Source: an uncultured Rhodospirillales bacterium (GTDB lineage Bacteria > Pseudomonadota > Alphaproteobacteria > ATCC43930 > CGMCC-115725). From it: a stretch of 64,000 nucleotides of DNA. The translations under genes were made by a program, and so were the position numbers. The notes under the pieces were generated by a model. That model was given only the letters and a program-made list of their open reading frames with translations, was not told the origin of the DNA and ran no database searches. Shown piece by piece: positions 1-64,000 of this stretch. The DNA is taken from contig CAIKMD010000006.1 in NCBI GenBank assembly GCA_903828515.1, positions 496,001 to 560,000 of the forward strand. The letters are read 5' to 3'. Within the stretch, counting starts at the first letter, position 1, and each line of letters starts with the position of its first letter.

Positions 1-393
1 CAGGCCTTTGAGGTCGAGCGGCCCGTGATATTTCTTGGCGAGATCGGGGGCGAGGGCGAAGACGATGCCGGCCTTGTTGACGTCGAGCACGACCGTGACG
101 AGGTCCATGCCCTTCGGTTGCAGCACGATCGTATATTCGAGCGCGCCGAACATCATATCGGCGCTGCCGCCGACCACCGCGTCGACCGACTTGGTGCCGC
201 CCTCGAAATCGAGCGCGTCGACGGCAAGACCCTCGTCGCGGAAAAAGCCCAGCCGCTCGGCCAGTGTCGGCGGCAATTGCCCGATCAGCGCCTTGCCCGA
301 GACCGCGAGGGTCAGGGGTTTTTGCTGCGCTTGCGCGGGCAGTGCCGCCAGCGTGGCCAGGACCAGCGCCGTGATGATGGCTTTCGACGTCAT
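1..393 (-). CDS. ABC transporter substrate-binding protein, NMT1/SsuA-like (partial)
   Basis: Only the N-terminal 131 residues lie in the window; the gene runs off the left edge with no stop. The start ATG (complement of 391-393) opens MTSKAIITALVLATLAALPA, a clear signal peptide ending near AQA. It is followed by the PPTLAERLGFFRDEGL pattern and a VVGGSADMMFGALEY stretch. Both are typical of periplasmic NMT1/SsuA/TauA-type binding proteins for organic nitrogen or sulfur compounds and aromatics. It is divergent from the flavoprotein at 509. No permease or ATPase is visible beside it. The ligand is unknown. Confidence 0.8.
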   Translation of the reverse strand, partial: MTSKAIITALVLATLAALPAQAQQKPLTLAVSGKALIGQLPPTLAERLGFFRDEGLAVDALDFEGGTKSVDAVVGGSADMMFGALEYTIVLQPKGMDLVTVVLDVNKAGIVFALAPDLAKKYHGPLDLKGL

Positions 394-508
394 TCGGTTT
401 CCCCCGCGTTTCGCGCGATAGTAAACTCCCACTACGATCGGTCAAGCAAACCGGCTCGTCGCGATCGCGCAGGCCGGTGCTATAATCGCGGGTAAAGCGA
501 CGGGGGGA

Positions 509-2173
509 ATGATGCCGGATTGGCAATGCGAAGCGGACGTGGTGGTGATCGGTTCGGGCGCGACCGGATTGCCCGCCGCCATCGTCGCGCGCGAGGCCGG
601 CGCCTCGGTGATCCTGGTGGAGGCCCAGCCGCATATCGGCGGCCACGCGATGGTCAGCGGCGGCAACGTCGCCCTGGGCGGCGGCACCAGCGCACAAAAG
701 AAATACGGCATCGTCGACTCACCCGACCTGGTGTTCCAGGACCTCACCGACTGGAGCGTCGTCGAGCCCAACGGGTTTCCCGATTATCGCTACAACGACC
801 GCGAGATCATCCGCGCTTTCGCCGATTACAGCGCGCCGACCTATGAATGGCTCGCCGCGCATGGCGTGATGTTCATCGACGCGCCGCCCGACAAGCGCGG
901 CGGCAACGCGGTCGGCAATTCGGTGCCGCGCGAGAATCATCCGGCGGTCATGGACTGGGCGATGGTGCAGACCGGCAAGCCCGCGCGGCTGGAAACCCAG
1001 GCGACGCGCTGCTCGGGCAACGGCTTGATGCGCCCGCTCGAAGCCGCGGCTTACAAGGCCGGGGTCGAGATCATGCTCGAACATAAAATGACGGCGATCC
1101 ACCGCGAAGCCACGGGCCGGCGGCGCGTCACCGGCATCACGGTCGAGCATCGCGGCGCCGCGCTCGATATCCGCGCGCGCAAGGCGGTGATCGTCGCGAC
1201 GGGCGGTTCGACCGGCAATATCGAGTTTCGGCGCATGTTCGATCCGCGCCTGACCGAGGAATATTGCGGCCTCGCCGGGATGCCGTGGTCGGATCAGGAC
1301 GCGAGCGGCGAGATCGCCGCGATGGCGGTCGGCGCCTCGCTGTGGGGGCTTTACAACCAGACCGGCGAATTCGGCTCGGGCATCACCAAGCCGGGCAGCA
1401 TCGGCTGCCAATACGGTTACTGCCATCTTCATTGGGGCACCGGCAGTCCGATCTTCGATCGCATCCGCGCCACCGGCCTCGCGGTCAAGGACTGGCAGGA
1501 CCTGATTCTGGTCAACATGCTGGGCCAGCGCTTCTACGACGAGACGAGCGGACAATTCACCGCGAACAATCACGGCTCGATCGATCCCTATGTGCCGAAC
1601 GATTGGCGCAACGCGAGCGACATCGCTTATAAGCCGAACAATCTGATCAATGCCGCGATGGCCGGGATCGGCGATGGGCATAACGGCGGCGGGCCGATCT
1701 GGGCGATCTTCGATGCCGACGCGGTCGCGCGCGAGGAATGGAAGCCGGCGCCGCCTTATGTCGATATCGATGGGGGTTTCTTCTTCAGCGCGCCGAGCCT
1801 TGCCGAACTCGCTCAGAAGATCGTGATGAAATACCAGCGCGTGGCGATGCCGCCGCAAGCGCTCGAGGAAACCGTGAAACGCTATAACGGCTTCGTCGAT
1901 GCCGGCCGCGACGCGGATTTCGCCAAACCGAAGCCGCTGCACAAGATCGCCAAGGCGCCTTTCTATGCCGCCTGGGCGACGCCGGTCATTCACGACACGC
2001 GCGCGGGCCTGCGCATCAACGCGCGAACGCAGGTCGTCGACATGAACGGGAAGGTCATTCCGGGGCTTTATTGCGGCGGTGAATCCGCCGGCGGCTTCAG
2101 CCTGCACGGCCTCGCGCGCGCCGCCTGCCAGGGCGTGATCGCCGGTCAGAACGCGGCAAGCGAGGAATCATGA
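509..2173 (+). CDS. FAD-dependent oxidoreductase, fumarate reductase/3-ketosteroid dehydrogenase-like
   Basis: A 554-residue flavoprotein. The N-terminal Rossmann motif GSGATG is at residues 15-20 and an acidic E ends the second strand at 38. The C-terminus has the GLYCGGESAGGFSLHG pattern that closes the FAD site in the fumarate reductase/succinate dehydrogenase flavoprotein family, whose soluble members include ketosteroid dehydrogenases and urocanate reductases. There is no signal peptide, so a cytoplasmic enzyme is expected. Two adjacent ATGs (509, 512) follow a GGGGGG run; the second has the better spacing. The stop overlaps the next gene as ATGA, suggesting coupling to an SBP whose ligand may be its substrate (inference). 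Confidence 0.88.
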   Translation: MMPDWQCEADVVVIGSGATGLPAAIVAREAGASVILVEAQPHIGGHAMVSGGNVALGGGTSAQKKYGIVDSPDLVFQDLTDWSVVEPNGFPDYRYNDREIIRAFADYSAPTYEWLAAHGVMFIDAPPDKRGGNAVGNSVPRENHPAVMDWAMVQTGKPARLETQATRCSGNGLMRPLEAAAYKAGVEIMLEHKMTAIHREATGRRRVTGITVEHRGAALDIRARKAVIVATGGSTGNIEFRRMFDPRLTEEYCGLAGMPWSDQDASGEIAAMAVGASLWGLYNQTGEFGSGITKPGSIGCQYGYCHLHWGTGSPIFDRIRATGLAVKDWQDLILVNMLGQRFYDETSGQFTANNHGSIDPYVPNDWRNASDIAYKPNNLINAAMAGIGDGHNGGGPIWAIFDADAVAREEWKPAPPYVDIDGGFFFSAPSLAELAQKIVMKYQRVAMPPQALEETVKRYNGFVDAGRDADFAKPKPLHKIAKAPFYAAWATPVIHDTRAGLRINARTQVVDMNGKVIPGLYCGGESAGGFSLHGLARAACQGVIAGQNAASEES

Positions 2174-3099
2174 AACGCATCGCGATCGCGCTGCTCGCGT
2201 TTGGTGTAGGCGTGGCGCCGGCGTCCGCGGCGACGAAGATCAATTTTCTCTACAACGCCTCAGCTTCGTTCACCGCGATCTTCGTCGCGCAGGATCAAGG
2301 GTTTCTCGCCAAGCACGGGCTCGACGTCGAATTCTCGCTCGCGCAAAGCGGCGCGGTGATGCCGCCCGCGCTGCTCGCCGGATCGGCCCAGATTGCCGCG
2401 CCGACTGCCGCCGTCTTGGTGCAGGCGAGCGAGGAAGGCCTCGATCTCGTGATGATCGCGAACAGTTCGGCCTATCCGTCGCCGCCGCATTCCGATGGCG
2501 TGGTGGCGCGCACGGGAAGCGGGATCAAGGATGCGCGCGACCTCATGGGCCGCAAGGTCGGGCTGCCGAGTCTGGGCGGTATCTTCGAAGTGCTGATGCG
2601 CAAATGGGCGCAGACCAACGGCGCCGACGACCACAAAATTCAATGGGTCGAGGTGCAGATCCGCCAGATGAACGACGCACTCAAATCCGGCCTGGTCGAT
2701 GCGGTGGTGCCGGTCGAGCCGTTCTATAGCCGCATCGTCGATAGCGGCGCCGGTTACGACATCGGCGATTTCGAGGCGGTGGTTCCGGCCGGCACGACGC
2801 CGGTGCTCTATGCCGCGACGCGGGCCTGGGCGACCGAGAATGTCGCGGCGGTGCACGCGTTTCGCGCGGCGCTCGACGAGGCCATCGTGTTCATCCACGA
2901 CCCGATGAACAAGGAATCCGTGCGCGCCAGCATCGTGAAATACACCAAGCTGCCGCCCGAGGCGGCGGCGACGCTCGCCATCCCGAGCAATCTCGAAGTG
3001 AAGGCCCGACCCGAAAGCCTCGCCTTCTGGATCAAGACCATGCGCGAGCAGGGCATCACGCACGGCAATCCCGATCCGGCGAGCCTCATCGCGCCGTAA
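2170..3099 (+). CDS. ABC transporter substrate-binding protein, NMT1/THI5-like
   Basis: A 309-residue periplasmic binding protein. The signal peptide MKRIAIALLAFGVGVAPASA ends near residue 20. The mature N-terminus has the family's FTAIFVAQDQGFLAKHGLDV pattern, and there is a central KVGLPSLGGIFEVLMRKW segment like other NMT1 proteins. The gene overlaps the flavoprotein stop by four bases, so the two are probably co-translated. No permease or ATPase is adjacent, so it must share a distant membrane complex or act alone. The ligand is not predictable from sequence. Confidence 0.88.
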   Translation: MKRIAIALLAFGVGVAPASAATKINFLYNASASFTAIFVAQDQGFLAKHGLDVEFSLAQSGAVMPPALLAGSAQIAAPTAAVLVQASEEGLDLVMIANSSAYPSPPHSDGVVARTGSGIKDARDLMGRKVGLPSLGGIFEVLMRKWAQTNGADDHKIQWVEVQIRQMNDALKSGLVDAVVPVEPFYSRIVDSGAGYDIGDFEAVVPAGTTPVLYAATRAWATENVAAVHAFRAALDEAIVFIHDPMNKESVRASIVKYTKLPPEAAATLAIPSNLEVKARPESLAFWIKTMREQGITHGNPDPASLIAP

Positions 3100-3111
3100 C
3101 GGAGTCGAGGC

Positions 3112-4239
3112 TTATTCGGCCGGCAGGACGTACTCGGTCTCTTTCAGCGTCATCTCGAACTTGATCATCTTGTCGTCCGACCGGTCGCGCGAGACGTGAA
3201 GGGGGTCTTTGCCCGCGGCTACGGCGTCGATCGATTCACGCAGCTTGCGGCGCAGGATGACGATGCCGCGATCGGATTCGGCGAGATGCTCGCGCGTGCG
3301 GTCGGTGATGACGCCCTGGGTTTCCTGCGCGACGCGATCCTGTTCCATCGACGGAATGTTCCAGTATCCGTCGTCGACCCGGGGATAGACACCCGGCTGC
3401 TTGTTCGTGAAGCCCTGGTTCTCATACTCGAAGACGCCGTCAGCCTTCGGGAAGAAATTGATGACGTAGCTATGGGTCAGATTGTCGTCGATCGGTACGC
3501 GGAAACGCATGTCGTGGCTGGGCAGCACGCCGATGCGCGGCGTCGTCGAAATCCGCGAATGCGACGGCAGCACCATGTGAATGATGCGCGGCGGCATTGC
3601 CTCCATCTTGAGGATGCATTTGAAGCCGTAAGGCGTGTCTTCGTAGTCGTAGCCCTGCGGCGTCTTCATCGCCATTTTCGGATAGACGCTGGCATGGAGG
3701 AACGGCAGATGCGGCAGGTCGGCGCCGTTTTCGGCTTTCTGCAGCCAGTTGCAGTAATCCTCGTTGCAGGCGAGGACGCGTTTGCCGTCTTCGCGGAACA
3801 GCACGTCGTATTTCGGGAAAGCCGGCGCGGGCTTCGGGCCGATATAGGCGAAGGCGAAACCGCCGACATCGCGAATTTCATAGGCATTGGCGCAGACGCG
3901 ATCCTTGAACGTGCTTTCGGGACGCTCCGCCGGGGTTTCGAGACATTGTCCGTTCGGCGCGAAGAGCCAGGCGTGGTAGCAACAGCGCAGGCCTTCCTCT
4001 TCGACGCGGCCGTATTCGAGTGAGGTCAAACGGTGAGGGCATTGCAGATCGAGCATCCCCAACTTGCCCTTGCCGGTGCGGAAGACGACGAAGTCCTGAC
4101 CCAGCAGGCGGACTTTCACCGGACGGTCTTTGATATAATCGCTGAACTGAACCGGCCACCAATAGCGGCGCAGCATTTCGCCGCCCGGTGTGCCGGGGCC
4201 GACGCGGGTCATGATCTGGTTTTCGGCTTCGCTCAGCAT
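3112..4239 (-). CDS. Rieske [2Fe-2S] aromatic ring-hydroxylating oxygenase, alpha subunit (phthalate dioxygenase-like)
   Basis: A 375-residue oxygenase component. The Rieske cluster ligands are C67-x-H69 and C86-x2-H89 in QCPHR...RCCYHAW. The mononuclear iron site is D174-x2-H177-x4-H182 in the NWLQKAENGADLPH region. The single-chain layout matches the phthalate/vanillate/dicamba group rather than the alpha-beta naphthalene group. A GAGG Shine-Dalgarno precedes the ATG. No reductase or ferredoxin gene is nearby, so electrons must come from a distant partner. It converges on the SBP at 2170, ending 12 bases away, and is divergent from a TRAP SBP. Its substrate is unknown. Confidence 0.93.
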   Translation of the reverse strand: MLSEAENQIMTRVGPGTPGGEMLRRYWWPVQFSDYIKDRPVKVRLLGQDFVVFRTGKGKLGMLDLQCPHRLTSLEYGRVEEEGLRCCYHAWLFAPNGQCLETPAERPESTFKDRVCANAYEIRDVGGFAFAYIGPKPAPAFPKYDVLFREDGKRVLACNEDYCNWLQKAENGADLPHLPFLHASVYPKMAMKTPQGYDYEDTPYGFKCILKMEAMPPRIIHMVLPSHSRISTTPRIGVLPSHDMRFRVPIDDNLTHSYVINFFPKADGVFEYENQGFTNKQPGVYPRVDDGYWNIPSMEQDRVAQETQGVITDRTREHLAESDRGIVILRRKLRESIDAVAAGKDPLHVSRDRSDDKMIKFEMTLKETEYVLPAE

Positions 4240-4389
4240 GGCGGATACCTCATCGTGAGGCCGATATTTTAGCGCCCGGTCTCGCGCCGAAACAAGGTTT
4301 GGCCGCTGACGGTCGGGAGTGGGCGATCCGTTTGCAATTCGCGACTCATCCCGGCAAGGTGCCCCGACGTTGGCGGGGAGGATTTCAGG

Positions 4390-5391
4390 ATGCGGTGTTG
4401 GGCGGTTGCGTTTGTTGCTGCGTTTTTAGCCGTCGGGTCCGCGCGCGCGGATGAGACGACGCTGATCTTCGCGACCGACGGTCCGCCCGACACGCATATG
4501 GCCGTGCGCGTGTTCCATCCCTGGAGCGATCACGTCAACGAAATCGCCAAGGGTGTCCTGAAGCTCGACGTGCGCGACGGCATGTCGATCGTCAATCCGA
4601 CGAATTTCTACAATCGCGTTCTCGAGGATGTGGTCCAGATCTCGTGGGGCAGCATCGGCAACCTGGCCGGTACTTTTCCGCTGACCGAATTCACCGCTCT
4701 GCCGTTCCAGGCCGAGCGCGCCGAGGACGCCTCGGTCGCCTATTGGCGCCTCTATAAGACCGGTCTTCTGGACGGGAATTTCAAGGACGTCGTGCCGATC
4801 ATGATGTCGATCTACACGCAGGAGGTCGTTCATCTGACCAAGCCGCCCAAGTCGATCGAGACCCTCGCGGGACTTCGTATCATGGTGGTCTCAAAAACGG
4901 CGTCGAACCTGATCAGCCGATTGGGCGGATCGCCAAGCTCGATCCCGTTGCCCGATCTGTATTCGGCTCTCCAGCATGGAACCGTGGACGGCACCTTGAT
5001 CGCGTGGACGGCGTTTCAACCGTATCGGCTCGCCGAGGTGACCACCTATCATTACGAGACCCAGCTTGGCGCTTCGCCGGGCATGGTCTTCATGGCGCGC
5101 AAGCGTTACGACGCCTTGCCGGCAACCGTGCGTAAAATCATCGACGAGAATTCCGGCGAAGCGATCAGCCGGCAACTGGGTAAGGCCCTCGACGAGTTGT
5201 CCGAGGAAGCAAGACTGAAAGCCAAGGCTCAATCCGGTCAGGTGGACGTCTTCGCGACCGAAGCGCAAGCCGCGAAATGGCGCGAACTGACGGCGCCGGT
5301 CACTGCGGCTTGGGTGAAGGAGACGCCCGGCGGCGAGAAAGTGCTGTCGACCTTCCGTCAGATTCTGGCCGATGTGAAAGCCGGCAAGTAG
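4390..5391 (+). CDS. TRAP-type substrate-binding protein DctP-like (orphan)
   Basis: A 333-residue periplasmic protein with signal peptide MRCWAVAFVAAFLAVGSARA. It has DctP-family landmarks: WRLYKTGLLD, the GLRIMVVSKTASNL segment, ALQHGTVDG, and a C-terminal helix ending LADVKAGK. In most DctP proteins the first of these positions reads G-L-K-x-R-V and the Arg binds the ligand carboxylate; here the Arg is Met. No DctQ or DctM membrane subunit is present. It is the first of three paralogs in this window, with those at 20826 and 54170. It is divergent from the Rieske gene, sharing a 150-base upstream region. Confidence 0.88.
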   Translation: MRCWAVAFVAAFLAVGSARADETTLIFATDGPPDTHMAVRVFHPWSDHVNEIAKGVLKLDVRDGMSIVNPTNFYNRVLEDVVQISWGSIGNLAGTFPLTEFTALPFQAERAEDASVAYWRLYKTGLLDGNFKDVVPIMMSIYTQEVVHLTKPPKSIETLAGLRIMVVSKTASNLISRLGGSPSSIPLPDLYSALQHGTVDGTLIAWTAFQPYRLAEVTTYHYETQLGASPGMVFMARKRYDALPATVRKIIDENSGEAISRQLGKALDELSEEARLKAKAQSGQVDVFATEAQAAKWRELTAPVTAAWVKETPGGEKVLSTFRQILADVKAGK

Positions 5392-5413
5392 CTCCGGCTT
5401 TCGTCAACCGTGT

Positions 5414-5632
5414 TTAGGGGCGAACGGGTGGCTGCGCCGCGGGAACGGCGGTCTGATCGGACACCGGGGCCTCGAGATTTCCCGCGGTTGGACCGTTATC
5501 GCGCGTCGAATTGATGTCCTGTTCGATGCCACGATTGCCGCCGCCGCCGCTTTGACTGCCGATCGTGACCGCGCATCCCGGCAACGCCACGATCACCATC
5601 CAAATCAGAAGGCTGACACGTTTCGTCATCGC
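5414..5632 (-). CDS. small lipoprotein, unknown function
   Basis: From the ATG at 5632 this encodes 72 residues beginning MTKRVSLLIWMVIVALPGC. The lipobox ALPGC predicts lipidation of the Cys. The remainder is Gly-, Asn- and Pro-rich with no fold recognised. An alternative ATG at 5650 overlaps the stop of the preceding gene as ATGA and would add six residues. The internal start was chosen because it follows an AGGGGC purine stretch and gives a compact n-region. It ends close to the convergent TRAP SBP at 5391. It lies last in a minus-strand run of three lipoproteins. Confidence 0.55.
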   Translation of the reverse strand, partial: AMTKRVSLLIWMVIVALPGCAVTIGSQSGGGGNRGIEQDINSTRDNGPTAGNLEAPVSDQTAVPAAQPPVRP

Positions 5633-5646
5633 ACGCTGCCCCTGTC

Positions 5647-5802
5647 TCATTCGTGCCAGACGCGGCGTCCGTAATTCGATCGATCGTGTCCGCCGCCGTC
5701 ACCGGAATAGTAGCCGCGCCCTCCGCCGCCATACGGCGCGATCACGCAACCGGAAACGGCAAAGAGCGTGCAAGCGAGAACGATAAGCATTTTGATTTTC
5801 AT
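5647..5802 (-). CDS. small Gly-rich lipoprotein, unknown function
   Basis: A 51-residue protein starting MKIKMLIVLACTLFAVSGC with an AVSGC lipobox. It is followed by a short Gly/Tyr-rich tail (APYGGGGRGYYSGDGGG) ending RRVWHE. It is too short for routine gene callers, but the signal sequence and lipobox are convincing. The gene starts 49 bases after the OmpA-like lipoprotein ends on the same strand, and its stop overlaps an in-phase ATG of the next lipoprotein. The role is unknown; the tail may be disordered and sit at the cell wall. Confidence 0.55.
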   Translation of the reverse strand: MKIKMLIVLACTLFAVSGCVIAPYGGGGRGYYSGDGGGHDRSNYGRRVWHE

Positions 5803-5851
5803 GGTCGTCTCCAGAACTGCCGCAAAGTCGAAGGAATCGCCGTTTCGCCGA

Positions 5852-6313
5852 TCAATGAACGGCGATATCGACAACCCGGTTCGCCGATGCGGCGACGTCG
5901 TTCGCGGTGGCCAGGTTTTCGCGGGTTTCCCCGGTCCAGCGCGTCTCGACCCGATCGGCCGACACTTTGCTGCCATAGACAAGAGCATCGCGCACGGTGT
6001 CCGCGCGCTGATGGGACAGATGCATGTTGTAGTCGTTGCCGCCGACCGTATCGGTCCTGCCGACGATCGTCGCCACGGATTTCGGATTGGCGCGCATGTA
6101 CGCGCTCAAATCGGCAACGATTTTCTGGCCGTTGGCGTCGATCACAAAACTGTTCGTATCGAAGTTGACGTGATACCAGATTGCCGAAGGCCCCGGCGCG
6201 ACCGGTGGCGGGTTCGAGGCAACGGCTTGCGGGGGTGTCTGCGTGCAGGCGCCAAGCGCGGAAACGACACCGATGGTTGCCAGGGTGCGCCATGAGATCA
6301 TGCGTTGCGACAT
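5852..6313 (-). CDS. OmpA-like peptidoglycan-binding lipoprotein
   Basis: 153 residues from the ATG at 6313, preceded by GGAGA. The lipobox SALGAC puts the lipidated Cys at 23, followed by a Pro-rich linker. The OmpA C-terminal domain spans about residues 45-153, with VGRTDTVGG, the YNMHLSHQRAD helix and the closing NRVVDI strand. These correspond to the peptidoglycan-binding Asp and Arg positions of the family. It lies 136 bases downstream of the hybrid kinase on the same strand. In YfiBNR systems an OmpA-like lipoprotein (YfiB) relieves YfiR inhibition, so this gene could have that part here (inference). Confidence 0.85.
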   Translation of the reverse strand: MSQRMISWRTLATIGVVSALGACTQTPPQAVASNPPPVAPGPSAIWYHVNFDTNSFVIDANGQKIVADLSAYMRANPKSVATIVGRTDTVGGNDYNMHLSHQRADTVRDALVYGSKVSADRVETRWTGETRENLATANDVAASANRVVDIAVH

Positions 6314-6449
6314 CGGTGTCTCCCAATCTGAGTATGAAAAGTTTTCGGCCCGTGCACATGGCACGTTGCCACGATCAAACCCTAGGGGCTGTGACGCTCA
6401 CCCGGATAGGATCGGAAACTACTCAGCGGTTCCGATGGCGGTGCGACGA

Positions 6450-8255
6450 TCAGCTTTCGGAATCGATGCTCAGAATCGATCGCATTTTCCGCCCCAATTC
6501 GGCGGCCGTGAACGGCTTGGTGATGAGCTCGACGCCCGGATCGAGCATGCCGTTATGCACGATCGCATTGCGCGCATAGCCGGTGGTATAGAGCACCTTG
6601 AGATGGGGCCAGCGGGCGTGTACTTCGTCGGCAAGCTGTCGGCCATTGAGTCCGCCCGGCAAGCCGACATCGGTGAAAAGAAGCTGGACGCCGGACGTGA
6701 CTTCGAGCAGCCGCAGGGCAGCCCGGCCATTCTCGGCTTCGATCACGCGGTAGCCCAAATAGCGCAATGTTTCGACCGTGAAGGTGCGAACGTCGGGGTC
6801 GTCCTCCACGACGAGAATAAGGTCGTGGATGGGGCCATCATGGGCGTGCGCGGCATGCTCGGAACTTTCATCCTCGTGGAGTTCGCCAATAATCCGCGGC
6901 AGGTAGAGCTTAACCGTCGTGCCCTGGCCGACCTCGCTATAGATGGCGACATGTCCGCCGGACTGTTTGATGAAGCCATAGACCTGCGACAGGCCGAGAC
7001 CGGTACCGTGACCGATGTCCTTGGTCGTGAAAAACGGATCGAAGGCCTTTTCCATGACCTCTTTCGTCATGCCGGCGCCGGTGTCGGTGACGGCGATCGA
7101 GACATAAGGTCCGGGCTTCATGCCGTCATGCAACGACGCATATGATTCATCGAGAAAAGCGTTGGCGGTCTCGATCGTCAGTTTGCCGCCGCGCGGCATC
7201 GCATCGCGTGCATTGACGGCCAGATTGAGCAGCGCGTTTTCGAGCTGGTTGGCATCCGCCGAGGCCCGCCAGGCGCCGCCGCTGAGCACGGTTTCGATCT
7301 GAATCGATTCGCCGAGCGTGCGATGGAGCAGTTGCGACATACCGCTGGTCAGTTTGTTGACATCGATGGGTTTGGGTTCGAGCGGCTGCCGCCGTGAGAA
7401 GGCGAGCAATTGCTTGGTCAGGGTGGCGGCGCGCTGACCGCCATGCGTCGCCCGCTCGATATATTGCCGTAAATTCTCGGGCGTTGCCTTTCCGCTTTCG
7501 AGCCTGTTTTGGGCAACCGAAAGATTGCCGAGAATGATCTGCAGCAGATTGTTGAAATCGTGGGCGACCCCGCCGGTGATTTGTCCGATCGCCTCCATTT
7601 TCTGGACCTGGCGCAGCGTCTCTTCCGCTTTTTCGCGCTGAACGATCTGGCTCTGAAGCTCGTTGTTCGCATCGGCGAGCGCACTGGCCCGGAGTGCAAG
7701 CTCGTCATTCGCCCTTTTGAGCGCGGATTGCGCGATCGCGAAAACGATGACGACGAGGAGCGTCAGCAGGACGAGCAGGCCGAACACACCATAGCGTTCC
7801 AACCGGGTCGCGAGCGGCTCGGCGACGGCCCGCAGATAGACCATGCCGAGCCGGCGGCCATCTTCCACGATGGGAATGGTCGCGATCAGCCGGCCCTGTT
7901 CGAGATGGGTTCCGGGCGGCGGCGCCGTGGTCGGCAAGGGCTCCTGATCGCCGCGCACGAAATTCGCGAACAGCGCTCCTTTGCTGTCATAGACGGCGAC
8001 GACGTCGATTTGCGCGTTCACGCGCAGCGCATTCACGTATTCCTGGGCGGCGCCCGGATCGTCGAAATCGAGCGCGGCGGTAACCGTCGACGCCAGAATT
8101 CGCGCCTCGACCTCGACCTCGGCGATGCGCTGACTCTGATAGGAGCGTTCGCTGTAGAGGGCGATGACCAGGCCGGCGAGCAACAGAACTGCCGCGCCGG
8201 CAGGCCCGATCAGCGGCGTGAGCTTGACGAAGCTCCAATTCGATCGGTCATTCAT
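6450..8255 (-). CDS. hybrid sensor histidine kinase/response regulator with CHASE8-like periplasmic sensor
   Basis: 601 residues. TM1 is about 13-34, a periplasmic domain 35-156, and TM2 about 157-176. The coiled linker leads to a HisKA with H232 in GGVAHDFNNLL. HATPase follows with N348, DTGAGM 391-396 and GTGLGLS 418-424, and a C-terminal receiver with acidic residues E484-D486, phospho-acceptor D529 and K580. The periplasmic part resembles the CHASE8 sensor of YfiN diguanylate cyclases (judged by eye). It sits 18 bases downstream of the YfiR-like gene and is probably co-transcribed with it and the TonB receptors. No HPt or output regulator is in the window. Its signal is inferred to be relayed by YfiR. 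Confidence 0.92.
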   Translation of the reverse strand: MNDRSNWSFVKLTPLIGPAGAAVLLLAGLVIALYSERSYQSQRIAEVEVEARILASTVTAALDFDDPGAAQEYVNALRVNAQIDVVAVYDSKGALFANFVRGDQEPLPTTAPPPGTHLEQGRLIATIPIVEDGRRLGMVYLRAVAEPLATRLERYGVFGLLVLLTLLVVIVFAIAQSALKRANDELALRASALADANNELQSQIVQREKAEETLRQVQKMEAIGQITGGVAHDFNNLLQIILGNLSVAQNRLESGKATPENLRQYIERATHGGQRAATLTKQLLAFSRRQPLEPKPIDVNKLTSGMSQLLHRTLGESIQIETVLSGGAWRASADANQLENALLNLAVNARDAMPRGGKLTIETANAFLDESYASLHDGMKPGPYVSIAVTDTGAGMTKEVMEKAFDPFFTTKDIGHGTGLGLSQVYGFIKQSGGHVAIYSEVGQGTTVKLYLPRIIGELHEDESSEHAAHAHDGPIHDLILVVEDDPDVRTFTVETLRYLGYRVIEAENGRAALRLLEVTSGVQLLFTDVGLPGGLNGRQLADEVHARWPHLKVLYTTGYARNAIVHNGMLDPGVELITKPFTAAELGRKMRSILSIDSES

Positions 8256-8273
8256 GTCCGCTCTCGTCGCTCT

Positions 8274-8840
8274 CTACGGTCGCGCATTCACGGCCAGGCT
8301 CAATAATTTGGAACTGATTCCGAGTTTGTTGTCACTCGCGGCGTTGGGATTGATCTCGAACCGGACGCGATTATCGGCAAGCGCGAAATTGATGATCCCC
8401 TTCGCCGCGGCATTGGATGCCGAGTCGGTGACCGTCAGGACCGGCGAACCGCGAACTGCGTTGATCGTCTCGGCCACGGCGACCGGATCGGTGCTCCCGA
8501 CATACATGATGTGACAGCCGGTGTTGCGGTCGACGGTGCGGAGGCGCCGCACCACGATGGCGCGATTGCCGATCTGCTGGCCCGCGACGGCCTGGTCGAT
8601 CAGCGGTCCGAACGGATCGCTGCCGACGATACAGAGGTTGATCGGACTCTCCGCGGTGGCGAAAGCGGCATCGGGCCACGTGACGAACGGCGCGAATTTA
8701 TAGAGATAGGTCGCCTTGATGGCGTATTCGAGGGAAGCGTTTTGCGCGCTCGATACCATGCTTGAGGCAAGCAGCAGGACGGCGGCGACAAGCGCTGTCG
8801 TTCCGGCTCGAATCAATATTTTCCAGCGCGCGGACGGCAT
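8274..8840 (-). CDS. YfiR-like periplasmic protein (DUF4154)
   Basis: 188 residues with an N-terminal hydrophobic signal (about 10-32). It has the DUF4154 pattern YAIKATYLYKFAPFVTWP, then INLCIVGSDPFG, GRxIVVRR-like and CHIMYVGS, with a C-terminal INFALADNRVRFEIN strand. Two cysteines (C70, C109) could form a disulfide, as in YfiR of Pseudomonas aeruginosa, which represses the diguanylate cyclase YfiN in the periplasm. Here the gene is packed three bases after a TonB receptor and 18 bases before a hybrid kinase with a YfiN-like sensor. A role as periplasmic adaptor between receptor and kinase is the natural inference. Confidence 0.88.
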   Translation of the reverse strand: MPSARWKILIRAGTTALVAAVLLLASSMVSSAQNASLEYAIKATYLYKFAPFVTWPDAAFATAESPINLCIVGSDPFGPLIDQAVAGQQIGNRAIVVRRLRTVDRNTGCHIMYVGSTDPVAVAETINAVRGSPVLTVTDSASNAAAKGIINFALADNRVRFEINPNAASDNKLGISSKLLSLAVNARP

Positions 8841-8843
8841 TCG

Positions 8844-10781
8844 TCAGAAGCTCCGCCGCAATCCGAGCATGACGCTGCGGGGAATCTTGTTGTAGACGCT
8901 GAAGCCGTTCTGCGCCTCGTAATGATGGTCGTGAACGAGGTTCTGGCCGGTGAGCGACAATTCGAGCTCGGGGGTCGCCTGCCACGCCACCCGCGCATCC
9001 GCTTCGAAATAGGCCGGCAGATGAGCGAGGGCGAGGCTGCCGACCTGCCGCAAACCGACGTAGAAATTGAAGCTGTCTCCGAGCTGCCAATAAGAGCGGA
9101 GGAAAAGCTGATGGCCGGGATCGATGCCCTGCGCCGTCTGGATGCCGGCGACATCGTTGCCGCCCGGTTTCACATGCAGCGATTTGCGGATGAACGAAAC
9201 GCCGGGTGTGAGACGCCACCAGGAGAAGGGTTTGTACTCGCCCCAGACTTCGCCGCCGACCGTATGGCCTTGCAGCGAGTTCGCGAAGAGGCCGACGGGT
9301 GCGCTGCCGCCGGTCAGGGTCGTCGTTCGGATATCGGTGTATTCGTTGTAGTACAAGGAAATCGACAGCGATGCCTGGTCCGAGAACTGCGTGCGATAGC
9401 CGGTCTCATAAGCGATCAGCTTTTCCGACTGGAAATTCGGCGACGGTCCGAAGAACGGCGGCAGCAGAACCAGATTGCGGTCCAGCCGCGATGGCGTTTC
9501 GACGGCGCGCGAGACCGAGGTCCACAGGAGGTTGCGCGTGTTGACCTGCCAAGCCAGCCGCGCGCTCGGCAACGGCTCGAAACCGCTGAAAGTGTTGTAT
9601 TCGAGCTTCGTGCCGAGGGTCAGCTTCAAGTCGTCGAATATCTTGATGGTGTCCTGCGCGAAGACGTTGCTCAACGCGAGCGTCTGATTCCCCGGAACGA
9701 TGGTGGCGACCGGGCTGAGCGGGGTGAATTTGTCGCTCCAGACGCGTTGTCCGACACCCCACACGACCTCGTGCCGTTCGGCCAACGGGATGACATGCTG
9801 GAACTGAATGTCGAAAGTATCGACATTGTCGAGGACGGCGTTGTTGGGCTGCTCGTCGGCGCGGTCGTAATAGCTTTGCAGTTCGAAGGTCGAGCCGTTC
9901 GCCAGGCGCCGGGACCAGCGGCCCAGGATATTGCCGCCATTGGCGCGGCCGCCGATGTCGAATTGATTCTCATAGGCGTCGCCCTGGAAGCTCAGCGTAT
10001 CGACTTGCCCGTTCCAATCCGTGCGAAAGCCGACCTGCCGGCCGTTCCAGCCGTCATTGGCATTGCCGCCGGTACTTCTCAGATCGGTGTCGCCGCGGCC
10101 GAACCCCATCGCATAGGCGCGATAGGTACCGTTCGTTCCGAATTTGCCGCCCCAGCGGCCGGACCCGTTTTGATCGAAATTGCCGGCTTTCAGGTCGACC
10201 AGCCCGCCCTGCGTGTCGGCGGAATTTTTGGTGATGATGTTGATGACGCCGTTGACCGCGTTGGCGCCCCAGAGGGTGCCGCCCGGACCGCTGATCACTT
10301 CGATACGCTCGACATCGGCCAGCATCACATTCTGCTGGTTCCAATTCACGGCGTGGAAGAAGGGCGAGTAGACCGTCCGGCCGTCGATCAGCACCAGCAA
10401 CTTGTCGGCGGCATTGGGCGAGTTGAAGCCGCGCGCCGAGATCGTGTAATCCTGCGAATTGATCCGCGCGACTTCGAGATTGGGCGCGAGACGCAGCGCC
10501 TCGGGCAGACTCGCGGCCCCGGAATTGCGAATATCGTCGCCGGTAATGACGTAAACGGCCGCCGACGCCTCGCTGAGCGCTTCGGGACGCTTCGAGACCG
10601 AGGTGATCTCGATATTCGACAGGTCCTCGATCGAGAGATTCTTCAGTTCTTCGAGCTGGGAGATTTCGCCGGCATGCGCGGCGGTACTCATCGCCGTGAT
10701 CGTCGCCAGAACGATCAGGCTGTCGCGCAAACGACGTGCGGCCGAGGCGTTGTACTTTCGCTGTTCCCCGTATCCCCTCAT
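8844..10781 (-). CDS. TonB-dependent receptor
   Basis: 645 residues from the ATG at 10781, with signal peptide ending near AHA. A short ISQLEELKNLSIEDLSNIEI extension leads into the plug domain, with VYVITGDDIRNSG, LVLIDGRTVYSP and VERIEVISGPGGTLWG. The plug is followed by a 22-strand-type barrel that ends in the outer-membrane signature aromatic Phe (LGLRRSF). The open frame extends further upstream, but that part belongs to the preceding receptor; the true start lies five bases after that gene's stop. It is part of a tight minus-strand operon with yfiR-like and kinase genes. The ligand is unknown; no TonB or ExbBD is nearby. Confidence 0.93.
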   Translation of the reverse strand: MRGYGEQRKYNASAARRLRDSLIVLATITAMSTAAHAGEISQLEELKNLSIEDLSNIEITSVSKRPEALSEASAAVYVITGDDIRNSGAASLPEALRLAPNLEVARINSQDYTISARGFNSPNAADKLLVLIDGRTVYSPFFHAVNWNQQNVMLADVERIEVISGPGGTLWGANAVNGVINIITKNSADTQGGLVDLKAGNFDQNGSGRWGGKFGTNGTYRAYAMGFGRGDTDLRSTGGNANDGWNGRQVGFRTDWNGQVDTLSFQGDAYENQFDIGGRANGGNILGRWSRRLANGSTFELQSYYDRADEQPNNAVLDNVDTFDIQFQHVIPLAERHEVVWGVGQRVWSDKFTPLSPVATIVPGNQTLALSNVFAQDTIKIFDDLKLTLGTKLEYNTFSGFEPLPSARLAWQVNTRNLLWTSVSRAVETPSRLDRNLVLLPPFFGPSPNFQSEKLIAYETGYRTQFSDQASLSISLYYNEYTDIRTTTLTGGSAPVGLFANSLQGHTVGGEVWGEYKPFSWWRLTPGVSFIRKSLHVKPGGNDVAGIQTAQGIDPGHQLFLRSYWQLGDSFNFYVGLRQVGSLALAHLPAYFEADARVAWQATPELELSLTGQNLVHDHHYEAQNGFSVYNKIPRSVMLGLRRSF

Positions 10782-10786
10782 TTGTT

Positions 10787-12739
10787 TCAAAATCCCGCGC
10801 GTAACCGCACCATCACCGAGCGGGGGATTTCCCGTCCGGGAAATGCCGCCGGGTCGGCAACTTCCTGGTGTTGAGGATGCAGAAGGTTGAGGCCTTCGAG
10901 CGATAGCTCGAGCGCGTTCGTCATGTGCCAGCCGATCCGTGCGTCGGCCTCGGTATAGGCGGCGAGGAGCGAATGAGCCGGGCGGCCGACCTGGCGTAGC
11001 GCGAGATCGAGCTCGACGGTCGGCGAGACATTCATCTCCGACCGCAGTTGCGCCTGATAGTGCGGGTCCTGGCCCAGCGCCTGGAACTGCGTGATATCGG
11101 TATTGCCGGGCTTGAGATGGTAGTGCTCGGTCAAGGCGCTCATGCCGGGCTTCAGACGCCACCAATCGAAGACGTTGTAGGTCGCCCAGGCCTCGACGCC
11201 GTAACTCGTTCCGGTCAATCCATTGCCGAGTCTGACGGGGATGACGGCGGTCGACGAAACGCTGTTGTCGGTCCTGATGTCGTCGTAAACGTTGTAGAAG
11301 GTCGCGATGGAGACCGACAGACGATCCAGCGGCTGCGCGCGGAATCCCAATTCATAGGCCGTCAATTTTTCCGATTGGAAGTTGGGCGCCGGAATCAGAA
11401 TGCCGCCGCCCTGAAGTTCCCGATCGATCCGCGACGGCGTGCGGACCGCACGCGACACCGCCCCCCATAACAACGAATGATCGTCGACCTGCCAAGCCAG
11501 CCGAAGATTGGGCAGCGGATCGAAGCCGGAATAGCTGTTGTATTCGCCCTTGATGCCAAGCGTGAGCTTCAGGTCGGGTAGAAGCGCGATCTCGTCCTGC
11601 GCGAATCCATTGGCCAGCGTGATGGTCGAATTGGGCTTCGCGAAGAAAAAGGCTTGCGACGATACCAATCGATCCTGCCACATCCGGCCTTCGACGCCCC
11701 ACACGATCCGGTGGATGTTCCACACCGTGAAATCTTGCTGGGCCTGAAGATCGAACGTCTCGAGCGCTTCCCGAAGGCCCACTTGCGACGCATCGTCCTG
11801 ATTGTAGTAAGCCTGGATTTGTGCGGTCGATCCGTTGTCCAACGCGTGCGTCCAGCGCCCCAGCAGGTTTCCGCCCGTGCGTTTGTAGGCGAGGTCTTAA
11901 ACAGCGTTCTCGTAGGCATCGCCCTGTACCGTGAAGCTATCGGTGCCGGCGTTCCCGTCGGTGCGGAAGCCTGCCTGCTTGCCCTGGAACCCGTCATGCC
12001 GCCGATCCGTCGTCGTCGCGGGATGTGTGGCGCCGCGGTCGAAGCCCATGACGTAAGCGCGATAGGTCAGGTTGTCGTTGACCTTGCCGCCCCACCGCAA
12101 ATTCCCTTCTTTGTCGGCGTTGCCCCCGCCGATATCGACCAATCCGCCCTGTGTGTCGTGCGAGTCGCGCGTGATGATATTGATCACGCCATTGACGGCG
12201 TTCGCGCCGTAGAGCGTTCCGCCCGGTCCGCTGATCACCTCGATCCGCTCGACGTCGGCGAGCATGACGTTCAGCGATTCCCAATAGACCTGACCGCCGA
12301 GCGGCGAATAGACGGTGCGGCCGTCGATGAGAACGAGAAGCTTGTCGGCGGCCTCGATGGAATTTGATCCGCGGGCCGAGACGGCATATTGGTAAGCGTT
12401 GACCTGCTGCACATTGAGGTTGGGCGCGAGCCGCAACGCCTCGGGAAGGCTGACCGCGCCGGACCGGCGGATATCGTCATTGGTAATGACAAAGACCGCG
12501 GCCGGTGCCTGGCTCAACGCTTCGGGCCGTCGCGAGACCGAGGTGATCTGAATATTCGAGAGATCCTCGATCGAGAGGTTCTTCAGCGCGTCGAGCTGCG
12601 AGATTTCGTTCGCATGGACGGCCGTCGCCAGGGTCGCGACGACGACAACGACCGGCGCGCCGCGTCTGAATAACGCCGCGATCGCGAGCGATGCGAAAGG
12701 CCGGGCTTTCCCACGGATAGTACGCAGCTTTCGCCGCAT
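10787..12739 (-). pseudogene. TonB-dependent receptor interrupted by an in-frame TAA
   Basis: A paralog of the downstream receptor, 651 codons from ATG 12739 (preceded by GGGGGAA). It has a signal peptide ending AVHA, a plug with VFVITNDDIRRSG and VERIEVISGPGGTLYG, and a full barrel ending VRLRAGF. After QGDAYENAV the codon at 11899-11897 is TAA; the frame then continues without a shift as DLAYKRTGGNLLGRW, which aligns with the intact paralog's segment ending RANGGNILGRW. One base change therefore truncates the protein after the plug and first strands. It could be a real nonsense mutation, a read error or a recoded codon. Annotators may list two CDSs (11897-12739 and 10787-11842). Confidence 0.85.
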
Positions 12740-12947
12740 CGTTCCCCCAATATTCGTCACCGCGTCGCCCCGGGCGCGTTCTCGCGCGAACCGCGAGCGA
12801 GCGGTCTCCTTTTTTACCGCGTCGCCGGCCGGCTTTTTGTGACCTTTTTAGGCCTAATCGCCTGCCCTCAAGGGTCGGCAGGCCACGCGTTCCCCGGGGA
12901 CGGCCAAGCGACCGCCCCGGGGGCCGATGCGATCGGGCAAAGGGGCC

Positions 12948-13487
12948 CTAGGCCGCCTTATCGACCGGTGCGCCCTTTTTGAGTCGATGACCCGCGAAGG
13001 TGCGGGTTTGCGGCGCCGGCAGGCCTTCGCTTTTGAATTTCTCCATCAACGCGTCTTTGCGTGCCTGGAGGCGCGCGCCGAGGTCCTTGAGATCGATGCC
13101 GGCCGCGCGGGCTTCCGCGAACAGGCCCTCGGACCGCATCTCTTCTTCATGGACGTGGTGTTTGATCTGCTCGGACAGGACTTTGACTTTGGCGTCGTAA
13201 AATTCATCGTCCGGGCTGCCGGCCTCGATTTCGGCGATCAGCACCTTGGCGCCGTCATGCTCGACGTAAGCTTCATCCATCTTGTCGTCTTCGACGGCGC
13301 CTTTGCAGGCCGGATAGAAGATCTCTTCCTCGATCATCGTATGGATCGTCAGCTCGGTGCAGATTTGCTTCGCCAGCGATTGTTTGCGGTCGGCGCTCTT
13401 GGCGGATTCGAATTTCTCGAACAGGCCTTCGACCTTGCGGTGATCGGCTTTCAACAGGGCGATGGCATCGGGTTGGGCGGCGGTCAT
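12948..13487 (-). CDS. hemerythrin HHE cation-binding domain protein
   Basis: 179 residues from ATG 13487, preceded by GGAGAG (an earlier ATG at 13499 overlaps the ribosome site). A four-helix bundle carries the expected carboxylate and His ligands: KADHRKVEGLFEKFE, HTMIEEEIFYPA, AYVEHDGAK and HHVHEEE. This is a di-iron hemerythrin-like domain, usually involved in oxygen or NO/iron sensing in bacteria. The tail is Lys-rich and uncharacterised. The gene is monocistronic and lies downstream of the PRC-barrel gene, separated from it by a strong terminator hairpin. Confidence 0.9.
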   Translation of the reverse strand: MTAAQPDAIALLKADHRKVEGLFEKFESAKSADRKQSLAKQICTELTIHTMIEEEIFYPACKGAVEDDKMDEAYVEHDGAKVLIAEIEAGSPDDEFYDAKVKVLSEQIKHHVHEEEMRSEGLFAEARAAGIDLKDLGARLQARKDALMEKFKSEGLPAPQTRTFAGHRLKKGAPVDKAA

Positions 13488-13550
13488 TGGTCTCTCCATT
13501 CAGCGGGTGCGCTAAGAACGTCCGGTCGCCCGTTCCGTTCCACCGCACGG

Positions 13551-13580
13551 AAAAGGGCCGCCCCCGATCGGGAGCGGCCC
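13551..13580 (-). terminator. Rho-independent terminator after the PRC-barrel gene
   Basis: On the minus strand a near-perfect hairpin of GGGCCGC type (arms within 13555-13580, one mismatch) is followed by TTTT at 13554-13551. It lies 23 bases after the PRC-barrel stop and before the hemerythrin ATG, so it separates the two genes. Confidence 0.8.
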
Positions 13581-13602
13581 TCATCTCAGACGTTTCGTCG
13601 GC

Positions 13603-13989
13603 TCAGAGCAGCCACTCGCCGGTCGTCCCGTAATAGTCGTGGATTTCCTTGCCGAAAGTGCGCTCGCCCATATCGGGCCATGCATTGGCGTCGAAGCTCG
13701 GCGCGTTTTTCAGCCGTTCCACTGGGATACCGACGACATAGGCATCGCGGCGGGTATCGTATTTGAGCAGTTCCCAGGGCAGCGCGAACAACCGGCCGCC
13801 CATTCCGAGGAAGCTGCCGTAGTTCAGGACGGCATAGCCGACGCGGCCGCTGATCTTGTCGATCATGATCTCGGCGATGTGGCCAAGATTGTCGCCCCCG
13901 GTGTTCTCGACCTTGCTGCCGGATACTTTCTCCGACGAAATAAGGCGCGATGTCTCTTTGACGTTTGAGGTGGGTTCAACCGTTTGCAT
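13603..13989 (-). CDS. PRC-barrel domain protein
   Basis: 128 residues from ATG 13989, preceded by GGAG. It contains a single PRC-barrel beta domain: RLISSEKVSGSKVENTGGDN, LGHIAEIMIDKISGRVGYAV, FLGMGGRLFALPW. PRC-barrel proteins of this short type are common stress- or cell-envelope-associated proteins in alphaproteobacteria, and their biochemical function is not settled. A C-terminal tail with FGKEIHDYYG follows the barrel. It is divergent from the SBP at 14221 with a 231-base spacer in which no clear motif was seen. It is terminated by the hairpin at 13551-13580. Confidence 0.88.
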   Translation of the reverse strand: MQTVEPTSNVKETSRLISSEKVSGSKVENTGGDNLGHIAEIMIDKISGRVGYAVLNYGSFLGMGGRLFALPWELLKYDTRRDAYVVGIPVERLKNAPSFDANAWPDMGERTFGKEIHDYYGTTGEWLL

Positions 13990-14220
13990 TGTTTTCTCCA
14001 GGGTGATTGGATTTTTGCGAGAAGGTGCGGCCCATGTGAGCCTGAGTAACCCGCTTCTCCGGCGATAGGTTGCAGGCGTCCGGTGGGCAATTTCGCCCAT
14101 ACGGTGAACGAGGCGACACATCGGCGGCGCCATCGCCGCAATCGTCTTGCCGTGGAAACTTGGCAAATCTAAGCTTCGGGAAATGGCGTGAAACGCCGGG
14201 TTTCGTCAGGGGGAAACACA

Positions 14221-15165
14221 ATGTCGATTCGCTACATTGCCGTTTGTGCTGCAGTACTCCTTGCGCACCCCGTCGCGACGCGCGCCGACGATCATCTTCG
14301 CGTCGGGAAACCGGACGCGACCGGCTTCGACTTCGCGATCCTGCAAGTCGGCATCGATTCGGGCATTTTCCCCAAACAAAAACTCGAGATCGAAACCGTG
14401 ACGCTCTCGGGGAGCGCGAAGCTGCACCAGGGCATGATGTCGAACGGAATCGATATCGCGCTCGGCGCCGGAACGGATTTCGCTTTCATCGCCAAGGGCG
14501 CGCCCGAAAAGGGCGTGGCGGCGATGGCCGGGGCGCCGTTGAACATCGCGGTGCTGGTGCGGCCCGACGGATCGATCAAATCCGTGGCGGACCTTAAAGG
14601 CAAAAAAGTCGGTGTCAGCAGCCTTGTGTCACTGACCTATTGGCTGGGCCAGCAATTGTCGCGCCGCCAGGGTTGGGGCAATGACGGTCTGGTCTTCGCC
14701 GAAACCGGCAGCGGCCAGGGCAGCATGGCGGCGCTGGTGTCGGGCAGCATCGACGCGATGGTCGGCTCGCTGGAGGGCGGCCTCGCGTTGGAAAAGGACG
14801 GCAAGGCCAAGGTCCTCGCCACGTTCGGCTCGATCGATCCGTTCCTCACCCACATGATATCGGCGACGAACGAGGTGATGACCAACAACCCCGACGCGCT
14901 GCGGCGTTTTCTCAAAGGCTGGTTCGCCACCGTCGTCTATATGAAGGAACACAAGGACGACGCGATCCGTCTCTCACGCACGGTCACGCAATTGCCGCCT
15001 GACATCGCCGACAAGGTCTACGACATCGAAATGCCGATGTATTTCACCGACGGGCATTTCGATCCGAAGGCGATCGAGGTGGCCAAACAGTCGATCATCG
15101 ACACCGGTCAGGCAACGACGATGCCGGACAACAAAGTCCTCTTTACCGAGGAATTTCTGAACTGA
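14221..15165 (+). CDS. ABC transporter substrate-binding protein, NMT1-like
   Basis: 314 residues from ATG 14221, preceded by AGGGGGAA. Signal peptide MSIRYIAVCAAVLLAHPVATRA. The mature protein opens with KPDATGFDFAILQVGIDSG and continues IALGAGTDFAFIAKGAP, DLKGKKVGVSSLVSLTYWL and DNKVLFTEEFLN. This is the periplasmic two-lobed NMT1/TauA fold. It closely resembles the SBP at 56505 (same MSNG/KGAP logic), so the two are probably paralogs. It is convergent with the CDC48 gene. No cognate permease or ATPase is nearby. The ligand is unknown. Confidence 0.88.
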   Translation: MSIRYIAVCAAVLLAHPVATRADDHLRVGKPDATGFDFAILQVGIDSGIFPKQKLEIETVTLSGSAKLHQGMMSNGIDIALGAGTDFAFIAKGAPEKGVAAMAGAPLNIAVLVRPDGSIKSVADLKGKKVGVSSLVSLTYWLGQQLSRRQGWGNDGLVFAETGSGQGSMAALVSGSIDAMVGSLEGGLALEKDGKAKVLATFGSIDPFLTHMISATNEVMTNNPDALRRFLKGWFATVVYMKEHKDDAIRLSRTVTQLPPDIADKVYDIEMPMYFTDGHFDPKAIEVAKQSIIDTGQATTMPDNKVLFTEEFLN

Positions 15166-15178
15166 AACGCGCGCGGCT

Positions 15179-17389
15179 TTAAGAGGTCTTTTCGGGCGCG
15201 CCGAATCCTTCGTGCGATTTCAATTCGCCGGCGAGCGCCTGGAGCGCGTGCTCCAGTGTCGGCGGCGCGGCCTGGGTAAAGCCGGTGCCGCGAATCGCGA
15301 TGCGCTTGGCTTCCTGGCAGAGCTGACGCAGACGCGCGCCCGAGAACCCTTCGGTGCGGGCCGCGAGCGTGTCGGCGATGCCGTCGAGCGCAACGGTGGT
15401 TCCGGTCTTGCCGCCGAGATGGAGACGGATGATCGCGCGCCGGTCCGCCAAGTCGGGCAGGGGCACATGAATATGCACGCCGAAACGGCCGGGTCGCAGG
15501 ATCGACGGATCGACCAGGTCGATCCGGTTGGTCGCGCCGATGACGATGACCCGCGAAAGTTGTTCGACGCCGTCGAGTTCGGCCAGCAATTGATTGACCA
15601 CGCGCTCGGTCGTCATCGAGCCGTCATGTGCGCCGCGGATCGGCGTGATCGAATCGAGCTGATCGAAGAAGATCACGGTCGGTGCGACCTGGCGCGCGAT
15701 GCGGAAAATCTGGCGCACGCCTTCTTCGGATTCGCCGAGCCATTTGGAAAAGATTTCCGGCCCGTCGACGGCGATGAAATTGACGTCGCATTCGTTGGCG
15801 AGCGCCTTCGCCAACAGGGTTTTGCCGGTGCCGGGCGGTCCATAGAGCAGCGCGCCGACATGCGGCGTCAGGCCCATCTCCGATAGAAGCTGGGGATTGC
15901 GCAACGGCTGTTCCAGCAGTTCCTTCAGTCGTTCTTTGACCGAATCGAGTCCGCCGACATCGCTCCAGCGCACGTCGGGCACGGTGATCAGGGTTTCGCG
16001 CATCGCCGATGGGCGAACCTGACCGACCGCGGTCTCGAAATCCTTGCCGTCGACACGCAGATTCGTCATGTCGATGCGGAAAGCGGCTTTCGGATCTTCG
16101 AGATTAAGCGTGCTGCGGCGCAGGGCGTTGAGGCCCGCGTTGCGGCACAATTCCATCAGATCGGCGCCGACGAAGCCGTGGGTGCGGCGCGCCACTTCGT
16201 CGAGCGCGACCTGCGCGTCTTCGGTCAGCGGCATCTCGCGGGTCTGGATCTCGAGAATCTCGCGGCGTCCCGGCGCATCGGGGGGACCGACGAAAATCTC
16301 GCGATCGAACCGGCCCGGACGGCGGAAAGCGGCGTCCACCGAATCGATGCGGTTGGTGGTGCCGATCACGATCACGGAATCGACCCGCGTCAGCCCGTCC
16401 ATCAGCGAGAGCAGTTGCGTGACCGCGCGAATGTCGGAATGTGCGCCGGTCTCGCCGCGTTTGGGTGCAAGTGCGTCGAGTTCGTCGATGAAGACGATCG
16501 ACGGCGCGTGGTGCGATGCCTCGCCGAAGATGCGGCGCAGATTGCCTTCGGTCTCGCCGGCATAGGTGCCGATGATGTCGGGGCCGTTGATGTAATAGAA
16601 CTTCGCCTCGACCTCGTTGGCGACGGCGCGCGCCAGATGCGTCTTGCCGGAGCCCGGCGGCCCGTAGAGGATGATGCCGCGCGGCGGATTGATGCCGAGC
16701 TGGCGATAGACATGCGGAAATTTGAGCGGGAGCTGGACCAGTTCGCGTACCAGCTTGATCTGACGACCGAGCCCGCCGACATCTTCGAATGTAACCTCGA
16801 ACGTGCCCTGGGGCACGTGCTCGTCGACATAGTGGAGTTTGACCTCGGTCTCTTCGGTGATGTAGCCGGCGCCGTCCGGCAACCGATGGACCTCGTAAGT
16901 CGTCCCGGCCTGCGTGCCGGGAAATGAGATATAGAGTACCGCGCCGACGCTCAACGGCGTCCGGTTCTCGATCAGAACCTGTTTCAGATGGGGAACGAGC
17001 TGGTGCGCGGTCGAGACGTCGATCGCCGGTGTGAGTTCGAGCCGCGGTACCGGCTTCACCTCGACCGGCTCGATCTCGATCGTCTCGTTGAGATGGGCCT
17101 TCAATGCCTGACGCAGGAAGCGATCCATGCGCACCACGCCGCGCCCGGCATCGGCGGCGAGCGGTTTGTCCAGCCGCGCGAGGATGGAGCGGCCACGTTC
17201 GGTCGCGACCCGGACGATCTCGTCCACCGCGAGACCATGGTCGTGCATCAGCGTCCCGTCGACCGCGATCAGCAGACGGCTCGCCGTCGAGTAGTCGTTC
17301 GACAGATGGTCGACCGTCGCCTTGAAGCGGCGGCGCGGATGCGCGTGAACGTGATCGTGGTCGTGATGGCCGTGGTCGTCGTGCGGCAT
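15179..17389 (-). CDS. CDC48/VCP-family AAA ATPase with two AAA domains
   Basis: 736 residues. An unusual His-rich tail (8 His in the first 17 residues) precedes a CDC48-type N domain to about 200. The D1 domain has Walker A GPPGSGKT 243-250, Walker B D302-E303 and the FRRPGRFD arginine-finger region. D2 has Walker A GPPGTGKT 517-524, but its Walker B reads IFFDQLD: the catalytic Glu is Gln (Q577), encoded by CAG. By analogy with engineered E-to-Q mutants, D2 may bind but not efficiently hydrolyse ATP. The family unfolds or remodels proteins. It starts 34 bases after a cupin gene on the same strand, so they are likely one transcript. Confidence 0.93.
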   Translation of the reverse strand: MPHDDHGHHDHDHVHAHPRRRFKATVDHLSNDYSTASRLLIAVDGTLMHDHGLAVDEIVRVATERGRSILARLDKPLAADAGRGVVRMDRFLRQALKAHLNETIEIEPVEVKPVPRLELTPAIDVSTAHQLVPHLKQVLIENRTPLSVGAVLYISFPGTQAGTTYEVHRLPDGAGYITEETEVKLHYVDEHVPQGTFEVTFEDVGGLGRQIKLVRELVQLPLKFPHVYRQLGINPPRGIILYGPPGSGKTHLARAVANEVEAKFYYINGPDIIGTYAGETEGNLRRIFGEASHHAPSIVFIDELDALAPKRGETGAHSDIRAVTQLLSLMDGLTRVDSVIVIGTTNRIDSVDAAFRRPGRFDREIFVGPPDAPGRREILEIQTREMPLTEDAQVALDEVARRTHGFVGADLMELCRNAGLNALRRSTLNLEDPKAAFRIDMTNLRVDGKDFETAVGQVRPSAMRETLITVPDVRWSDVGGLDSVKERLKELLEQPLRNPQLLSEMGLTPHVGALLYGPPGTGKTLLAKALANECDVNFIAVDGPEIFSKWLGESEEGVRQIFRIARQVAPTVIFFDQLDSITPIRGAHDGSMTTERVVNQLLAELDGVEQLSRVIVIGATNRIDLVDPSILRPGRFGVHIHVPLPDLADRRAIIRLHLGGKTGTTVALDGIADTLAARTEGFSGARLRQLCQEAKRIAIRGTGFTQAAPPTLEHALQALAGELKSHEGFGAPEKTS

Positions 17390-17423
17390 GCGCCTATCGT
17401 CTCTTCAACATGGATCGGTTGGT

Positions 17424-17948
17424 TTAGCGTTTGTATTCGGGCGCATCTTCGATCTGCTCGAACCCCGAGCCGCGATCGACGCTGGTGGTGTGGAAAAAGT
17501 TCGGTTCCGCGGCGACGAACCGTGCCGGCTTTTCCATATCCTCGTTGACGTGCTGGACGATGATGCCCGGCTTGCGCAACGGAAGATTGAGCACGTCGCC
17601 GGCATTCCAATGATGCTTCACGCCATCGATCAGTGTGTAGCCCTTGCCTTCGAGGATATAGATCACCTGTTCGCCCTGGAACTTGAGGCGGCCGGAACGG
17701 CTACCGGGCGGAATCTCCTGTTCGAAGAACATATGGGTCGACAGGATCGTGTCCTCGATCGACGGATGGAGATACCACTTCATCAGGCCTTGCCGGTTCG
17801 TCTCTTGCGGGAGCTTCGATCCTTTGATGACCATGAGGCCATTCTTGCGGTTCTCGCGCTGCCGGTCGCGCAACGCAAGAAGCTCGTCCCAGAAATTGAT
17901 CGATGCCAGACGCTGTTTGCGTTCTTCGGTGTTTCCGTCGTCGGCCAT
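17424..17948 (-). CDS. cupin-domain protein
   Basis: 174 residues from ATG 17948, preceded by GGGAG. The cupin core runs from about 75 to 150: PPGSRSGRLKFQGEQVIYIL, EGKGYTLIDG, WNAGDVLNLPL, GIIVQHVN. The usual metal-binding His-x-His of the first motif is absent (RSGRLKFQGE), leaving the Glu and one later His, so metal binding is uncertain. It is clearly related to the cupin at 18173, which keeps HRHQGG. The two are divergent over a 224-base region containing a palindrome and a direct repeat. Followed by the CDC48 gene in the same direction. Substrate unknown. Confidence 0.82.
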   Translation of the reverse strand: MADDGNTEERKQRLASINFWDELLALRDRQRENRKNGLMVIKGSKLPQETNRQGLMKWYLHPSIEDTILSTHMFFEQEIPPGSRSGRLKFQGEQVIYILEGKGYTLIDGVKHHWNAGDVLNLPLRKPGIIVQHVNEDMEKPARFVAAEPNFFHTTSVDRGSGFEQIEDAPEYKR

Positions 17949-17968
17949 GGCGTTGGCTCCCTTTACTC

Positions 17969-17996
17969 ATAGAGAAATTTTACGAATAGAGAAATT
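17969..17996. repeat. 11-bp direct repeat upstream of the cupin/CDC48 transcript
   Basis: ATAGAGAAATT occurs at 17969-17979 and again at 17986-17996, a 17-base period, 21 bases upstream of the minus-strand cupin ATG. Position suggests a regulator site or promoter overlap; no known factor is recognised. Confidence 0.5.
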
Positions 17997-18041
17997 CCGC
18001 CCATGTGCGGCGGTCATCCCGTATTCCACGTTATGCCCATC

Positions 18042-18058
18042 CTAGAATAATATTCTAG
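18042..18058. promoter_or_regulatory. perfect palindrome between divergent cupin genes (operator candidate)
   Basis: CTAGAATAATATTCTAG is an 8+1+8 perfect inverted repeat (arms 18042-18049 and 18051-18058) in an AT-rich patch within GC-rich DNA. It is 94 bases from the minus cupin start and 115 bases from the plus cupin start. The symmetry suits a homodimeric repressor controlling both directions. The cognate regulator is not encoded next to it. Confidence 0.6.
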
Positions 18059-18172
18059 CCGAATCTAATCTTGGCGCGACCCGACCGCCGATGATATCCT
18101 TGCGCTACAAGGATTGTTGAGCCGCGGGGCATCGACGCCCGGCTGAATGCCACTGTTTATGGGAAGAAACGC

Positions 18173-18706
18173 ATGGCTGAATTCGAGCGCACCCGCACGC
18201 GGGAAAAGGAAGCACCGGGGCGCAGCTCTTACGAGCTTGCGATCCAACTGGACCGCGAATTCGCCGAGCGGCAGCTCATGGGCCGCATCGTCTGCAAGTT
18301 CGATGATTGCCCGCAGACGCTGACGCGCCAGGGACGGCTGCGCAACTATCTAGGCCTGACCACCAAGGACACGCCGCTCCAGGACTGGGTCGTGTTCACG
18401 CATGAGATTCGCACCGCGTCGGGCCGGCATCGGCATCAGGGCGGGCTGATCATCTACGTGATCGACGGCAAGGGATATTCCGTCGTCGACGGCGAACGCG
18501 TCGAGTGGGAAAAGGGCGATCTGGTTCTCCTGCCGCTGCGCGAAAAAGGCGTCGAGCATCAGCACTTCAATTCGGATACGCCGGAAAAGCCTGCGCTGTG
18601 GATGGCGTTCATTCACGGGCCGACGCGGGATTACGTCGCATCGGAGATGACGCAATCGGAAGTCTCGCCGGAATACAAGGCGGCCGAGGAAAAAGGCGGC
18701 CGTTAA
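18173..18706 (+). CDS. cupin-domain protein
   Basis: 177 residues starting at ATG 18173. It opens with a charged helical segment and has a cupin barrel from about 75 to 150. Motif 1 is GRHRHQGGLIIYVIDGKGYS with two His and motif 2 is WEKGDLVLLPLREKGVEHQHFN, so a divalent metal site looks intact. Closest architecture is the single-domain cupins near gentisate or homogentisate-type dioxygenases, but a specific reaction cannot be assigned. It is divergent from a paralogous cupin and followed after 64 bases by an SBP, suggesting a link to uptake of a small organic ligand. Confidence 0.82.
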   Translation: MAEFERTRTREKEAPGRSSYELAIQLDREFAERQLMGRIVCKFDDCPQTLTRQGRLRNYLGLTTKDTPLQDWVVFTHEIRTASGRHRHQGGLIIYVIDGKGYSVVDGERVEWEKGDLVLLPLREKGVEHQHFNSDTPEKPALWMAFIHGPTRDYVASEMTQSEVSPEYKAAEEKGGR

Positions 18707-18770
18707 AGTTCATCGCGGCAAGGGCGGGTCGAACGCCCGACGCGACGTTAAAGATAAACGAGGGGATGAA

Positions 18771-19736
18771 ATGCCGACCGTGATTTCGCGCCGCGATGCG
18801 TTGGCCGTGTTGGGTGGCTCGCTCGCCGCTTTGGGTGTGCCGGGCGCGAGGGCCGCCGAGCCGTTGACGCTGATGCATGTCGGCGTCATTCCGATCTATT
18901 CCGTGGCACAACACTATGCGGCGGACGCCCAAGGCTATTTCGCGGCCGAAGGAATCGCCGTCACCTCGCAACCGGTTCAGGGCGGCGTGATCGGGATTCC
19001 CGGTTTGGTCAGCGGCAGCTTCGACGTGCTGTACTCCAATGCGATTTCGGTGCTGACCGCGCTCGAACGCGGAATCGATCTTCGCATCATCGCCGAGGGC
19101 ACGCCGATTCCGGCCAAGCCCCCCGATGCCGACGCGCTGTTCAAGCGCAAGGGCGAAGACATCAAAAGCGGCAAGGATCTCGAAGGCAAGGTCATCGGCA
19201 TCAACACGCGCTTCACCGCGCAGTGGCTGGTGATGCAGGGCTGGGTGAAAAAGACCGGCGGCGATCTTTCGAAAATCACCTATCGCGAGGTGCCGCTGCC
19301 GTCGATGCTCGACGCCTTGAAGAACAAGCAGGTCGACGTCGCGCTGCTGCTCGATCCTTTCATGTCGATTGCCTTCGCCGATCCGAATTACGAACTGCTC
19401 GGCTGGCCGTCGTCGGTCATTCTGCCGGAGTTGCCGAGCTCGCTGTGGATCGTCAGCGGCACGCTTGCCGATTCCAAGCCCGAATTGGTGCGCGGCTATC
19501 TGCGCGCCTACATCAAGGGCGTGCAATGGGTCAATTCCCATCTCGGCGATCAGGCCTATCTCGATCTCGTCGCCAGTTACACCAAAACCGACGTGAAGCA
19601 GCTCGCCAAGATGTACACGGCCGGCCAGCTCACCGAGATCAACGTCAATGCCATCAAGGGCCTGATCTCGGTCATGCAGGAATACGATCTGCTGAAAACC
19701 AACGTCGAAGTCGATTCGAAAATCTTCAAACCGTAA
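18771..19736 (+). CDS. ABC transporter substrate-binding protein, NMT1-like, Tat-type signal
   Basis: 321 residues. The N-terminus ISRRDALAVLGGSLAALG is a twin-arginine type signal ending near ARA. The body is the NMT1 fold with SVAQHYAADAQGYFAAEGIA, GIPGLVSGSFDVLYSNA and VPLPSMLDALKNKQVD. It is a near-duplicate of the SBP at 21862: the block QWLVMQGWVKKTGGDLSKIT is identical in both. The pair flank a MaoC-like gene and a TRAP SBP on the same strand. No permease is linked. The ligand is unknown. Confidence 0.88.
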   Translation: MPTVISRRDALAVLGGSLAALGVPGARAAEPLTLMHVGVIPIYSVAQHYAADAQGYFAAEGIAVTSQPVQGGVIGIPGLVSGSFDVLYSNAISVLTALERGIDLRIIAEGTPIPAKPPDADALFKRKGEDIKSGKDLEGKVIGINTRFTAQWLVMQGWVKKTGGDLSKITYREVPLPSMLDALKNKQVDVALLLDPFMSIAFADPNYELLGWPSSVILPELPSSLWIVSGTLADSKPELVRGYLRAYIKGVQWVNSHLGDQAYLDLVASYTKTDVKQLAKMYTAGQLTEINVNAIKGLISVMQEYDLLKTNVEVDSKIFKP

Positions 19737-19754
19737 TTCGATGGTCACCGGGCG

Positions 19755-20792
19755 ATGGCCGACAAGCCGACGGTAACGCTGGACGAGCTGCAGGGCTGGA
19801 TCGGCCGCGAGCATGGTCTCGCGGGCGTCGATGCGGTATCGCGCAACGACATCAGGCGCAAGCTCGAGGTCTATTGCTTCGACTGTCCGGTTCATTACGA
19901 CGACGCGGTCGCGCGCGATCACGGCTATCGCGGCCTGATCGCGCCGGTCGCGATGACGGCGTTATGGGCGATGCCGGCTTATTGGAGCCCCGGCGAACCG
20001 ACGATTTTCGCACCGGGCTTGCGCGAAAAGGCCGGCGGTTTGCGGGCCGACCTGCCGACGATTTATTCGAAGGCGGTCAACACCGCGACCGAATGGGAAT
20101 TTTTCGAGCCGCTCTATGATGGCGATGCGCTCGAAGGAAACTGGCGTCTCGTCGAGGTGAACCCGCGCGAGACACGGCTCGGCATCGGCGCGTTTCTGAC
20201 CGTCGAGACCACGATCGCCAAGACATCGGGCGAACTGGTCGCGAAGAATCGCAACGTGCTCTATCGCTACGACGACAAGCCGAGTGACACGCCCAAGGAA
20301 AAGCGCGGCGGGCGTCCCGATGCGACCCCTGCGGATCCGCCGATTCCGGTCGAGGAGACGTCGGCAACGATCGATTGGAACCGTCAGCTTCGTTTCGGCG
20401 ATGTGAGCGTCGGCGACGCCATCCCGCCTTGTTCGATGTGGCTGAGCTATCAGCGCATCGTGATGAGCGTTGCGGCCGACCGGATGTTCGCGGGTATCCA
20501 CCATAATCGCGAGCAGGCGCGCGCCTCGGGTTTCGCCGATATCATCTTCAACACGCGCGGTTACGATCTCTTCTTCGAGATGACGCTGCGGCGCTGGATG
20601 GGCCTCGATGGCCGGCTCGCAAAGCTCGGGCCGTTCCGGATGACCGGAAGCTCCTATCCCGATGACGTCATTACCTGCCGCGCGCGGGTGACCGAGAAGA
20701 TGCCTGAGAATCGCGTGAAGGTCGAACTGGTCGTCGTCAACAATCGGGGCGAGGCGGCGCGGGGCGAAGCGGAAGTTGTGCTGCCGGTCTAA
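19755..20792 (+). CDS. MaoC-like (hotdog-fold) dehydratase/hydratase domain protein
   Basis: 345 residues, cytoplasmic, with no signal peptide. Two hotdog halves are visible: an N-terminal FAS1-type dehydratase half (about 1-160, ARDHGYRGLIAPVAMTALWA) and a C-terminal half (about 200-345, AGIHHNREQARASGFADIIF and ending GEAARGEAEVVLPV). The last pattern is typical of MaoC/NodN acyl dehydratases acting on acyl-CoA thioesters. It starts 18 bases after one SBP and lies 33 bases before a TRAP SBP, implying a transported carboxylic acid that is activated to a CoA ester (inference). The catalytic Asp-His pair was not confidently located. Confidence 0.82.
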   Translation: MADKPTVTLDELQGWIGREHGLAGVDAVSRNDIRRKLEVYCFDCPVHYDDAVARDHGYRGLIAPVAMTALWAMPAYWSPGEPTIFAPGLREKAGGLRADLPTIYSKAVNTATEWEFFEPLYDGDALEGNWRLVEVNPRETRLGIGAFLTVETTIAKTSGELVAKNRNVLYRYDDKPSDTPKEKRGGRPDATPADPPIPVEETSATIDWNRQLRFGDVSVGDAIPPCSMWLSYQRIVMSVAADRMFAGIHHNREQARASGFADIIFNTRGYDLFFEMTLRRWMGLDGRLAKLGPFRMTGSSYPDDVITCRARVTEKMPENRVKVELVVVNNRGEAARGEAEVVLPV

Positions 20793-20825
20793 TCGAAAAC
20801 AGAATTCGTCGAGGGGGAACTGTTC

Positions 20826-21845
20826 ATGTCGGGTATGTCTTTAAGAAAACTGACGCTTGCCGCTGCCGTCGCCACGATCGCCGCGACCGGTGCTCAGGCG
20901 CAGGAGGCGTCGCTGATCCTCGCGACGTTGACGCCGGCCGACAACCCGGCCTCGGTCGAGCTCTATCGTCCGTGGGCGCAGCGCGTCGAGGCGGCGAGCA
21001 ACGGTACGCTCCGGATCGATGTGCGCGACGGCGCGGCGATCGCGAACCTCGCGAACGCGCCGGACCGCCTCGATCAGGACGTCATCCAGGTGACCGAAAT
21101 CATCCCGGCGAGCCATCCCGGCAAGATGCCGCTGACCGAAATCGCGGGTCTGCCGCTGATCGCCAAGAACGGCGAAATCGCGGCGGTCGCGATGTGGCGG
21201 CTCTACAAAACGGGCTTGCTCGACGCCGAACTCAAAAATTACGTGCCGTTGTGGTTTCACACCTTCGGTATTTCCGGCATCCATCTCGCCAAGGAGCCGC
21301 CATCGGTCACCGATCTGCGCGGCCTGAAAATCTCGATCTCCAACAAGATTCAAAGCGACACGATTTCCGATCTGGGCGGCGCGCCGCTGTTCTTCTCGCC
21401 GCCCGACGTCTACGAGGCGATCAACCGCGGCACGGTCGCCGGCGTGATTACGTCGCTGAACACGTTCCCGCTGTGGCGATACGCCGAAGTCACCACCTTT
21501 CACATCGACGTCGCGTTCAGCACGCCGACAAGCATTTTCGCGATGACGCGCAAGCGCTACGACGCGCTGCCCGCGGCGGCGCGCGCCGCCCTCGACGGGA
21601 TTTCGGGCGAAGAGCTCTCGCGCAGAGCCGGCAAGAGCTATGACCGGCAAAATCAGGAGCAGCACGATATCGTCGCAAAGGGAAAAGGCCAGACGATCGT
21701 GGCGCTCGACGCGGCGCAAGAACGGGTCTGGCGCGAGAAGACGGCGCCGATCGCTGATGATTGGGTGAAGTCCCATCCCGGCGGCGGCGACAAGGTTCTG
21801 AGCACCTATCGCGCGTTGGTGGCTGCGGTCGAAGCCGGCAAATAA
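20826..21845 (+). CDS. TRAP-type substrate-binding protein DctP-like (orphan)
   Basis: 339 residues with signal peptide ending GAQAQ, preceded by GAGGGGGAA. DctP landmarks are MWRLYKTGLLD, the GLKISISNK segment, YEAINRGTVAG, and C-terminal LVAAVEAGK. The ligand-anchoring Arg of the G-L-K-x-R-V motif is replaced by Ser. No DctQ or DctM genes are in the window. It is a paralog of the proteins at 4390 and 54170, sharing the WRLYKTG block and tail. It sits between the MaoC-like gene and a Tat-type NMT1 SBP in one direction, probably in one transcript. Confidence 0.87.
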   Translation: MSGMSLRKLTLAAAVATIAATGAQAQEASLILATLTPADNPASVELYRPWAQRVEAASNGTLRIDVRDGAAIANLANAPDRLDQDVIQVTEIIPASHPGKMPLTEIAGLPLIAKNGEIAAVAMWRLYKTGLLDAELKNYVPLWFHTFGISGIHLAKEPPSVTDLRGLKISISNKIQSDTISDLGGAPLFFSPPDVYEAINRGTVAGVITSLNTFPLWRYAEVTTFHIDVAFSTPTSIFAMTRKRYDALPAAARAALDGISGEELSRRAGKSYDRQNQEQHDIVAKGKGQTIVALDAAQERVWREKTAPIADDWVKSHPGGGDKVLSTYRALVAAVEAGK

Positions 21846-21861
21846 TCGAACGGAGGTTCGG

Positions 21862-22827
21862 ATGAATTTCACGATTTCTCGCCGCGATGCGCTGGCAGGC
21901 CTCGGCTCGCTGGCGGCCCTGAACCTGCCGACGCTGGCACGGGCGGCCGATCCGCTTCCCGTGGTCCGGGTCAGCATCGTTCCGATCTACGCCGTCTCGC
22001 CGCATTTCGCGGCCCTGGCGCAAGGATATTTCGAGCCCGAAGGAATCGCCGTGACCACCGTCACGGTCCAGGGCGGCTCGATCGGAATTCCGGGGCTGAT
22101 GGGCGGCAGCTTCGACGTGCTCTATTCCAACGCGATCACCAACATGACGGCGCTGGAACGCGGCATCGACATCCGCATCTTCGCCGACGGCGCGCCGATC
22201 CCGACCCAGCCGCCCGATCCGGGAGCCGTCATCATCCGCAAAGGTGAGCCGATCCGGACGGGCAAGGACCTCGAAGGAAAGGTCATCGCGATCAACGCGC
22301 GTTTCGACATCCAGTGGCTGGTGATGCAAGGCTGGGTCAAGAAGACCGGTGGCGATCTGAGCAAGATCACCTATCGCGAGGTGCCGCTGCCGTCGATGCT
22401 CGATGCCCTCAGGGCGAAGCAGGTCGATGCGGCGCTGGTGCTCGATCCGTTCATGACCATCGGCCTGGAAGATCCGGCTTTCGAGCGGGCGGCCTGGGCG
22501 CTGTCGACCGCGATGGGCGGCCTGCCCAGTTCGTCCTGGATCGTGAGCGGACAAACCGCCGATACCAAGCCCGAACTCGTCCGGGCTTATGCCAGAGGCT
22601 TTGCGAAAGGCGTGGCGTGGATCAACGCCAATCTCGGCAAGAAGCCGTTCTTCGATCTGGTCGCGGGCTACACCAAGACCGATCCGAAGCTGATGGAAAA
22701 AATGTTCGTCGCCGGTCAGCCGACCTCGATCGACGTCAACGGCTACAAGAGACTGATCGAACTCATGAAGGAATACGATCTGCTGAAGACGACCGTCCCG
22801 GTCGAATCGAAGATCTTCAAGGTTTAG
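21862..22827 (+). CDS. ABC transporter substrate-binding protein, NMT1-like, Tat-type signal
   Basis: 321 residues starting 17 bases after the TRAP SBP, with GGAGG before the ATG. N-terminus MNFTISRRDALAGLGSLAAL carries a twin-arginine motif. It is a close paralog of the SBP at 18771, same length and near-identical central and C-terminal regions (MKEYDLLKT versus MQEYDLLKT). A 38-base stretch around the VPLPSMLD codons is identical in DNA, implying a fairly recent tandem duplication. It converges on the SDR gene at 22841. Confidence 0.88.
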   Translation: MNFTISRRDALAGLGSLAALNLPTLARAADPLPVVRVSIVPIYAVSPHFAALAQGYFEPEGIAVTTVTVQGGSIGIPGLMGGSFDVLYSNAITNMTALERGIDIRIFADGAPIPTQPPDPGAVIIRKGEPIRTGKDLEGKVIAINARFDIQWLVMQGWVKKTGGDLSKITYREVPLPSMLDALRAKQVDAALVLDPFMTIGLEDPAFERAAWALSTAMGGLPSSSWIVSGQTADTKPELVRAYARGFAKGVAWINANLGKKPFFDLVAGYTKTDPKLMEKMFVAGQPTSIDVNGYKRLIELMKEYDLLKTTVPVESKIFKV

Positions 22828-22840
22828 GCACGCGCGGCGT

Positions 22841-23593
22841 TCAATAGGTCGCGCGGCCACCCGACAGGTCGAACACCGCGCCGGTGCTGAAGCTGCACTC
22901 CTCGGACGAGAGCCACGCCACCAGCGCGGCGATCTCGGCGGTTTCGATGAAACGGTTCATCGGGATTTTCGACAGCATGTAGTCGATGTGCTGCTGGCTC
23001 ATCTGGTTGAAGAGGTCGGTCTTCGCCGCCGCCGGCGTCACGCAATTGACTGTGACCCCCGAGGTCGCCAATTCCTTGCCCGCCGATTTGGTGAGCCCGA
23101 TGAGTCCCGCCTTGGCCGCGCTATAAGCCGGCGCGTTGGGATTGCCTTCCTTGCCGGCGACCGAGGCCATGTTGACGATCCGGCCATAGCCGCGCGCCTT
23201 CATGCTGGGCACGACCGCGCGCAGGCAGAGGAACGCCCCGGTTAGATCGACATCGATCACGCGGCGCCATTCGGCCGGTTCGTATTCCCAACTTGTCTTG
23301 TTCGGTCCGGTGATGCCGGCATTGTTGACCAGGATGTCGATCTTGCCCATCCGGGTATCCGCCGTTTTCGTCGCGGCATCGACCGATGTTTCCTGCGTCA
23401 CGTCGACAACGGTGCCGTAAACCGTGCCGCTCTTGCCGAGCGCCGCAATGGCCTGCTCGATCGCCGCCGAATCCTGATCCCATATCGCGACCGCAGCGCC
23501 CGAGGCGAGCAGGCGTTCGGCGCAGGCATAGCCGATTCCGCGCGCGCCGCCGGTCACGATCGCGGCGCGACCGCCGAGGTCGATCTTGTTCAT
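22841..23593 (-). CDS. short-chain dehydrogenase/reductase
   Basis: 250 residues from ATG 23593. Classical SDR: cofactor motif TGGARGIG 14-21, D at 39 suggesting NAD preference, NNAG at 90-93, and the catalytic S144, Y157, K161 triad (YSAAK). A GGAG sits eight bases before the ATG; an upstream ATG at 23611 overlapping the hydratase stop is possible. It is last in a long minus-strand run with a hydratase and ABC transporter. A role as diol or hydroxy-acid dehydrogenase in the aromatic route is likely but unproven. Confidence 0.93.
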   Translation of the reverse strand: MNKIDLGGRAAIVTGGARGIGYACAERLLASGAAVAIWDQDSAAIEQAIAALGKSGTVYGTVVDVTQETSVDAATKTADTRMGKIDILVNNAGITGPNKTSWEYEPAEWRRVIDVDLTGAFLCLRAVVPSMKARGYGRIVNMASVAGKEGNPNAPAYSAAKAGLIGLTKSAGKELATSGVTVNCVTPAAAKTDLFNQMSQQHIDYMLSKIPMNRFIETAEIAALVAWLSSEECSFSTGAVFDLSGGRATY

Positions 23594-23607
23594 GGTGCGC
23601 GCTCCGC

Positions 23608-24381
23608 TCATGCGCCGAACTTGACCGAGACGGTTCCGAGCGCGCCGAAATCGACGTCGAATTTGTCGCCGGGCGCCGCCGCCACCATCTTCGAGAGCGC
23701 GCCGCTCATCACGAGATCGCCGGCACGCAGTCCGCCGCCGAAGCGGGTCAAGGCCTGCGCCAGCCACGCGACCGCGATGGCGGGATTGCCGAGGCACGCT
23801 GCGCCGTTTCCGCTTCCCGCCGGCGCGCCGTTGTGCTGGATGGTCATCGCGGCGTCGGCCAGCCCGGCGATGTCGAGCTTGCTGCGTTTACCGCCGGTGA
23901 CAACGAGTCCGGCCGACGCGTTATCGGCGATGGTGTCCTCGATCTTGATGTCCCAGCGCGCGATCCGGCTGCCGCAAATCTCGATCGCGGGCACGACGTA
24001 ATCGGTGGCGGCGATGACCTGTTCCGGGGTGATGTTGTCGCCACGCAGATCGGTTTTCATGACGAACGCGATCTCGGCCTCGATGCGCGGTTGCAGCACC
24101 GCAGTTTGCGACACCGTCGCGCCGTCGGCGAGGATCATGTCGGCGAAGAGCGTGCCGAAATCGGGCTCGTTGACGCCGAGCTGTTCCTGCACCGCTTTCG
24201 CGGTCAGGCCGATCTTTTGGCCGGCGATCGTGCGGCCCTGGCTTTTCCAGATTTCGACGGCCGCCTGCTGCACGGCATAGGCCTCGGCGACGCCTTTGAT
24301 CTCGGTGCGCACCGGTTCGAGAAGAACACGCGTGCGATAAGCGGCGATGATTTTTTTGGCGATGTCGTCGGTGGCGGCCAT
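23608..24381 (-). CDS. 2-keto-4-pentenoate hydratase (MhpD/fumarylacetoacetate hydrolase-like fold)
   Basis: 257 residues of the 2-oxopent-4-dienoate hydratase family. Visible landmarks are GQKIGLTAKAVQEQLGV, PRIEAEIAFVMKTDL with the acidic metal ligands, YVVPAIEICGSR, DNASAGLVVTGG and LVMSGALSKMVAA. The family hydrates 2-hydroxypenta-2,4-dienoate to 4-hydroxy-2-oxovalerate in meta-cleavage pathways. Homologs also act as oxo-hepta-ene-dioate hydratases or decarboxylases. It lies between the ABC ATPase and the SDR, consistent with the catabolic region. The downstream aldolase is not in the window. Confidence 0.9.
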   Translation of the reverse strand: MAATDDIAKKIIAAYRTRVLLEPVRTEIKGVAEAYAVQQAAVEIWKSQGRTIAGQKIGLTAKAVQEQLGVNEPDFGTLFADMILADGATVSQTAVLQPRIEAEIAFVMKTDLRGDNITPEQVIAATDYVVPAIEICGSRIARWDIKIEDTIADNASAGLVVTGGKRSKLDIAGLADAAMTIQHNGAPAGSGNGAACLGNPAIAVAWLAQALTRFGGGLRAGDLVMSGALSKMVAAAPGDKFDVDFGALGTVSVKFGA

Positions 24382-24414
24382 GATCCGTGTCTCCTCAAAA
24401 GGGTCGGTGTAGCG

Positions 24415-25512
24415 TTATTTGCACAGGACGCAACGCTGGGGATCGATGCGGACGTGCACCGGTGCCCCCACGCTCACGCTCAATGACGGATGAACGCGGG
24501 CCTCGAGCCGGGTCTCGCCCCAGCGTAATTCCAGATCCTGGCAGAAGCCCAAGAACATGTGCGTGTCCACCACGGCCGCGCCGATATTGAGGCCGGGCAG
24601 GCTCTCCTGCGAGACCTGTACGTCCTCGGGACGGATCGAGATCGTGACCTTGTCGCCGGGGTTGAGTTGATCGGTCGTCGGCACCACCAGGTTTCCGCTC
24701 GCGGTTTCGATGAGGTAACCCGACGGGTCGGCGTGGCGCCCGAGGACTTTGCCCGAGACGAAATTCGTGGTGCCGACAAATTCGGCGACGAAATCGTTGT
24801 TCGGACGTTCATAAATGTCGCGTGGCGATCCGACCTGGACGATGCGGCCCTGATCCATCACGGCGATGTCATGGGACAGCGCCAGCGCCTCGCTCTGGTC
24901 GTGGGTGACATAGATGCTGGTGATGCCGACCTCGCGCTGGAGCCGTTTGAGCTCGAACCGCATCCGTTCGCGCAATTTGGCGTCGAGATTGCTCAATGGC
25001 TCGTCGAGCAAAAGCAGCGAGGGTTTGGCGACGAGCGCGCGCGCCAGCGCCAGGCGTTGCTGCTGGCCGCCGCTCAACTGAGTGGCCTGCCGGCTTTCGT
25101 AACCGCCCAGTGCGACCACCTCGAGCACGCGGCCGACTTCTTCCTCGATCTGCTTGCGTGAGAGTTTCGGCTCGCGCCCGCGTACCTGCAGCGGAAAGGC
25201 CACGTTCTCGAACACGGTCATGTGCGGCCAGATGGCATAGGATTGAAACACCATGCCGAAGCCGCGTGCATTGGCGGGCACGCGCAAGCCGGTCGCCGAC
25301 GAGAATACGGGTGTCCCCGATACGAGAATCTCGCCGCTATCCGGTGTCTCCAATCCGGCGATCGATCGCAAGGTCGTCGTCTTGCCGCAGCCGCTGGGGC
25401 CGAGCAGGGTGAATATCTTGCCCTTCGGCACGGAAAAGCTGACGCCGTCGATCGCTTTGACGGATTTGCCGTCTGCGACGTAGCTCTTGCTGAGGTTGTT
25501 GACGTCGAGCAT
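24415..25512 (-). CDS. ABC transporter ATP-binding protein, FbpC/PotA type
   Basis: 365 residues from ATG 25512 (an alternative GTG lies nine bases upstream). Walker A GPSGCGKT is near 38-45, the signature is LSGGQQQRLALARAL, Walker B is LLLLDEPLSNLD and the switch His lies in THDQSEALALS. A C-terminal TOBE region follows (about 280-365) as in Fe3+, spermidine and phosphonate importers. It starts a few bases after the fused permease gene on the same strand and clearly serves that transporter. The C-terminus RCVLCK contains a Cys pair. Confidence 0.94.
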   Translation of the reverse strand: MLDVNNLSKSYVADGKSVKAIDGVSFSVPKGKIFTLLGPSGCGKTTTLRSIAGLETPDSGEILVSGTPVFSSATGLRVPANARGFGMVFQSYAIWPHMTVFENVAFPLQVRGREPKLSRKQIEEEVGRVLEVVALGGYESRQATQLSGGQQQRLALARALVAKPSLLLLDEPLSNLDAKLRERMRFELKRLQREVGITSIYVTHDQSEALALSHDIAVMDQGRIVQVGSPRDIYERPNNDFVAEFVGTTNFVSGKVLGRHADPSGYLIETASGNLVVPTTDQLNPGDKVTISIRPEDVQVSQESLPGLNIGAAVVDTHMFLGFCQDLELRWGETRLEARVHPSLSVSVGAPVHVRIDPQRCVLCK

Positions 25513-25521
25513 GGCGGACAC

Positions 25522-27243
25522 CTAGCGCTGAATCCCGATCTTGTTGCCGACCTTGAATGAGGCGGCGGTCACTGCGACGCAGATCAGGGCGATGATCACG
25601 CCGACCACGGATGCCGATTCGAGCTGGCCGGACAGGGTGAAGTCGAACATCAGCAGCGCCATCGTCCGGGTTCCCGGTGTCGCGATCAGGACGACGGTGC
25701 TGACGTCGCGCAGCGTGCTGGCGAACACCAGCAGGAAGACCGAGGCGAGCATCGGCGCGATCAGCGGCAGGGTGACGCGCCGGAAGATCATGCCGAAACC
25801 GGCGCCGCACATGATGGCGGCTTCTTCGAGTTGTCCCGATATCTGGGCGATCGAGCCGCGCAGCAATTGCACGCCGATCGGCAATTCCTTGATGATGAGG
25901 GCCAGCAGCAACGGGACGATGGTGCCGTAAAGGACCGAGAGACCCGGCGTCTGGAGAATGAGCCCGAGCAACGTCACGCCGAGGATGAGGCCGGGAATCG
26001 CCCAGGGCAGCCAGACCATGAGGGCGGCGAGGCGCATGCCCCAGAGATTGGCGCGCACCAGGATCCAGGCGATCAGCGAAAAAATCAGAATACCGATCAA
26101 CCCGACTGAGAAGCCCAGCGTCACCGAGGTGACCGTCGCGCGCAGGAACCGCGTATCGCGCAGCACGGCCAGCCAATGGTCTGCCGTCCACGGATGAGCG
26201 ATGAAGAAGAAACCGAAGAGCTTGCTGAACGAGCCGAGGATCAGCACGAGAAGCGGCAGGAAAATCGTGATGCAAATGTAACCGATCAACACGACCGAAA
26301 TCGCATAGGCCCACCAGGTCTTCTGCCGCGCCTGAAGCTTGACGCCGCGGCTGGTGATCGTCGGCCTTGTGCCGGCACGGTCGAGATAGGCCTGATAGAA
26401 AACGGCCAAAGCCAAAAGGATCGCGAGGAAGATCGTGCCCAGGGCCATGGCTTGCGGGAACAGCGGCGGCTCGAGGCTGATGAAGTCGTAAATCCGGGTC
26501 GAATAGACGTTGATGTTGACCGGCGTGCCGAGGACGCGCTCGACCTCGAAGGCTTCGAGGCTCTTGATCAGGGCGAGGACGAACGCCGTTGCGATCGCCG
26601 GAAGCAGCAGGGGGATGGTGATCCGCCGCAGCGTCGTCACCGTGCTGGCGCCGGACATATCGGCGGCTTCCTCGAACGACGCATCCAGTTGGCGCAGCGT
26701 GGGCCCCAGCAGGATGATCATGATCGGTATGGTGGTGAGGACGAGATGCACCCAGAGGATTCCCGGTACCGAATAGATCGAGAAGATCGCGCCGTGAACG
26801 AAGGGCAGCTTCATCAGCAACAGGTTGATCAGCCCGTAATGCGAATCGAGCAGCAGGATCCAGCCCATCATCATCGGAAAGACCGGAAGCAGAAATCCGA
26901 ACCAGAAGGCGAGTTCGATGAAGCGGTGGCCGGGAATCTCGACCCGGATCAACAGCCACGCGATCAGGAACGCGATCACCGTGGCGATCGGCACGCGGAT
27001 GGCAAGAAGGAACGTGTAGTAAATCGCCGACCAGGTGCGCGCGCTGGAAAAGACGTCGCGCCAGCCGTCGAGGCTCCATTTGGCGGCGGCGCCCATCGGG
27101 GCCACGTCGAAGCTCGACACCAGAACGAAGAGGACGGGCGCGACCGTCACCGATGCGATGCCCAGCAGGAACAGACTGCCCAGCGCCACGCGATAAAATC
27201 GTCCCGTCGACCAGGAGGGCTGCAGGCGGGACGTGTCGCTCAT
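25522..27243 (-). CDS. ABC transporter permease, fused two-MetI-domain FbpB type
   Basis: 573 residues from ATG 27243, whose ATGA overlaps the SBP stop. About 12 hydrophobic segments form two tandem MetI-like halves. The EAA loops read EEAADMSGASTVTTLRRITIPL and EEAAIMCGAGFGMIFRRVTLPL, both intact. This layout is typical of FbpB-type iron permeases, but many homologs import organic acids, 2-aminoethylphosphonate or other solutes. Coupled to the ATPase at 24415 and up to three FbpA-like SBPs. Confidence 0.93.
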   Translation of the reverse strand: MSDTSRLQPSWSTGRFYRVALGSLFLLGIASVTVAPVLFVLVSSFDVAPMGAAAKWSLDGWRDVFSSARTWSAIYYTFLLAIRVPIATVIAFLIAWLLIRVEIPGHRFIELAFWFGFLLPVFPMMMGWILLLDSHYGLINLLLMKLPFVHGAIFSIYSVPGILWVHLVLTTIPIMIILLGPTLRQLDASFEEAADMSGASTVTTLRRITIPLLLPAIATAFVLALIKSLEAFEVERVLGTPVNINVYSTRIYDFISLEPPLFPQAMALGTIFLAILLALAVFYQAYLDRAGTRPTITSRGVKLQARQKTWWAYAISVVLIGYICITIFLPLLVLILGSFSKLFGFFFIAHPWTADHWLAVLRDTRFLRATVTSVTLGFSVGLIGILIFSLIAWILVRANLWGMRLAALMVWLPWAIPGLILGVTLLGLILQTPGLSVLYGTIVPLLLALIIKELPIGVQLLRGSIAQISGQLEEAAIMCGAGFGMIFRRVTLPLIAPMLASVFLLVFASTLRDVSTVVLIATPGTRTMALLMFDFTLSGQLESASVVGVIIALICVAVTAASFKVGNKIGIQR

Positions 27244-28337
27244 TTTCCGCCGATCGCTTGCATGACGCCGGCGATGACGACGGTGCGGACGTTGAGGAGC
27301 CAGTCTTCGCTGTATTGGTCCTGATAGGTCACGCCGGGCTTCGGTACGGTGAAGGCGGGTACGGACGGGTCGACCGCGACATCGGTCCGCCGGCTGATGA
27401 CGTTGAGCGCCTTCACATAGGCTTCCTGTCCCGGCCGGCTCGCATACCAGTTGAGAAAGACGGTGGTCGCGTTGGGGTGCGGTGCTTTCTTCGGCATCAG
27501 GACGACGCTGAATCCGCCCGATATCGTGCCGGGCCCGTCTTTCATGTCGGCAGCGGCGAGATTGGTGACGCCGGCCCGGGCGAGGGTGCTGTAGTCGGAG
27601 GTGAGCATGCCCAGGGCCACGATATCGACGCCGCGTGCGACCCACTCGGCCATCTGCCGCGTGTTTTGCGAATAGACGACCTCCTGGCCGACATAGAGCG
27701 ATTTGAGGAAATCCATGCCGAGTTGCGAGCCGATATAGCCGGCCATCTGCATGCCGGGCCCGCCACTGCGCGGATCAAAGACGACGATCTTGCCTTTAAA
27801 CTTCGGCGCCAGGAGATCATGCCATTGGGTCAGCTCGCCCGGCTTGATCGCGTTGCCGTCATAGATCGGAACCGATGATACGTAGGATGCGGTCTGCAGC
27901 ATGTAGCGCTGGGTGTTGTCGACCCATTTGAGTTTGCCGTCGTTCCAGTTCTTCGGATCGGTGACGCCGGGCAGGATCAATCGCGATTTCTCGTCCTCGA
28001 AGAAGCCTTCCTTCACGAGCGCGATGTCCGCGCTGCCGAGAAAGGCAAAATCGACGGTCACGTTGCCGCTGCGCACTTCGCGGCCGACGCGGCTCGACCG
28101 TTCGCTCGCGCTCGTGCCGAGATAGTCGACGCGGATTCCGGTGTCGCGCAGGAACCCATCCGCCATCGGACCGGCGAGTTCGGGCGGGCCCGCGATCGCG
28201 AGGCTTTCCTCTTTCTGTCCGGCCGCCAACGTGCGTTGCCACGCGGCGTCCGCGCCGGCTTGCCAATCCTGCGCCGACGCCGAGAACGCGCAGACGACCA
28301 GAAAGAGCGAAGCGATGAAGCCGGCACGGTACAGCAT
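27240..28337 (-). CDS. extracellular solute-binding protein, FbpA-like (copy 1)
   Basis: 365 residues from ATG 28337. Signal peptide ends near ASAQ. The mature start DWQAGADAAWQRTLAAGQKE is shared with the two upstream paralogs, as are EVVYSQNTRQMAEWVARGVD-type and PGVTYQDQYSEDW segments. Belongs to the FbpA/SBP family 1 group of periplasmic binding proteins. Tyr residues of the ferric-binding type are not arranged as in FbpA, so an organic ligand is more likely (inference). Overlaps the permease start by four bases. Confidence 0.9.
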   Translation of the reverse strand: MLYRAGFIASLFLVVCAFSASAQDWQAGADAAWQRTLAAGQKEESLAIAGPPELAGPMADGFLRDTGIRVDYLGTSASERSSRVGREVRSGNVTVDFAFLGSADIALVKEGFFEDEKSRLILPGVTDPKNWNDGKLKWVDNTQRYMLQTASYVSSVPIYDGNAIKPGELTQWHDLLAPKFKGKIVVFDPRSGGPGMQMAGYIGSQLGMDFLKSLYVGQEVVYSQNTRQMAEWVARGVDIVALGMLTSDYSTLARAGVTNLAAADMKDGPGTISGGFSVVLMPKKAPHPNATTVFLNWYASRPGQEAYVKALNVISRRTDVAVDPSVPAFTVPKPGVTYQDQYSEDWLLNVRTVVIAGVMQAIGGK

Positions 28338-28342
28338 CAAGT

Positions 28343-29287
28343 TCAACCGGCGGGTTTCAGTTGCGGCAATAACCGATAGGCGTTCTCGAAATCGATCGCG
28401 CGCATGTCGGCCTCGCTGAACCCGCATCCCTCGAGGCCTTTGACGATGTCGGGCGCGGCGGCATAGGGAAAATCGGTGCCGAACAGCAATTGCGAGATCT
28501 GGATCGATTTGAGGAACGACGCCATTGTATAGGGCTGCGCCGAATTCGCGGTGTCGTAATAGAAGCGGTTCAGCGCGGCGATCAGGCCGCCCGGATTGTT
28601 CGCCTTGATCTCGTCGCTTGCCCGCGAAAAGGCGCGCAGGAAACGTCCCATCAGATAGGGGAACGTCCCGCCGCCATGCGAGAAGATGAAGCGGATGCGC
28701 GGATAACGCCCGGCCATGCCGGAGAAGATCATCTTCGCCATCGCCCGCGTCGTGTCGGTGTTGTACTCGATCAGCGAATCGTTCAACCCTTCGAGCATGT
28801 CGCGGCAGCAGGTCGGCGCCACGGGATGGGTATAGATGATCGATCCGCGCCGGTTGAGTTCCTCGAAGACCGGAATGTAATGCGGATCGCCCAGCCATTT
28901 GTCGCCGATATTCGTCATCAGCGCGACGCCGTCGCATTTCAGCGTGTCGAGCGAATATTCGATCTCGCGCAGGCTATCGTCGATATCGAGGATCGGCAGC
29001 GCGGCGAACACGCCGAACCGGCCGGGATGGTCGATCGCCAGCCGGGCCATGTATTCGTTCCAGTCGCGGGCGAGGTCGCTTGTTTCGCCCTTGTCGCCCG
29101 GCCACACCTGAACCGAATGCGGCAACGACAGCATCGAGGTTTTGACGCCGCCGCGATCCATATCCTCGAGCGACTTGCCGACGGTCCAGGTCGATTGCCA
29201 TGAATATTCGCGATCGCGCGCATTGCGTGCCCGCAGATAGCTCGGCGGCGACGGGTGATGATGAACGTCGATCCGGTGGTTCGTCAT
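28343..29287 (-). CDS. amidohydrolase, ACMSD/gamma-resorcylate decarboxylase-like
   Basis: 314 residues of the Amidohydro_2 family. The metal-binding HxH is in RIDVHHHPSPP at the N-terminus; later ligands are the His of IFSHGGGTFPY and the Asp of FGTDFPYAAAP. Members are decarboxylases of aminocarboxymuconate semialdehyde, dihydroxybenzoates or 5-carboxyvanillate, or hydrolases. It is inserted between two paralogous SBP genes in the same operon, five bases before copy 1. Probably a decarboxylase acting on the imported aromatic acid or a ring-cleavage product (inference). Confidence 0.9.
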   Translation of the reverse strand: MTNHRIDVHHHPSPPSYLRARNARDREYSWQSTWTVGKSLEDMDRGGVKTSMLSLPHSVQVWPGDKGETSDLARDWNEYMARLAIDHPGRFGVFAALPILDIDDSLREIEYSLDTLKCDGVALMTNIGDKWLGDPHYIPVFEELNRRGSIIYTHPVAPTCCRDMLEGLNDSLIEYNTDTTRAMAKMIFSGMAGRYPRIRFIFSHGGGTFPYLMGRFLRAFSRASDEIKANNPGGLIAALNRFYYDTANSAQPYTMASFLKSIQISQLLFGTDFPYAAAPDIVKGLEGCGFSEADMRAIDFENAYRLLPQLKPAG

Positions 29288-29322
29288 GGCGTTCTCCTAT
29301 GCAACCAAAAACATCAGGTCGC

Positions 29323-30438
29323 TCATTTGCCGCCGATCGCCTGCAGCGCCTGTTCCATCACCTTGGCGCGCACGTTGGTCAGCCAGTCTTCGGTATATTG
29401 ATCCTGATAGGTGACGCCCGGCTTCGGCACGGTGTAGGCCGGGATGGAAGGATCGAGCGGCACGTCGGTGCGCCGGCTGCCGGTCTTCATCGCCTTCGAA
29501 TAGGCCGCAGCACCAGGGCGGCTCGCGAACCAGTTGAGGAAGACGGTGGCGGCGTTCGGGTGCGGCGCGCCTTTCGGCATAAGTACGACGCTGAAGCCAC
29601 CGGTCAGGGTTCCCGGTCCGTCGGTCGGCGAGGCGAGCATGACGTTGGTAATTCCGGCATCCCGCATCGTCGCATAATCGGCGGCGGGAACGCCCAAGCC
29701 CACCATATAAACGCCGCGCGCGACCCATTCGGCCATCTGACGGCTGCTGAGCGAGTAGACGATCTCCTGACCGACATAGAGCGACTTCAGGAAGTCCATG
29801 CCGAATTGCGATCCGATGTAACTCGCGGTCTGCACGCCGGGTCCGCCGCTGCGCGGATCGTAAGCGACGATCTTGCCTTTGAATTGCGGCTTGAGCAGGT
29901 CTTTCCACGCGGTCAGTTCGCCCGGCTTCACCGTGTCCCCGTCATAGATCGGAACGGTGGAGATATAGGCGTGAGTCTGCAGCATGAACTGCTTGGTGTT
30001 GTCGACCCATTTGTAGACGCCGCCGCTCCAGTTCTTCATGTCGGTCACGCCGGGCAATATCAACCGCGCGCTCTCGTCCTCGAAGAAACCTTCCTTGACG
30101 AGGGGAAGCTCGACGCCGCCGCTGAAGACGAAATCGAGCGTGACGTTCTTGCTGCGTGCCTCGCGCCCGAGGCGGCTCGAGCGGTCGCGCGCCTCGCCGC
30201 CCAGATACTCGATCTCGATTCCGGTATCGTGCAAAAACCCGTCGGTAATCGGAATCGCGAGTTCCGGCGGGCCGGCGACGGAAAGCCGCCCCTCTTTCTT
30301 GCCGGCGGCGAGGGTGCGCTGCCAATCGGCATTCGCGCCGGCCTGCCAATCCTGCGCCCATGCCGAAAAGCCGCCGGCCGTCAGAAGGAAGGCGGCCATG
30401 ATGAAGGCGCGGCACAGCGTCGCAACAGATTGGTTCAT
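29323..30438 (-). CDS. extracellular solute-binding protein, FbpA-like (copy 2)
   Basis: 371 residues from ATG 30438; signal peptide ends SAWAQ. The mature protein begins DWQAGANADWQRTLAAGKKE and aligns along its whole length with copies 1 and 3 (for example VYDPRSGGPGVQT-like, GQEIVYSLSSRQMAEWVARG and TYQDQYTEDW). It lies 36 bases upstream of the amidohydrolase and just downstream of copy 3. Full-length with intact reading frame, so it is presumably a functional second receptor for the same permease. Confidence 0.9.
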   Translation of the reverse strand: MNQSVATLCRAFIMAAFLLTAGGFSAWAQDWQAGANADWQRTLAAGKKEGRLSVAGPPELAIPITDGFLHDTGIEIEYLGGEARDRSSRLGREARSKNVTLDFVFSGGVELPLVKEGFFEDESARLILPGVTDMKNWSGGVYKWVDNTKQFMLQTHAYISTVPIYDGDTVKPGELTAWKDLLKPQFKGKIVAYDPRSGGPGVQTASYIGSQFGMDFLKSLYVGQEIVYSLSSRQMAEWVARGVYMVGLGVPAADYATMRDAGITNVMLASPTDGPGTLTGGFSVVLMPKGAPHPNAATVFLNWFASRPGAAAYSKAMKTGSRRTDVPLDPSIPAYTVPKPGVTYQDQYTEDWLTNVRAKVMEQALQAIGGK

Positions 30439-30464
30439 CGTCGGTCTCCGTATTCTCGTGAAAC

Positions 30465-31580
30465 TCATTTGCCGCCGATCACCTGCATGACCTGGTCGAC
30501 CGTCTTGGCGCGCACGGTGGTGATCCAGTCTTCGTTGTATTGATCCTGATAGGTGATGCCGGGCTTCGGCACCGTGAAGGCAGGGATCGATGGATCGACG
30601 GCCACGTCGGTGCGCCGGGTGGATGTGTTCATCGCGTGGGAATAGGCTTCCTGCCCGACCGCGCTCGCATACCAGTTGAGAAAGACGATGGCCGCGTTGG
30701 GATGCGGCCCGCCCTTCGGGAGCTCGACCACGCTGAACCCGCCGGTGAGCGTCCCCGGTCCGTCCTTCGGATCGGCGGCGATCAGGTTGGTGATTCCCGC
30801 GTTGTGGAGCGTGGTGTAGTCGGCGGCCGGAATGCCGAGGCCGATCGCGTCGACGCCGCGCGCAACCCATTCGGCCATCTGTCGGCTGTCCAGCGAATAG
30901 ACGACCTCCTGGCCGACATAGAGCGACTTGACGAAGTCCATGCCGAATTGCACGCCGATATAGGCGGCGGTCTGCACGCCGGGTCCGCCGCTGCGCGGGT
31001 CGTAAGCGACGATCTTGCCCTTGAACTGGGGCTTGAGCAGGTCCTTCCAGTTCGCGAACTCGCCTGGCTTGACCGTATTGCCGTCATACATGGGAACGGA
31101 CGAGATATATGCTTGGGCCTGCAGCATGAATTTTTGCGTGTTGTCGACCCATTTGAGCGCGCCGCCGCTCCAGTTCTTCGGATCGGTCACACCCGGCAGG
31201 AGGAGGCGCGATTTCTCGTCGTCGAACAATCCCTCTTTGACCTGAGGCAATTCTGCGCTGCCGGTCAGGAACACATCGATCGTCACGGCGCCGGCGCGGA
31301 CTTCGCGCACGACGCGGCTCGCCGTGGTGCGGGCTTCGCCGCCGAGATAGTCGACGGTGATGCCGGTGTCGCGGGCGAATCCTTTGGCGAAGGGTTCGGC
31401 CAGTTGGGGCGGGCCCGAGACGGCGACGGAGCCTTCCTTTTTGGCGGCGGCGAGAATTTTCTGCCAGTCGGTGCCGGCACCGGCCTGCCAATCCGCCGCG
31501 CGCGCCACGATCGGAAGGCCGGCGGCGAGAACGAATATCAGCGCCGCGGCGGCGCGGGTTCGTGCATTGGTTGAGATCAA
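30465..31580 (-). CDS. extracellular solute-binding protein, FbpA-like (copy 3)
   Basis: 371 residues from ATG 31580; signal peptide MISTNARTRAAAALIFVLAA ending near ARAA. The mature protein begins DWQAGAGTDWQKILAAAKKE and closely matches copies 1 and 2. The C-terminus is QVIGGK, as the QAIGGK of the others. It is 95 bases downstream of the second amidohydrolase and is the first SBP in the transcript, so likely the best expressed. The trio arose by tandem duplication before divergence. Confidence 0.9.
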   Translation of the reverse strand: MISTNARTRAAAALIFVLAAGLPIVARAADWQAGAGTDWQKILAAAKKEGSVAVSGPPQLAEPFAKGFARDTGITVDYLGGEARTTASRVVREVRAGAVTIDVFLTGSAELPQVKEGLFDDEKSRLLLPGVTDPKNWSGGALKWVDNTQKFMLQAQAYISSVPMYDGNTVKPGEFANWKDLLKPQFKGKIVAYDPRSGGPGVQTAAYIGVQFGMDFVKSLYVGQEVVYSLDSRQMAEWVARGVDAIGLGIPAADYTTLHNAGITNLIAADPKDGPGTLTGGFSVVELPKGGPHPNAAIVFLNWYASAVGQEAYSHAMNTSTRRTDVAVDPSIPAFTVPKPGITYQDQYNEDWITTVRAKTVDQVMQVIGGK

Positions 31581-31675
31581 GTCGCCCTCCCTCCGTTTTC
31601 TTTCCGTCTATCGCGCGTCGCGATTTTGATCGACGCGTTCTGTCACGCGGGCGCTTGGCGCGCTCGTTCGGGTTT

Positions 31676-32674
31676 CTAGTTGCGCGATACGTCGATGTTC
31701 AAGAAACGGCCCGCGTTGCCGCCGCGCAAGGCGGCGAGATGGTCCGATGACAGGTCGAGTTTATCGAACATCCGCGCCGAATTCTTCTGGCCGGCGGTGA
31801 ACGGATAGTCCGATCCGACGAAAATCTGCGTGATGCCGAATGCCTCGATGAGATGCTTCAGCAGGCGCGGATCGAAGACGATGTTGTCGTAATAGAGACG
31901 CCGCGCGGTTTCGGCGGGCGAGGCGAAGGCCTTGCTCAGGGCCCCGACCTTCTGCCATCCCGTGTCGAGCCGGGGCAGGAAGGCGGCGAGGGTGCCGCCG
32001 CCATGGCTGAAGCCGATACGCAGTTTGGGGAATTTCTCGAGCACGCGACCGGTGATGATCGAGGCTGCCGCGAGACCGACATCGGTCGGATAGCCGATAT
32101 AGGCGCCGAGCAGGGCGGGACCGACGAGGCGTCCCGCCACCGATGGATGAATCGCATGGACGAAAATCGCCAGATCGAGCCGCTCGGCCTCGGCGAAGAA
32201 CACGTCGAAGATCGGATCGCCCGGCGATTTGCCGTTGATGTTGCTGCCGATCTCGACGCCGATCAGGCCGTCCTCGTTGCGCAGTCGGCTTAATTCCTTG
32301 GCCGCGAGTTCGGGATCCTGCAACGGCACCATGCCGAGGCCGACGAAGCGGTCCGGTGCGGCGCGGACCATGGTCGCGATCGCCTGATTGATCGAGCGCG
32401 ACAGAACCAGGGCCTGCTGCGCATCGATCCAATAGGAGAGAAGTTCGGGCATCGGCGAGAGCGCCTGCATGCCGACCTCTTCCTCGTTGATGTCGGCGAT
32501 GCGCCGCGCCACGTCCCAGCACCGGTTGTCGACGAGGCGAAATTCCTTTTTGCCGACCATCACCATCGCCTGATGGTCGGCGCGGTGATCCATCGACGGC
32601 CATTGATCGCAATTCGAGGGCGCGGCCGGAAATTCGCTCGGCACGACGTGGCAATGGACGTCAACGACTTTCAT
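31676..32674 (-). CDS. amidohydrolase, ACMSD-like
   Basis: 332 residues. Metal ligands: HxH in VDVHCHVVPSEFP, His in FSHGGGTLAAF and Asp in GSDYPFTAGQ. It is a second Amidohydro_2 member, distinct in sequence from that at 28343, with a longer central region. Such enzymes decarboxylate or hydrolyse aromatic and ring-cleavage acids in the cytoplasm. It lies 31 bases downstream of the IclR gene and upstream of the SBP trio on the same strand, so it probably starts the structural part of the minus-strand operon. Confidence 0.9.
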   Translation of the reverse strand: MKVVDVHCHVVPSEFPAAPSNCDQWPSMDHRADHQAMVMVGKKEFRLVDNRCWDVARRIADINEEEVGMQALSPMPELLSYWIDAQQALVLSRSINQAIATMVRAAPDRFVGLGMVPLQDPELAAKELSRLRNEDGLIGVEIGSNINGKSPGDPIFDVFFAEAERLDLAIFVHAIHPSVAGRLVGPALLGAYIGYPTDVGLAAASIITGRVLEKFPKLRIGFSHGGGTLAAFLPRLDTGWQKVGALSKAFASPAETARRLYYDNIVFDPRLLKHLIEAFGITQIFVGSDYPFTAGQKNSARMFDKLDLSSDHLAALRGGNAGRFLNIDVSRN

Positions 32675-32705
32675 GCGTTTGGACTCTTTGAGTGTCGTCG
32701 CGACG

Positions 32706-33530
32706 TCAGGCGACGAGATGAGGCTGGGCTCCGAGGCGTTGCGACAACTTGCGGGCGGCAGCCCCGAGTTCGAGCGCGGGCTTGCCGTCCCAGGCGGGAT
32801 CGAGGCGTCCCTGCACGCCGACCACGGCGATGGCGGCCACGATCTTGTTGTTGTGGTCGAACACGGGTGCCGCGAGCACGGCCCGGCCCGGCGCGATGAG
32901 ATTTTCGGCGACCGCCATGCGGCGGGCGCGGAATTCGGCGAGCATCGGTTCGACGTCGGCCAGGCTGCGCAACCCGGCGCGCGCCGCCAGGCCGTTGGGG
33001 TCGGCGATTTCGGCCTGCATGCTCTCCTGGGTCAGGCGGCGATCGAGATAGGCCACGAAAATCCGCCCGAAGCACGAGGTGAGCAACGGCATCACGGTGC
33101 CGATGCGAATGGTCAGTGAGATGAGGTCGGGTGTTTCCGCCCATCGCACGATCGTCGGTCCATGATTGGCCCAAACCGCCATCGATACCGTTGTGCCGAG
33201 TTGGTCGCGCAAATCGTCGAGCGCGGCTTGCGCGATATCCATCACCGCAATCCGGCGCATCGCGGCCAGGCCGAGTTCCAGCGCGAACGGTCCCAGGTCG
33301 TAACGGCCGCCGCTCTCGTTTTGCGTGACGAGGCCGCTGCGGACGAAGCTGGCGAGATATTTATGCGCTTTGCCGGGCGGCATACCGACGGCGCCGGCGA
33401 GTGCCGTCAGGGTCAATGAACCTTTCGCCTGAACCAGAGCGCGAAGGAGAGACGTCCCGATCTCAACCGACTGAATGCCCGTGCTGACGGAGCGTTCGAC
33501 GGAAGCGAGATTGTTGACAGTGTCTGGCAT
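32706..33530 (-). CDS. IclR-family transcriptional regulator
   Basis: 274 residues. An N-terminal winged helix (about 22-90, TALAGAVGMPPGKAHKYLASF as recognition region) and a C-terminal IclR effector domain (SCFGRIFVAYLDRR, then PVFDHNNKIVAAIAVVGVQG). The family regulates aromatic and acid catabolism and often autoregulates. It is divergent from the hydrolase-Rieske-dioxygenase operon and leads the minus-strand operon. The 101-base spacer holds a perfect inverted repeat that is the best candidate for its operator. Effector is likely the pathway substrate or an intermediate (inference). Confidence 0.93.
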   Translation of the reverse strand: MPDTVNNLASVERSVSTGIQSVEIGTSLLRALVQAKGSLTLTALAGAVGMPPGKAHKYLASFVRSGLVTQNESGGRYDLGPFALELGLAAMRRIAVMDIAQAALDDLRDQLGTTVSMAVWANHGPTIVRWAETPDLISLTIRIGTVMPLLTSCFGRIFVAYLDRRLTQESMQAEIADPNGLAARAGLRSLADVEPMLAEFRARRMAVAENLIAPGRAVLAAPVFDHNNKIVAAIAVVGVQGRLDPAWDGKPALELGAAARKLSQRLGAQPHLVA

Positions 33531-33553
33531 CCGTGTTGACCTAAAGAAACCTG

Positions 33554-33589
33554 TTACGCATTAAGTAGCATCTTTTTCCTAATGCGTAA
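33554..33589. promoter_or_regulatory. perfect 10-bp inverted repeat, candidate IclR operator
   Basis: TTACGCATTA (33554-33563) and TAATGCGTAA (33580-33589) are exact inverted copies separated by 16 bases, between iclR-like (starts 33530) and the hydrolase gene (starts 33632). Centre-to-centre spacing of 26 bases puts arms on the same helix face. TTGACC at 33536-33541 may be a plus-strand -35 element just upstream, so a bound regulator would overlap the promoter. Confidence 0.7.
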
Positions 33590-33631
33590 ACATGCTAAGA
33601 CGCCAGTTCAGTTAGGGAAGGAAAACTAGAG

Positions 33632-34486
33632 ATGCCGAGCGAAGTGCGGTCGCGATGGGTGATGGCGAATGGGGTTCGGACCCATTATTCCGAATCGGGC
33701 AACAATGGACGCGTGATTGTCGGGATGCATGGCGGCGGCGCCGGCTCCTCGGGCATGGCGGGCATGGGCCCCTTGCTGGAGCGGCTGGGTGACGAGTTCC
33801 ACTGCCTGGCGCCCGATTCAGTCGGCGGCTTCGGTCTGACCGATCCCTATGTGCCGACTCCCTACGGCTTGATGAGCCGCGTCCAGCACACCGCCGATTT
33901 CATCGACGCGCTGTGCTTGCCCAAGGTCATCATGATCGGCAATTCGCAAGGCGCATGGGCGGCGGCGCAATACGCCATTCTCCATCCCGACCGGGTCGAG
34001 AAGATCGTCCTGATCTCGTCGCTTACCATCGCGAACTCGCTGAAGATCAAGCAGCGCCCGACCGATGCGCTGAAGGCGCTGAACGATTATGACGGCACGC
34101 GTGAAGGCATGCGGCGCATCCTGCAGGCGCTGATCATCGACCCCAAGCGCATCACCGACAAACTCATCGATGAGCGGCAGGCGGCGGCGACACGCCCCGG
34201 CGCGTTGGAGGCGTTCCGTGCTTTCGCCCGCAACGGCGCTATTCTGCGCGACAACCCGCTCTACGCGTTGCAGAATGACATGGCCGTGACGCTGCCGACG
34301 TTGACCAAGACCATTCCGACGATCTTCATCTGGGGCGACAGCGACACGTTCGCGCTGCCCGAGACGGGTCGGGAAATCGAAAAGCGCGTGCCCGATGCGA
34401 AGTTCCATTGGGTGCCGGGCGCCGGCCATCAGGTGCAGACCGACAAGCCGGACGAAGCGACGAAGATCATTCGCGCTTTTCTGTGA
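33632..34486 (+). CDS. alpha/beta hydrolase, meta-cleavage product hydrolase-like
   Basis: 284 residues. Oxyanion-hole HGGGAG near 33-38, nucleophile S105 in GNSQG, acid D236 or D238 in IFIWGDSD and catalytic H266 in GAGHQV. The overall pattern (DSVGGFGLTD, HPDRVEKIVLISS) is that of the MhpC/BphD carbon-carbon hydrolases, which cleave 2-hydroxy-6-oxo-dienoates from extradiol ring fission. It is first in the plus-strand operon, followed by the Rieske gene after 22 bases. The exact substrate is not deducible. Confidence 0.9.
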   Translation: MPSEVRSRWVMANGVRTHYSESGNNGRVIVGMHGGGAGSSGMAGMGPLLERLGDEFHCLAPDSVGGFGLTDPYVPTPYGLMSRVQHTADFIDALCLPKVIMIGNSQGAWAAAQYAILHPDRVEKIVLISSLTIANSLKIKQRPTDALKALNDYDGTREGMRRILQALIIDPKRITDKLIDERQAAATRPGALEAFRAFARNGAILRDNPLYALQNDMAVTLPTLTKTIPTIFIWGDSDTFALPETGREIEKRVPDAKFHWVPGAGHQVQTDKPDEATKIIRAFL

Positions 34487-34508
34487 TCGCCAAATCTGAG
34501 GTACCGGG

Positions 34509-35657
34509 ATGCTGACCCAAGAGCAAAACGAACGTCTTACCAAGGTTGGCCCCGGAACGCCTTGCGGCAATCTGCTGCGTCATTACTGGCAGGCATTGTG
34601 TCCCGCCGGTGAGATCACGGCGGAAAAGCCGAAGAAGCGGGTCCGCATCCTGGGCGAGGATCTCCTCGTCTATCGCGGCGACGACGGCAAAGTCTCTTGC
34701 ATCGCCGAGCATTGCCTGCATCGTCGCGCCTCGCTCTATTTCGGCTTCATCGAGCCGGGCGGCATTCGCTGCTGCTATCACGGCTGGAAATACGACGCCG
34801 AGGGCAAGTGCGTGGATCGGCCGTTCGAAACGCAGAAGGCCGATAATCTCTGCCTGCCGTCTTATCCGCTGCAGGAACTCGGCGGATTGCTGTTCGTCTA
34901 TATGGGTCCGAAGACATCGGCGCTGCCGGCCTTGCCACGCTGGGACGTGATGGCGCGCGAGGACGGCAAGCGAACGATCGTCGTGTTGCCGGAACACACC
35001 TGCAACTGGCTGCAGATTCAGGAAAACACCGTCGACTCGGTGCATACCTATTACCTTCACGGCCACATGTCGGCAGTGAACAATCTGCCGACGCTCGCGA
35101 CCGGGCGGTATTTCTATCGCCCGATCGAATCCTACGACTGGGGCCTGTGCGAATGGGGTGTGACGAAGACGCTGGTCTATGGCGGCGACAAGCCCGAGAT
35201 CGAAGTTCGGCCGCCGCTGATCTTCCCGAATATCCTGCGCATTCCCGAAGGACCGCTCGAGGCACTGCATTTTCGCGTGCCGATCGACGACACCCATACG
35301 CGGATTTTCTGGGTCGGATTCGTTCCGGGCAAGGGCACGGGAACCACGTTCGAATACTCGCCCGATGAAGCGATGGAAGACGAAGACAAGCTGCTCCAGA
35401 CGTTCTACGGCCAGGACCGCATCGTGTGGGAAACCCAGGGCGCGATTTTCGACCGGACGCTCGAGGTGCTCGGCGCGACCGACAAGGGCATCGTGATGTA
35501 TCGGCGTATGCTGGCCGAACAGATCGAGCGGGTCGAACGCGGCGAAGCGCCGACGGTGGCGGTCGTGCCCGACGACGCGAAGGACACGATGATCACGTTC
35601 GAAAGCACGACACGGCCGGTCGCGGACGGTATCGAGCACGTTTTCGCCGCGAACTGA
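34509..35657 (+). CDS. Rieske [2Fe-2S] aromatic ring-hydroxylating oxygenase, alpha subunit
   Basis: 382 residues. Rieske ligands C69-x-H71 and C88-x2-H91 (EHCLHRRAS, RCCYHGW). Mononuclear iron ligands D176-x2-H179-x4-H184 in ENTVDSVHTYYLHGH. It belongs to the same phthalate/vanillate-type group as the oxygenase at 3112 but is clearly different in sequence. No reductase is encoded in the operon. With the extradiol dioxygenase and hydrolase around it, its likely role is to hydroxylate or O-demethylate the aromatic substrate into a catechol (inference). Confidence 0.94.
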   Translation: MLTQEQNERLTKVGPGTPCGNLLRHYWQALCPAGEITAEKPKKRVRILGEDLLVYRGDDGKVSCIAEHCLHRRASLYFGFIEPGGIRCCYHGWKYDAEGKCVDRPFETQKADNLCLPSYPLQELGGLLFVYMGPKTSALPALPRWDVMAREDGKRTIVVLPEHTCNWLQIQENTVDSVHTYYLHGHMSAVNNLPTLATGRYFYRPIESYDWGLCEWGVTKTLVYGGDKPEIEVRPPLIFPNILRIPEGPLEALHFRVPIDDTHTRIFWVGFVPGKGTGTTFEYSPDEAMEDEDKLLQTFYGQDRIVWETQGAIFDRTLEVLGATDKGIVMYRRMLAEQIERVERGEAPTVAVVPDDAKDTMITFESTTRPVADGIEHVFAAN

Positions 35658-35694
35658 AGCCGGAACACCCTGCAGGTATTGAGGGAGGTCGTCG

Positions 35695-36789
35695 ATGGCC
35701 GAGATCATGGGATTTGGCCTCAGCCATTATCCGGGGCCGCTGGTGCCCGTGGAAGCCTGGCCCAGCATGCTGACGCGCTGGGTCGAACTCGGCCGCGTGA
35801 AGGCGGAAGATTTCGCCGCGCGCGACCGCTGGCCCGAAGGGATGCGGCAGGAATGGGGTAACGACGAAGGCCAGGCCGCGGCGCGCGAACATCACAGCCG
35901 CCTGCTCGCCGGCTATCGGCGCCTGCGCCAGGAGCTCGATGCGTTCCGCCCGGACATCGTCCTGATCTGGGGCGACGATCAATACGAGAATTACAAGAGC
36001 GATTGCATCCCCGCCTTCTGCGTCGGTATCTACGACAAGGTCGTCAGCAAGCCCTTCGGTGGCGGCAAGGCGGTCTTCAAGACCGATCGCAACGTCTGGG
36101 ATCTTTCGCCCGATACCGAATTGCCGATCAATTGCCATGCGGCCGGCGCGCGCGGTCTGTCCAAATCGCTGCTCGAAAGCGGGTTCGACATCGCATGGTC
36201 GACCGCGTTGCGTCATCCCAACGGGTTGGCGCATTCCTTCAACAACACCGTGATCTATCTCGATTACGAGAAGCGCGGCTTCGGCTTCGGCTATCCGATC
36301 ATTCCCTTCCACATCAACTGCTACGGCAGTCAGCTCATCAAGACGAGCGCGAGCGTGGTGGGCGAGGGCAAGGACGAGATATCGCCGCCGTCGCCGAGCC
36401 CGGCGCGGTGCTTCGAGATGGGGCGCGCCACGGCGCGCTATTTCGCGAACTCGCCCTGGCGCGTGGCGCTGGTCGGATCGGCAAGCTGGTCGCACGGATC
36501 GCTCACGCAAAAGCATGGCCGCCTCTATCCCGATATCGTCGCCGACCGCGCGCGTTATGAGCAATTGCGCGCGAGCAAATTCGCCAACTGGGGCAATTAC
36601 TCGCAGGCGGAAATGGAAGATACCGGCCAACACGAGGTCCTGAACTGGATCGCGCTGGCCGGCGCCATGACCGAACTCGGTCAGCGCTCCGAGGTCGTCG
36701 ATTACGTCGAGACCTATGTGTTCAATTCGGCCAAGTGCTTCGCGTTCTTTCCGCCGGCCGACAACGGAGCGCGACGAGCAGCCCCGTGA
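35695..36789 (+). CDS. class III extradiol ring-cleavage dioxygenase, LigB/DODA-like
   Basis: 364 residues. N-terminal GFGLSHYPGP supplies the conserved His (H11) of LigB-type enzymes. IVLIWGDDQYENY corresponds to the second active-site strand, and VALVGSASWSHGSLT carries the later conserved His. Fe(II)-dependent type III dioxygenases of this family open catechol rings adjacent to the diol. At 364 residues it is longer than the common ~280-residue catalytic subunit, more like fused or LigB-only forms. It overlaps the permease start by four bases (GTGA). Confidence 0.85.
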   Translation: MAEIMGFGLSHYPGPLVPVEAWPSMLTRWVELGRVKAEDFAARDRWPEGMRQEWGNDEGQAAAREHHSRLLAGYRRLRQELDAFRPDIVLIWGDDQYENYKSDCIPAFCVGIYDKVVSKPFGGGKAVFKTDRNVWDLSPDTELPINCHAAGARGLSKSLLESGFDIAWSTALRHPNGLAHSFNNTVIYLDYEKRGFGFGYPIIPFHINCYGSQLIKTSASVVGEGKDEISPPSPSPARCFEMGRATARYFANSPWRVALVGSASWSHGSLTQKHGRLYPDIVADRARYEQLRASKFANWGNYSQAEMEDTGQHEVLNWIALAGAMTELGQRSEVVDYVETYVFNSAKCFAFFPPADNGARRAAP

Positions 36790-37634
36790 CCCAATTGGTC
36801 GCCGACAACGAGACGCAAGGCCTGAGCGGGCCGAAGCGTTCGGTCAGCATTGGCGTTCGCGTCCGCAACAGCCGCGCGAGCGGGGTGCTGCTCGTGGTGC
36901 TCATTCTTTGCGCGTGGGAACTCAGCGCCCGAACCGGATTCGTCCAAAGCACCAACTGGCCGCCCTTCAGCACGGTGATGGCCACGCTTGTCGTCGACGT
37001 CACGGACGGCGAATTGCTGCCGCTCATCCTCTCGACGCTGTGGCGGTTGGCGCGCGGGTACGGCATTGGCTTTGCCATCGGCATTCCGTTGGGCTTCGCC
37101 ATCGCGCTCCTGCGCCCGGTGCGGTTGGTGGTGCGGCCGACGATCGAATTGCTGCGGCCGATCCCGATACCGGCGATCATTCCGCCGCTGATTTTCCTGC
37201 TCGGGCTGGGTGACTCGCTGAAGCTTTCGAGCATCGCGTTCGCCACGCTCTTTCCGGTCGTGCTCAACACCATCGCCGGCGTCATGGCGGTCGAACCGAT
37301 TTACGACCAGGTCGCAAAGACCTTCGGCGTCTCGCGCTGGACCGCGTTGCGGCGCGTCGTGTTTCCCGCCGCCCTGCCGTTCGTTCTGGCCGGATTGCGC
37401 ACCGCGCTCGGTCTCGCCGTCGTCGTGACCGTGGTCGCCGAGATGATCGTGGGTCAGGACGGCGTCGGTTATTACCTCGTGAGCATGCAATTCGCGATGC
37501 GCGCCGCCGATATGTATGCGGCGATCGTGCTGCTCACCTTGATTGCCTATCTTCTCAACCGGGCCTTCATCTTGGCTGAAGGACGAATCATTCGTTGGAC
37601 GCGGCTGCGCGAAGCCAGCGGAGATGCATCATGA
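36786..37634 (+). CDS. ABC transporter permease, SsuC/TauC type
   Basis: 282 residues using the GTG at 36786 that overlaps the dioxygenase stop. About six transmembrane segments; the EAA loop is DQVAKTFGVSRWTALRRVVFP. SsuC/TauC-type permeases handle sulfonates, taurine, nitrate and aromatic acids. First of a permease-ATPase-permease set in the aromatic operon, so a heterodimeric channel is likely. No SBP is in the operon; candidates are the NMT1-type SBPs elsewhere in the window. Confidence 0.9.
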   Translation: MTQLVADNETQGLSGPKRSVSIGVRVRNSRASGVLLVVLILCAWELSARTGFVQSTNWPPFSTVMATLVVDVTDGELLPLILSTLWRLARGYGIGFAIGIPLGFAIALLRPVRLVVRPTIELLRPIPIPAIIPPLIFLLGLGDSLKLSSIAFATLFPVVLNTIAGVMAVEPIYDQVAKTFGVSRWTALRRVVFPAALPFVLAGLRTALGLAVVVTVVAEMIVGQDGVGYYLVSMQFAMRAADMYAAIVLLTLIAYLLNRAFILAEGRIIRWTRLREASGDAS

Positions 37635-38470
37635 GCGTGACCGCCCTGCACCAGGTTTCTCCGGCACCGCAAGGCGCGAGACTCAGCATCGACAAGATCG
37701 GCAAGGTCTTCACCGGGCCCAGCGGCGGCAGCGTCAAAGCCATCGACGGCGTCACGCTCAATGTCGAACCCGGCGAGTTCCTGGCGATCGTCGGCCCCAG
37801 CGGTTGCGGCAAGTCGACGTTGCTGCAGGTCATCGCCGGCCTGATGTCGCCGTCGAGCGGCGCCGTCCGGCTCGGCGCGCAGGACGTCACCGGCGAACCG
37901 GCCCATATGGTCTATCTCTTTCAGCAATACGGCAAATCCCTGCTGCCGTGGATGAGCGTGGCGGAAAACGTGATGTTTTCCTTCCGGCATCGCATCGTGA
38001 TGACGCGCAGCGCGGCGCGGGCGCGATGCGACGAATATCTGGCGATGGTCGGGTTGCTGGATTTCGCGGATCATTATCCGTGGCAGTTGTCGGGCGGGAT
38101 GCAGCAGCGCGTGGCGATCGCGCGCGCGCTTGCCGCCGAGCCGAAGGTCTTGCTGATGGACGAGCCGTTCTCGTCGGTCGATGCGCTGACCCGTCTCGAC
38201 CTTCACGCGCTCATTCTCGATCTCTGGACGGCGAAACGCTTCACCGCCGTTCTCGTCACGCATGACGTCGATGAGGCGATCTTCCTGGCCGATCGGGTCG
38301 CGGTTCTCACGCACCGGCCGGCCTCGATCTCGGAAGTGATCGATACGAATTTACCGCGGCCGCGCCTATCGATCGAAACGCGCGAATCGCCGAATTTCCT
38401 CGCGTTGCGTCACCGCCTGCTCGCGCATCTTTTGGCAAGGCCGGGCGGTGCAGCGCATGATGCGCGCTAA
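37631..38470 (+). CDS. ABC transporter ATP-binding protein, SsuB/TauB type
   Basis: 279 residues from ATG 37631, overlapping the permease stop as ATGA. Walker A GPSGCGKSTLLQ, signature LSGGMQQRVAIARAL, Walker B VLLMDEPFSSVD, and switch His in VTHDVDEAIFLAD. The LTRLDLH and C-terminal LPRPRL pattern are typical of nitrate/sulfonate/aromatic importers. Sandwiched between two different permease genes and overlapping the second, it energises both. Confidence 0.94.
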   Translation: MSVTALHQVSPAPQGARLSIDKIGKVFTGPSGGSVKAIDGVTLNVEPGEFLAIVGPSGCGKSTLLQVIAGLMSPSSGAVRLGAQDVTGEPAHMVYLFQQYGKSLLPWMSVAENVMFSFRHRIVMTRSAARARCDEYLAMVGLLDFADHYPWQLSGGMQQRVAIARALAAEPKVLLMDEPFSSVDALTRLDLHALILDLWTAKRFTAVLVTHDVDEAIFLADRVAVLTHRPASISEVIDTNLPRPRLSIETRESPNFLALRHRLLAHLLARPGGAAHDAR

Positions 38471-39233
38471 AGACCGCCTGATTATCGTCGCCGCGGGTTG
38501 CTCGTTGCCGGCGGTTTTCCTGCTTGGCCTCGAGTTCGCCTCGCGCAACGGGTGGGTCAATCCGACCTTCCTGCCGGCGCCGAGCGCGATCTTTGCGACT
38601 TTCGCGCAGATCATTCTGACCGGCGCTTTCTTCGCGCCGCTTGTCCATACGCTCACCTTGCTGTTCGTCGGCTACAGTATCGGCTGCATCGCCGCGATCA
38701 GCCTCGGCGTGCTGATGGGCTATTCGCGCGCGATCTATAATCTGTTCGAGCCGCTGACCGAATTGATACGGCCAATTCCGAAACCGGCGCTGTTGCCGGC
38801 GCTTATTCTTTTTCTCGGTCTTGGTGCGCCGATGGAGATCACCATCGTCGCGCTCGGCTCCTTCTTTCCCGTCCTGATCAACACCGTGCAAGGCGTGCGC
38901 GCGGTCGATCCGGTGATGATCGATACCGCGCGAACCTTCGGCCATAAATCGCCGGCGGTATGGCGGCGGATCCTGCTTCCGGCCAGCGCGCCCTATGTCC
39001 TCGCCGGCATGCGCATCAGCCTCGGGCTCGCCCTGCTTCTCGTCGTGACCTCCGAGATGCTGTCGGGCAATGGCGGGCTCGGCGATGCGATTTTGAGCGC
39101 GCAACGCTCGTTCCTGGTGAAGGAATCCTACGCGTGGCTGATCGTTCTGGCGCTGGTTGGGCTCGTGCTGACGGCGATCTTCAACTGGACGGAAAAACGC
39201 GTGGCGTTCTGGCAGGCGCCGCAGGCTCAATAG
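38457..39233 (+). CDS. ABC transporter permease, SsuC/TauC type
   Basis: 258 residues from ATG 38457 (a second ATG follows at 38460), overlapping the ATPase end by 14 bases. Six transmembrane segments, EAA loop near IDTARTFGHKSPAVWRRILLP. It is a homolog of the permease at 36786 but clearly diverged, supporting a heterodimer. It is the last gene of the plus-strand aromatic operon. Its 3' end overlaps the convergent DUF4345 gene by 53 bases. Confidence 0.9.
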   Translation: MMRAKDRLIIVAAGCSLPAVFLLGLEFASRNGWVNPTFLPAPSAIFATFAQIILTGAFFAPLVHTLTLLFVGYSIGCIAAISLGVLMGYSRAIYNLFEPLTELIRPIPKPALLPALILFLGLGAPMEITIVALGSFFPVLINTVQGVRAVDPVMIDTARTFGHKSPAVWRRILLPASAPYVLAGMRISLGLALLLVVTSEMLSGNGGLGDAILSAQRSFLVKESYAWLIVLALVGLVLTAIFNWTEKRVAFWQAPQAQ

Positions 39234-39618
39234 ACCGCCGTGCGACGCGCCATTGCCAGACCGCGAGCGCCGGCGTCACGCCGAGTTCCATGACGAAAGC
39301 CAGGATCGTCGCGGTGGAGGGTTTCCCCACCGCGACAAGCGACGCGAGCCGGGCGATGCCGCCGACCAGGACGATGAAGGTCAGCAACCGGAAGCGCCGT
39401 CCCTGGGTTTCGATACGCGGGATCGTCGAGGCGAAACCGATCCCGATCGCCAGCAGAAGGCCGGAGAGATAACGGAAATGGCTGTCCAAATCGGATAACC
39501 CACCGGCACCCGCGCCGATCAGCGCCGGTCCGAGCACGATGCCGGCCAAGCCGGCGCCGATCGGTACCAGGCTTCCGATCGCTACTGCGATTTGCAGCAT
39601 CCGCTTCTCGCTCATCAT
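39181..39618 (-). CDS. DUF4345-like membrane protein
   Basis: 145 residues with four hydrophobic segments: about 8-32, 45-65, 75-95 and 102-122. The HFRYLSGLLLAIGIGF stretch is typical of the DUF4345 family, which has no known function. The tail is Pro/Ala-rich. It overlaps the convergent ABC permease by 53 bases at their 3' ends and is divergent from the DUF2177 gene at 39683. Start at ATG 39618, with a second ATG at 39615. Confidence 0.75.
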   Translation of the reverse strand: MMSEKRMLQIAVAIGSLVPIGAGLAGIVLGPALIGAGAGGLSDLDSHFRYLSGLLLAIGIGFASTIPRIETQGRRFRLLTFIVLVGGIARLASLVAVGKPSTATILAFVMELGVTPALAVWQWRVARRSIEPAAPARTPRVFPSS

Positions 39619-39682
39619 CCGCAGTGATCCAAATCGGTTCCGGCGTCGTAATGAGGGCCGGTGCGCGGCAGGCAGGACTTCG

Positions 39683-40099
39683 ATGAAGACATATATTTTA
39701 TCCTATCTCGCGACGGCATTCGTGTTCCTCGGCATGGATGCGATCTGGCTGAGCACGATGGGCGGGGCGCTCTACCGGCCGTTGCTCGGCAATATGCTGC
39801 TGGAGAAATTCAGCGTTGCCCCCGCCGTCATCTTTTATCTGTTGTACGTGGTCGGGATCGTGATTTTCGCGGTCTCGCCGGCTTTCGAGTCGGGCCGCTG
39901 GACGACCGCCGCGCTCTACGGCGCGCTGTTCGGCTTTTTCGCCTATGCGACCTATGACTTGACCAACCAGGCAACCCTGAAAGATTGGTCCGCGATCATC
40001 ACCGTGGTCGACCTCTGCTGGGGCACGGTGGTGACCGGGGTTGCCGCCACGATCGGTTATCTCATCGCCGGTGCGGTCTTTCGGGCGACCGGTTCCTGA
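39683..40099 (+). CDS. DUF2177 family membrane protein
   Basis: 138 residues from ATG 39683, preceded by AGGA. Four transmembrane segments. The pattern FLGMDAIWLSTMG at the N-terminus and GFFAYATYDLTNQATLKDW in the middle is diagnostic of DUF2177, an unknown-function inner-membrane family. This family often occurs near DUF1365/ECF sigma modules in proteobacteria. It ends five bases from the convergent DUF1365 gene. Confidence 0.87.
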   Translation: MKTYILSYLATAFVFLGMDAIWLSTMGGALYRPLLGNMLLEKFSVAPAVIFYLLYVVGIVIFAVSPAFESGRWTTAALYGALFGFFAYATYDLTNQATLKDWSAIITVVDLCWGTVVTGVAATIGYLIAGAVFRATGS

Positions 40100-40104
40100 G
40101 GCGG

Positions 40105-40902
40105 TCACCGATTGGCCGCGGCGGGACGGGCGATGGTGACGGTCTCGGCGGGCGGCGCCGGGCGCGACCGCAACTTCATTCCCTTGCGCCAGAGTTTCAG
40201 CGCCTCCCAGTGAATCCCGCCGAGAACCTGCAGGGCGAGGAGGGGATGGCGGATGAAGACTTTCACCAGATTGGCGTCGCTCAAGGTTTCGCGTGTGCCG
40301 ATGAAGGCGGCGGTCATGACGGGCCCTTGCGAATCATGAGCGGCGATCACGACGTTCACGCGTTCGCCGGGCGGGCTTACGCGGAAATGATAGGTCAGCG
40401 CCATGTCCATGAACGGCGAGACATAGAAGTTCTTGGCACAGCTTTGCCGGATCACGCGTGGTCCGGTCCCGGTTTCGTCAGCCTCGACCGGGATCAGGTA
40501 ACTGTGCCGCTCGCCGAACGTGTTGTGCACCTCGTAGAGAATGGCAGCGAGCGCGCCGTCGGCCCGGTGGCAGAAATAAACACTGAGTGGATTGAAGACC
40601 GTCCCCAGCACACGCGGCATACAGAGGAGACGGATCGCCCCGCCATCGGGTTCGATCCCGGCCTCGCGCAGATGGCTCTCGATCTGCGGACGCAAGGCGG
40701 TATCGCGCCCGTCGCCGTGGTCGCGCGCGAAAAAGCCAAAGACGTTGAAGCGGCCGGCCGAGAACAGCCGCAAGCGTCGCGTCAGATCGGATAGCGCGTC
40801 GAGATCGAGCAGAAGATAAAGCCCGCGATAGGCGAGCCGGTGCCGCACCGGCTTCACGCGCGTATGGGTGATGATGCCGGTGTAGATCGCGGATCCTGTC
40901 AT
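40105..40902 (-). CDS. DUF1365 domain protein
   Basis: 265 residues from ATG 40902, whose ATGA overlaps the flavoprotein stop. DUF1365 features: YTGIITHTRVKPVRHRLAYR, LLLDLDAL, MPRVLGTVFNPLSVYFC, YEVHNTFGERHSYL and KNFYVSPFMDM. The family is found with FAD oxidoreductases and cyclopropane-fatty-acid synthase-like methyltransferases in light/singlet-oxygen stress regulons; its reaction is not established. Predicted to be under the ECF promoter at 42287-42314. Confidence 0.9.
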   Translation of the reverse strand: MTGSAIYTGIITHTRVKPVRHRLAYRGLYLLLDLDALSDLTRRLRLFSAGRFNVFGFFARDHGDGRDTALRPQIESHLREAGIEPDGGAIRLLCMPRVLGTVFNPLSVYFCHRADGALAAILYEVHNTFGERHSYLIPVEADETGTGPRVIRQSCAKNFYVSPFMDMALTYHFRVSPPGERVNVVIAAHDSQGPVMTAAFIGTRETLSDANLVKVFIRHPLLALQVLGGIHWEALKLWRKGMKLRSRPAPPAETVTIARPAAANR

Positions 40903-42245
40903 GCCAGTGCCTCCGGCAATGGTGTCAGCACCGGAGAGAACGCGGGAAGGCGAATTTTTTCCGGCGCAGCTTTCCAGGGCCGCTCGACGCCGCCCAGCGC
41001 CTCGGCCACGGCGAGGCCGGCGCTGAGACCGTCCTCGTGAAAGCCCGAGCCGAAATAGGCGCCGCAGAACCAGCTTCGGCGTTGCCCCTGGAGCGACCCG
41101 AGCGAACGTTGCGCGTGCATCGCGGCGCCGTCGAAAATCGGGTGCATGTAGGTCTCGCGATGGAAGACATGCTCGGGCGCCGGCGGGCGATGCGGATTGA
41201 GGGTGACGAAGACAGGAAATTCCTCGGGCAGGCCCTGCAGGCGATTCATCCAATAGGTGACGCAGAGCGCGCCGCTGCCGCGCGTGCCGAGATAATTCCA
41301 GCTCGCCCAGCTCTTGCGCCGTTGCGGCATCAGGCCCGGATCGCTGTGCATGACGGTCTCGTTTTCACCGTACCGCATCGCGCCGAGAAAAGCGGTCTCC
41401 TCGCGTGACGGATCGGCCAGCATGGCAAGCGCTTCGTCGGCATGCGCGGCGATCACCACATGATCGTGCCGGGTTTCCGCGCCGGCCTCGTCGCGGATGC
41501 GGATGCCGTCGGGCAGGCGTTCGATGATACGCGCGCCGCGGCCCAGCCTGATGCGATCGTTGTAGCGCGACGTCAGCCGGTCGACATAGGTGCGGCTGCC
41601 GCCGACCACGGTACGCCAGTCGGGCCGGTCGCGTAGGCGCAGCAGGCCGTGATTGTCGCAAAACCGGATGAAGCTCGAGGCCGGATGGTCGGCGATCTGG
41701 CCTACCGATGTCGACCAGATCGCCGCCGCCATGGGAAGCAGATGATCCTCGATGAACGCCGCGCCATACCGGCGCATCCGGAGATAGTCGCCCAACCGGT
41801 GTTCGATGCCCAGCGTCGCGATGTCGCGCGGTGCGTCGCGATAGAAGCGCAGGAGATCGCGCAACATGGACCAGAAGCGCGGGCTGACGAAGTTGCGCGG
41901 CTGCGCGAAAAGGCCGATCAGGTCGGTGGCGGCATATTCCAGCGCGCCATCATCAAGCGATACCGCGAAAGACATGTCAGACGATCGGGTCGGAACCCCG
42001 AGATGGTCGAACAAGGCGGTGAGGTTGGGATAGGTCCGCTCGTTATAAACGACGAAACCCATATCGACGGCGAGCGGCGCGGCATTGGGCCGCGGCACCG
42101 TCACGGTATTGCTGTGGCCGCCGATGCGCGCCGCTTTTTCATAGACCGTGACCCGGTGCGCCTGGCTCAGCAGCCAGGCCGCCGACATCCCGGCGATTCC
42201 GGTGCCGACGACAGCGATATCGAGTCCTTCCTGACCGCGCGGCAC
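40899..42245 (-). CDS. FAD-dependent oxidoreductase (amine oxidase-like)
   Basis: 448 residues, starting at GTG 42245 behind a strong AGGAGG. The dinucleotide fold VVGTGIAGMSAAWLL is at 11-25, followed by VYEKAARIGGHSNTV, the usual second FAD motif. Later segments such as VVIAAHADEALAML and CGAYFGSGFHEDGLSAG resemble the NAD(P)-binding protein family that accompanies DUF1365 and fatty-acid-modifying methyltransferases. Divergent from the ECF sigma gene, with a sigma-specific promoter of its own. Confidence 0.92.
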   Translation of the reverse strand: MPRGQEGLDIAVVGTGIAGMSAAWLLSQAHRVTVYEKAARIGGHSNTVTVPRPNAAPLAVDMGFVVYNERTYPNLTALFDHLGVPTRSSDMSFAVSLDDGALEYAATDLIGLFAQPRNFVSPRFWSMLRDLLRFYRDAPRDIATLGIEHRLGDYLRMRRYGAAFIEDHLLPMAAAIWSTSVGQIADHPASSFIRFCDNHGLLRLRDRPDWRTVVGGSRTYVDRLTSRYNDRIRLGRGARIIERLPDGIRIRDEAGAETRHDHVVIAAHADEALAMLADPSREETAFLGAMRYGENETVMHSDPGLMPQRRKSWASWNYLGTRGSGALCVTYWMNRLQGLPEEFPVFVTLNPHRPPAPEHVFHRETYMHPIFDGAAMHAQRSLGSLQGQRRSWFCGAYFGSGFHEDGLSAGLAVAEALGGVERPWKAAPEKIRLPAFSPVLTPLPEALA

Positions 42246-42286
42246 TGATCCTCCTCACATCCGGCGCTCGTTCGCGCTTGCCTATT

Positions 42287-42314
42287 GTTACGAACGGTAC
42301 CGTTACTTGGATCA
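42287..42314 (-). promoter_or_regulatory. ECF (RpoE/ChrR-type) promoter for the FAD oxidoreductase-DUF1365 operon
   Basis: On the minus strand TGATCC (42314-42309) is followed by 16 bases and CGTAAC (42292-42287). TGATCC is the known -35 element for RpoE of Rhodobacter sphaeroides; the -10 is inferred because the divergent copy has the same layout. It lies about 40 bases upstream of the GTG start. Confidence 0.72.
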
Positions 42315-42326
42315 CCGGGGGCGATG

Positions 42327-42354
42327 TGATCCAATGCGGCCCCTGAACCGTATC
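42327..42354 (+). promoter_or_regulatory. ECF (RpoE/ChrR-type) autoregulatory promoter for the sigma operon
   Basis: TGATCC (42327-42332), 16-base spacer, CGTATC (42349-42354). Element and spacing match the divergent promoter, the two -35 boxes being 12 bases apart. Transcription should start near 42361, so codons before that are not translated. Confidence 0.72.
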
Positions 42355-42432
42355 GGAGACATGTATGCGCAGGCAGAACAGGTGCCGTCATTGGCCGGAA
42401 GGCGACCGGGTGGAACTGCGCGCGGCTGGGGA

Positions 42433-42999
42433 ATGACCGAATCTCGCGATCCGATCGCTGTTTTCGACGGCGCCGCGCTGATCGGCGCGATTGCCGCCCG
42501 GTCTGACCGGGCGGCATTTGCGGCGCTGTTCGAATATTACGCGCCGCGGCTCAAGGCCTATCTGTTGCGCCTGGGCGCCGACAGCGCATTTGCGGAAGAG
42601 ATCGCGCAGGACACGATGCTGATGGTGTGGCGCAAGGCCGCTTTGTTCGATCCGGCACGCGCCAACGCCTCGACGTGGATTTTCACCATCCTGCGCAATC
42701 TGAGAATCGATGCGCTTCGCCGGGCGCGGCTCGCGGTGGTCGAACTGGACCCCACCGAAGAACCGATCGCGCCACCGGGTGCGGACAGCGTGCTCGACGC
42801 GGCCAAACGCGCGGGACGCCTGCGCGCGGCGCTGACAAGCCTGCCGCCGGACCAGGCCGAAGTGATACGGCTTTCCTTTTTCGATGACCGTCCCCACGCC
42901 GAGATCGAACGGGCGCTGGGCATTCCCCTCGGCACGGTGAAATCGCGGTTACGCCTCGCCGTTGCCAAACTTCGTTCTGCCTTGGAGGGCGACGAATGA
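42433..42999 (+). CDS. ECF RNA polymerase sigma factor, RpoE/ChrR group (ECF11-like)
   Basis: 188 residues from ATG 42433. Region 2: LFEYYAPRLKAYLLRLGAD...AEEIAQDTMLMVWRKA...STWIFTILRNLRIDALRR. Region 4: SLPPDQAEVIRLSFFDDRPHAEIERALGIPLGTVKSRLRLA. An upstream in-frame ATG at 42361 coincides with the predicted transcription start and could give a leaderless form, but codons 42361-42432 are unlike the rest (AGG, CGA, GGA), so 42433 is preferred. It is translationally coupled to the anti-sigma gene. Expected to direct a singlet-oxygen or photo-oxidative stress regulon. Confidence 0.92.
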   Translation: MTESRDPIAVFDGAALIGAIAARSDRAAFAALFEYYAPRLKAYLLRLGADSAFAEEIAQDTMLMVWRKAALFDPARANASTWIFTILRNLRIDALRRARLAVVELDPTEEPIAPPGADSVLDAAKRAGRLRAALTSLPPDQAEVIRLSFFDDRPHAEIERALGIPLGTVKSRLRLAVAKLRSALEGDE

Positions 43000-43613
43000 T
43001 TCGCCATCATCCTGCCGATACGACACTGGTCGCCTATGCCGCCGGAACCCTCGCGCCCTTGCACGGACGGGTCGTGGCGGTTCATCTGACGCAATGCGCC
43101 GCGTGTCGCGCGGTGATGGCGGTCGGCGAGGAATTGGGTGGTGCGGTGCTCGATACCATGGCGCCGGTGGCGCTGGGAGCCGATGCATTGGCCCACACCT
43201 TGGCCCGGCTCGACCTCGCGGCACCCGAATCGGCGCAAGAGACGACAGCGATGACGCTCGAAGCCCTCACGCGCGGCGGCCGTTGGCGCCGGGTCGGGCC
43301 TGGCGTCCGGTTGATGAAGCTGGTGCCGCGCGATGCGACCGGCACCCGCCTCGATCTGGTTCGGGTATCGCCGGGGACCGCGCTGCCCCGGCATGATCAT
43401 CGCGGCGCGGAAATGACCTGCCTGCTCAAGGGCGCTTTCGCCGACAAACTGGGTGAATACCACATGGGCGATCTCGAGGAAGGCGATGTCGGACTCGATC
43501 ACGAGCCGCGCGCGCTCGATGGCGAGGAATGCATCTGCATCATCGCGACGACCGGCTATCTGCGCGCCCATGGTCTATTCACGCGGATGTTGCAGCCGCT
43601 CTTCGGCATCTGA
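42996..43613 (+). CDS. chrR: ChrR-type zinc anti-sigma factor with cupin domain
   Basis: 205 residues, start overlapping the sigma stop as ATGA. The N-terminal anti-sigma domain carries the zinc ligands H4 or H5, H30, C34 and C37 (HLTQCAAC). The C-terminal cupin has H133, H135, E139 and H169, offset by eight from the known Rhodobacter ChrR ligands (H141, H143, E147, H177). Zinc in both domains therefore looks intact. In that system ChrR releases RpoE on singlet oxygen, so this is expected to be the sensor for the module. Confidence 0.93.
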   Translation: MIRHHPADTTLVAYAAGTLAPLHGRVVAVHLTQCAACRAVMAVGEELGGAVLDTMAPVALGADALAHTLARLDLAAPESAQETTAMTLEALTRGGRWRRVGPGVRLMKLVPRDATGTRLDLVRVSPGTALPRHDHRGAEMTCLLKGAFADKLGEYHMGDLEEGDVGLDHEPRALDGEECICIIATTGYLRAHGLFTRMLQPLFGI

Positions 43614-43631
43614 GACCGCGCTGTCGATCCC

Positions 43632-44429
43632 ATGATCGTCGTCCTGATCATCGCGGTGACCGCGGCCCTGTCGATCGTGATGACCGCGGCTTGGGTCGTT
43701 CAACGGGTCACGCATAACGCCGGATGGGTCGACACGATCTGGACCTTCGGCACCGGTGCTGCGGGCATTGCCTATGCGCTGGCGCCGATGCCGGGCGTCC
43801 CGTGGCCCGGACCGCGCCAGCTTCTGGTCGCTGTTCTCGTTGTCGCTTGGTCGCTGCGTCTGGGGTTTCACCTTGCCGAGCGAACGCGTCGCGGCCCCGA
43901 AGATGTGCGTTACGCGCAATTCCGGATCGAGTGGGGCGCGGGCTTTGAAGTGCGGATGTTCCGGTTCCTGCAAATTCAGGCGGCAGCGGCGGCGTTCCTC
44001 GCCTTGTCGATTTTGGCAGCGGCACGCAATCCGGGGCCGCTCGGGCTCGGCGATCTCGCGGGTCTTGCCGTGTTCATGATGGCGACGGCGGGCGAGACGC
44101 TGGCCGACCGGCAACTCGGACTCTTTCGCCGCGATCCGACCCATCGCGGGAAAATCTGCGAGCGCGGTCTGTGGCGCTGGTCGCGCCATCCGAATTATTT
44201 CTTCGAGTGGCTTGGCTGGCTGGCCTATCCGCTCATCGCGATCGATTGGTCGGGTAACGATCTTTGGGGCTGGTTCGCGTTGACGGGTCCCGCGTTCATG
44301 TACGTCTTGCTCGTGCACGTTTCCGGCATTCCGCCGCTCGAGCAGCAGATGTTGCGCAGCCGGGGCGAGGCTTATCGCGCGTATCAGGCACGAACCCGGC
44401 CGTTCCTGCCCTGGCCGATCACGTCCTGA
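43632..44429 (+). CDS. DUF1295 membrane protein (steroid 5-alpha-reductase-like)
   Basis: 265 residues with about six transmembrane segments. Landmarks: TRRGPEDVRYAQFRIEWG, QLGLFRRDPTHRGKICERGL, WRWSRHPNYFFEWLGWL and MLRSRGEAYRAYQARTRPFLP. The RHPNYF pattern is shared with isoprenylcysteine methyltransferase/steroid reductase folds. DUF1295 proteins often lie with RpoE-ChrR and fatty-acid-modifying enzymes; a lipid substrate is likely but unproven. It starts 18 bases after chrR, probably in the same operon. Confidence 0.9.
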   Translation: MIVVLIIAVTAALSIVMTAAWVVQRVTHNAGWVDTIWTFGTGAAGIAYALAPMPGVPWPGPRQLLVAVLVVAWSLRLGFHLAERTRRGPEDVRYAQFRIEWGAGFEVRMFRFLQIQAAAAAFLALSILAAARNPGPLGLGDLAGLAVFMMATAGETLADRQLGLFRRDPTHRGKICERGLWRWSRHPNYFFEWLGWLAYPLIAIDWSGNDLWGWFALTGPAFMYVLLVHVSGIPPLEQQMLRSRGEAYRAYQARTRPFLPWPITS

Positions 44430-44439
44430 GGATCCAAAG

Positions 44440-44691
44440 TCAGCCGGTCGCAGCGGCGTCGGAGCCGGGGCGCTGGTGAAGGATGACGCGGGTGAGCGCG
44501 GGGTTTTCGCGGCGCAGGCGAAGCTCGATGAGGCCGAGCATTTCCGTGATTTTCTCACGCTCGGTGTCATCCGGCGTGCCGGGATCGAGATCGGTCTCGA
44601 CCACCGCGCGATAGCCCGAGGGAGTGCCGGGCTGCGGGTCGGATTCAATGGTCACGGCAAGGATGTGCGGATTTTCGTCGGTCAATGCCAA
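44440..44691 (-). CDS. hypothetical protein
   Basis: 83 residues from a TTG start at 44691 (a second TTG at 44685) behind GGGAGG. Sequence is charged with no signal peptide or membrane segment (DDTEREKITEMLGLIELRLRR forms an amphipathic helix). No family recognised. It is convergent with DUF1295 (11 bases apart). Codon third positions are GC-rich, supporting a gene, but the unusual start keeps confidence low. Confidence 0.4.
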   Translation of the reverse strand: MALTDENPHILAVTIESDPQPGTPSGYRAVVETDLDPGTPDDTEREKITEMLGLIELRLRRENPALTRVILHQRPGSDAAATG

Positions 44692-44843
44692 GAAGCAGCC
44701 TCCCCAGGGACATCTGCCGTCCTTTCATGTGGTGGCTTCGTCTCGGAATTGAAAGCCTCTTTAGAGATCCGCAGCATCAGGAGGAAAAGCACTCTCTCCC
44801 CATAGCGATTGAACACTTCAAAAAGCATATAGAGCAACCCGGA

Positions 44844-45044
44844 TTAGGGCGGATTTGGAATCGCCGGGTGGGTGTAGAGATGCTGCTCGCCGCGCCAGAC
44901 CTCCACACGGTGATAGTGGTTGGCCTTGGCTAAAAGTTCGCCAGCTATGCGCTTGGCATGGTCGTCAGTTTTGCACCGGATTACGGTCTGCGACTTAAAG
45001 CCTGTTTCAGTATTGATGAAATCGTATCGGTAGTCCTGCGCCAT
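44844..45044 (-). CDS. small hypothetical protein
   Basis: 66 residues from ATG 45044 (MAQDYRYDFINTETGFKSQT). Composition is charged and aromatic, with a predicted beta-alpha-beta feel (KTDDHAKRIAGELLAKANHY helix) and an HLYTHPAIPNPP tail. No family recognised. Its base composition is noticeably more AT-rich than flanking genes. It lies 48 bases downstream of another small gene on the same strand, together forming a small compositional islet. Confidence 0.55.
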   Translation of the reverse strand: MAQDYRYDFINTETGFKSQTVIRCKTDDHAKRIAGELLAKANHYHRVEVWRGEQHLYTHPAIPNPP

Positions 45045-45092
45045 GCCGGGAACCTAAAACATCGCTGAGGTGGCTAATGCCTAACACGGGGT

Positions 45093-45248
45093 TTACGGGG
45101 GGGGGGGCAAACTGTCCGCCATGGCATCAAACTCCGCGGCTATTTCCAGTAGGGACTTAGAGGTCGGGTCGGACTTGTTCGGCATGGAATAAGCGAGACG
45201 GCGGCACTGTTCAGCCTTGAGCCGGAAATAAGAAGGGTCCTCGTCCAT
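45093..45248 (-). CDS. small hypothetical protein ending in a poly-C tract
   Basis: 51 residues from ATG 45248: MDEDPSYFRLKAEQCRRLAY, later LLEIAAEFDAMADS then Pro-Pro-Pro-Pro and stop. The KAEQCRRLA...LLEIAAEFDAMAD layout resembles short hypothetical proteins widespread in Bradyrhizobium-like genomes (known pattern, by eye). The C-terminal prolines are encoded by an 11-base C run (G tract 45097-45107 on the plus strand). Changing its length by one base would replace the last residues and alter the stop, so the C-terminus is uncertain. Confidence 0.65.
   Translation of the reverse strand: MDEDPSYFRLKAEQCRRLAYSMPNKSDPTSKSLLEIAAEFDAMADSLPPPP
45097..45107. repeat. 11-base homopolymeric G tract
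   Basis: Eleven consecutive G (plus strand) within the 3' end of the small minus-strand gene at 45093-45248. This could be a slippage site or a sequencing/assembly weak point. Confidence 0.8.
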
Positions 45249-45742
45249 TCGCCATTAGACCTAGCCGTAATGTCAGAATCAAGAAGGCTATCCCTGCCTG
45301 TTCCAAATATGTTCGGGATAAAAGTGGCTTGAGTACAAAATCAGACAGAGAGAACAGATGCGGAAGGCCTAACGCCGCCGGCCTGAGACACTATGAGGCG
45401 ACGGGAATATCTCGACACACCGGACTGTCATGCCGCCTGAACTTCATGTGCGGGCGTAACTCTTTCAGGCCGAAACCACGTCCGACTAGATAGGCCAGTT
45501 GATAGGCGTGGTGGGCAGACGCTTTGTTGCGCGCGGGGGCGAGCGGTACAATTACGCCAGCGCCGAAAAGTCCGAAGAAATACCGGAGCCGTCTTCGCGA
45601 GGATGAGTAGCGCACGGGCGGCGCTCCTACCGATCACACCCACTAAGGCGTGACTGCCACCGAATACCGGAATTCGGCGATGTCGAGCGGAACTTCGGCA
45701 GCGACGACGGGTTAGGGTTGGACCTACCGTTCCTCCTGAGCG
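45249..45742. other. 494-base region without a convincing gene
   Basis: Composition is mixed and more AT-rich than flanks. Minus-strand frames of 71-83 codons overlap one another here and none has a recognisable family or strong ribosome site. It could hold decayed sequence or a small unknown gene (for example 45391-45615 from a GTG), but the evidence is insufficient to call one. Confidence 0.5.
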
Positions 45743-45763
45743 GTGGGTTTGTTCTCAACCCAC
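45743..45763 (+). promoter_or_regulatory. leader hairpin upstream of the DUF1236 gene
   Basis: GTGGGTT (45743-45749) and AACCCAC (45757-45763) form a perfect 7-bp stem with a 7-base loop, 24 bases before the ATG at 45788. No T-run follows, so it is more likely a 5'-UTR structure than a terminator. Confidence 0.4.
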
Positions 45764-45787
45764 ATATCCTCACCGAGGAGAGTTTCG

Positions 45788-46126
45788 ATGAATAAATCAC
45801 TGTTGTCAGCGACCGCCGCTGCCGTTCTCTTGGCGGGCGTCGGGCTCGCGTCGGCCCAGTCGTCATCGAGCACCACAACGACGACCTGGACCAATGACCA
45901 GGGTCAGGCCATTCGCCAGTACTCGACGACCCAGCACTACAGTTCCTTCAGCGATCCGGCGCTGAAGCCGAGCGTGGGCATGGCCTTGCCGGATAGCGTC
46001 ACGCTCTATCCCGTGCCGCAGACCGCGCAGATCCCGCAATCCGACTCGTACAGCTACACGATCATCAACGATCAACCGGTCGTCGTCGAGCGGACCACGC
46101 GCAAGGTGGTTCACACCTGGGAGTAA
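45788..46126 (+). CDS. DUF1236-like secreted protein
   Basis: 112 residues from ATG 45788 behind GAGGAGAG. Signal peptide MNKSLLSATAAAVLLAGVGLASAQ, then a Ser/Thr-rich linker and a C-terminal DUF1236 motif: LPDSVTLYPVP, SYSYTIINDQPVVVERTTRKVV. Such proteins are common in Hyphomicrobiales; their function is unknown. Monocistronic, followed by a strong terminator. Confidence 0.85.
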   Translation: MNKSLLSATAAAVLLAGVGLASAQSSSSTTTTTWTNDQGQAIRQYSTTQHYSSFSDPALKPSVGMALPDSVTLYPVPQTAQIPQSDSYSYTIINDQPVVVERTTRKVVHTWE

Positions 46127-46152
46127 CTCGGCCCTGAACCTGCGGTCATGAG

Positions 46153-46191
46153 GGCGGCCGAGGCAGTGTCCATCGCCCCGGCCGCCTTTTT
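46153..46191 (+). terminator. Rho-independent terminator after the DUF1236 gene
   Basis: GGCGGCCG (46153-46160) pairs with CGGCCGCC (46179-46186), followed by TTTTT (46187-46191). No U-run exists on the minus strand, so it acts for the plus-strand gene. Confidence 0.85.
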
Positions 46192-47785
46192 ATTTCGCCA
46201 CCACGATCGGCGTGATGTCCTGGAACCAGCTTTGCGCCTCGACATACCCCGATAGCTTCGGGGACAGCGCGCGCGGGTTGAGATCGCTCACGACGAAGAG
46301 ACGAGCCGCGTCTTTCACGACCATCTCGTGAATCTGGATCAGCAGCTTGCGCTGCTCGGCGGGATCGAAGCTCGCGAGTGCCTTTTGAGCGAGATCGTCG
46401 ACCTGCGGATTCGAATAGCCGCCCCAGTTCGACCCGACCGGGGTTCGGTACATGGTCATGAACCCCTTGAGGAAGTTGATGGGGTCGGTCGCGCCGCTGC
46501 TGAAATTGATCGCGTCATATTGCGGATATTTGACCGCGCCCTGGATGAACACGGTGATCATCGTGTTCCAGTCGATGGTGTCGAACTTGACCTTGAAGCC
46601 GGCGTTTTCGAGCTGCTCCTTCACCAGTTCGTTCATCGGCAGCGGCTGCATCTGGCCCGAGCCTGACGGCGAGATCGCGACGTTGATTTCGCACGGATAG
46701 CAGCCGGCTTCTTTCAGCAAGGCGGTCGCCTTCGCCGGGTCGGTCTTGTATTCGAACGGATGGCCGTATGCCTTCTGGCTCGGCACATAGATGCCGTAAC
46801 TCACAACCGCGACGCCGTTGAGCATTTCGACCATGTCGTCGCGGTTGACGGCATAGTTGGCGGCCTGACGGACGAGCGGGTTCTGAAACGGCCCCCGCAT
46901 CAGGTTCATCAAATAAGGCCAGGTTTGCGGATAGACGTTGGTGACGATGTTGATCTTCGCCGCTTTCAGGCGCTCGAGCGAGTCGGGCGGCGGCGCCTCG
47001 ACGAAATCGACCTGGCCCGAGAGGATGGCGGCGATCCGCGTCGACGCCTCGGGCATCGGCAGCAGAACGACGCGATCCTGCTTCGGAACGCGCGCCTTGT
47101 CCCAGTAATCGCTGTTTTTGACGATCTCCAACCGCTCGTGCGGCACCAGTCTGTCGAACTTGTAAGGACCGGTGCCGGCGGGGGCGGCGGCATAGGTGGT
47201 GTAGTTGTTCTGTGCCTTGTCGAGCGCGCATTTCGACATCATCAGCACGAAGGGCAGATTGTAGGGGAACATCGACTCCACGGATTTGGTGTGGATGGCG
47301 ATGGTGGTGTCGTCGATCTTTTCGACGCGATCGATGTTGTTGGTGCGCGAGCGCGAGCGCGCGAAATTGATCGGGCTGAAGGCTGGGCTCTTGTCCGACA
47401 TCAGGCGCTCGAAATTCCAGATCGCTTCGTCCGCGTTCCAGGCGCAGCCGTCGTGGAATTTGACGCCTTTGCGCAGATCGAACACCCAGCTCTTCGGATC
47501 GTTCGGGTCGATATGCCACGCGGTTGCAAGTCCGGGGCGGATTTCGGCCTCGCGGTCGCTGTGCGAGAGGTCCCAGTTGACGAGCCCGTCATAGAGACTG
47601 AAGCCGACGAAGCGATAACCTTCGAAGCCCTGGTCGGGCTGTCCGGCCCAGTCGGGAATGTCGCCGGCGGTCATGGCGATGCGCAGAACGGATTCAGCGC
47701 GCGCCGGCGTCGGCGTGACGGTCGAGATGCTCAGCGCGGCGAAAGCGGCTACGGCGATCGACACATATTTTCTGCTGCGAGACAT
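46190..47785 (-). CDS. ABC transporter substrate-binding protein, family 5 (dipeptide/oligopeptide-type)
   Basis: 531 residues from ATG 47785. Signal peptide MSRSRKYVSIAVAAFAALSI ending near ARA. SBP_bac_5 landmarks: GLATAWHIDPNDPKSWVFDLRKGVKFHDG, AGTGPYKFDRLVPHERLEI, RQAANYAVNRDDMVEMLNG and KQDRVVLLP-like segments. It is divergent from the dpp-like permease genes across a 445-base region and probably serves them. The AGDIPDWAGQPDQG opening and substrate are unusual and not predictable. Confidence 0.93.
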   Translation of the reverse strand: MSRSRKYVSIAVAAFAALSISTVTPTPARAESVLRIAMTAGDIPDWAGQPDQGFEGYRFVGFSLYDGLVNWDLSHSDREAEIRPGLATAWHIDPNDPKSWVFDLRKGVKFHDGCAWNADEAIWNFERLMSDKSPAFSPINFARSRSRTNNIDRVEKIDDTTIAIHTKSVESMFPYNLPFVLMMSKCALDKAQNNYTTYAAAPAGTGPYKFDRLVPHERLEIVKNSDYWDKARVPKQDRVVLLPMPEASTRIAAILSGQVDFVEAPPPDSLERLKAAKINIVTNVYPQTWPYLMNLMRGPFQNPLVRQAANYAVNRDDMVEMLNGVAVVSYGIYVPSQKAYGHPFEYKTDPAKATALLKEAGCYPCEINVAISPSGSGQMQPLPMNELVKEQLENAGFKVKFDTIDWNTMITVFIQGAVKYPQYDAINFSSGATDPINFLKGFMTMYRTPVGSNWGGYSNPQVDDLAQKALASFDPAEQRKLLIQIHEMVVKDAARLFVVSDLNPRALSPKLSGYVEAQSWFQDITPIVVAK

Positions 47786-48230
47786 TGGGTGATACCTCCA
47801 TGTTGCTCCGGATAGCGAAGCCGGGTGGTTCCTCTTCTCGCCGTCGTCGATGCAACTTACATGCCTCCTTTCGCGATCGCACAATTCGACAGGGGTATTG
47901 CGCCGCACCGCCTATTTGCGACGTGATGCTAAATTACAGGCGCAAAATAAGATGTTTTTTGATTTGTACAGGTTGGCAGTGGAGTTTCTCGCGTAAGCAT
48001 CTTGAACGATTATTGTGCATTGCAATAAGGCGGGCACACGCAACCGCCGCGATGCCGGCATCGAATCGATGCGCAAATGAATTGCGCGCGCATCAACGAA
48101 ACGCCGGTAAACCGGCCCTTGCCGCGACGCGTGCGTTGATCGAATCGACAATGCGTTCGAGGCCCGCATGTACTTGGCATTGCTCTTGCGAGAGACATAC
48201 CGAACGTCCGCGGGAGTCGTTGCGAACCCC
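47786..48230. other. 445-base divergent intergenic region
   Basis: Contains the promoters for both arms of the peptide transporter. The part 47930-48025 is AT-rich (AAATTACAGGCGCAAAATAAG..., ATTATTGTGCATTGCAATAAG) and includes ATTGCAAT palindromes; a 12-base palindrome lies at 48051-48062. No gene is credible in any frame. Confidence 0.6.
48051..48062. repeat. 12-base perfect palindrome GATGCCGGCATC
   Basis: GATGCCGGCATC is its own reverse complement, sitting 168 bases upstream of the dppB-like ATG in the divergent spacer. It is a possible regulator site or a chance GC palindrome. Confidence 0.35.
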
Positions 48231-49187
48231 ATGTGGCTGTACGTCATCAGACGAATTCTTTTGGCCGCGCCGATCGCGATCGGGGTGACGGTCATCTGTT
48301 TCGCGCTGATCTATCTGGCGCCGGGCGATCCGATCCAGTCGCTGCTGCCGCCCGAGGCGACGCAAGCCGACGTCGCTTATCTCAAACAAGTCTACGGCTT
48401 CGATAAGCCGCTGCCGGTCCAGTATCTGAAATGGGTGTCGCGGGCGACGGTCGGCGATTTCGGCACGTCGATCCAGACCAACCGCCCGGTGCTGGGCGAG
48501 GTCAGGCGCGCGCTCTCGCATACGCTCATCATCTCGATCGGTGCCGCGCTCCTGGCGTTCCCGCTCGCCATCGCGCTCGGCACGCTCGCCGCGTTTTATA
48601 TCGGACGGCCGCCGGACCGCATCGCGACGATGGCCTCGGTGGTCGGGATCAGCGTGCCGAATTACTGGCTCGGCATCGTGCTGATCATCGTCTTCGCTGT
48701 TGAACTGGGCGTTTTGCCGGCCTCCGGCATGGGGCCACAGGGTTCCGATGATTTCAGTCTGACCCAATGGGCGCAGCTCAAATATGCGGTTCTGCCGGTG
48801 CTGACGACGGCGCTCGTGCCGCTCGGCATCATCATGCGCAGCACGCGCGCCGCGATGGCCGACGTGCTGTCGCAGGATTTCATCCAGACCTTGCGGGCGA
48901 AGGGGCTGGGGCAGGGCGCCGTCGTTCGTCACGCCTTGCGCAACGCGCTGCCGCAGGTCCTCGCGGTGATGGGTTTGCAATTCGGCTATCTCGTGGGCGG
49001 CTCGATCCTCACCGAAACGATCTTCAATTGGCCGGGGACCGGCTTCCTGATGAACAAGGCGATCCTGACGCGCGACATTCCGATGTTGCAAGGCGCCTTG
49101 CTCGTCCTGGCGCTGTCCTTCGTCTCGATCAATCTCGCGGTGGATTTGCTGCAGACCGCGGTCGATCCGCGGGTTAAACGCGGTTGA
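48231..49187 (+). CDS. ABC transporter permease, DppB/OppB type
   Basis: 318 residues from ATG 48231 (an upstream in-frame ATG at 48168 is less likely). Six transmembrane segments; opening YVIRRILLAAPIAIGVTVI and YLAPGDP are hallmarks of DppB/OppB. The EAA loop is LRAKGLGQGAVVRHALRNALPQ. First of a five-gene run: permease, permease, two ATPases and an asparaginase-like gene. Confidence 0.94.
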   Translation: MWLYVIRRILLAAPIAIGVTVICFALIYLAPGDPIQSLLPPEATQADVAYLKQVYGFDKPLPVQYLKWVSRATVGDFGTSIQTNRPVLGEVRRALSHTLIISIGAALLAFPLAIALGTLAAFYIGRPPDRIATMASVVGISVPNYWLGIVLIIVFAVELGVLPASGMGPQGSDDFSLTQWAQLKYAVLPVLTTALVPLGIIMRSTRAAMADVLSQDFIQTLRAKGLGQGAVVRHALRNALPQVLAVMGLQFGYLVGGSILTETIFNWPGTGFLMNKAILTRDIPMLQGALLVLALSFVSINLAVDLLQTAVDPRVKRG

Positions 49188-49200
49188 ACGGGACCCGACA

Positions 49201-50094
49201 ATGAGCCTTGCCACGGCGACGCCAGATATCATCCCCGCGACGGCCGCACCGCGGCGCCGGGGTTATTGGCGGGCCCTCTGGCATAAGCTGCGTTACGATT
49301 ACGTCACGCTTTTTTTCCTCACGATTATCGTGCTGATCTTCGCCGCCGCGATTTTCGCGCCGCTCGTGGCACCCTTCGATCCCAATAAAACCAGCATGGT
49401 CTATCGGCTGAAACCGATCGGCTACCGGCATTTCTTTCTCGGCACCGACGAGTTGGGCCGCGACATGCTTTCGCGCCTGATCTATGGCGGACGGATGTCG
49501 CTGATGATGGGGTTCGTGCCGGTGGTCATCGCGACCTGCGTCGGCGGTTTCTTCGGCGTTGTCGCGGGGTTCACCGGCGGCTGGGTCAACATGCTGATCA
49601 TGCGGATCATGGACGTGTTTTATGCCTTCCCCTCGGTGCTGCTGGCCGTCGCGATTTCCGGCACGCTGGGCGGCGGGGTCGGCAACGGGCTGATCGCGCT
49701 CACCCTGGTCTTCATTCCACCTTTGTGCCGCGTTGCCGAGGCGGCGACGACGCAGATCCGCACCCGCGATTTCGTCGAGGCGGCGCGCGCGAGCGGTGCG
49801 TCCAACCTCTCGATCATCTTCTTTCACATCCTGCGTAACATCGTGGCGCCGGTTCTGGTCTACGCCTCGAGCCTGATCTCGGTCTCGATCCTGCTGGCCT
49901 CGGGCCTGTCGTTCCTGGGCCTCGGCGTCGAGCCGCCGACGGCGGATTGGGGACTGATGCTCTCGACGCTGCGCCAGTCGATCTATGTCCAGCCGCTGAT
50001 CTGCGCGATGCCGGGCGCCGCGATCTTCATTGCTTCGCTGTCCTTCAACCTCGTCAGCGACGGTCTGCGCCAGGCCATGGATGTCCGGGCGTGA
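49201..50094 (+). CDS. ABC transporter permease, DppC/OppC type
   Basis: 297 residues. N-terminal helix then the DppC signature: FLGTDELGRDMLSRLIYGGRMSL, and the EAA loop FVEAARASGASNLSIIFFHILRNI. Pairs with the DppB-like protein 13 bases upstream. Its stop overlaps the start of the ATPase as GTGA. Confidence 0.94.
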   Translation: MSLATATPDIIPATAAPRRRGYWRALWHKLRYDYVTLFFLTIIVLIFAAAIFAPLVAPFDPNKTSMVYRLKPIGYRHFFLGTDELGRDMLSRLIYGGRMSLMMGFVPVVIATCVGGFFGVVAGFTGGWVNMLIMRIMDVFYAFPSVLLAVAISGTLGGGVGNGLIALTLVFIPPLCRVAEAATTQIRTRDFVEAARASGASNLSIIFFHILRNIVAPVLVYASSLISVSILLASGLSFLGLGVEPPTADWGLMLSTLRQSIYVQPLICAMPGAAIFIASLSFNLVSDGLRQAMDVRA

Positions 50095-51230
50095 GCCGCG
50101 CCCCGCGCCGCAAATCGACGGCGCCCGAATGGCCCAAGCCCGTGCCGCCGGGCGATACGCGCGATCGCGGCGGCCAGGCGCAGCCGATGCTGCTGGTCGA
50201 GAATTTGCGCAAATATTTCGCCATTCGCGGCGGTCTGCTCAATCGCAAGATCGGCGACGTGAAGGCGGTCGACGGCATTACCTTCGCCGTGTTCAAGGGC
50301 GAGACGCTCGGCATCGTCGGTGAATCGGGTTGCGGCAAATCCACTCTGGCGCGACTGCTCATGGGCCTGATCCCGGCCGAGGGCGGGAAGATCGTCTTCG
50401 ACGGCGATCCCGTCGGCGGCCCCTCGGGCCTGACGCTGCGGGAATTGCGGCGCAATCTCCAGATGGTGTTTCAGGACAGCGACTCTTCGCTGAACCCGCG
50501 CCTGCCGATCGAGGAATCGGTCGCTTACGGCCCCCGCGTCCAGGGTGCCACGCGCGATGCCACTAAAAAGACGACGCAGGATCTGCTTCAGCGCGTCGGC
50601 CTGCGCCCCGATCTCTTCGGCGGGCGCTATCCGCACGAATTGTCCGGTGGTCAGAAACAACGCGTCAACATCGCGCGCGCCTTGGCCCTCAACCCGCGCA
50701 TGCTGATCCTCGACGAAGCGGTCTCCGCGCTCGACAAATCGATCGAGGCGCAGGTGCTGAATCTGTTGCGCTATCTGAAACGTCATTTCAACCTGACCTA
50801 TATTTTCATCTCGCACGATCTGAACGTGGTGCAGTACATCGCCGACCGCGTGATGGTCATGTATCTCGGCGAGGTGGTCGAGATCGGGCCATCGGAGTCG
50901 ATCTACCATCAGGCCAGGCACCCCTACACGCGCGCCTTGCTCGATTCCCGCCTCGCGCTTGATCCGGCGGACCGGGTCGAGACCGCGCCGCTGACCGGCG
51001 ATCCGCCCAATCCGATCCAGCCGCCATCCGGATGCCGCTTTCGCACGCGCTGCGAATTCGCCGAGGATATGTGCGCAACGACGGCACCCGCGCTCGGCGA
51101 ATCCCTCGATCGCGCCTCGCATCGCGCGGCCTGTCACATGGCGAATCCGGCCTCCGGCCATAAACGGGCGGGGCAGTTGCCGTCCGTCGCGCGGCCCGCG
51201 GCGATGATGTATTCGGTGGAGGCATCGTGA
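50091..51230 (+). CDS. ABC transporter ATP-binding protein, DppF/OppF type
   Basis: 379 residues using GTG 50091 overlapping the permease stop; a downstream ATG near 50188 would also give a full ATPase. Walker A GESGCGKST, signature LSGGQKQRVNIARAL, Walker B LILDEAVSALD and SHDLNVVQYIAD. The C-terminal GCRFRTRCEFAEDMC Cys motif is the oligopeptide/dipeptide-type zinc or iron-sulfur-like region (oligo_HPY). Partner of the DppD-like protein. Confidence 0.92.
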   Translation: MSRAPRRKSTAPEWPKPVPPGDTRDRGGQAQPMLLVENLRKYFAIRGGLLNRKIGDVKAVDGITFAVFKGETLGIVGESGCGKSTLARLLMGLIPAEGGKIVFDGDPVGGPSGLTLRELRRNLQMVFQDSDSSLNPRLPIEESVAYGPRVQGATRDATKKTTQDLLQRVGLRPDLFGGRYPHELSGGQKQRVNIARALALNPRMLILDEAVSALDKSIEAQVLNLLRYLKRHFNLTYIFISHDLNVVQYIADRVMVMYLGEVVEIGPSESIYHQARHPYTRALLDSRLALDPADRVETAPLTGDPPNPIQPPSGCRFRTRCEFAEDMCATTAPALGESLDRASHRAACHMANPASGHKRAGQLPSVARPAAMMYSVEAS

Positions 51231-51231
51231 C

Positions 51232-52278
51232 ATGAGTGATCCTGTCTCCGCGTCCGCTATCCCCGATCGGACAACGCCGCTGGTCGCGGTTCGCGATCTT
51301 TCGGTGAGCTTCGTCAGCCGCGACGAGACAGTGCGCGCCGTCAACGGCGTATCGTTCGACGTCATGCCCGGCGAGGCGCTTTGCATCATCGGCGAATCCG
51401 GTTCCGGCAAGACGGTGACGATGCGCTCGCTGATGCGGCTTCTGCCGAAGCATCGCAGCGTGATCGAAGGCGGCATCAGTGTCGCCGGGAACGACATTCA
51501 GGCGCTCGACGAGCGTCGCCTGTCGCAACTACGCGGCTCGTTGATGGCGATGATCTTTCAGGAGCCGATGACCGCGCTCGATCCGGTCTACACGATCGGC
51601 GAACAGATCGCCGAGGTCGTGCGCCGGCATACGCACGCGACGCGCCCGGCCGCGATGGCCCGCGCGCTCGAATTGCTGCAACTGGTCAAGGTGCCGTCGC
51701 CCGAGCGCCGGCTCAAAGCCTATCCGCACGAATTGTCGGGCGGCATGCGCCAACGGGCGATGATCGCGATTGCGCTCGCGTGCCAGCCGGCGCTGTTATT
51801 GGCTGACGAGCCGACGACGGCGCTCGACGCCACCGTGCAGATTCAGGTACTGATCCTGCTGCGCAAGCTGCAAAAGGAATTCGGCATGGCGCTGATCTTC
51901 GTGACGCATGATCTCAGCGTCGCGGCGCAGATCGCTGATCGCGTCGCGGTGATGTATGCCGGCCGCATGGTCGAGCAGGGCTCGGTGCGCGAGGTACTGC
52001 TCAATCCGCGCCATCCCTATACGATCGGCATGTTGTCGTCGACCCTGCATGGGCGCGTGCGCGGCCAGGATATCGAGACGATCCCCGGCAGTCCGCCGGA
52101 TCTGCGCGCCTTGCCGCCGGGATGCAGCTTCGCGCCGCGCTGTTCGCGGGCGATCGAATCCTGTTCGGCGGCGGTGCCTGCGCCGATCGTGCTTTCGCCC
52201 GGCCACGACGTCCGGTGTATCCGGACGCAAGACCAGCCCGCCCCCTTTTCGCCGGCGTCGACACTGGCCGTATCATGA
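51232..52278 (+). CDS. ABC transporter ATP-binding protein, DppD/OppD type
   Basis: 348 residues starting one base after the previous stop. Walker A GESGSGKT, signature [15 protein letters not shown], Walker [26 protein letters not shown], and the [17 protein letters not shown] Cys motif of oligo_HPY. Forms a heterodimer with the DppF-like protein. Together with the SBP at 46190 this is a complete family-5 importer. Confidence 0.94.
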
Positions 52279-52318
52279 CGGCTTTCGGATCACCCTGAAG
52301 CACCGAGGAGGTCTCCCC

Positions 52319-54022
52319 ATGGTATCGAACTCGAAAATACGCGTCGCGCATCTGAGCGGCCCGAACGCCACGATCCAGAACACGCCGCCCTTGGTGACTT
52401 CCAACAAGGCGCGCGCGAAATACGGGTTGCCCCTGCTGAAGGATATCGAGGGTGGCGCACTGAAACACGACGCGCTCCGGGCGCAACGGCTGGCCGCACC
52501 GGTCAAAGTCTATGTCGAGCAATTCTCGGCGCATCCGCTCGAGCGCGATTCGGCCGAGCTTTACGGGCCGCCCGATGGGTATATCGACGTCGACGGCGTA
52601 TTCCATAAGGACCGTCGCGGCGCCGAGGACAAGCCCGTCTACGAAGTCGAACTGAAGCCCGAGGATGGGCTCTATCCGCTGCCCTATGTCGCCCGGCAAG
52701 TGGACGGCACGGCATGGGAAGAGGAATGCGCGTCGCCGCTGTCGCCCGATGCGCAGGCACGGCAAGGCTTCTTCCCCGACGGTTCGCGCAGCTTCGAGGA
52801 TATCGACCGGAATTCGATCGATATGCACGGCCATGCGAGCACGATCTCGTCATTGGCGACCGTCGATTTTTATCGGCTCCTGCCGCCGGGCGGCTACCGC
52901 AAGGGATTGCCGGCCGCGTTGCGGACCGATGTCGGCGAGGGCGATATCCCGCCGGAAGCGCGCGGCAAGGAATTTTTCCCCTACAAGCCGCGCCATCTCG
53001 GCGCATCGCCGCCGCGCCCGGCGCTCGCGCGCGCCACCAACATGGCGCAACGCGTGATGTCGAGTGGCAAATACGACGGCGCGATCTTCACCCAAGGCAG
53101 CCCGGCGGTGGAGGAGACCTCGTACTGGTTCAATCTGCTGATCGATACGACCCTGCCGATCTGCGGCAACGCCGCGCAACGGCCGCAAGGCCAGATGAGC
53201 AATGACGGGCCGCAGAACATCGTCACCTCGCTCGACTTCATCCGCTCGAAGATCTGGGCCGATGCGGAGGGGCGCAATAAGGCAGGCGTCGTCGTCCTGC
53301 AGGAGCAGCAGGCTTTCGCCGCACGCGAAGTGGCGAAGGTCGATGCCCGGCCAGGCGGCTATCGCGCGACCGGCGGTCACGGCGGCATCTTGGGCGGCAT
53401 CAGCCATAGCGGCCGGCCGGTGCTGCTCTATGTGCCGGCTTACAAGCACACCTATCTCTCCGACGTGAATACGTCGAAGCTTCCCACCAGCACTCGGGCG
53501 ATTCGGGCCGGGCGGCATGGACCGGAATTGTTCGATCTCGCGGTCAAGGATTCGCACGGCGACATTCTGCCCGATGCGATCCCGTCGGTATCGATCGTCA
53601 AGGACGGCGGCTACTACGCCGACGATTTCGGCGAGGACCCGGCAAAGGAACTCGATCTTCTCTTTCTGCTCGATTTCAAGATCAAGCAGGGGCGTCTCTC
53701 CGGTTTCGTCACCGAAGGCCAAGTGCCGTATGGCGCGATGACCTCGACGGCGCGCAAAAAGGTGATGGAGAAAGCGGTCTTCAGCGGCATGCCGGTGGTC
53801 CAGGTCGGCCGCGGCGCGCCGGAAGGCTTTGCCGACGGCACGCCCTTCATGCTGGCGGGTTCCAATCTCACCGCCACCAAGGCGCGGTTGCTGCTGATGG
53901 CCTGCATGATGAAGTTCGGTTCCCTGCCGCCCGCGGCCGACCCGGACAATCCGACCTCTGCCGAGAAAAGCGCGATCGCGAAAGCCGTGGGCGCTTATCA
54001 GGCCGTGTTCGACACGCACTGA
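52319..54022 (+). CDS. asparaginase-like fold protein with altered catalytic motif
   Basis: 567 residues from ATG 52319 (GGAGG upstream). Weak but ordered match to the L-asparaginase fold: N-terminal LSGPNATIQ (cf. TGGTI), TQGSPAVEETSYWFNL around 259-272 (cf. HGTDTMEETAYFL), and QMSNDGPQNI (cf. SADGPLN). The second Thr-Asp pair is S261-P262 instead, and about 190 residues separate motif 1 from motif 2 (normally ~75). The DGPQN and the later SKLPTS lysine area are kept. It lies 40 bases after the peptide transporter genes, suggesting it processes the imported compound. Activity is uncertain. Confidence 0.72.
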   Translation: MVSNSKIRVAHLSGPNATIQNTPPLVTSNKARAKYGLPLLKDIEGGALKHDALRAQRLAAPVKVYVEQFSAHPLERDSAELYGPPDGYIDVDGVFHKDRRGAEDKPVYEVELKPEDGLYPLPYVARQVDGTAWEEECASPLSPDAQARQGFFPDGSRSFEDIDRNSIDMHGHASTISSLATVDFYRLLPPGGYRKGLPAALRTDVGEGDIPPEARGKEFFPYKPRHLGASPPRPALARATNMAQRVMSSGKYDGAIFTQGSPAVEETSYWFNLLIDTTLPICGNAAQRPQGQMSNDGPQNIVTSLDFIRSKIWADAEGRNKAGVVVLQEQQAFAAREVAKVDARPGGYRATGGHGGILGGISHSGRPVLLYVPAYKHTYLSDVNTSKLPTSTRAIRAGRHGPELFDLAVKDSHGDILPDAIPSVSIVKDGGYYADDFGEDPAKELDLLFLLDFKIKQGRLSGFVTEGQVPYGAMTSTARKKVMEKAVFSGMPVVQVGRGAPEGFADGTPFMLAGSNLTATKARLLLMACMMKFGSLPPAADPDNPTSAEKSAIAKAVGAYQAVFDTH

Positions 54023-54045
54023 TCATCGGGCACTCGACGATGTTG

Positions 54046-54070
54046 AAAGGGCCGCGCAAGCGGCCCTTTT
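54046..54070 (+). terminator. Rho-independent terminator after the asparaginase-like gene
   Basis: AAAGGGCCGC (54046-54055), a GCAA tetraloop, then GCGGCCCTTT and T (54060-54070): perfect 10-bp stem and U-rich end. Marks the end of the dpp-like operon. Confidence 0.92.
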
Positions 54071-54169
54071 GCTGTGTCAGGTGACGACCAGGACGAGCCG
54101 ACATAAGGCCGGACCTTGCGCGACGCGCGCGGATGTGGAACCGTGCGACCAACAAGTGGGAGGACGACC

Positions 54170-55183
54170 ATGAGACGGACGGCGAGAATTGCCGCGATCG
54201 TTGCTTTGTTGATGACGGGATGGGCGGGAGCCCAGGCGGACGAGACCTCGCTGCTTTTTGCGACGACCGAACCTGCCGGCAGCGACGACACCATGAAGGT
54301 CTTTTCGCCCTGGGTGCAGCGGATCGCCGAGTCGACCAACAACGCGGTGAAAATCGACCTGCGCGAGGGCATCGCCATCGCCAATGCGAGCAATATCTAC
54401 GACCGCGTGCAAAGCGATGTGATGCAGATCGGGATCCTGATCCCGAGTCTCATCGGCGGAAAATTTCCGCTGACGGATGTATCCGGCCTGCCTTTCCTTA
54501 CCGAGGATTCGGTGAACGCGTCAGCGGCGTTCTGGCGGCTCTACAAAACCGGAGCGCTCGATACGGAATATAAAGACATCGCGCCGCTCGGCTTCGGCCT
54601 GTTCCCGCCGCAGGATGTGATGTTGTCGAAAACCCCGGCGACCCTCGATAATTTGCAGGGTTTGCGGATTCGGGTTGTCGGCAAGCTGTCGAGCGAACTC
54701 GTCGAGCGGCTGGGCGGCACGCCGCTGGTGCTCGATCCTTCCGATCAGTACACGGCGCTCGAGCGCCATACGATCGATGGCGTGATCAGCTCCTGGATGA
54801 GCATGGCGCCGCTGCATCTGATCGACGTGACGAACTATCACATCGAGACCTCGCTCGGCACCGCCATGTTCATCGTCTTTATGGCGAAGCCGAAATTCGA
54901 TTCGCTTCCCGCCAGCGTGAAACAGGCGCTGTTGGCGAATTCCGGCGAATCGTTGAGCCGCGCGATCGGGACCGGTTTCGAGGGCCGCGCCACGGCTTCG
55001 AAAGCGATCGCGGTGGCCAACCCGACCAAGCACACGATCGTTCAATTGTCCGCCGCCCAAAGCGCGAAGTGGTCGCAGGCGATCACGCCGACGATCGACG
55101 CCTGGACGGCGTCGCATCCGGGCGGCGCCGAACTCCTGGCCAGTTACCGGCGCATTCTGGCCGACGTGAAGGCCGGCAAATAG
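54170..55183 (+). CDS. TRAP-type substrate-binding protein DctP-like (orphan)
   Basis: 337 residues from ATG 54170 behind GGGAGGA. Signal peptide MRRTARIAAIVALLMTGWAG ending near AQA. Family landmarks: FWRLYKTGALD, GLRIRVVGK (here the ligand-binding Arg is retained, unlike the paralogs at 4390 and 20826), ALERHTIDG and tail LADVKAGK. No DctQ/DctM genes. Directly followed (11 bases) by a flavin monooxygenase, so substrate binding and oxidation may be linked. Confidence 0.88.
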   Translation: MRRTARIAAIVALLMTGWAGAQADETSLLFATTEPAGSDDTMKVFSPWVQRIAESTNNAVKIDLREGIAIANASNIYDRVQSDVMQIGILIPSLIGGKFPLTDVSGLPFLTEDSVNASAAFWRLYKTGALDTEYKDIAPLGFGLFPPQDVMLSKTPATLDNLQGLRIRVVGKLSSELVERLGGTPLVLDPSDQYTALERHTIDGVISSWMSMAPLHLIDVTNYHIETSLGTAMFIVFMAKPKFDSLPASVKQALLANSGESLSRAIGTGFEGRATASKAIAVANPTKHTIVQLSAAQSAKWSQAITPTIDAWTASHPGGAELLASYRRILADVKAGK

Positions 55184-55194
55184 GTATTGCCGCG

Positions 55195-56508
55195 ATGATG
55201 AAGCTCGGCCTCTTTCTCAGCGGCCCGGGACACCATATCGCCGCGTGGCGCGATCCCTCGGTCGCGCCCGACGCGGGGCAGAGTCTTCGCCATTACATCG
55301 AGATCGCCAAGCTCGGCGAGCGCGGCCGGTTCGATTTCCTCTTCAACGCCGATTCCAATTCGACCTTCGGCCCCGACGACGTCAATGTCTGGAAACGGAC
55401 GACCGCGACGCTGCGCTTGGAACCGCTGACGCTGATGGGCGCGCTCGCCGCCGTGACGTCGCATATCGGCCTCGTCTCGACAGCGACGACCTCTTATCTC
55501 GAACCGTTTCATGTCGCGCGGCTGTTTGCCTCGCTCGACCAATTGAGCGGCGGACGCGCCGGCTGGAATCTCGTGACGTCCTCCGCGGCATCCGAGGCGT
55601 TGAATTTCAGCCATGCGGCCCACGCGCCCCATGCTGAGCGTTACGAGCGCGCGGCCGAATTCGTCCGCGTGGTCATGGGATTATGGGATTCGTGGGAAGA
55701 CGACGCCTTTGTGTTCGACAAGGATGCGGGATTGTTCTTCGATCCGGCGAAGCTCCACACGCTCAATCACAAGGGTAAGCATTTCGGGGTGCGCGGGCCG
55801 CTGATGATGCAGCGCTCGCCGCAAGGTCGGCCGATCATCGTCCAGGCCGGCCAGTCCGAAGCGGGCCGCCAGCTTGCCGCCGAGACCGCCGAGGTCATCT
55901 TCACGGTGCAGCAGGAGATCGAACCGGCGCGCGAATACTACGCCGACGTCAAGCAGCGGGCGGCCGCCGCCGGTCGCGCGCCCGAGCATGTGGCGATCAT
56001 GCCCGGCGTCATGGTGGCCGTCGGATCGACGCACCGCGAGGCCGAACAGAAATACGAGGCGCTGCAGTCGCTGATCCATCCCGATCTTGGCGTGGCCACT
56101 TTGTCCGATATCGTCGGCATGGATCTGAAAGACTATCCGCTCGATGGGCCGTTGCCCGAGGTGCCGTTGATCAACACGCAGCAAGGACGCCAGCGTGTGG
56201 TGGTCGATCTCGCCCGGCGCGAGAATTTGACGATCCGCCAGCTCTATCAGCGTTTGTCCGGCGCGCGGGCGCATCGCAGCATTTTCGGCACGCCGACCGA
56301 GATCGCCGATTCACTGGAGCACTGGTATAAAACCGGCGCGGCGGACGGCTTCAACATCATGGCGCTGACCTTTCCGCAAGGCCTCGCGGACTTCGTCGAT
56401 CACGTCATTCCCGAATTGCAGCGGCGCAAGCTTTTCCGCACCGAGTACGAGGGGACGACGCTGCGCGAAAATCTCGGCCTGCCGCGCCCGCCCAATCAGT
56501 TCGTCTAG
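55195..56508 (+). CDS. LLM-class flavin-dependent monooxygenase, NtaA/SnaA/DszA family
   Basis: 437 residues from ATG 55195. Pattern of the family: GPGHHIAAWRDP, YIEIAKLGERGRFDFLFNAD, SYLEPFHVARLFASLDQLSGGRAGWNLVTS, RPIIVQAGQSEAGRQLAAETAEVIF, GTPTEIADSLEHWYKTGAADGFNI. These enzymes use FMNH2 from a separate reductase and oxidise chelators, polyaminocarboxylates, sulfones or related compounds. No flavin reductase is adjacent. It is coupled to a TRAP SBP and converges on an NMT1 SBP, ending in a 4-base overlap. Confidence 0.92.
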   Translation: MMKLGLFLSGPGHHIAAWRDPSVAPDAGQSLRHYIEIAKLGERGRFDFLFNADSNSTFGPDDVNVWKRTTATLRLEPLTLMGALAAVTSHIGLVSTATTSYLEPFHVARLFASLDQLSGGRAGWNLVTSSAASEALNFSHAAHAPHAERYERAAEFVRVVMGLWDSWEDDAFVFDKDAGLFFDPAKLHTLNHKGKHFGVRGPLMMQRSPQGRPIIVQAGQSEAGRQLAAETAEVIFTVQQEIEPAREYYADVKQRAAAAGRAPEHVAIMPGVMVAVGSTHREAEQKYEALQSLIHPDLGVATLSDIVGMDLKDYPLDGPLPEVPLINTQQGRQRVVVDLARRENLTIRQLYQRLSGARAHRSIFGTPTEIADSLEHWYKTGAADGFNIMALTFPQGLADFVDHVIPELQRRKLFRTEYEGTTLRENLGLPRPPNQFV

Positions 56509-57482
56509 AATTTCACCGGCACGAAACGCGACGTGAAAAGCTGATCGTTGGCCGGCCGTGTCGGCAGCAATCCCAGATCCACGAACGAATCCTTGAGGAC
56601 GTCGATCGCCGCCGGATCGAAGCTTCCGTCGTTCGACATCATCGATATTTCGTAATCGTAGGTTCGCGCCACGACCTCGGGGCTCATGTGCAGGACCGGT
56701 GCGGTAAGCGCGATCGTCTGTTCCCGATTGGCTTTCATGAACGCGATCGACTGGAAAATTCCCTTGAGGAACCGCTGGGTCAGATCGGCGTGGTCGCGCA
56801 GGAAATCCTGGCTTGCCAGGACGATATGGGTGTGAACCCGCGGCACGAATTTCTCCATGCCGACGACGATCCGGCCCTGATGCAATTCCTCGAGCGAATA
56901 GCCGAGTTCGGTCGCACCGATCAGCCCGTCGGTCTGGCCGATCCGCATGGCGGCCATCGTCGCCTGGGCGTCGCCGGTGACGATGGTGTGGATCGCGTCG
57001 GGACCCCAGCCTTGCGCGACCGAAACGCGCCGCGCGAGGAATTCGGGAAACCCGGCGAGGGTCGCGGTGCCGAGGTTTTTTCCTTTGAGATCGGCGGCCG
57101 ACTTGATCGCGGAATCCGGGCCGACGATCAGCGAGAAATTGCGGGGCGCGCCGTTCAAGGCCGCGACGCCGATCACCGGTGCGCCCTTGATCGCGAACAT
57201 CATGCTGGTGCCGCTGGCCAGCGCGATGTCGAAACTGCCGCCGACGATGCCCTGGATCACTTTCGGATCGCCGGCGACGGTGGTGATCTGCACGTCGAGG
57301 CCCTCGTGCGCGAAAATGCCCTGTTGGACGCCGACATCGACCGGGGTGAGCGCCCAGATCACGTTGATCGTCTTGGCCACTCGAACGGTTTCCGCGCCTT
57401 GCGCGACCGGGAGAAACGCGACCACGGCGATCGTCAACGCAAGGCTATGGAGCTTGGTTCTATATCCGTTGGAGCCCGTCAT
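56505..57482 (-). CDS. ABC transporter substrate-binding protein, NMT1-like
   Basis: 325 residues, start ATG 57482, signal peptide ending near AQGAE. NMT1 features: VDVGVQQGIFAHEGLDVQIT, GSFDIALASGTSMMFAIKGAP, DLKGKNLGTATLAGFPEFL and AIDVLKDSFVDLGLL. Similar in logic to the SBP at 14221. The end overlaps the monooxygenase stop by four bases on the opposite strand. Divergent from the ABM protein. No permease is linked. Confidence 0.88.
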   Translation of the reverse strand: MTGSNGYRTKLHSLALTIAVVAFLPVAQGAETVRVAKTINVIWALTPVDVGVQQGIFAHEGLDVQITTVAGDPKVIQGIVGGSFDIALASGTSMMFAIKGAPVIGVAALNGAPRNFSLIVGPDSAIKSAADLKGKNLGTATLAGFPEFLARRVSVAQGWGPDAIHTIVTGDAQATMAAMRIGQTDGLIGATELGYSLEELHQGRIVVGMEKFVPRVHTHIVLASQDFLRDHADLTQRFLKGIFQSIAFMKANREQTIALTAPVLHMSPEVVARTYDYEISMMSNDGSFDPAAIDVLKDSFVDLGLLPTRPANDQLFTSRFVPVKF

Positions 57483-57633
57483 TGTTCCCTACCTTGTTGT
57501 TCTATGAATCGGCCAGGCATCTTGCTGATCGACGGTATCGCGCCGTATTATGCAAGTAACCGGCGGGGCAATTCCACAAGTCGATATTGCCGCCTCATTC
57601 AAGAATTTCGCGGCGCCGGAGGAACGGGATTTC

Positions 57634-58317
57634 ATGGCCACGACCATCATCGCATCGGGCAGCAAACTTGCGACCGGGATCAATGTCTTCACGCTTCCGC
57701 CGGAACGGCAAGCGGCGTTGATCGAAACGTTGAGCGCGATCAATCACGAAATCATCACGCACAAATTTCCGATGAACGTGTCGGCCAATTTCCATCGCGG
57801 AATCGATGCGCCGATCGTGATCAATTACAACCAGTACACGGATCGCGCGAGCGGCCAGTATCTGCGGACGCGATCGGAGACCGCGCCGCTGTTGAAACGA
57901 ACCCACGAGTTGTCCGAAAAACACGAGATTCGCTGGTACGAGGTGGCGGACGTCGTGGCCGTGGCGGGACCGGGCGATCGTATCGAGATTGCCGAAGGCC
58001 GCTTGGGTATCGCGGTGATCGGTATCTTCACCGTCGAGCCCGGCAAGCAAGGTTCGCTGCTTGATCTCCTGAAGCATTATGGCGAGACGTTGAAAGCGGC
58101 GCGCGCCGACGGGTTTATCGGAATCGCCACGCATCGCGGCTATCAGGCCGACCACGTTTCGAGTTACGAGCAGTGGACAAGCGTCGATGCCTATCGCCAG
58201 GCGATGGCGCAGAGCCCGGCACTCGAGGCCTTGAAACAAATCCGCGAAACCGCGAGCGCGGTCGCATCGCATCAGTACGATGTGCTGAGCGTGACGCGCT
58301 TCGATCTCGAGTCCTGA
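57634..58317 (+). CDS. antibiotic biosynthesis monooxygenase (ABM) superfamily protein, duplicated domain
   Basis: 227 residues from ATG 57634 (GGAGG 11 bases upstream; an upstream in-frame ATG at 57550 lacks a ribosome site). Two ABM ferredoxin-like halves: INVFTLPPERQAALIETLSA...NFHRGIDAPIVINYNQYTDRASGQ and VIGIFTVEPGKQGSLLDLLKHY...ATHRGYQADHVSSYEQWTSVDAYRQ. Members act as quinone monooxygenases or non-catalytic dimers. Function here unknown. Confidence 0.78.
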   Translation: MATTIIASGSKLATGINVFTLPPERQAALIETLSAINHEIITHKFPMNVSANFHRGIDAPIVINYNQYTDRASGQYLRTRSETAPLLKRTHELSEKHEIRWYEVADVVAVAGPGDRIEIAEGRLGIAVIGIFTVEPGKQGSLLDLLKHYGETLKAARADGFIGIATHRGYQADHVSSYEQWTSVDAYRQAMAQSPALEALKQIRETASAVASHQYDVLSVTRFDLES

Positions 58318-58333
58318 CCGGCGCGCGGCGCAA

Positions 58334-58367
58334 CTTATATATACATCTCTATACAATGTGATATAAT
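58334..58367 (+). promoter_or_regulatory. promoter with perfect -10 and HutC-like direct repeats
   Basis: A TATAAT at 58362-58367 is six bases before the ATG at 58374, so transcription may start at the codon (leaderless). The preceding AT-rich stretch 58334-58357 repeats TATACA at 58340-58345 and 58350-58355, on the other strand TGTATA, the half-site of HutC-type operators. The hutC gene is downstream at 60565. Confidence 0.55.
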
Positions 58368-58373
58368 CCGCCG

Positions 58374-59456
58374 ATGCGTCGCATTTCACACAGGCTCCGC
58401 ATCGCTTTCGTGGCTACCATGGCGATTTTCGCCGGGGCCGCTGCGCCGGCTTCGGCCGCGCCCGATAAAATCGTTTTCGCCTGGCCCGGCCCGCCCAGTT
58501 CGGGGATGGCACCCTTCACCTTCGCCGTCGAACTCGGGTTCTTCAAAGCCGAAAATCTCGAACTCGACGTGATCTCGCTCGACGGGTCGGGGACCATCAT
58601 CCCGCAGATGGTGAACGGCAGCGTCTTCTCGTCCTACATCACGCTCGACCCGCTGGTGATCTCGCGCCAGCCGGGCAAACCCAATTTCGACATACGCTTC
58701 GTCTACAACGCGGTGCGGAATTCGATCTGGGAAATCTCCGTCCTCGACGACAGCCCGATCAAAACGACGAAAGACCTGGCGGGTAAGACGATCGGCGTCG
58801 GGAGTCTCGCTTTCGGCAACGTGCCGATGACCAAGGGAATCCTGAAGCGCGACGGCATCAGCCTCGATTCCGTGCAATTCGTCGCGGTCGGCGTCGGCGC
58901 GCCCGCTTTCCAGGCGCTGCGCGACAAACGGATCGATGCACTCAATTTGTGGGACATCCAGAACGTGCAGATCCAGATGGAAGGCACGAAAATCCGCATC
59001 CTGCAGTTTCCGCCGGAATTCCACGGCGTCACCAGCCACAGTCTGCCGGTGTCGAATAAGATGATCGCCGAGCACCCCGATCTCGTCGCGCGCTTCGGCC
59101 GGGTCGTCGCCATGGGCACGGTCGCCTGCGTCGCCAATCCCGCAGGCTGCCTCGACTCGTACTGGAAGTACTATCCCAAACCTTCGGCCGACGAGGACGA
59201 AGCGCTGAAGCACGAAATGCCGTTGTTGAAGACCCGGCTCGACAACATGACGGTCTGGGACGACGGCCAGCCCAAAAAATACGGCGCCTTCAGCGAGCGG
59301 GATTGGACGACCGATATCAATTCGCTGCGCGTCGGCGGCATCATCGGCAATGACGAGATCAAGCTCGACACGCTCTACACCAATCAGTTCGTCGACGAAT
59401 ACAACCGCTTCGATCAGAGCGCGGTCATAACCAAGGCAAAAGCCTACAAGCCCTGA
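58374..59456 (+). CDS. ABC transporter substrate-binding protein, NMT1/THI5-like
   Basis: 360 residues, signal peptide MRRISHRLRIAFVATMAIFA ending near ASAA. Features: SGMAPFTFAVELGFFKAENLELDVIS, DLAGKTIGVGSLAFGNVPMTKGIL and CVANPAGCLDSYWKYYPKP. The longer C-terminus (THI5-like) sets it apart from the other NMT1 proteins here. No Shine-Dalgarno is present before the ATG; a TATAAT sits six bases upstream. First gene of a plus-strand run with a DapA-like enzyme and HutC. Confidence 0.88.
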   Translation: MRRISHRLRIAFVATMAIFAGAAAPASAAPDKIVFAWPGPPSSGMAPFTFAVELGFFKAENLELDVISLDGSGTIIPQMVNGSVFSSYITLDPLVISRQPGKPNFDIRFVYNAVRNSIWEISVLDDSPIKTTKDLAGKTIGVGSLAFGNVPMTKGILKRDGISLDSVQFVAVGVGAPAFQALRDKRIDALNLWDIQNVQIQMEGTKIRILQFPPEFHGVTSHSLPVSNKMIAEHPDLVARFGRVVAMGTVACVANPAGCLDSYWKYYPKPSADEDEALKHEMPLLKTRLDNMTVWDDGQPKKYGAFSERDWTTDINSLRVGGIIGNDEIKLDTLYTNQFVDEYNRFDQSAVITKAKAYKP

Positions 59457-59528
59457 GGGAGCGCGCCGGGCAAGCGCAGCCCGTCGCTTGCTGCCGCCGA
59501 GATGCGGCCCGGAAGAGGAGCGATAGCG

Positions 59529-60560
59529 ATGTCACGATTGACCGTTCTCGAAGGCATCATTCCATCGCCGGCGGTCGTCTATACCGATGCGAGCTGCGAA
59601 ACCGTCGATTACGACGCCTATCGCGAGCATATGCGGTTCCTGCTTCGCCACGACATTTCGGCCTTGTGTATCGGAGGCCACGCCGGCGAGACCGAATGCC
59701 TGACCATGGAAGAACGCCTCAACGTCCTGCGCATCGCCCAGGAAGAGGCCAAGGGCCGGGTGCCGGTGATGGGCGGCGTCGTCGCCGATTCGACCTGGTC
59801 CGCGATCGAACAGACGAAAATCCAGAAGGATCACGGCGCCGATATCGTGCTGGTCTGTCCGCCCAACATCGTCGGCTGGGATGCGGCCGGCGCCGATGCG
59901 ATGTTGGTCGCGCATTTCAAGGCGATCAACGACAAGGGTGGATTGCCTTTCGTGATCTATGGCGGACCCGGCGACAACAGCTCGTGCCGCCAGCTGCCGG
60001 CAACATTCACCAAAGTAGCGATCGAATGCGACCTGTTGCTCGCTTGGAAGATCGCCGTGCGCGGCATCGCGACGGGCGAGAACTCCTTCGCCGACTGCGT
60101 GACCGCCTTGCAGAAGGCCAAGGCGATCACCGGACGCACGGTCAATCCGCTGATCGCCGGTGACGCCAATCTGCTCGGCGCGCTCGAAGCGGGCGGGCAA
60201 GGCACGATCAATGCCTGCGAGAGTTTCCGCGTCGACGACAGCACCGCGCTCTATCAGGCATTCCGCCGCGGCGACATGGAAACCGCGCGCAAGATTCACG
60301 AGATGAGCAAGCCGATCTCGGACATCATCTATGGCATCCGCATCGGTCGCAGCTTCACCTACTTCCATTACCGCTTCAAAATCGCGAGCTGGATGCTGGG
60401 TTACATCCCCAATCCCTATATGCGCCTGCCGCAAGTGCCGCCGCCGGCCGATGAAATCGTCATGCTGCACGAGGCGCTGATCCGCGCCGGCAAGAAGCCC
60501 GTGCATTCGCCGCAAGAATTCGTCTTCTCGGCCCCCTCGGGCGCCGTCGCCGCGGAGTAA
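59529..60560 (+). CDS. dihydrodipicolinate synthase (DapA)-like aldolase/lyase
   Basis: 343 residues from ATG 59529 behind GAGGAG. DapA/NAL superfamily TIM barrel: Schiff-base K174 in LLLAWKIAVRG, catalytic Y144 in FVIYGGP, substrate-site CIGGHAGE in place of the usual GGTGE. About 50 residues longer at the C-terminus than DapA. Family members include aldolases and hydrolases such as 4-hydroxy-tetrahydrodipicolinate synthase and keto-deoxy sugar aldolases. Four bases before HutC. Confidence 0.9.
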   Translation: MSRLTVLEGIIPSPAVVYTDASCETVDYDAYREHMRFLLRHDISALCIGGHAGETECLTMEERLNVLRIAQEEAKGRVPVMGGVVADSTWSAIEQTKIQKDHGADIVLVCPPNIVGWDAAGADAMLVAHFKAINDKGGLPFVIYGGPGDNSSCRQLPATFTKVAIECDLLLAWKIAVRGIATGENSFADCVTALQKAKAITGRTVNPLIAGDANLLGALEAGGQGTINACESFRVDDSTALYQAFRRGDMETARKIHEMSKPISDIIYGIRIGRSFTYFHYRFKIASWMLGYIPNPYMRLPQVPPPADEIVMLHEALIRAGKKPVHSPQEFVFSAPSGAVAAE

Positions 60561-60564
60561 AGTC

Positions 60565-61332
60565 TTGAAAGTCGAAGCACCAGTCGCCCGGTATCAGCGG
60601 GTCAAGAATCACATCTGCGAGCGGATCGAGCGCGGCGAGTGGCAGGAAGGCCAGCGTGTTCCGTCCGAGCACGAATTGGTCCGCGATCTCGGGGTCAGCC
60701 GGATGACCGCCAATCGCGCGGTTCGCGAACTCGCCGCCGAAGGCTATCTGACCCGGATCCAGGGCGTCGGTACGTTCGTCGCCGAAAGCCGCGTGCAGTC
60801 GGAAGTCGTGCAGATTCGCAACATCGCCGACGAGATCGCCGAACGCGGCCACCGCCATCGCAGCGACCTGCGCGAACTCGCGGCGGTTCCGGCAAGCGCG
60901 GCGATGGCCAAGATATTCGGCCTCGCGTCCGGCGCCGCGGTGTTCCATTCGCTGGTCGTTCATTATGAGAACGACGTACCGGTTCAGATCGAGGATCGCT
61001 ACGTCAATCCGAAGACGGCGCCGGATTACCTGTCGGTCGATTTCACCGAAACGACGACGAACGAATATCTGGTTCGCGTCGCGCCGATCAGCCGGGTGCG
61101 CCACGTCATCGAGGCGGTGATGCCCGACAAGCGCGTGCGTAAGCTGTTGAAGATGGGCGAGAGCGAACCCTGTCTGCGCCTGTTCCGCCAGGTCTGGTCC
61201 GGCGATGTTCCGTCAAGCTGCGCGTGGCTGTCGCATCCCGCCGGGATGTTTCGCATGGTTGCCGAATTCGCGCCGGCGCGGGTTCTGTCGTTCGAGCGTC
61301 CGGCGCCGCTCAAGGTCGCGCGCTCGCGCTAA
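60565..61332 (+). CDS. hutC: histidine-utilization repressor, GntR/HutC family
   Basis: 255 residues from TTG 60565 (GGAG seven bases upstream). N-terminal winged helix: YQRVKNHICERIERGEWQEG and VPSEHELVRDLGVSRMTANRAVRELAAEGYLTRIQGVGTFVAE. C-terminal UTRA effector domain (about 90-250), typical of HutC, which senses urocanate. It converges on hutI one base away. It ends the transcript starting with the SBP at 58374. Confidence 0.9.
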   Translation: MKVEAPVARYQRVKNHICERIERGEWQEGQRVPSEHELVRDLGVSRMTANRAVRELAAEGYLTRIQGVGTFVAESRVQSEVVQIRNIADEIAERGHRHRSDLRELAAVPASAAMAKIFGLASGAAVFHSLVVHYENDVPVQIEDRYVNPKTAPDYLSVDFTETTTNEYLVRVAPISRVRHVIEAVMPDKRVRKLLKMGESEPCLRLFRQVWSGDVPSSCAWLSHPAGMFRMVAEFAPARVLSFERPAPLKVARSR

Positions 61333-61333
61333 G

Positions 61334-62560
61334 TCAGCGTTCGATCCCGCGTCTGACGACGCTGCGGCACGGATTGCCGCCGATCCAATAGCAAAGTTCC
61401 GCCGGCCGGCCGACATCCCAAAGCGCGAAATCGGCATTGAGGCCCACGGCGAGCCGCCCGCGATCGTTCAGGCCCAAGGCGCGCGCCGCGTTGCGGGTCA
61501 CCCCGGCGAGCGCTTCTTCCGGTCGGAGGCGAAAGAGCGTGCAAGCCATATTGAGCATCAACAACAACGACAAGGCAGGCGATGATCCGGGGTTGCAGTC
61601 GCTGGCGACGGCCATCGGCACGCCGGCGCGCCGAAAGGCCTCGATCGGCGGTACCTTGGTATCGCGCAGGAAATAGAACGCGCCGGGTAACAGGACGGCG
61701 ACGGTTCCGGCCTTCGCCATCGCGGCGACACCGTCCTGCGACGTGTGTTCGAGATGATCGGCCGACAGCGCGCCGTGGCGGGCCGCCAATGCCGCGCCGC
61801 CGAGATCGGAGAGTTGATCGGCATGGAGCTTTACCGCCAATCCGTTCCGCCGCGCCGCGTCGAACACCGCGTCGGTTTCGGCCGGCGTGAAGCCGATGTT
61901 TTCGCAAAACGCATCGACCGCATCGGCGAGCCCGGCCTTGGCGATGGCGGGCAGCATCTCGTCGCACACCATTTTGACGTAGTCGCTTTGCCGCCCCTCA
62001 TATTCGGGCGGCAAGGCATGTGCGCCGAGAAAACTGGTGCGCACGTCCACCGGCAATTCCGCGCCCAGCCGCCGCGCCACGCGCAGCATCTTCATTTCGG
62101 CCTCGGTCGAAAGCCCATAACCCGATTTGATCTCGATGGTGGTGACGCCCTGGGCCATCGTTTCGCGTAAGCGAGAACGCGCCGACGCAAACAGGACATC
62201 TTCGCTTGCGCCGCGGGTTGCGTTCACGGTCGACCGGATGCCCCCGCCGGCGCGCGCGATTTCCTCGTAACTGGCGCCTTCGAGCCGAAGCTCGAATTCA
62301 TGCGCGCGCTCGCCGCCGAAGACGAGATGGGTGTGGCAGTCGATCAGGCCGGGTGTGATCCACGCGCCGCCGCAATCGGTGACAACGACGGCGCAGGCTT
62401 CCGGCGCGGCAGGCAGGTCTTGGCGCGGACCGACGAAGGCGATGCGGTCGCCGCTCGTCGCAATGGCGCCATCCTCGATCGCGCCATAAGCGGCACCGTC
62501 CGGCTCCATCGTCGCCAACCGTACATTCAGCCAAAGCCGGTCCCAACGCGGCGCCGTCAT
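61334..62560 (-). CDS. hutI: imidazolonepropionase
   Basis: 408 residues. Metal-binding H76-x-H78 in [36 protein letters not shown] and [10 protein letters not shown] are all characteristic of HutI, which opens 4-imidazolone-5-propionate to N-formimino-L-glutamate. Its start overlaps the hutF stop by four bases (ATGA), so the two are co-translated. Convergent with hutC. hutH and hutU are not visible in the window. Confidence 0.95.
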
Positions 62561-63927
62561 GCGGCGAGCAGCCGGTTGAGTACGGCGCGATAGCGCGTGG
62601 CGGCATCTTCCTCGGCCTTGTGATGCCGGTCCTTTACCCGCCAGACGCCACCCACCATGACGTCGCGCACGATTTGGCGGTTGGGCCCGAAGATCGCGGC
62701 ATCGAGCAGTGCGTCGCCATGGCGCGTACCGTCATCGGCCAAGACCACGAGATCGGCGCGATAGCCGGGCGCGAGTTGGCCGATGGGTTGGGCCAGCGCT
62801 TGCGCGGTGCCGGCGAGCGCGCCGCGATAAAGACTGGCGCCGGTGGAAATGCCGACGCGGTCGGCCAGGATGTTCCGCTGACGCATAGTAAGGCGCTGCG
62901 AATATTCCAGGAGGCGCAGTTCCTCGAACGGGTCGAGCGCGATGTGGCTGTCGGTGCCGATGCCCCAATGTCCGCGCGCGGCGAAATAGGACGCGGCCGG
63001 AAAGATGCCGTCGCCGAGATTGGCCTCGGTCGAGGGGCAAAGCCCGGCGACAGCACCGCTCTTAGCGAGGCGTTGCGTCTCGGTTTCGGTCTGATGAGTC
63101 GAATGAATGAAGCACCAGCGTTCATCGATATCGGCGTGATCGAGGAGCCACTCGATCGGCCGCGCGCCGGACCAGGCGACGCAGTCGGCGACCTCGCGCT
63201 CCTGTTCGGCGACGTGGATGTGGATCGGTGCGTTGGGCTTGCAATGTTTGATATGGGCGACGGCGCTCTCCAACTGTGCCGGCGTTACCGCGCGCAGCGA
63301 ATGCGGCGCGATCCCGAAGCGCAGCATCGGTGTCTCCGGATGGCGATCCATCACCGTATCGACGAGCGCGTTGAACCCGTCGATGTCGAAGAGGAACCGG
63401 CGTTGTCCCGGCACCGGCGGCGCGCCGCCGAAATTGCCGTGCGCGTAGAGCACCGGCAGGAGGGTGAGGCCGATCCCGGTCTTATCAGCGGCGGCGAGAA
63501 TGCGTTCGGCCGTGGCGGCCGGATCGTCATAAGGCCGGCCATCGGGTGCGTTGTGGAGATAATGAAACTCGCCGACGGCGGTATAGCCGGCCTTCAGCAT
63601 CTCGATATAAAGCTGCGTCGCGATGATTTCGATGTCGTCGGGCGTCAGGCGTTCGAGAAACCGATACATGAGCTGGCGCCAGCTCCAGAAATTATCGCCG
63701 TCGGGACCGCTATATTCGGCAAGCCCGGCCATGCCGCGCTGAAACGCATGCGAATGGAGATTGCCCATGCCGGGCAGAACCGGACCCGACAGGCGTTCCG
63801 CGCCGTTCTCTTCGGCGCCGGGCGTCACCGCGATCAGTAACCCGTCAGCGCCGATCTCGAAGCGCACATCGCGCCGCCAGCCTTCGGGCAGCAGAGCCTC
63901 CGCCGCGATGAGCGAGATCGGCTGCAT
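62557..63927 (-). CDS. hutF: formimidoylglutamate deiminase
   Basis: 456 residues. Amidohydrolase fold: H58-x-H60 in [52 protein letters not shown] and [15 protein letters not shown]. These match HutF, which deaminates N-formimino-L-glutamate to N-formyl-L-glutamate in the five-step pathway of Pseudomonas and alphaproteobacteria. Next to a further minus-strand gene at the right edge. Confidence 0.95.
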
Positions 63928-63930
63928 CGG

Positions 63931-64000
63931 CTAGAGCGTGGGATGGATCGGGGTGAAGACGGGCCGGAAGAAATAGGCGCGCGCGATCTGCCAATAGCCA
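63931..64000 (-). CDS. C-terminal end of a gene running off the window
   Basis: TAG at 63933-63931 ends an open minus-strand frame whose last residues are GYWQIARAYFFRPVFTPIHP then TL. It lies three bases upstream of hutF on the same strand, so probably part of the hut operon. Too short to identify. Confidence 0.55.
   Translation of the reverse strand, partial: GYWQIARAYFFRPVFTPIHPTL

Follow-up and report, generated by a model that had tools for sequence, protein, structure and literature searches.

How does an outer-membrane receptor report ligand binding to the cytoplasm? Few routes are known, chiefly FecA-FecR, in which a TonB receptor signals via an STN domain and an anti-sigma factor. 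A locus on the minus strand of a 64,000-nucleotide stretch of DNA from an uncultured Rhodospirillales bacterium (the window) raises this question anew, as two TonB receptor genes are followed there by a DUF4154/YfiR gene, a CHASE8 hybrid histidine kinase gene and an OmpA lipoprotein gene. We propose, with a probability of roughly 70%, that the locus encodes an outer-membrane-to-kinase relay running from TonB receptor to YfiR to CHASE8 kinase, in which the TonB receptor takes the place of YfiB. If true, one YfiR-CHASE8 core that combines with exchangeable outer-membrane partners and exchangeable outputs would represent a second general signalling route.

Family matches confirm the gene set on one strand that a sequence-only reading had proposed, except that receptor 1 is interrupted, and the 5-, 3- and 18-base gaps that it gave between the genes are those read from the coordinates. 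Promoter-like and terminator-like patterns between 5600 and 13000 are no more frequent than in shuffled sequences. TonB-dependent receptors 1 (10787..12739) and 2 (8844..10781) both belong to the TOL_0244 family and are 53% identical over 649 columns. Receptor 2 is intact and scores 722.9 bits against NF053590 (cut-off 645). The frame of receptor 1 reaches 12760 with its first start; a TAA at 11897-11899 is codon 288 of this longer frame, the frame's own stop is codon 658, and as assembled the receptor is in two pieces because of this one in-frame TAA. With the stop read through, receptor 1 scores 712.6 bits against the TOL_0244 family model, matching positions 2-602 of 604. Pfam searches found only Plug and barrel families in the two receptors, with no STN domain in either.

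The YfiR-like periplasmic adaptor (8274..8840) was correctly named from its sequence, as it scores 153 bits against DUF4154 (Pfam), far over the cut-off of 24.9. It falls within the TOL_0243 family (NF053591, 161.1, cut-off 125) and scores 44.5 against NF053586, the family of YfiR proper, where 85 is needed. Its predicted model (pLDDT 94.4) finds YfiR crystal structures as its first Foldseek matches (E 4.5e-10), with TM-scores of 0.68-0.78 to the 15 YfiR chains that top the match list. Many of the conserved YfiR residues, when mapped onto P. aeruginosa YfiR, fall in the N-terminal helix and the C-terminal region, the partner-binding surface of that protein according to the account in PMC4655355.

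The hybrid histidine kinase (6450..8255) has the domain order CHASE8 (46-141), HisKA, HATPase_c and receiver. The proposal that its sensor is CHASE8-like holds, with a Pfam match of 61.4 bits against a cut-off of 27, as does the proposal that a kinase output replaces the diguanylate cyclase: HisKA, HATPase_c and Response_reg matches were found and GGDEF was not. Motifs that we take to be the H, N and G boxes and those of the receiver are also found in the sequence. In a structure search with the sensor model, the best matches included periplasmic PAS chains of CitA, and a WalK model came first. In YfiN the segment AAVVF is the YfiR-binding site proposed in PMC3375315. The window kinase has AALDF at this position, and the Phe of the site is present in 118 of 118 CHASE8 proteins that adjoin yfiR. 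Moreover, among 52 aligned CHASE8 domains, all 52 are matched by the HK_near_YfiR_like model and 51 by the DgcN/YfiN model at E 0.001.

Conserved co-location of these families, set beforehand as a test, is found across many genomes. A CHASE8 gene lies no more than 400 nt downstream of 118 of 155 yfiR genes, an indication that this arrangement is beyond chance; 30 of the 155 have no CHASE8 gene directly downstream. Seven natural YfiR-kinase fusions were also found (Pfam domains checked for two). A TonB receptor gene is located within 4 kb of 110 of the 155 yfiR genes, and in 87 of these cases it is on the same strand and at most 700 nt upstream. The upstream slot is also filled by RTX/cadherin-type, small non-TonB barrel-like and PD40-OmpA proteins.

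Covariation of tree distances links YfiR to CHASE8, with a partial rank correlation of 0.66 in 36 sets and 0.43-0.49 in 67 sets, and the corresponding value for YfiR and the kinase domain, with CHASE8 allowed for, is about 0 in both. This YfiR-CHASE8 covariation could also stem from linkage. TonB-YfiR covariation is 0.42 in the 36 sets; in the 67 sets it is -0.04 for the plug alone and 0.13 for the barrel alone, and -0.22 and 0.25 for the two jointly. A TonB-YfiR-CHASE8-kinase chain drawn from the 36 sets thus failed at its TonB-YfiR link in the 67 sets, and because covariation at this link is weak or absent there, only the YfiR-CHASE8 link is retained.

The yfiR-linked TonB receptors share a short N-terminal segment with the consensus DLTDLSIEELMNIEV, roughly D-L-x-x-[LF]-[SGD]-[LI]-[EDQ]-x-L-[LMA]-x-[IL], which may be a YfiR-docking motif. 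The candidate motif is ELKNLSIEDLSNIEITSVSKRP in receptor 2 (residues 45-66; 10584..10649, minus strand) and ALKNLSIEDLSNIQITSVSRRP in receptor 1 (starting at residue 58 in the frame that opens at 12760), with PSSM scores of 39.5 and 36.1, respectively. Unlinked TonB receptors (n=27), scored in the frame of their Plug match, have low motif scores. The segment recurs in two unrelated groups of surface proteins encoded upstream of yfiR. It is positioned just ahead of the plug in the TonB receptors and near the mature N-terminus in the small barrel-like protein, and three RTX-type proteins contain two copies. The motif matrix found no copy in the PD40-OmpA proteins of loci L006 and L008 or in the second RTX protein of L078 (maximum -3.7), gave a low score of 4.5 at L120, and found none in the upstream protein of L071, the start of which is lost at a contig end. 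An equivalence between the YfiB linker and this motif is unsupported, as the same matrix gives the 11 YfiB linkers scores between -27.1 and -4.4. It is conceivable, if somewhat doubtful, that YfiR serves generally as an adaptor in the periplasm, reading proteins of the outer membrane and cell surface (TonB, barrel-like and RTX-type) via a short linear docking motif. Each of them would thereby reach one CHASE8 sensor, itself connected to a kinase, a GGDEF-EAL protein or another output, and the window would be the TonB-receptor form.

In the proposed relay, a ligand would be sensed (or imported) by the TonB receptor at the outer membrane, and YfiR would be controlled from the periplasmic side of the receptor, probably by the N-terminal stretch that precedes the plug. 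YfiR would in turn set the activity of the inner-membrane kinase by docking on its CHASE8 domain, by analogy with P. aeruginosa YfiR, for which docking on the PAS domain of YfiN has been proposed. The kinase would then phosphorylate its own receiver, from which phosphate would move to partners whose genes lie elsewhere. Neither an HPt gene nor a response-regulator gene was seen adjoining the kinase gene, and all seven Hpt matches in the genome lie within open frames of at least 719 aa. These observations count against the relay, as do the weak or absent TonB-YfiR covariation in the 67 sets, the sub-cut-off score of the kinase on its NCBIfam model, the interruption of receptor 1, the patchy distribution of the module and the yfiR genes with no TonB receptor nearby (45 of 155) or no CHASE8 gene directly downstream (30 of 155). 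We infer the mechanism, a repressor's sign for YfiR, its binding to the receptor, a ligand and a set of target genes.

YfiR and the kinase might instead be a sensor complete in itself, responding for instance to redox or to the state of the envelope, with the TonB receptor as a mere co-expressed client or target gene. The equivalents of C71 and C110, the redox-switching pair, are kept in 56 of 72 aligned YfiR sequences, and no column with at least five Cys is found at the place of the structural pair C145/C152. This, together with the 45 of 155 yfiR genes that have no TonB receptor nearby and the weak TonB-YfiR covariation in the larger collection, is what such a sensor would have in its favor. 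However, the TonB gene is directly upstream in more than half of the loci (87 of 155), TonB and OmpA genes are seldom found together (both lie near yfiR in the window only, among 175 yfiR genes), and the N-terminal segment is common to unrelated upstream proteins, and we consider a self-contained sensor rather unlikely.

Binding proteins can present a small molecule to a kinase in the style of TorT-TorS and LuxP-LuxQ, and TonB receptors are transporters. YfiR could be a small-molecule binder that presents a TonB-imported ligand to the kinase, the receptor acting purely in transport. This reading, which we judge improbable, draws on the likening of YfiR to periplasmic binding proteins (PMC4655355), on a weak Foldseek match of the window YfiR model to 3lft, a structure with L-Trp (E 0.059), and on the weak binding of vitamin B6 and L-Trp reported for P. 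aeruginosa YfiR (PMC4887326). Import is not expected of the RTX/cadherin-type, barrel-like and PD40-OmpA proteins that fill the upstream slot, however, and the shared N-terminal segment suggests contact instead.

The OmpA-like lipoprotein (5852..6364; PF00691, 64 bits) is probably a neighbour, outside the module. Its gene is more loosely linked than the rest of the cluster, with a gap to the kinase gene of 85 bases if the GTG is the start and 136 if translation begins at the more probable ATG (6313), and a same-strand OmpA gene lies near yfiR in only 3 of 149 loci. The genome has 20 OmpA matches, so that a chance OmpA neighbour is easily obtained. The earlier equation of this protein with YfiB fails: it scores 41.3 against the NCBIfam YfiB model (cut-off 128), ranks 14th of the 18 OmpA domains of its own genome scored on the YfiB profile, is 38% identical to its best-scoring match outside that genome (41 genomes) and, by eye, has no counterpart of the linker of 11 control YfiBs. 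Although the OmpA gene is the first one past CHASE8 on that strand, a place filled by an OmpA gene in 11 of 20 control loci, full YfiBNR logic, with this lipoprotein titrating YfiR and the TonB receptors adding a ligand input, is very improbable.

The locus encodes a widespread variant of the known YfiBNR biofilm switch (TpbB/DgcN; P. aeruginosa, E. coli), with which it shares the YfiR fold, a CHASE8 domain with the conserved Phe and an adjoining outer-membrane protein gene. The YfiBNR output is a diguanylate cyclase (GGDEF), whereas that of the window is a hybrid kinase; the outer-membrane partner is YfiB in the former and a TonB receptor in the latter; and the structural pair Cys145-Cys152 of YfiBNR's YfiR is missing from the window YfiR, which has no Cys at the aligned sites. 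As with FecA-FecR, a TonB receptor would be the outer-membrane signal source, but the window receptors are without STN, and a periplasmic adaptor and a kinase are found instead of an anti-sigma factor.

That a kinase can replace the cyclase is already known. Malone et al. 2012 describe histidine kinases in place of the usual YfiN output; their divergent Yfi modules have GGDEF-EAL, Hpt and histidine-kinase outputs, including a hybrid kinase in Thauera (PMC3375315). Like the window, these divergent modules combine YfiR and a YfiN-like sensor with a kinase output and no yfiB; TonB has 0 occurrences in the main text of that paper. NCBIfam names a linked trio, the TOL_0244 receptor (NF053590), the TOL_0243 YfiR-like protein (NF053591) and HK_near_YfiR_like (NF053592). 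The receptor and YfiR of the window are over their cut-offs, whereas the kinase, with 110 bits over residues 21-170, is under the cut-off of 194 though significant (1.2e-31); unlike the trio, the window has tandem receptors, one of them interrupted. The impression that the system is not a characterised one is therefore half right, as kinase outputs were published in 2012 and the linked set is named, while no study of the TonB-YfiR-kinase set was among the papers that literature searches listed. The new leads are the pairing of TonB and OmpA genes seen only in the window, the shared N-terminal segment and the YfiR-CHASE8 covariation.

The distribution of the module is patchy: of 61 genomes, 4 pass the cut-off, its own included, and the sibling species gave no match. 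It is also present in alphaproteobacterial, methylococcal and Bacteroidales MAGs and in many genomes of the phylum to which the window belongs. Among named sequences, the YfiR protein is matched best by a Caulobacterales MAG and other alphaproteobacterial MAGs, and its own genome contains one YfiR match and one CHASE8 match.

On the minus strand of the window, genes for two TonB receptors (receptor 1 at 10787-12739 and receptor 2 at 8844-10781, each with Pfam Plug and barrel matches) are followed by a yfiR-like gene (8274-8840), then by one for a hybrid histidine kinase (6450-8255), and last by one for an OmpA-like lipoprotein (5852-6364, Pfam OmpA). The sequence-only reading's YfiR-like call is borne out by Pfam DUF4154 (153 bits), and the sensor that it likened to CHASE8 is indeed matched by that Pfam family (61.4 bits, cut-off 27); the kinase also matches HisKA, HATPase_c and Response_reg. 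Its kinase and receiver motifs are present. NCBIfam holds a linked set of models for a TonB receptor (NF053590), a YfiR-like protein (NF053591) and a kinase near it (NF053592), of which the window passes the first two (722.9 bits against a cut-off of 645, and 161.1 against 125) and not the kinase model (110, short of 194). Receptor 1, 53% identical to receptor 2, carries a single in-frame TAA (11897-11899) in an otherwise full-length gene; with the stop passed over, its family match spans positions 2-602 of 604, and the gene is thus either a recently formed pseudogene or wrongly assembled at that codon.

We favor, at a probability of about 70%, a relay in which the TonB receptor, occupying the slot of YfiB, would act on YfiR, which in turn would act on the CHASE8 domain of the kinase. 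What is observed is the set of protein families, the order of their genes and the site in the sensor; binding, sign and ligand are inferred. NF053591 was searched in four overlapping samples, giving matches in 7 of 61 relatives (4 over the cut-off, including the window's own genome), 22 of 387 genomes of the class (13 over), 84 of 397 of the phylum (19 over) and 63 of 377 of the class of G632, a same-phylum genome (27 over); the sibling species gave no match. A chosen part of these matches plus 7 further loci yielded 149 loci including the window, with 155 yfiR genes. CHASE8 lies within 400 nt downstream of 118 of the 155; the protein that bears it also carries a kinase plus receiver 65 times, a kinase 33 times and GGDEF 18 times, with neither output in 2. 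Of the other yfiR genes, 7 are YfiR-kinase fusions and 30 lack CHASE8 directly downstream. For 87 genes a TonB receptor of the window type is encoded within 700 nt upstream of yfiR; 23 have one elsewhere within 4 kb and 45 have none, counts in which distant receptors may go undetected because the survey profiles were made from window proteins.

The modeled YfiR (pLDDT 94.4) has YfiR crystal structures as its first structural matches. Its C70 and C109 align with C71 and C110, the redox pair described for the P. aeruginosa protein (PMC4655355), whereas no column with at least five cysteines stands at the place of C145/C152 among 72 sequences. Both redox cysteines are present in 56 of the 72, one in 2 and none in 14, the last including the six fusions L121-L126. 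The CHASE8 model (pLDDT 92.8) has CitA-type PAS domains among its best structural rows, and Phe64 corresponds to the Phe of AAVVF, a site proposed for YfiN (PMC3375315). This Phe is kept in 118/118 yfiR-adjacent CHASE8 proteins and in 15 of 18 control sequences; a gap falls there in the remaining three.

The OmpA-like lipoprotein had been read as the YfiB-like activator, and its gene does occupy the position of yfiB in a classical control of 20 yfiR loci picked for low score (4 kb range). That assignment fails: the YfiB model NF053585 gives 41.3 where 128 is needed, the protein ranks 14th of 18 OmpA domains of its own genome on a profile built from the 11 YfiBs of the control loci (2 of 20 matches left out), and no YfiB-type linker is seen in it by eye. 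A chance OmpA neighbor is easily had, since the genome holds 20 OmpA matches (19 over the cut-off); the best-scoring match outside it, in 41 genomes, is 38% identical. In 11 of the 20 control loci yfiR, CHASE8-GGDEF and an OmpA gene stand in that order, none of the 11 with TonB, so the OmpA profile does see YfiB. The rest comprise TonB with CHASE8-GGDEF (3), a CHASE8 kinase (2), CHASE8-GGDEF alone (2) and yfiR alone (2, one at a contig end). Across 175 pooled yfiR genes (TonB within 4 kb; OmpA on the same strand within 3 kb), only the window has both, 112 have TonB only, 13 OmpA only and 49 neither (Fisher p 5.7e-6, kinship ignored and leaning on the low-score control loci). Within the 155 survey genes alone, OmpA is near 1 of 110 TonB-linked genes versus 2 of 45 without TonB. 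OmpA genes within 5 kb also occur on the opposite strand in L209 and L232, and directly upstream, at loci lacking TonB, in L006 (PD40-OmpA by Pfam) and L008. The classical gene order (yfiR, CHASE8-GGDEF, OmpA) is found in L276, from G039, a genome of the same taxonomic order as the window's.

Tree distances bear on the inner step of the relay. Partial rank correlations over 36 complete sets gave 0.66 for YfiR-CHASE8, 0.42 for YfiR-TonB, 0.08 for YfiR-kinase and -0.02 for TonB-CHASE8. With 67 sets, one per locus and short domains dropped, YfiR-CHASE8 stayed at 0.43-0.49 and YfiR-kinase near 0, a useful internal control as CHASE8 and kinase are one protein. TonB-YfiR fell to -0.04 for the plug and 0.13 for the barrel (-0.22 and 0.25 when both were modeled together), so only the YfiR-CHASE8 link is kept; TonB-CHASE8 reached 0.35. 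All these values are subject to linkage by distance and to saturated distances (means 2.6-4.2).

At loci without TonB, unrelated proteins encoded upstream start with a segment resembling one ahead of the plug in yfiR-linked receptors, a candidate docking motif. A 15-residue matrix (consensus DLTDLSIEELMNIEV) was built from receptor segments only, 48 found by pattern in 109 linked receptors, and used to score the 5041 non-TonB ORFs at all loci. The ten best include five of the 73 ORFs, spurious ones counted, that lie directly upstream of yfiR (hypergeometric 1.3e-7, a test prompted by sight of the sequences): L246 (21.5), L073 (18.4), L075 (15.2), L078 (10.5) and L119 (9.1). They form two unrelated groups, one barrel-like (350-380 aa; a weak PF13557 match in L119, no Pfam match for L120 or L246) and one RTX/cadherin-type, so the independent count is two. 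L073, L075 and one L078 protein carry two copies each. The other top-ten ORFs are a further L073 RTX/cadherin protein, a MotA protein (L212), a yfiR ORF (L247), one with nothing in Pfam above its cut-off (L248) and one outside the Pfam scan (L098). Non-TonB N-termini have a 99th percentile of -1.8 and a 99.9th of 9.0; the 109 receptors, training rows included, have quartiles of 14.5, 29.9 and 35.5 and a 5th percentile of -4.7, and the window receptors score 36.1 and 39.5. As a control, 30 receptors with the best Plug scores were taken from 15 genomes; the three linked to yfiR reach 40.1, 35.2 and 7.1, and no score above 1.0 is seen for the other 27, which lie away from any NF053591 match and are mostly of distant families rather than close relatives. 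In 20 fresh loci (640 ORFs, with a yfiR ORF recognized at 19 of the loci), TonB receptors take all of the top 17 places, with scores of 14.1 to 41.9; linked receptors in L316 (-14.6) and L330 (5.8) score low, as do receptor fragments in L315 and L318. Unassigned upstream ORFs (116-267 aa), in four loci with TonB elsewhere and in L326 without, reach at most -9.3. No surface partner other than TonB receptors is clear in the fresh loci, and the cross-family claim thus rests on the discovery loci. A TSVSK stretch, which may be the TonB box, follows the segment in receptors and is absent from the other motif proteins. The shared segment is the part of the finding that merits a bench test.

The kinase in place of a cyclase is present in the window, but it is not new: Malone et al. 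2012 (PMC3375315) describe Yfi as 'widespread and highly modular' and report yfiB absent from almost all more divergent operons; by their account many of these have sensor kinases, Hpt domains or GGDEF-EAL pairs in place of the GGDEF output, and the Thauera output is a hybrid kinase. The word TonB has no occurrence in its main text. Among the papers listed by literature searches, none is a TonB-YfiR-kinase study, judged by titles and abstract openings; the TonB partner is thus known to annotators, with no study of it found. The observation is a good one; its kind is known though unstudied, one of its components, the OmpA protein, is wrong, and one of its genes is damaged. Outputs elsewhere include GGDEF-EAL (L105, L110, L119), an HPt gene 2 nt after the CHASE8 hybrid kinase (L006) and downstream REC-cyclase or REC-HD regulators (L094, L101, L067), all by Pfam. 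No HPt gene is seen neighboring the window kinase, which has its own receiver, and all seven Hpt matches of its genome lie in open frames of at least 719 aa. Its kinase part scores best with the PRK13557 and CckA models, under their cut-offs.

In the Bacteroidales loci L006 (6542-11775) and L008 (6428-9474 onwards), an OmpA-domain gene comes first, with yfiR and a gene for a CHASE8 hybrid kinase right after it, a putative version with a peptidoglycan-binding outer partner; in L008 a 116 aa ORF, similar in size to the L006 HPt gene, follows the kinase. In L121-L126 and L260 the YfiR domain and a histidine kinase form one natural fusion protein, in which CHASE8 gives no match. Genes for RTX/cadherin-type surface proteins lie directly upstream of yfiR in L071, L073, L075 and L078, and yfiR is in tandem in L071 and L073. 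Around the window cluster, the gene of a hemerythrin HHE protein (12948-13499) closely precedes the receptor genes on their own strand, and the flanks hold two NMT1-like binding proteins, a Rieske-domain protein and a TRAP-type DctP binding protein (2170-3099, 3112-4239, 4390-5391, 14188-15165). A CDC48/VCP-type two-domain AAA ATPase, its CDC48_N match under the cut-off, lies at 15179-17389.
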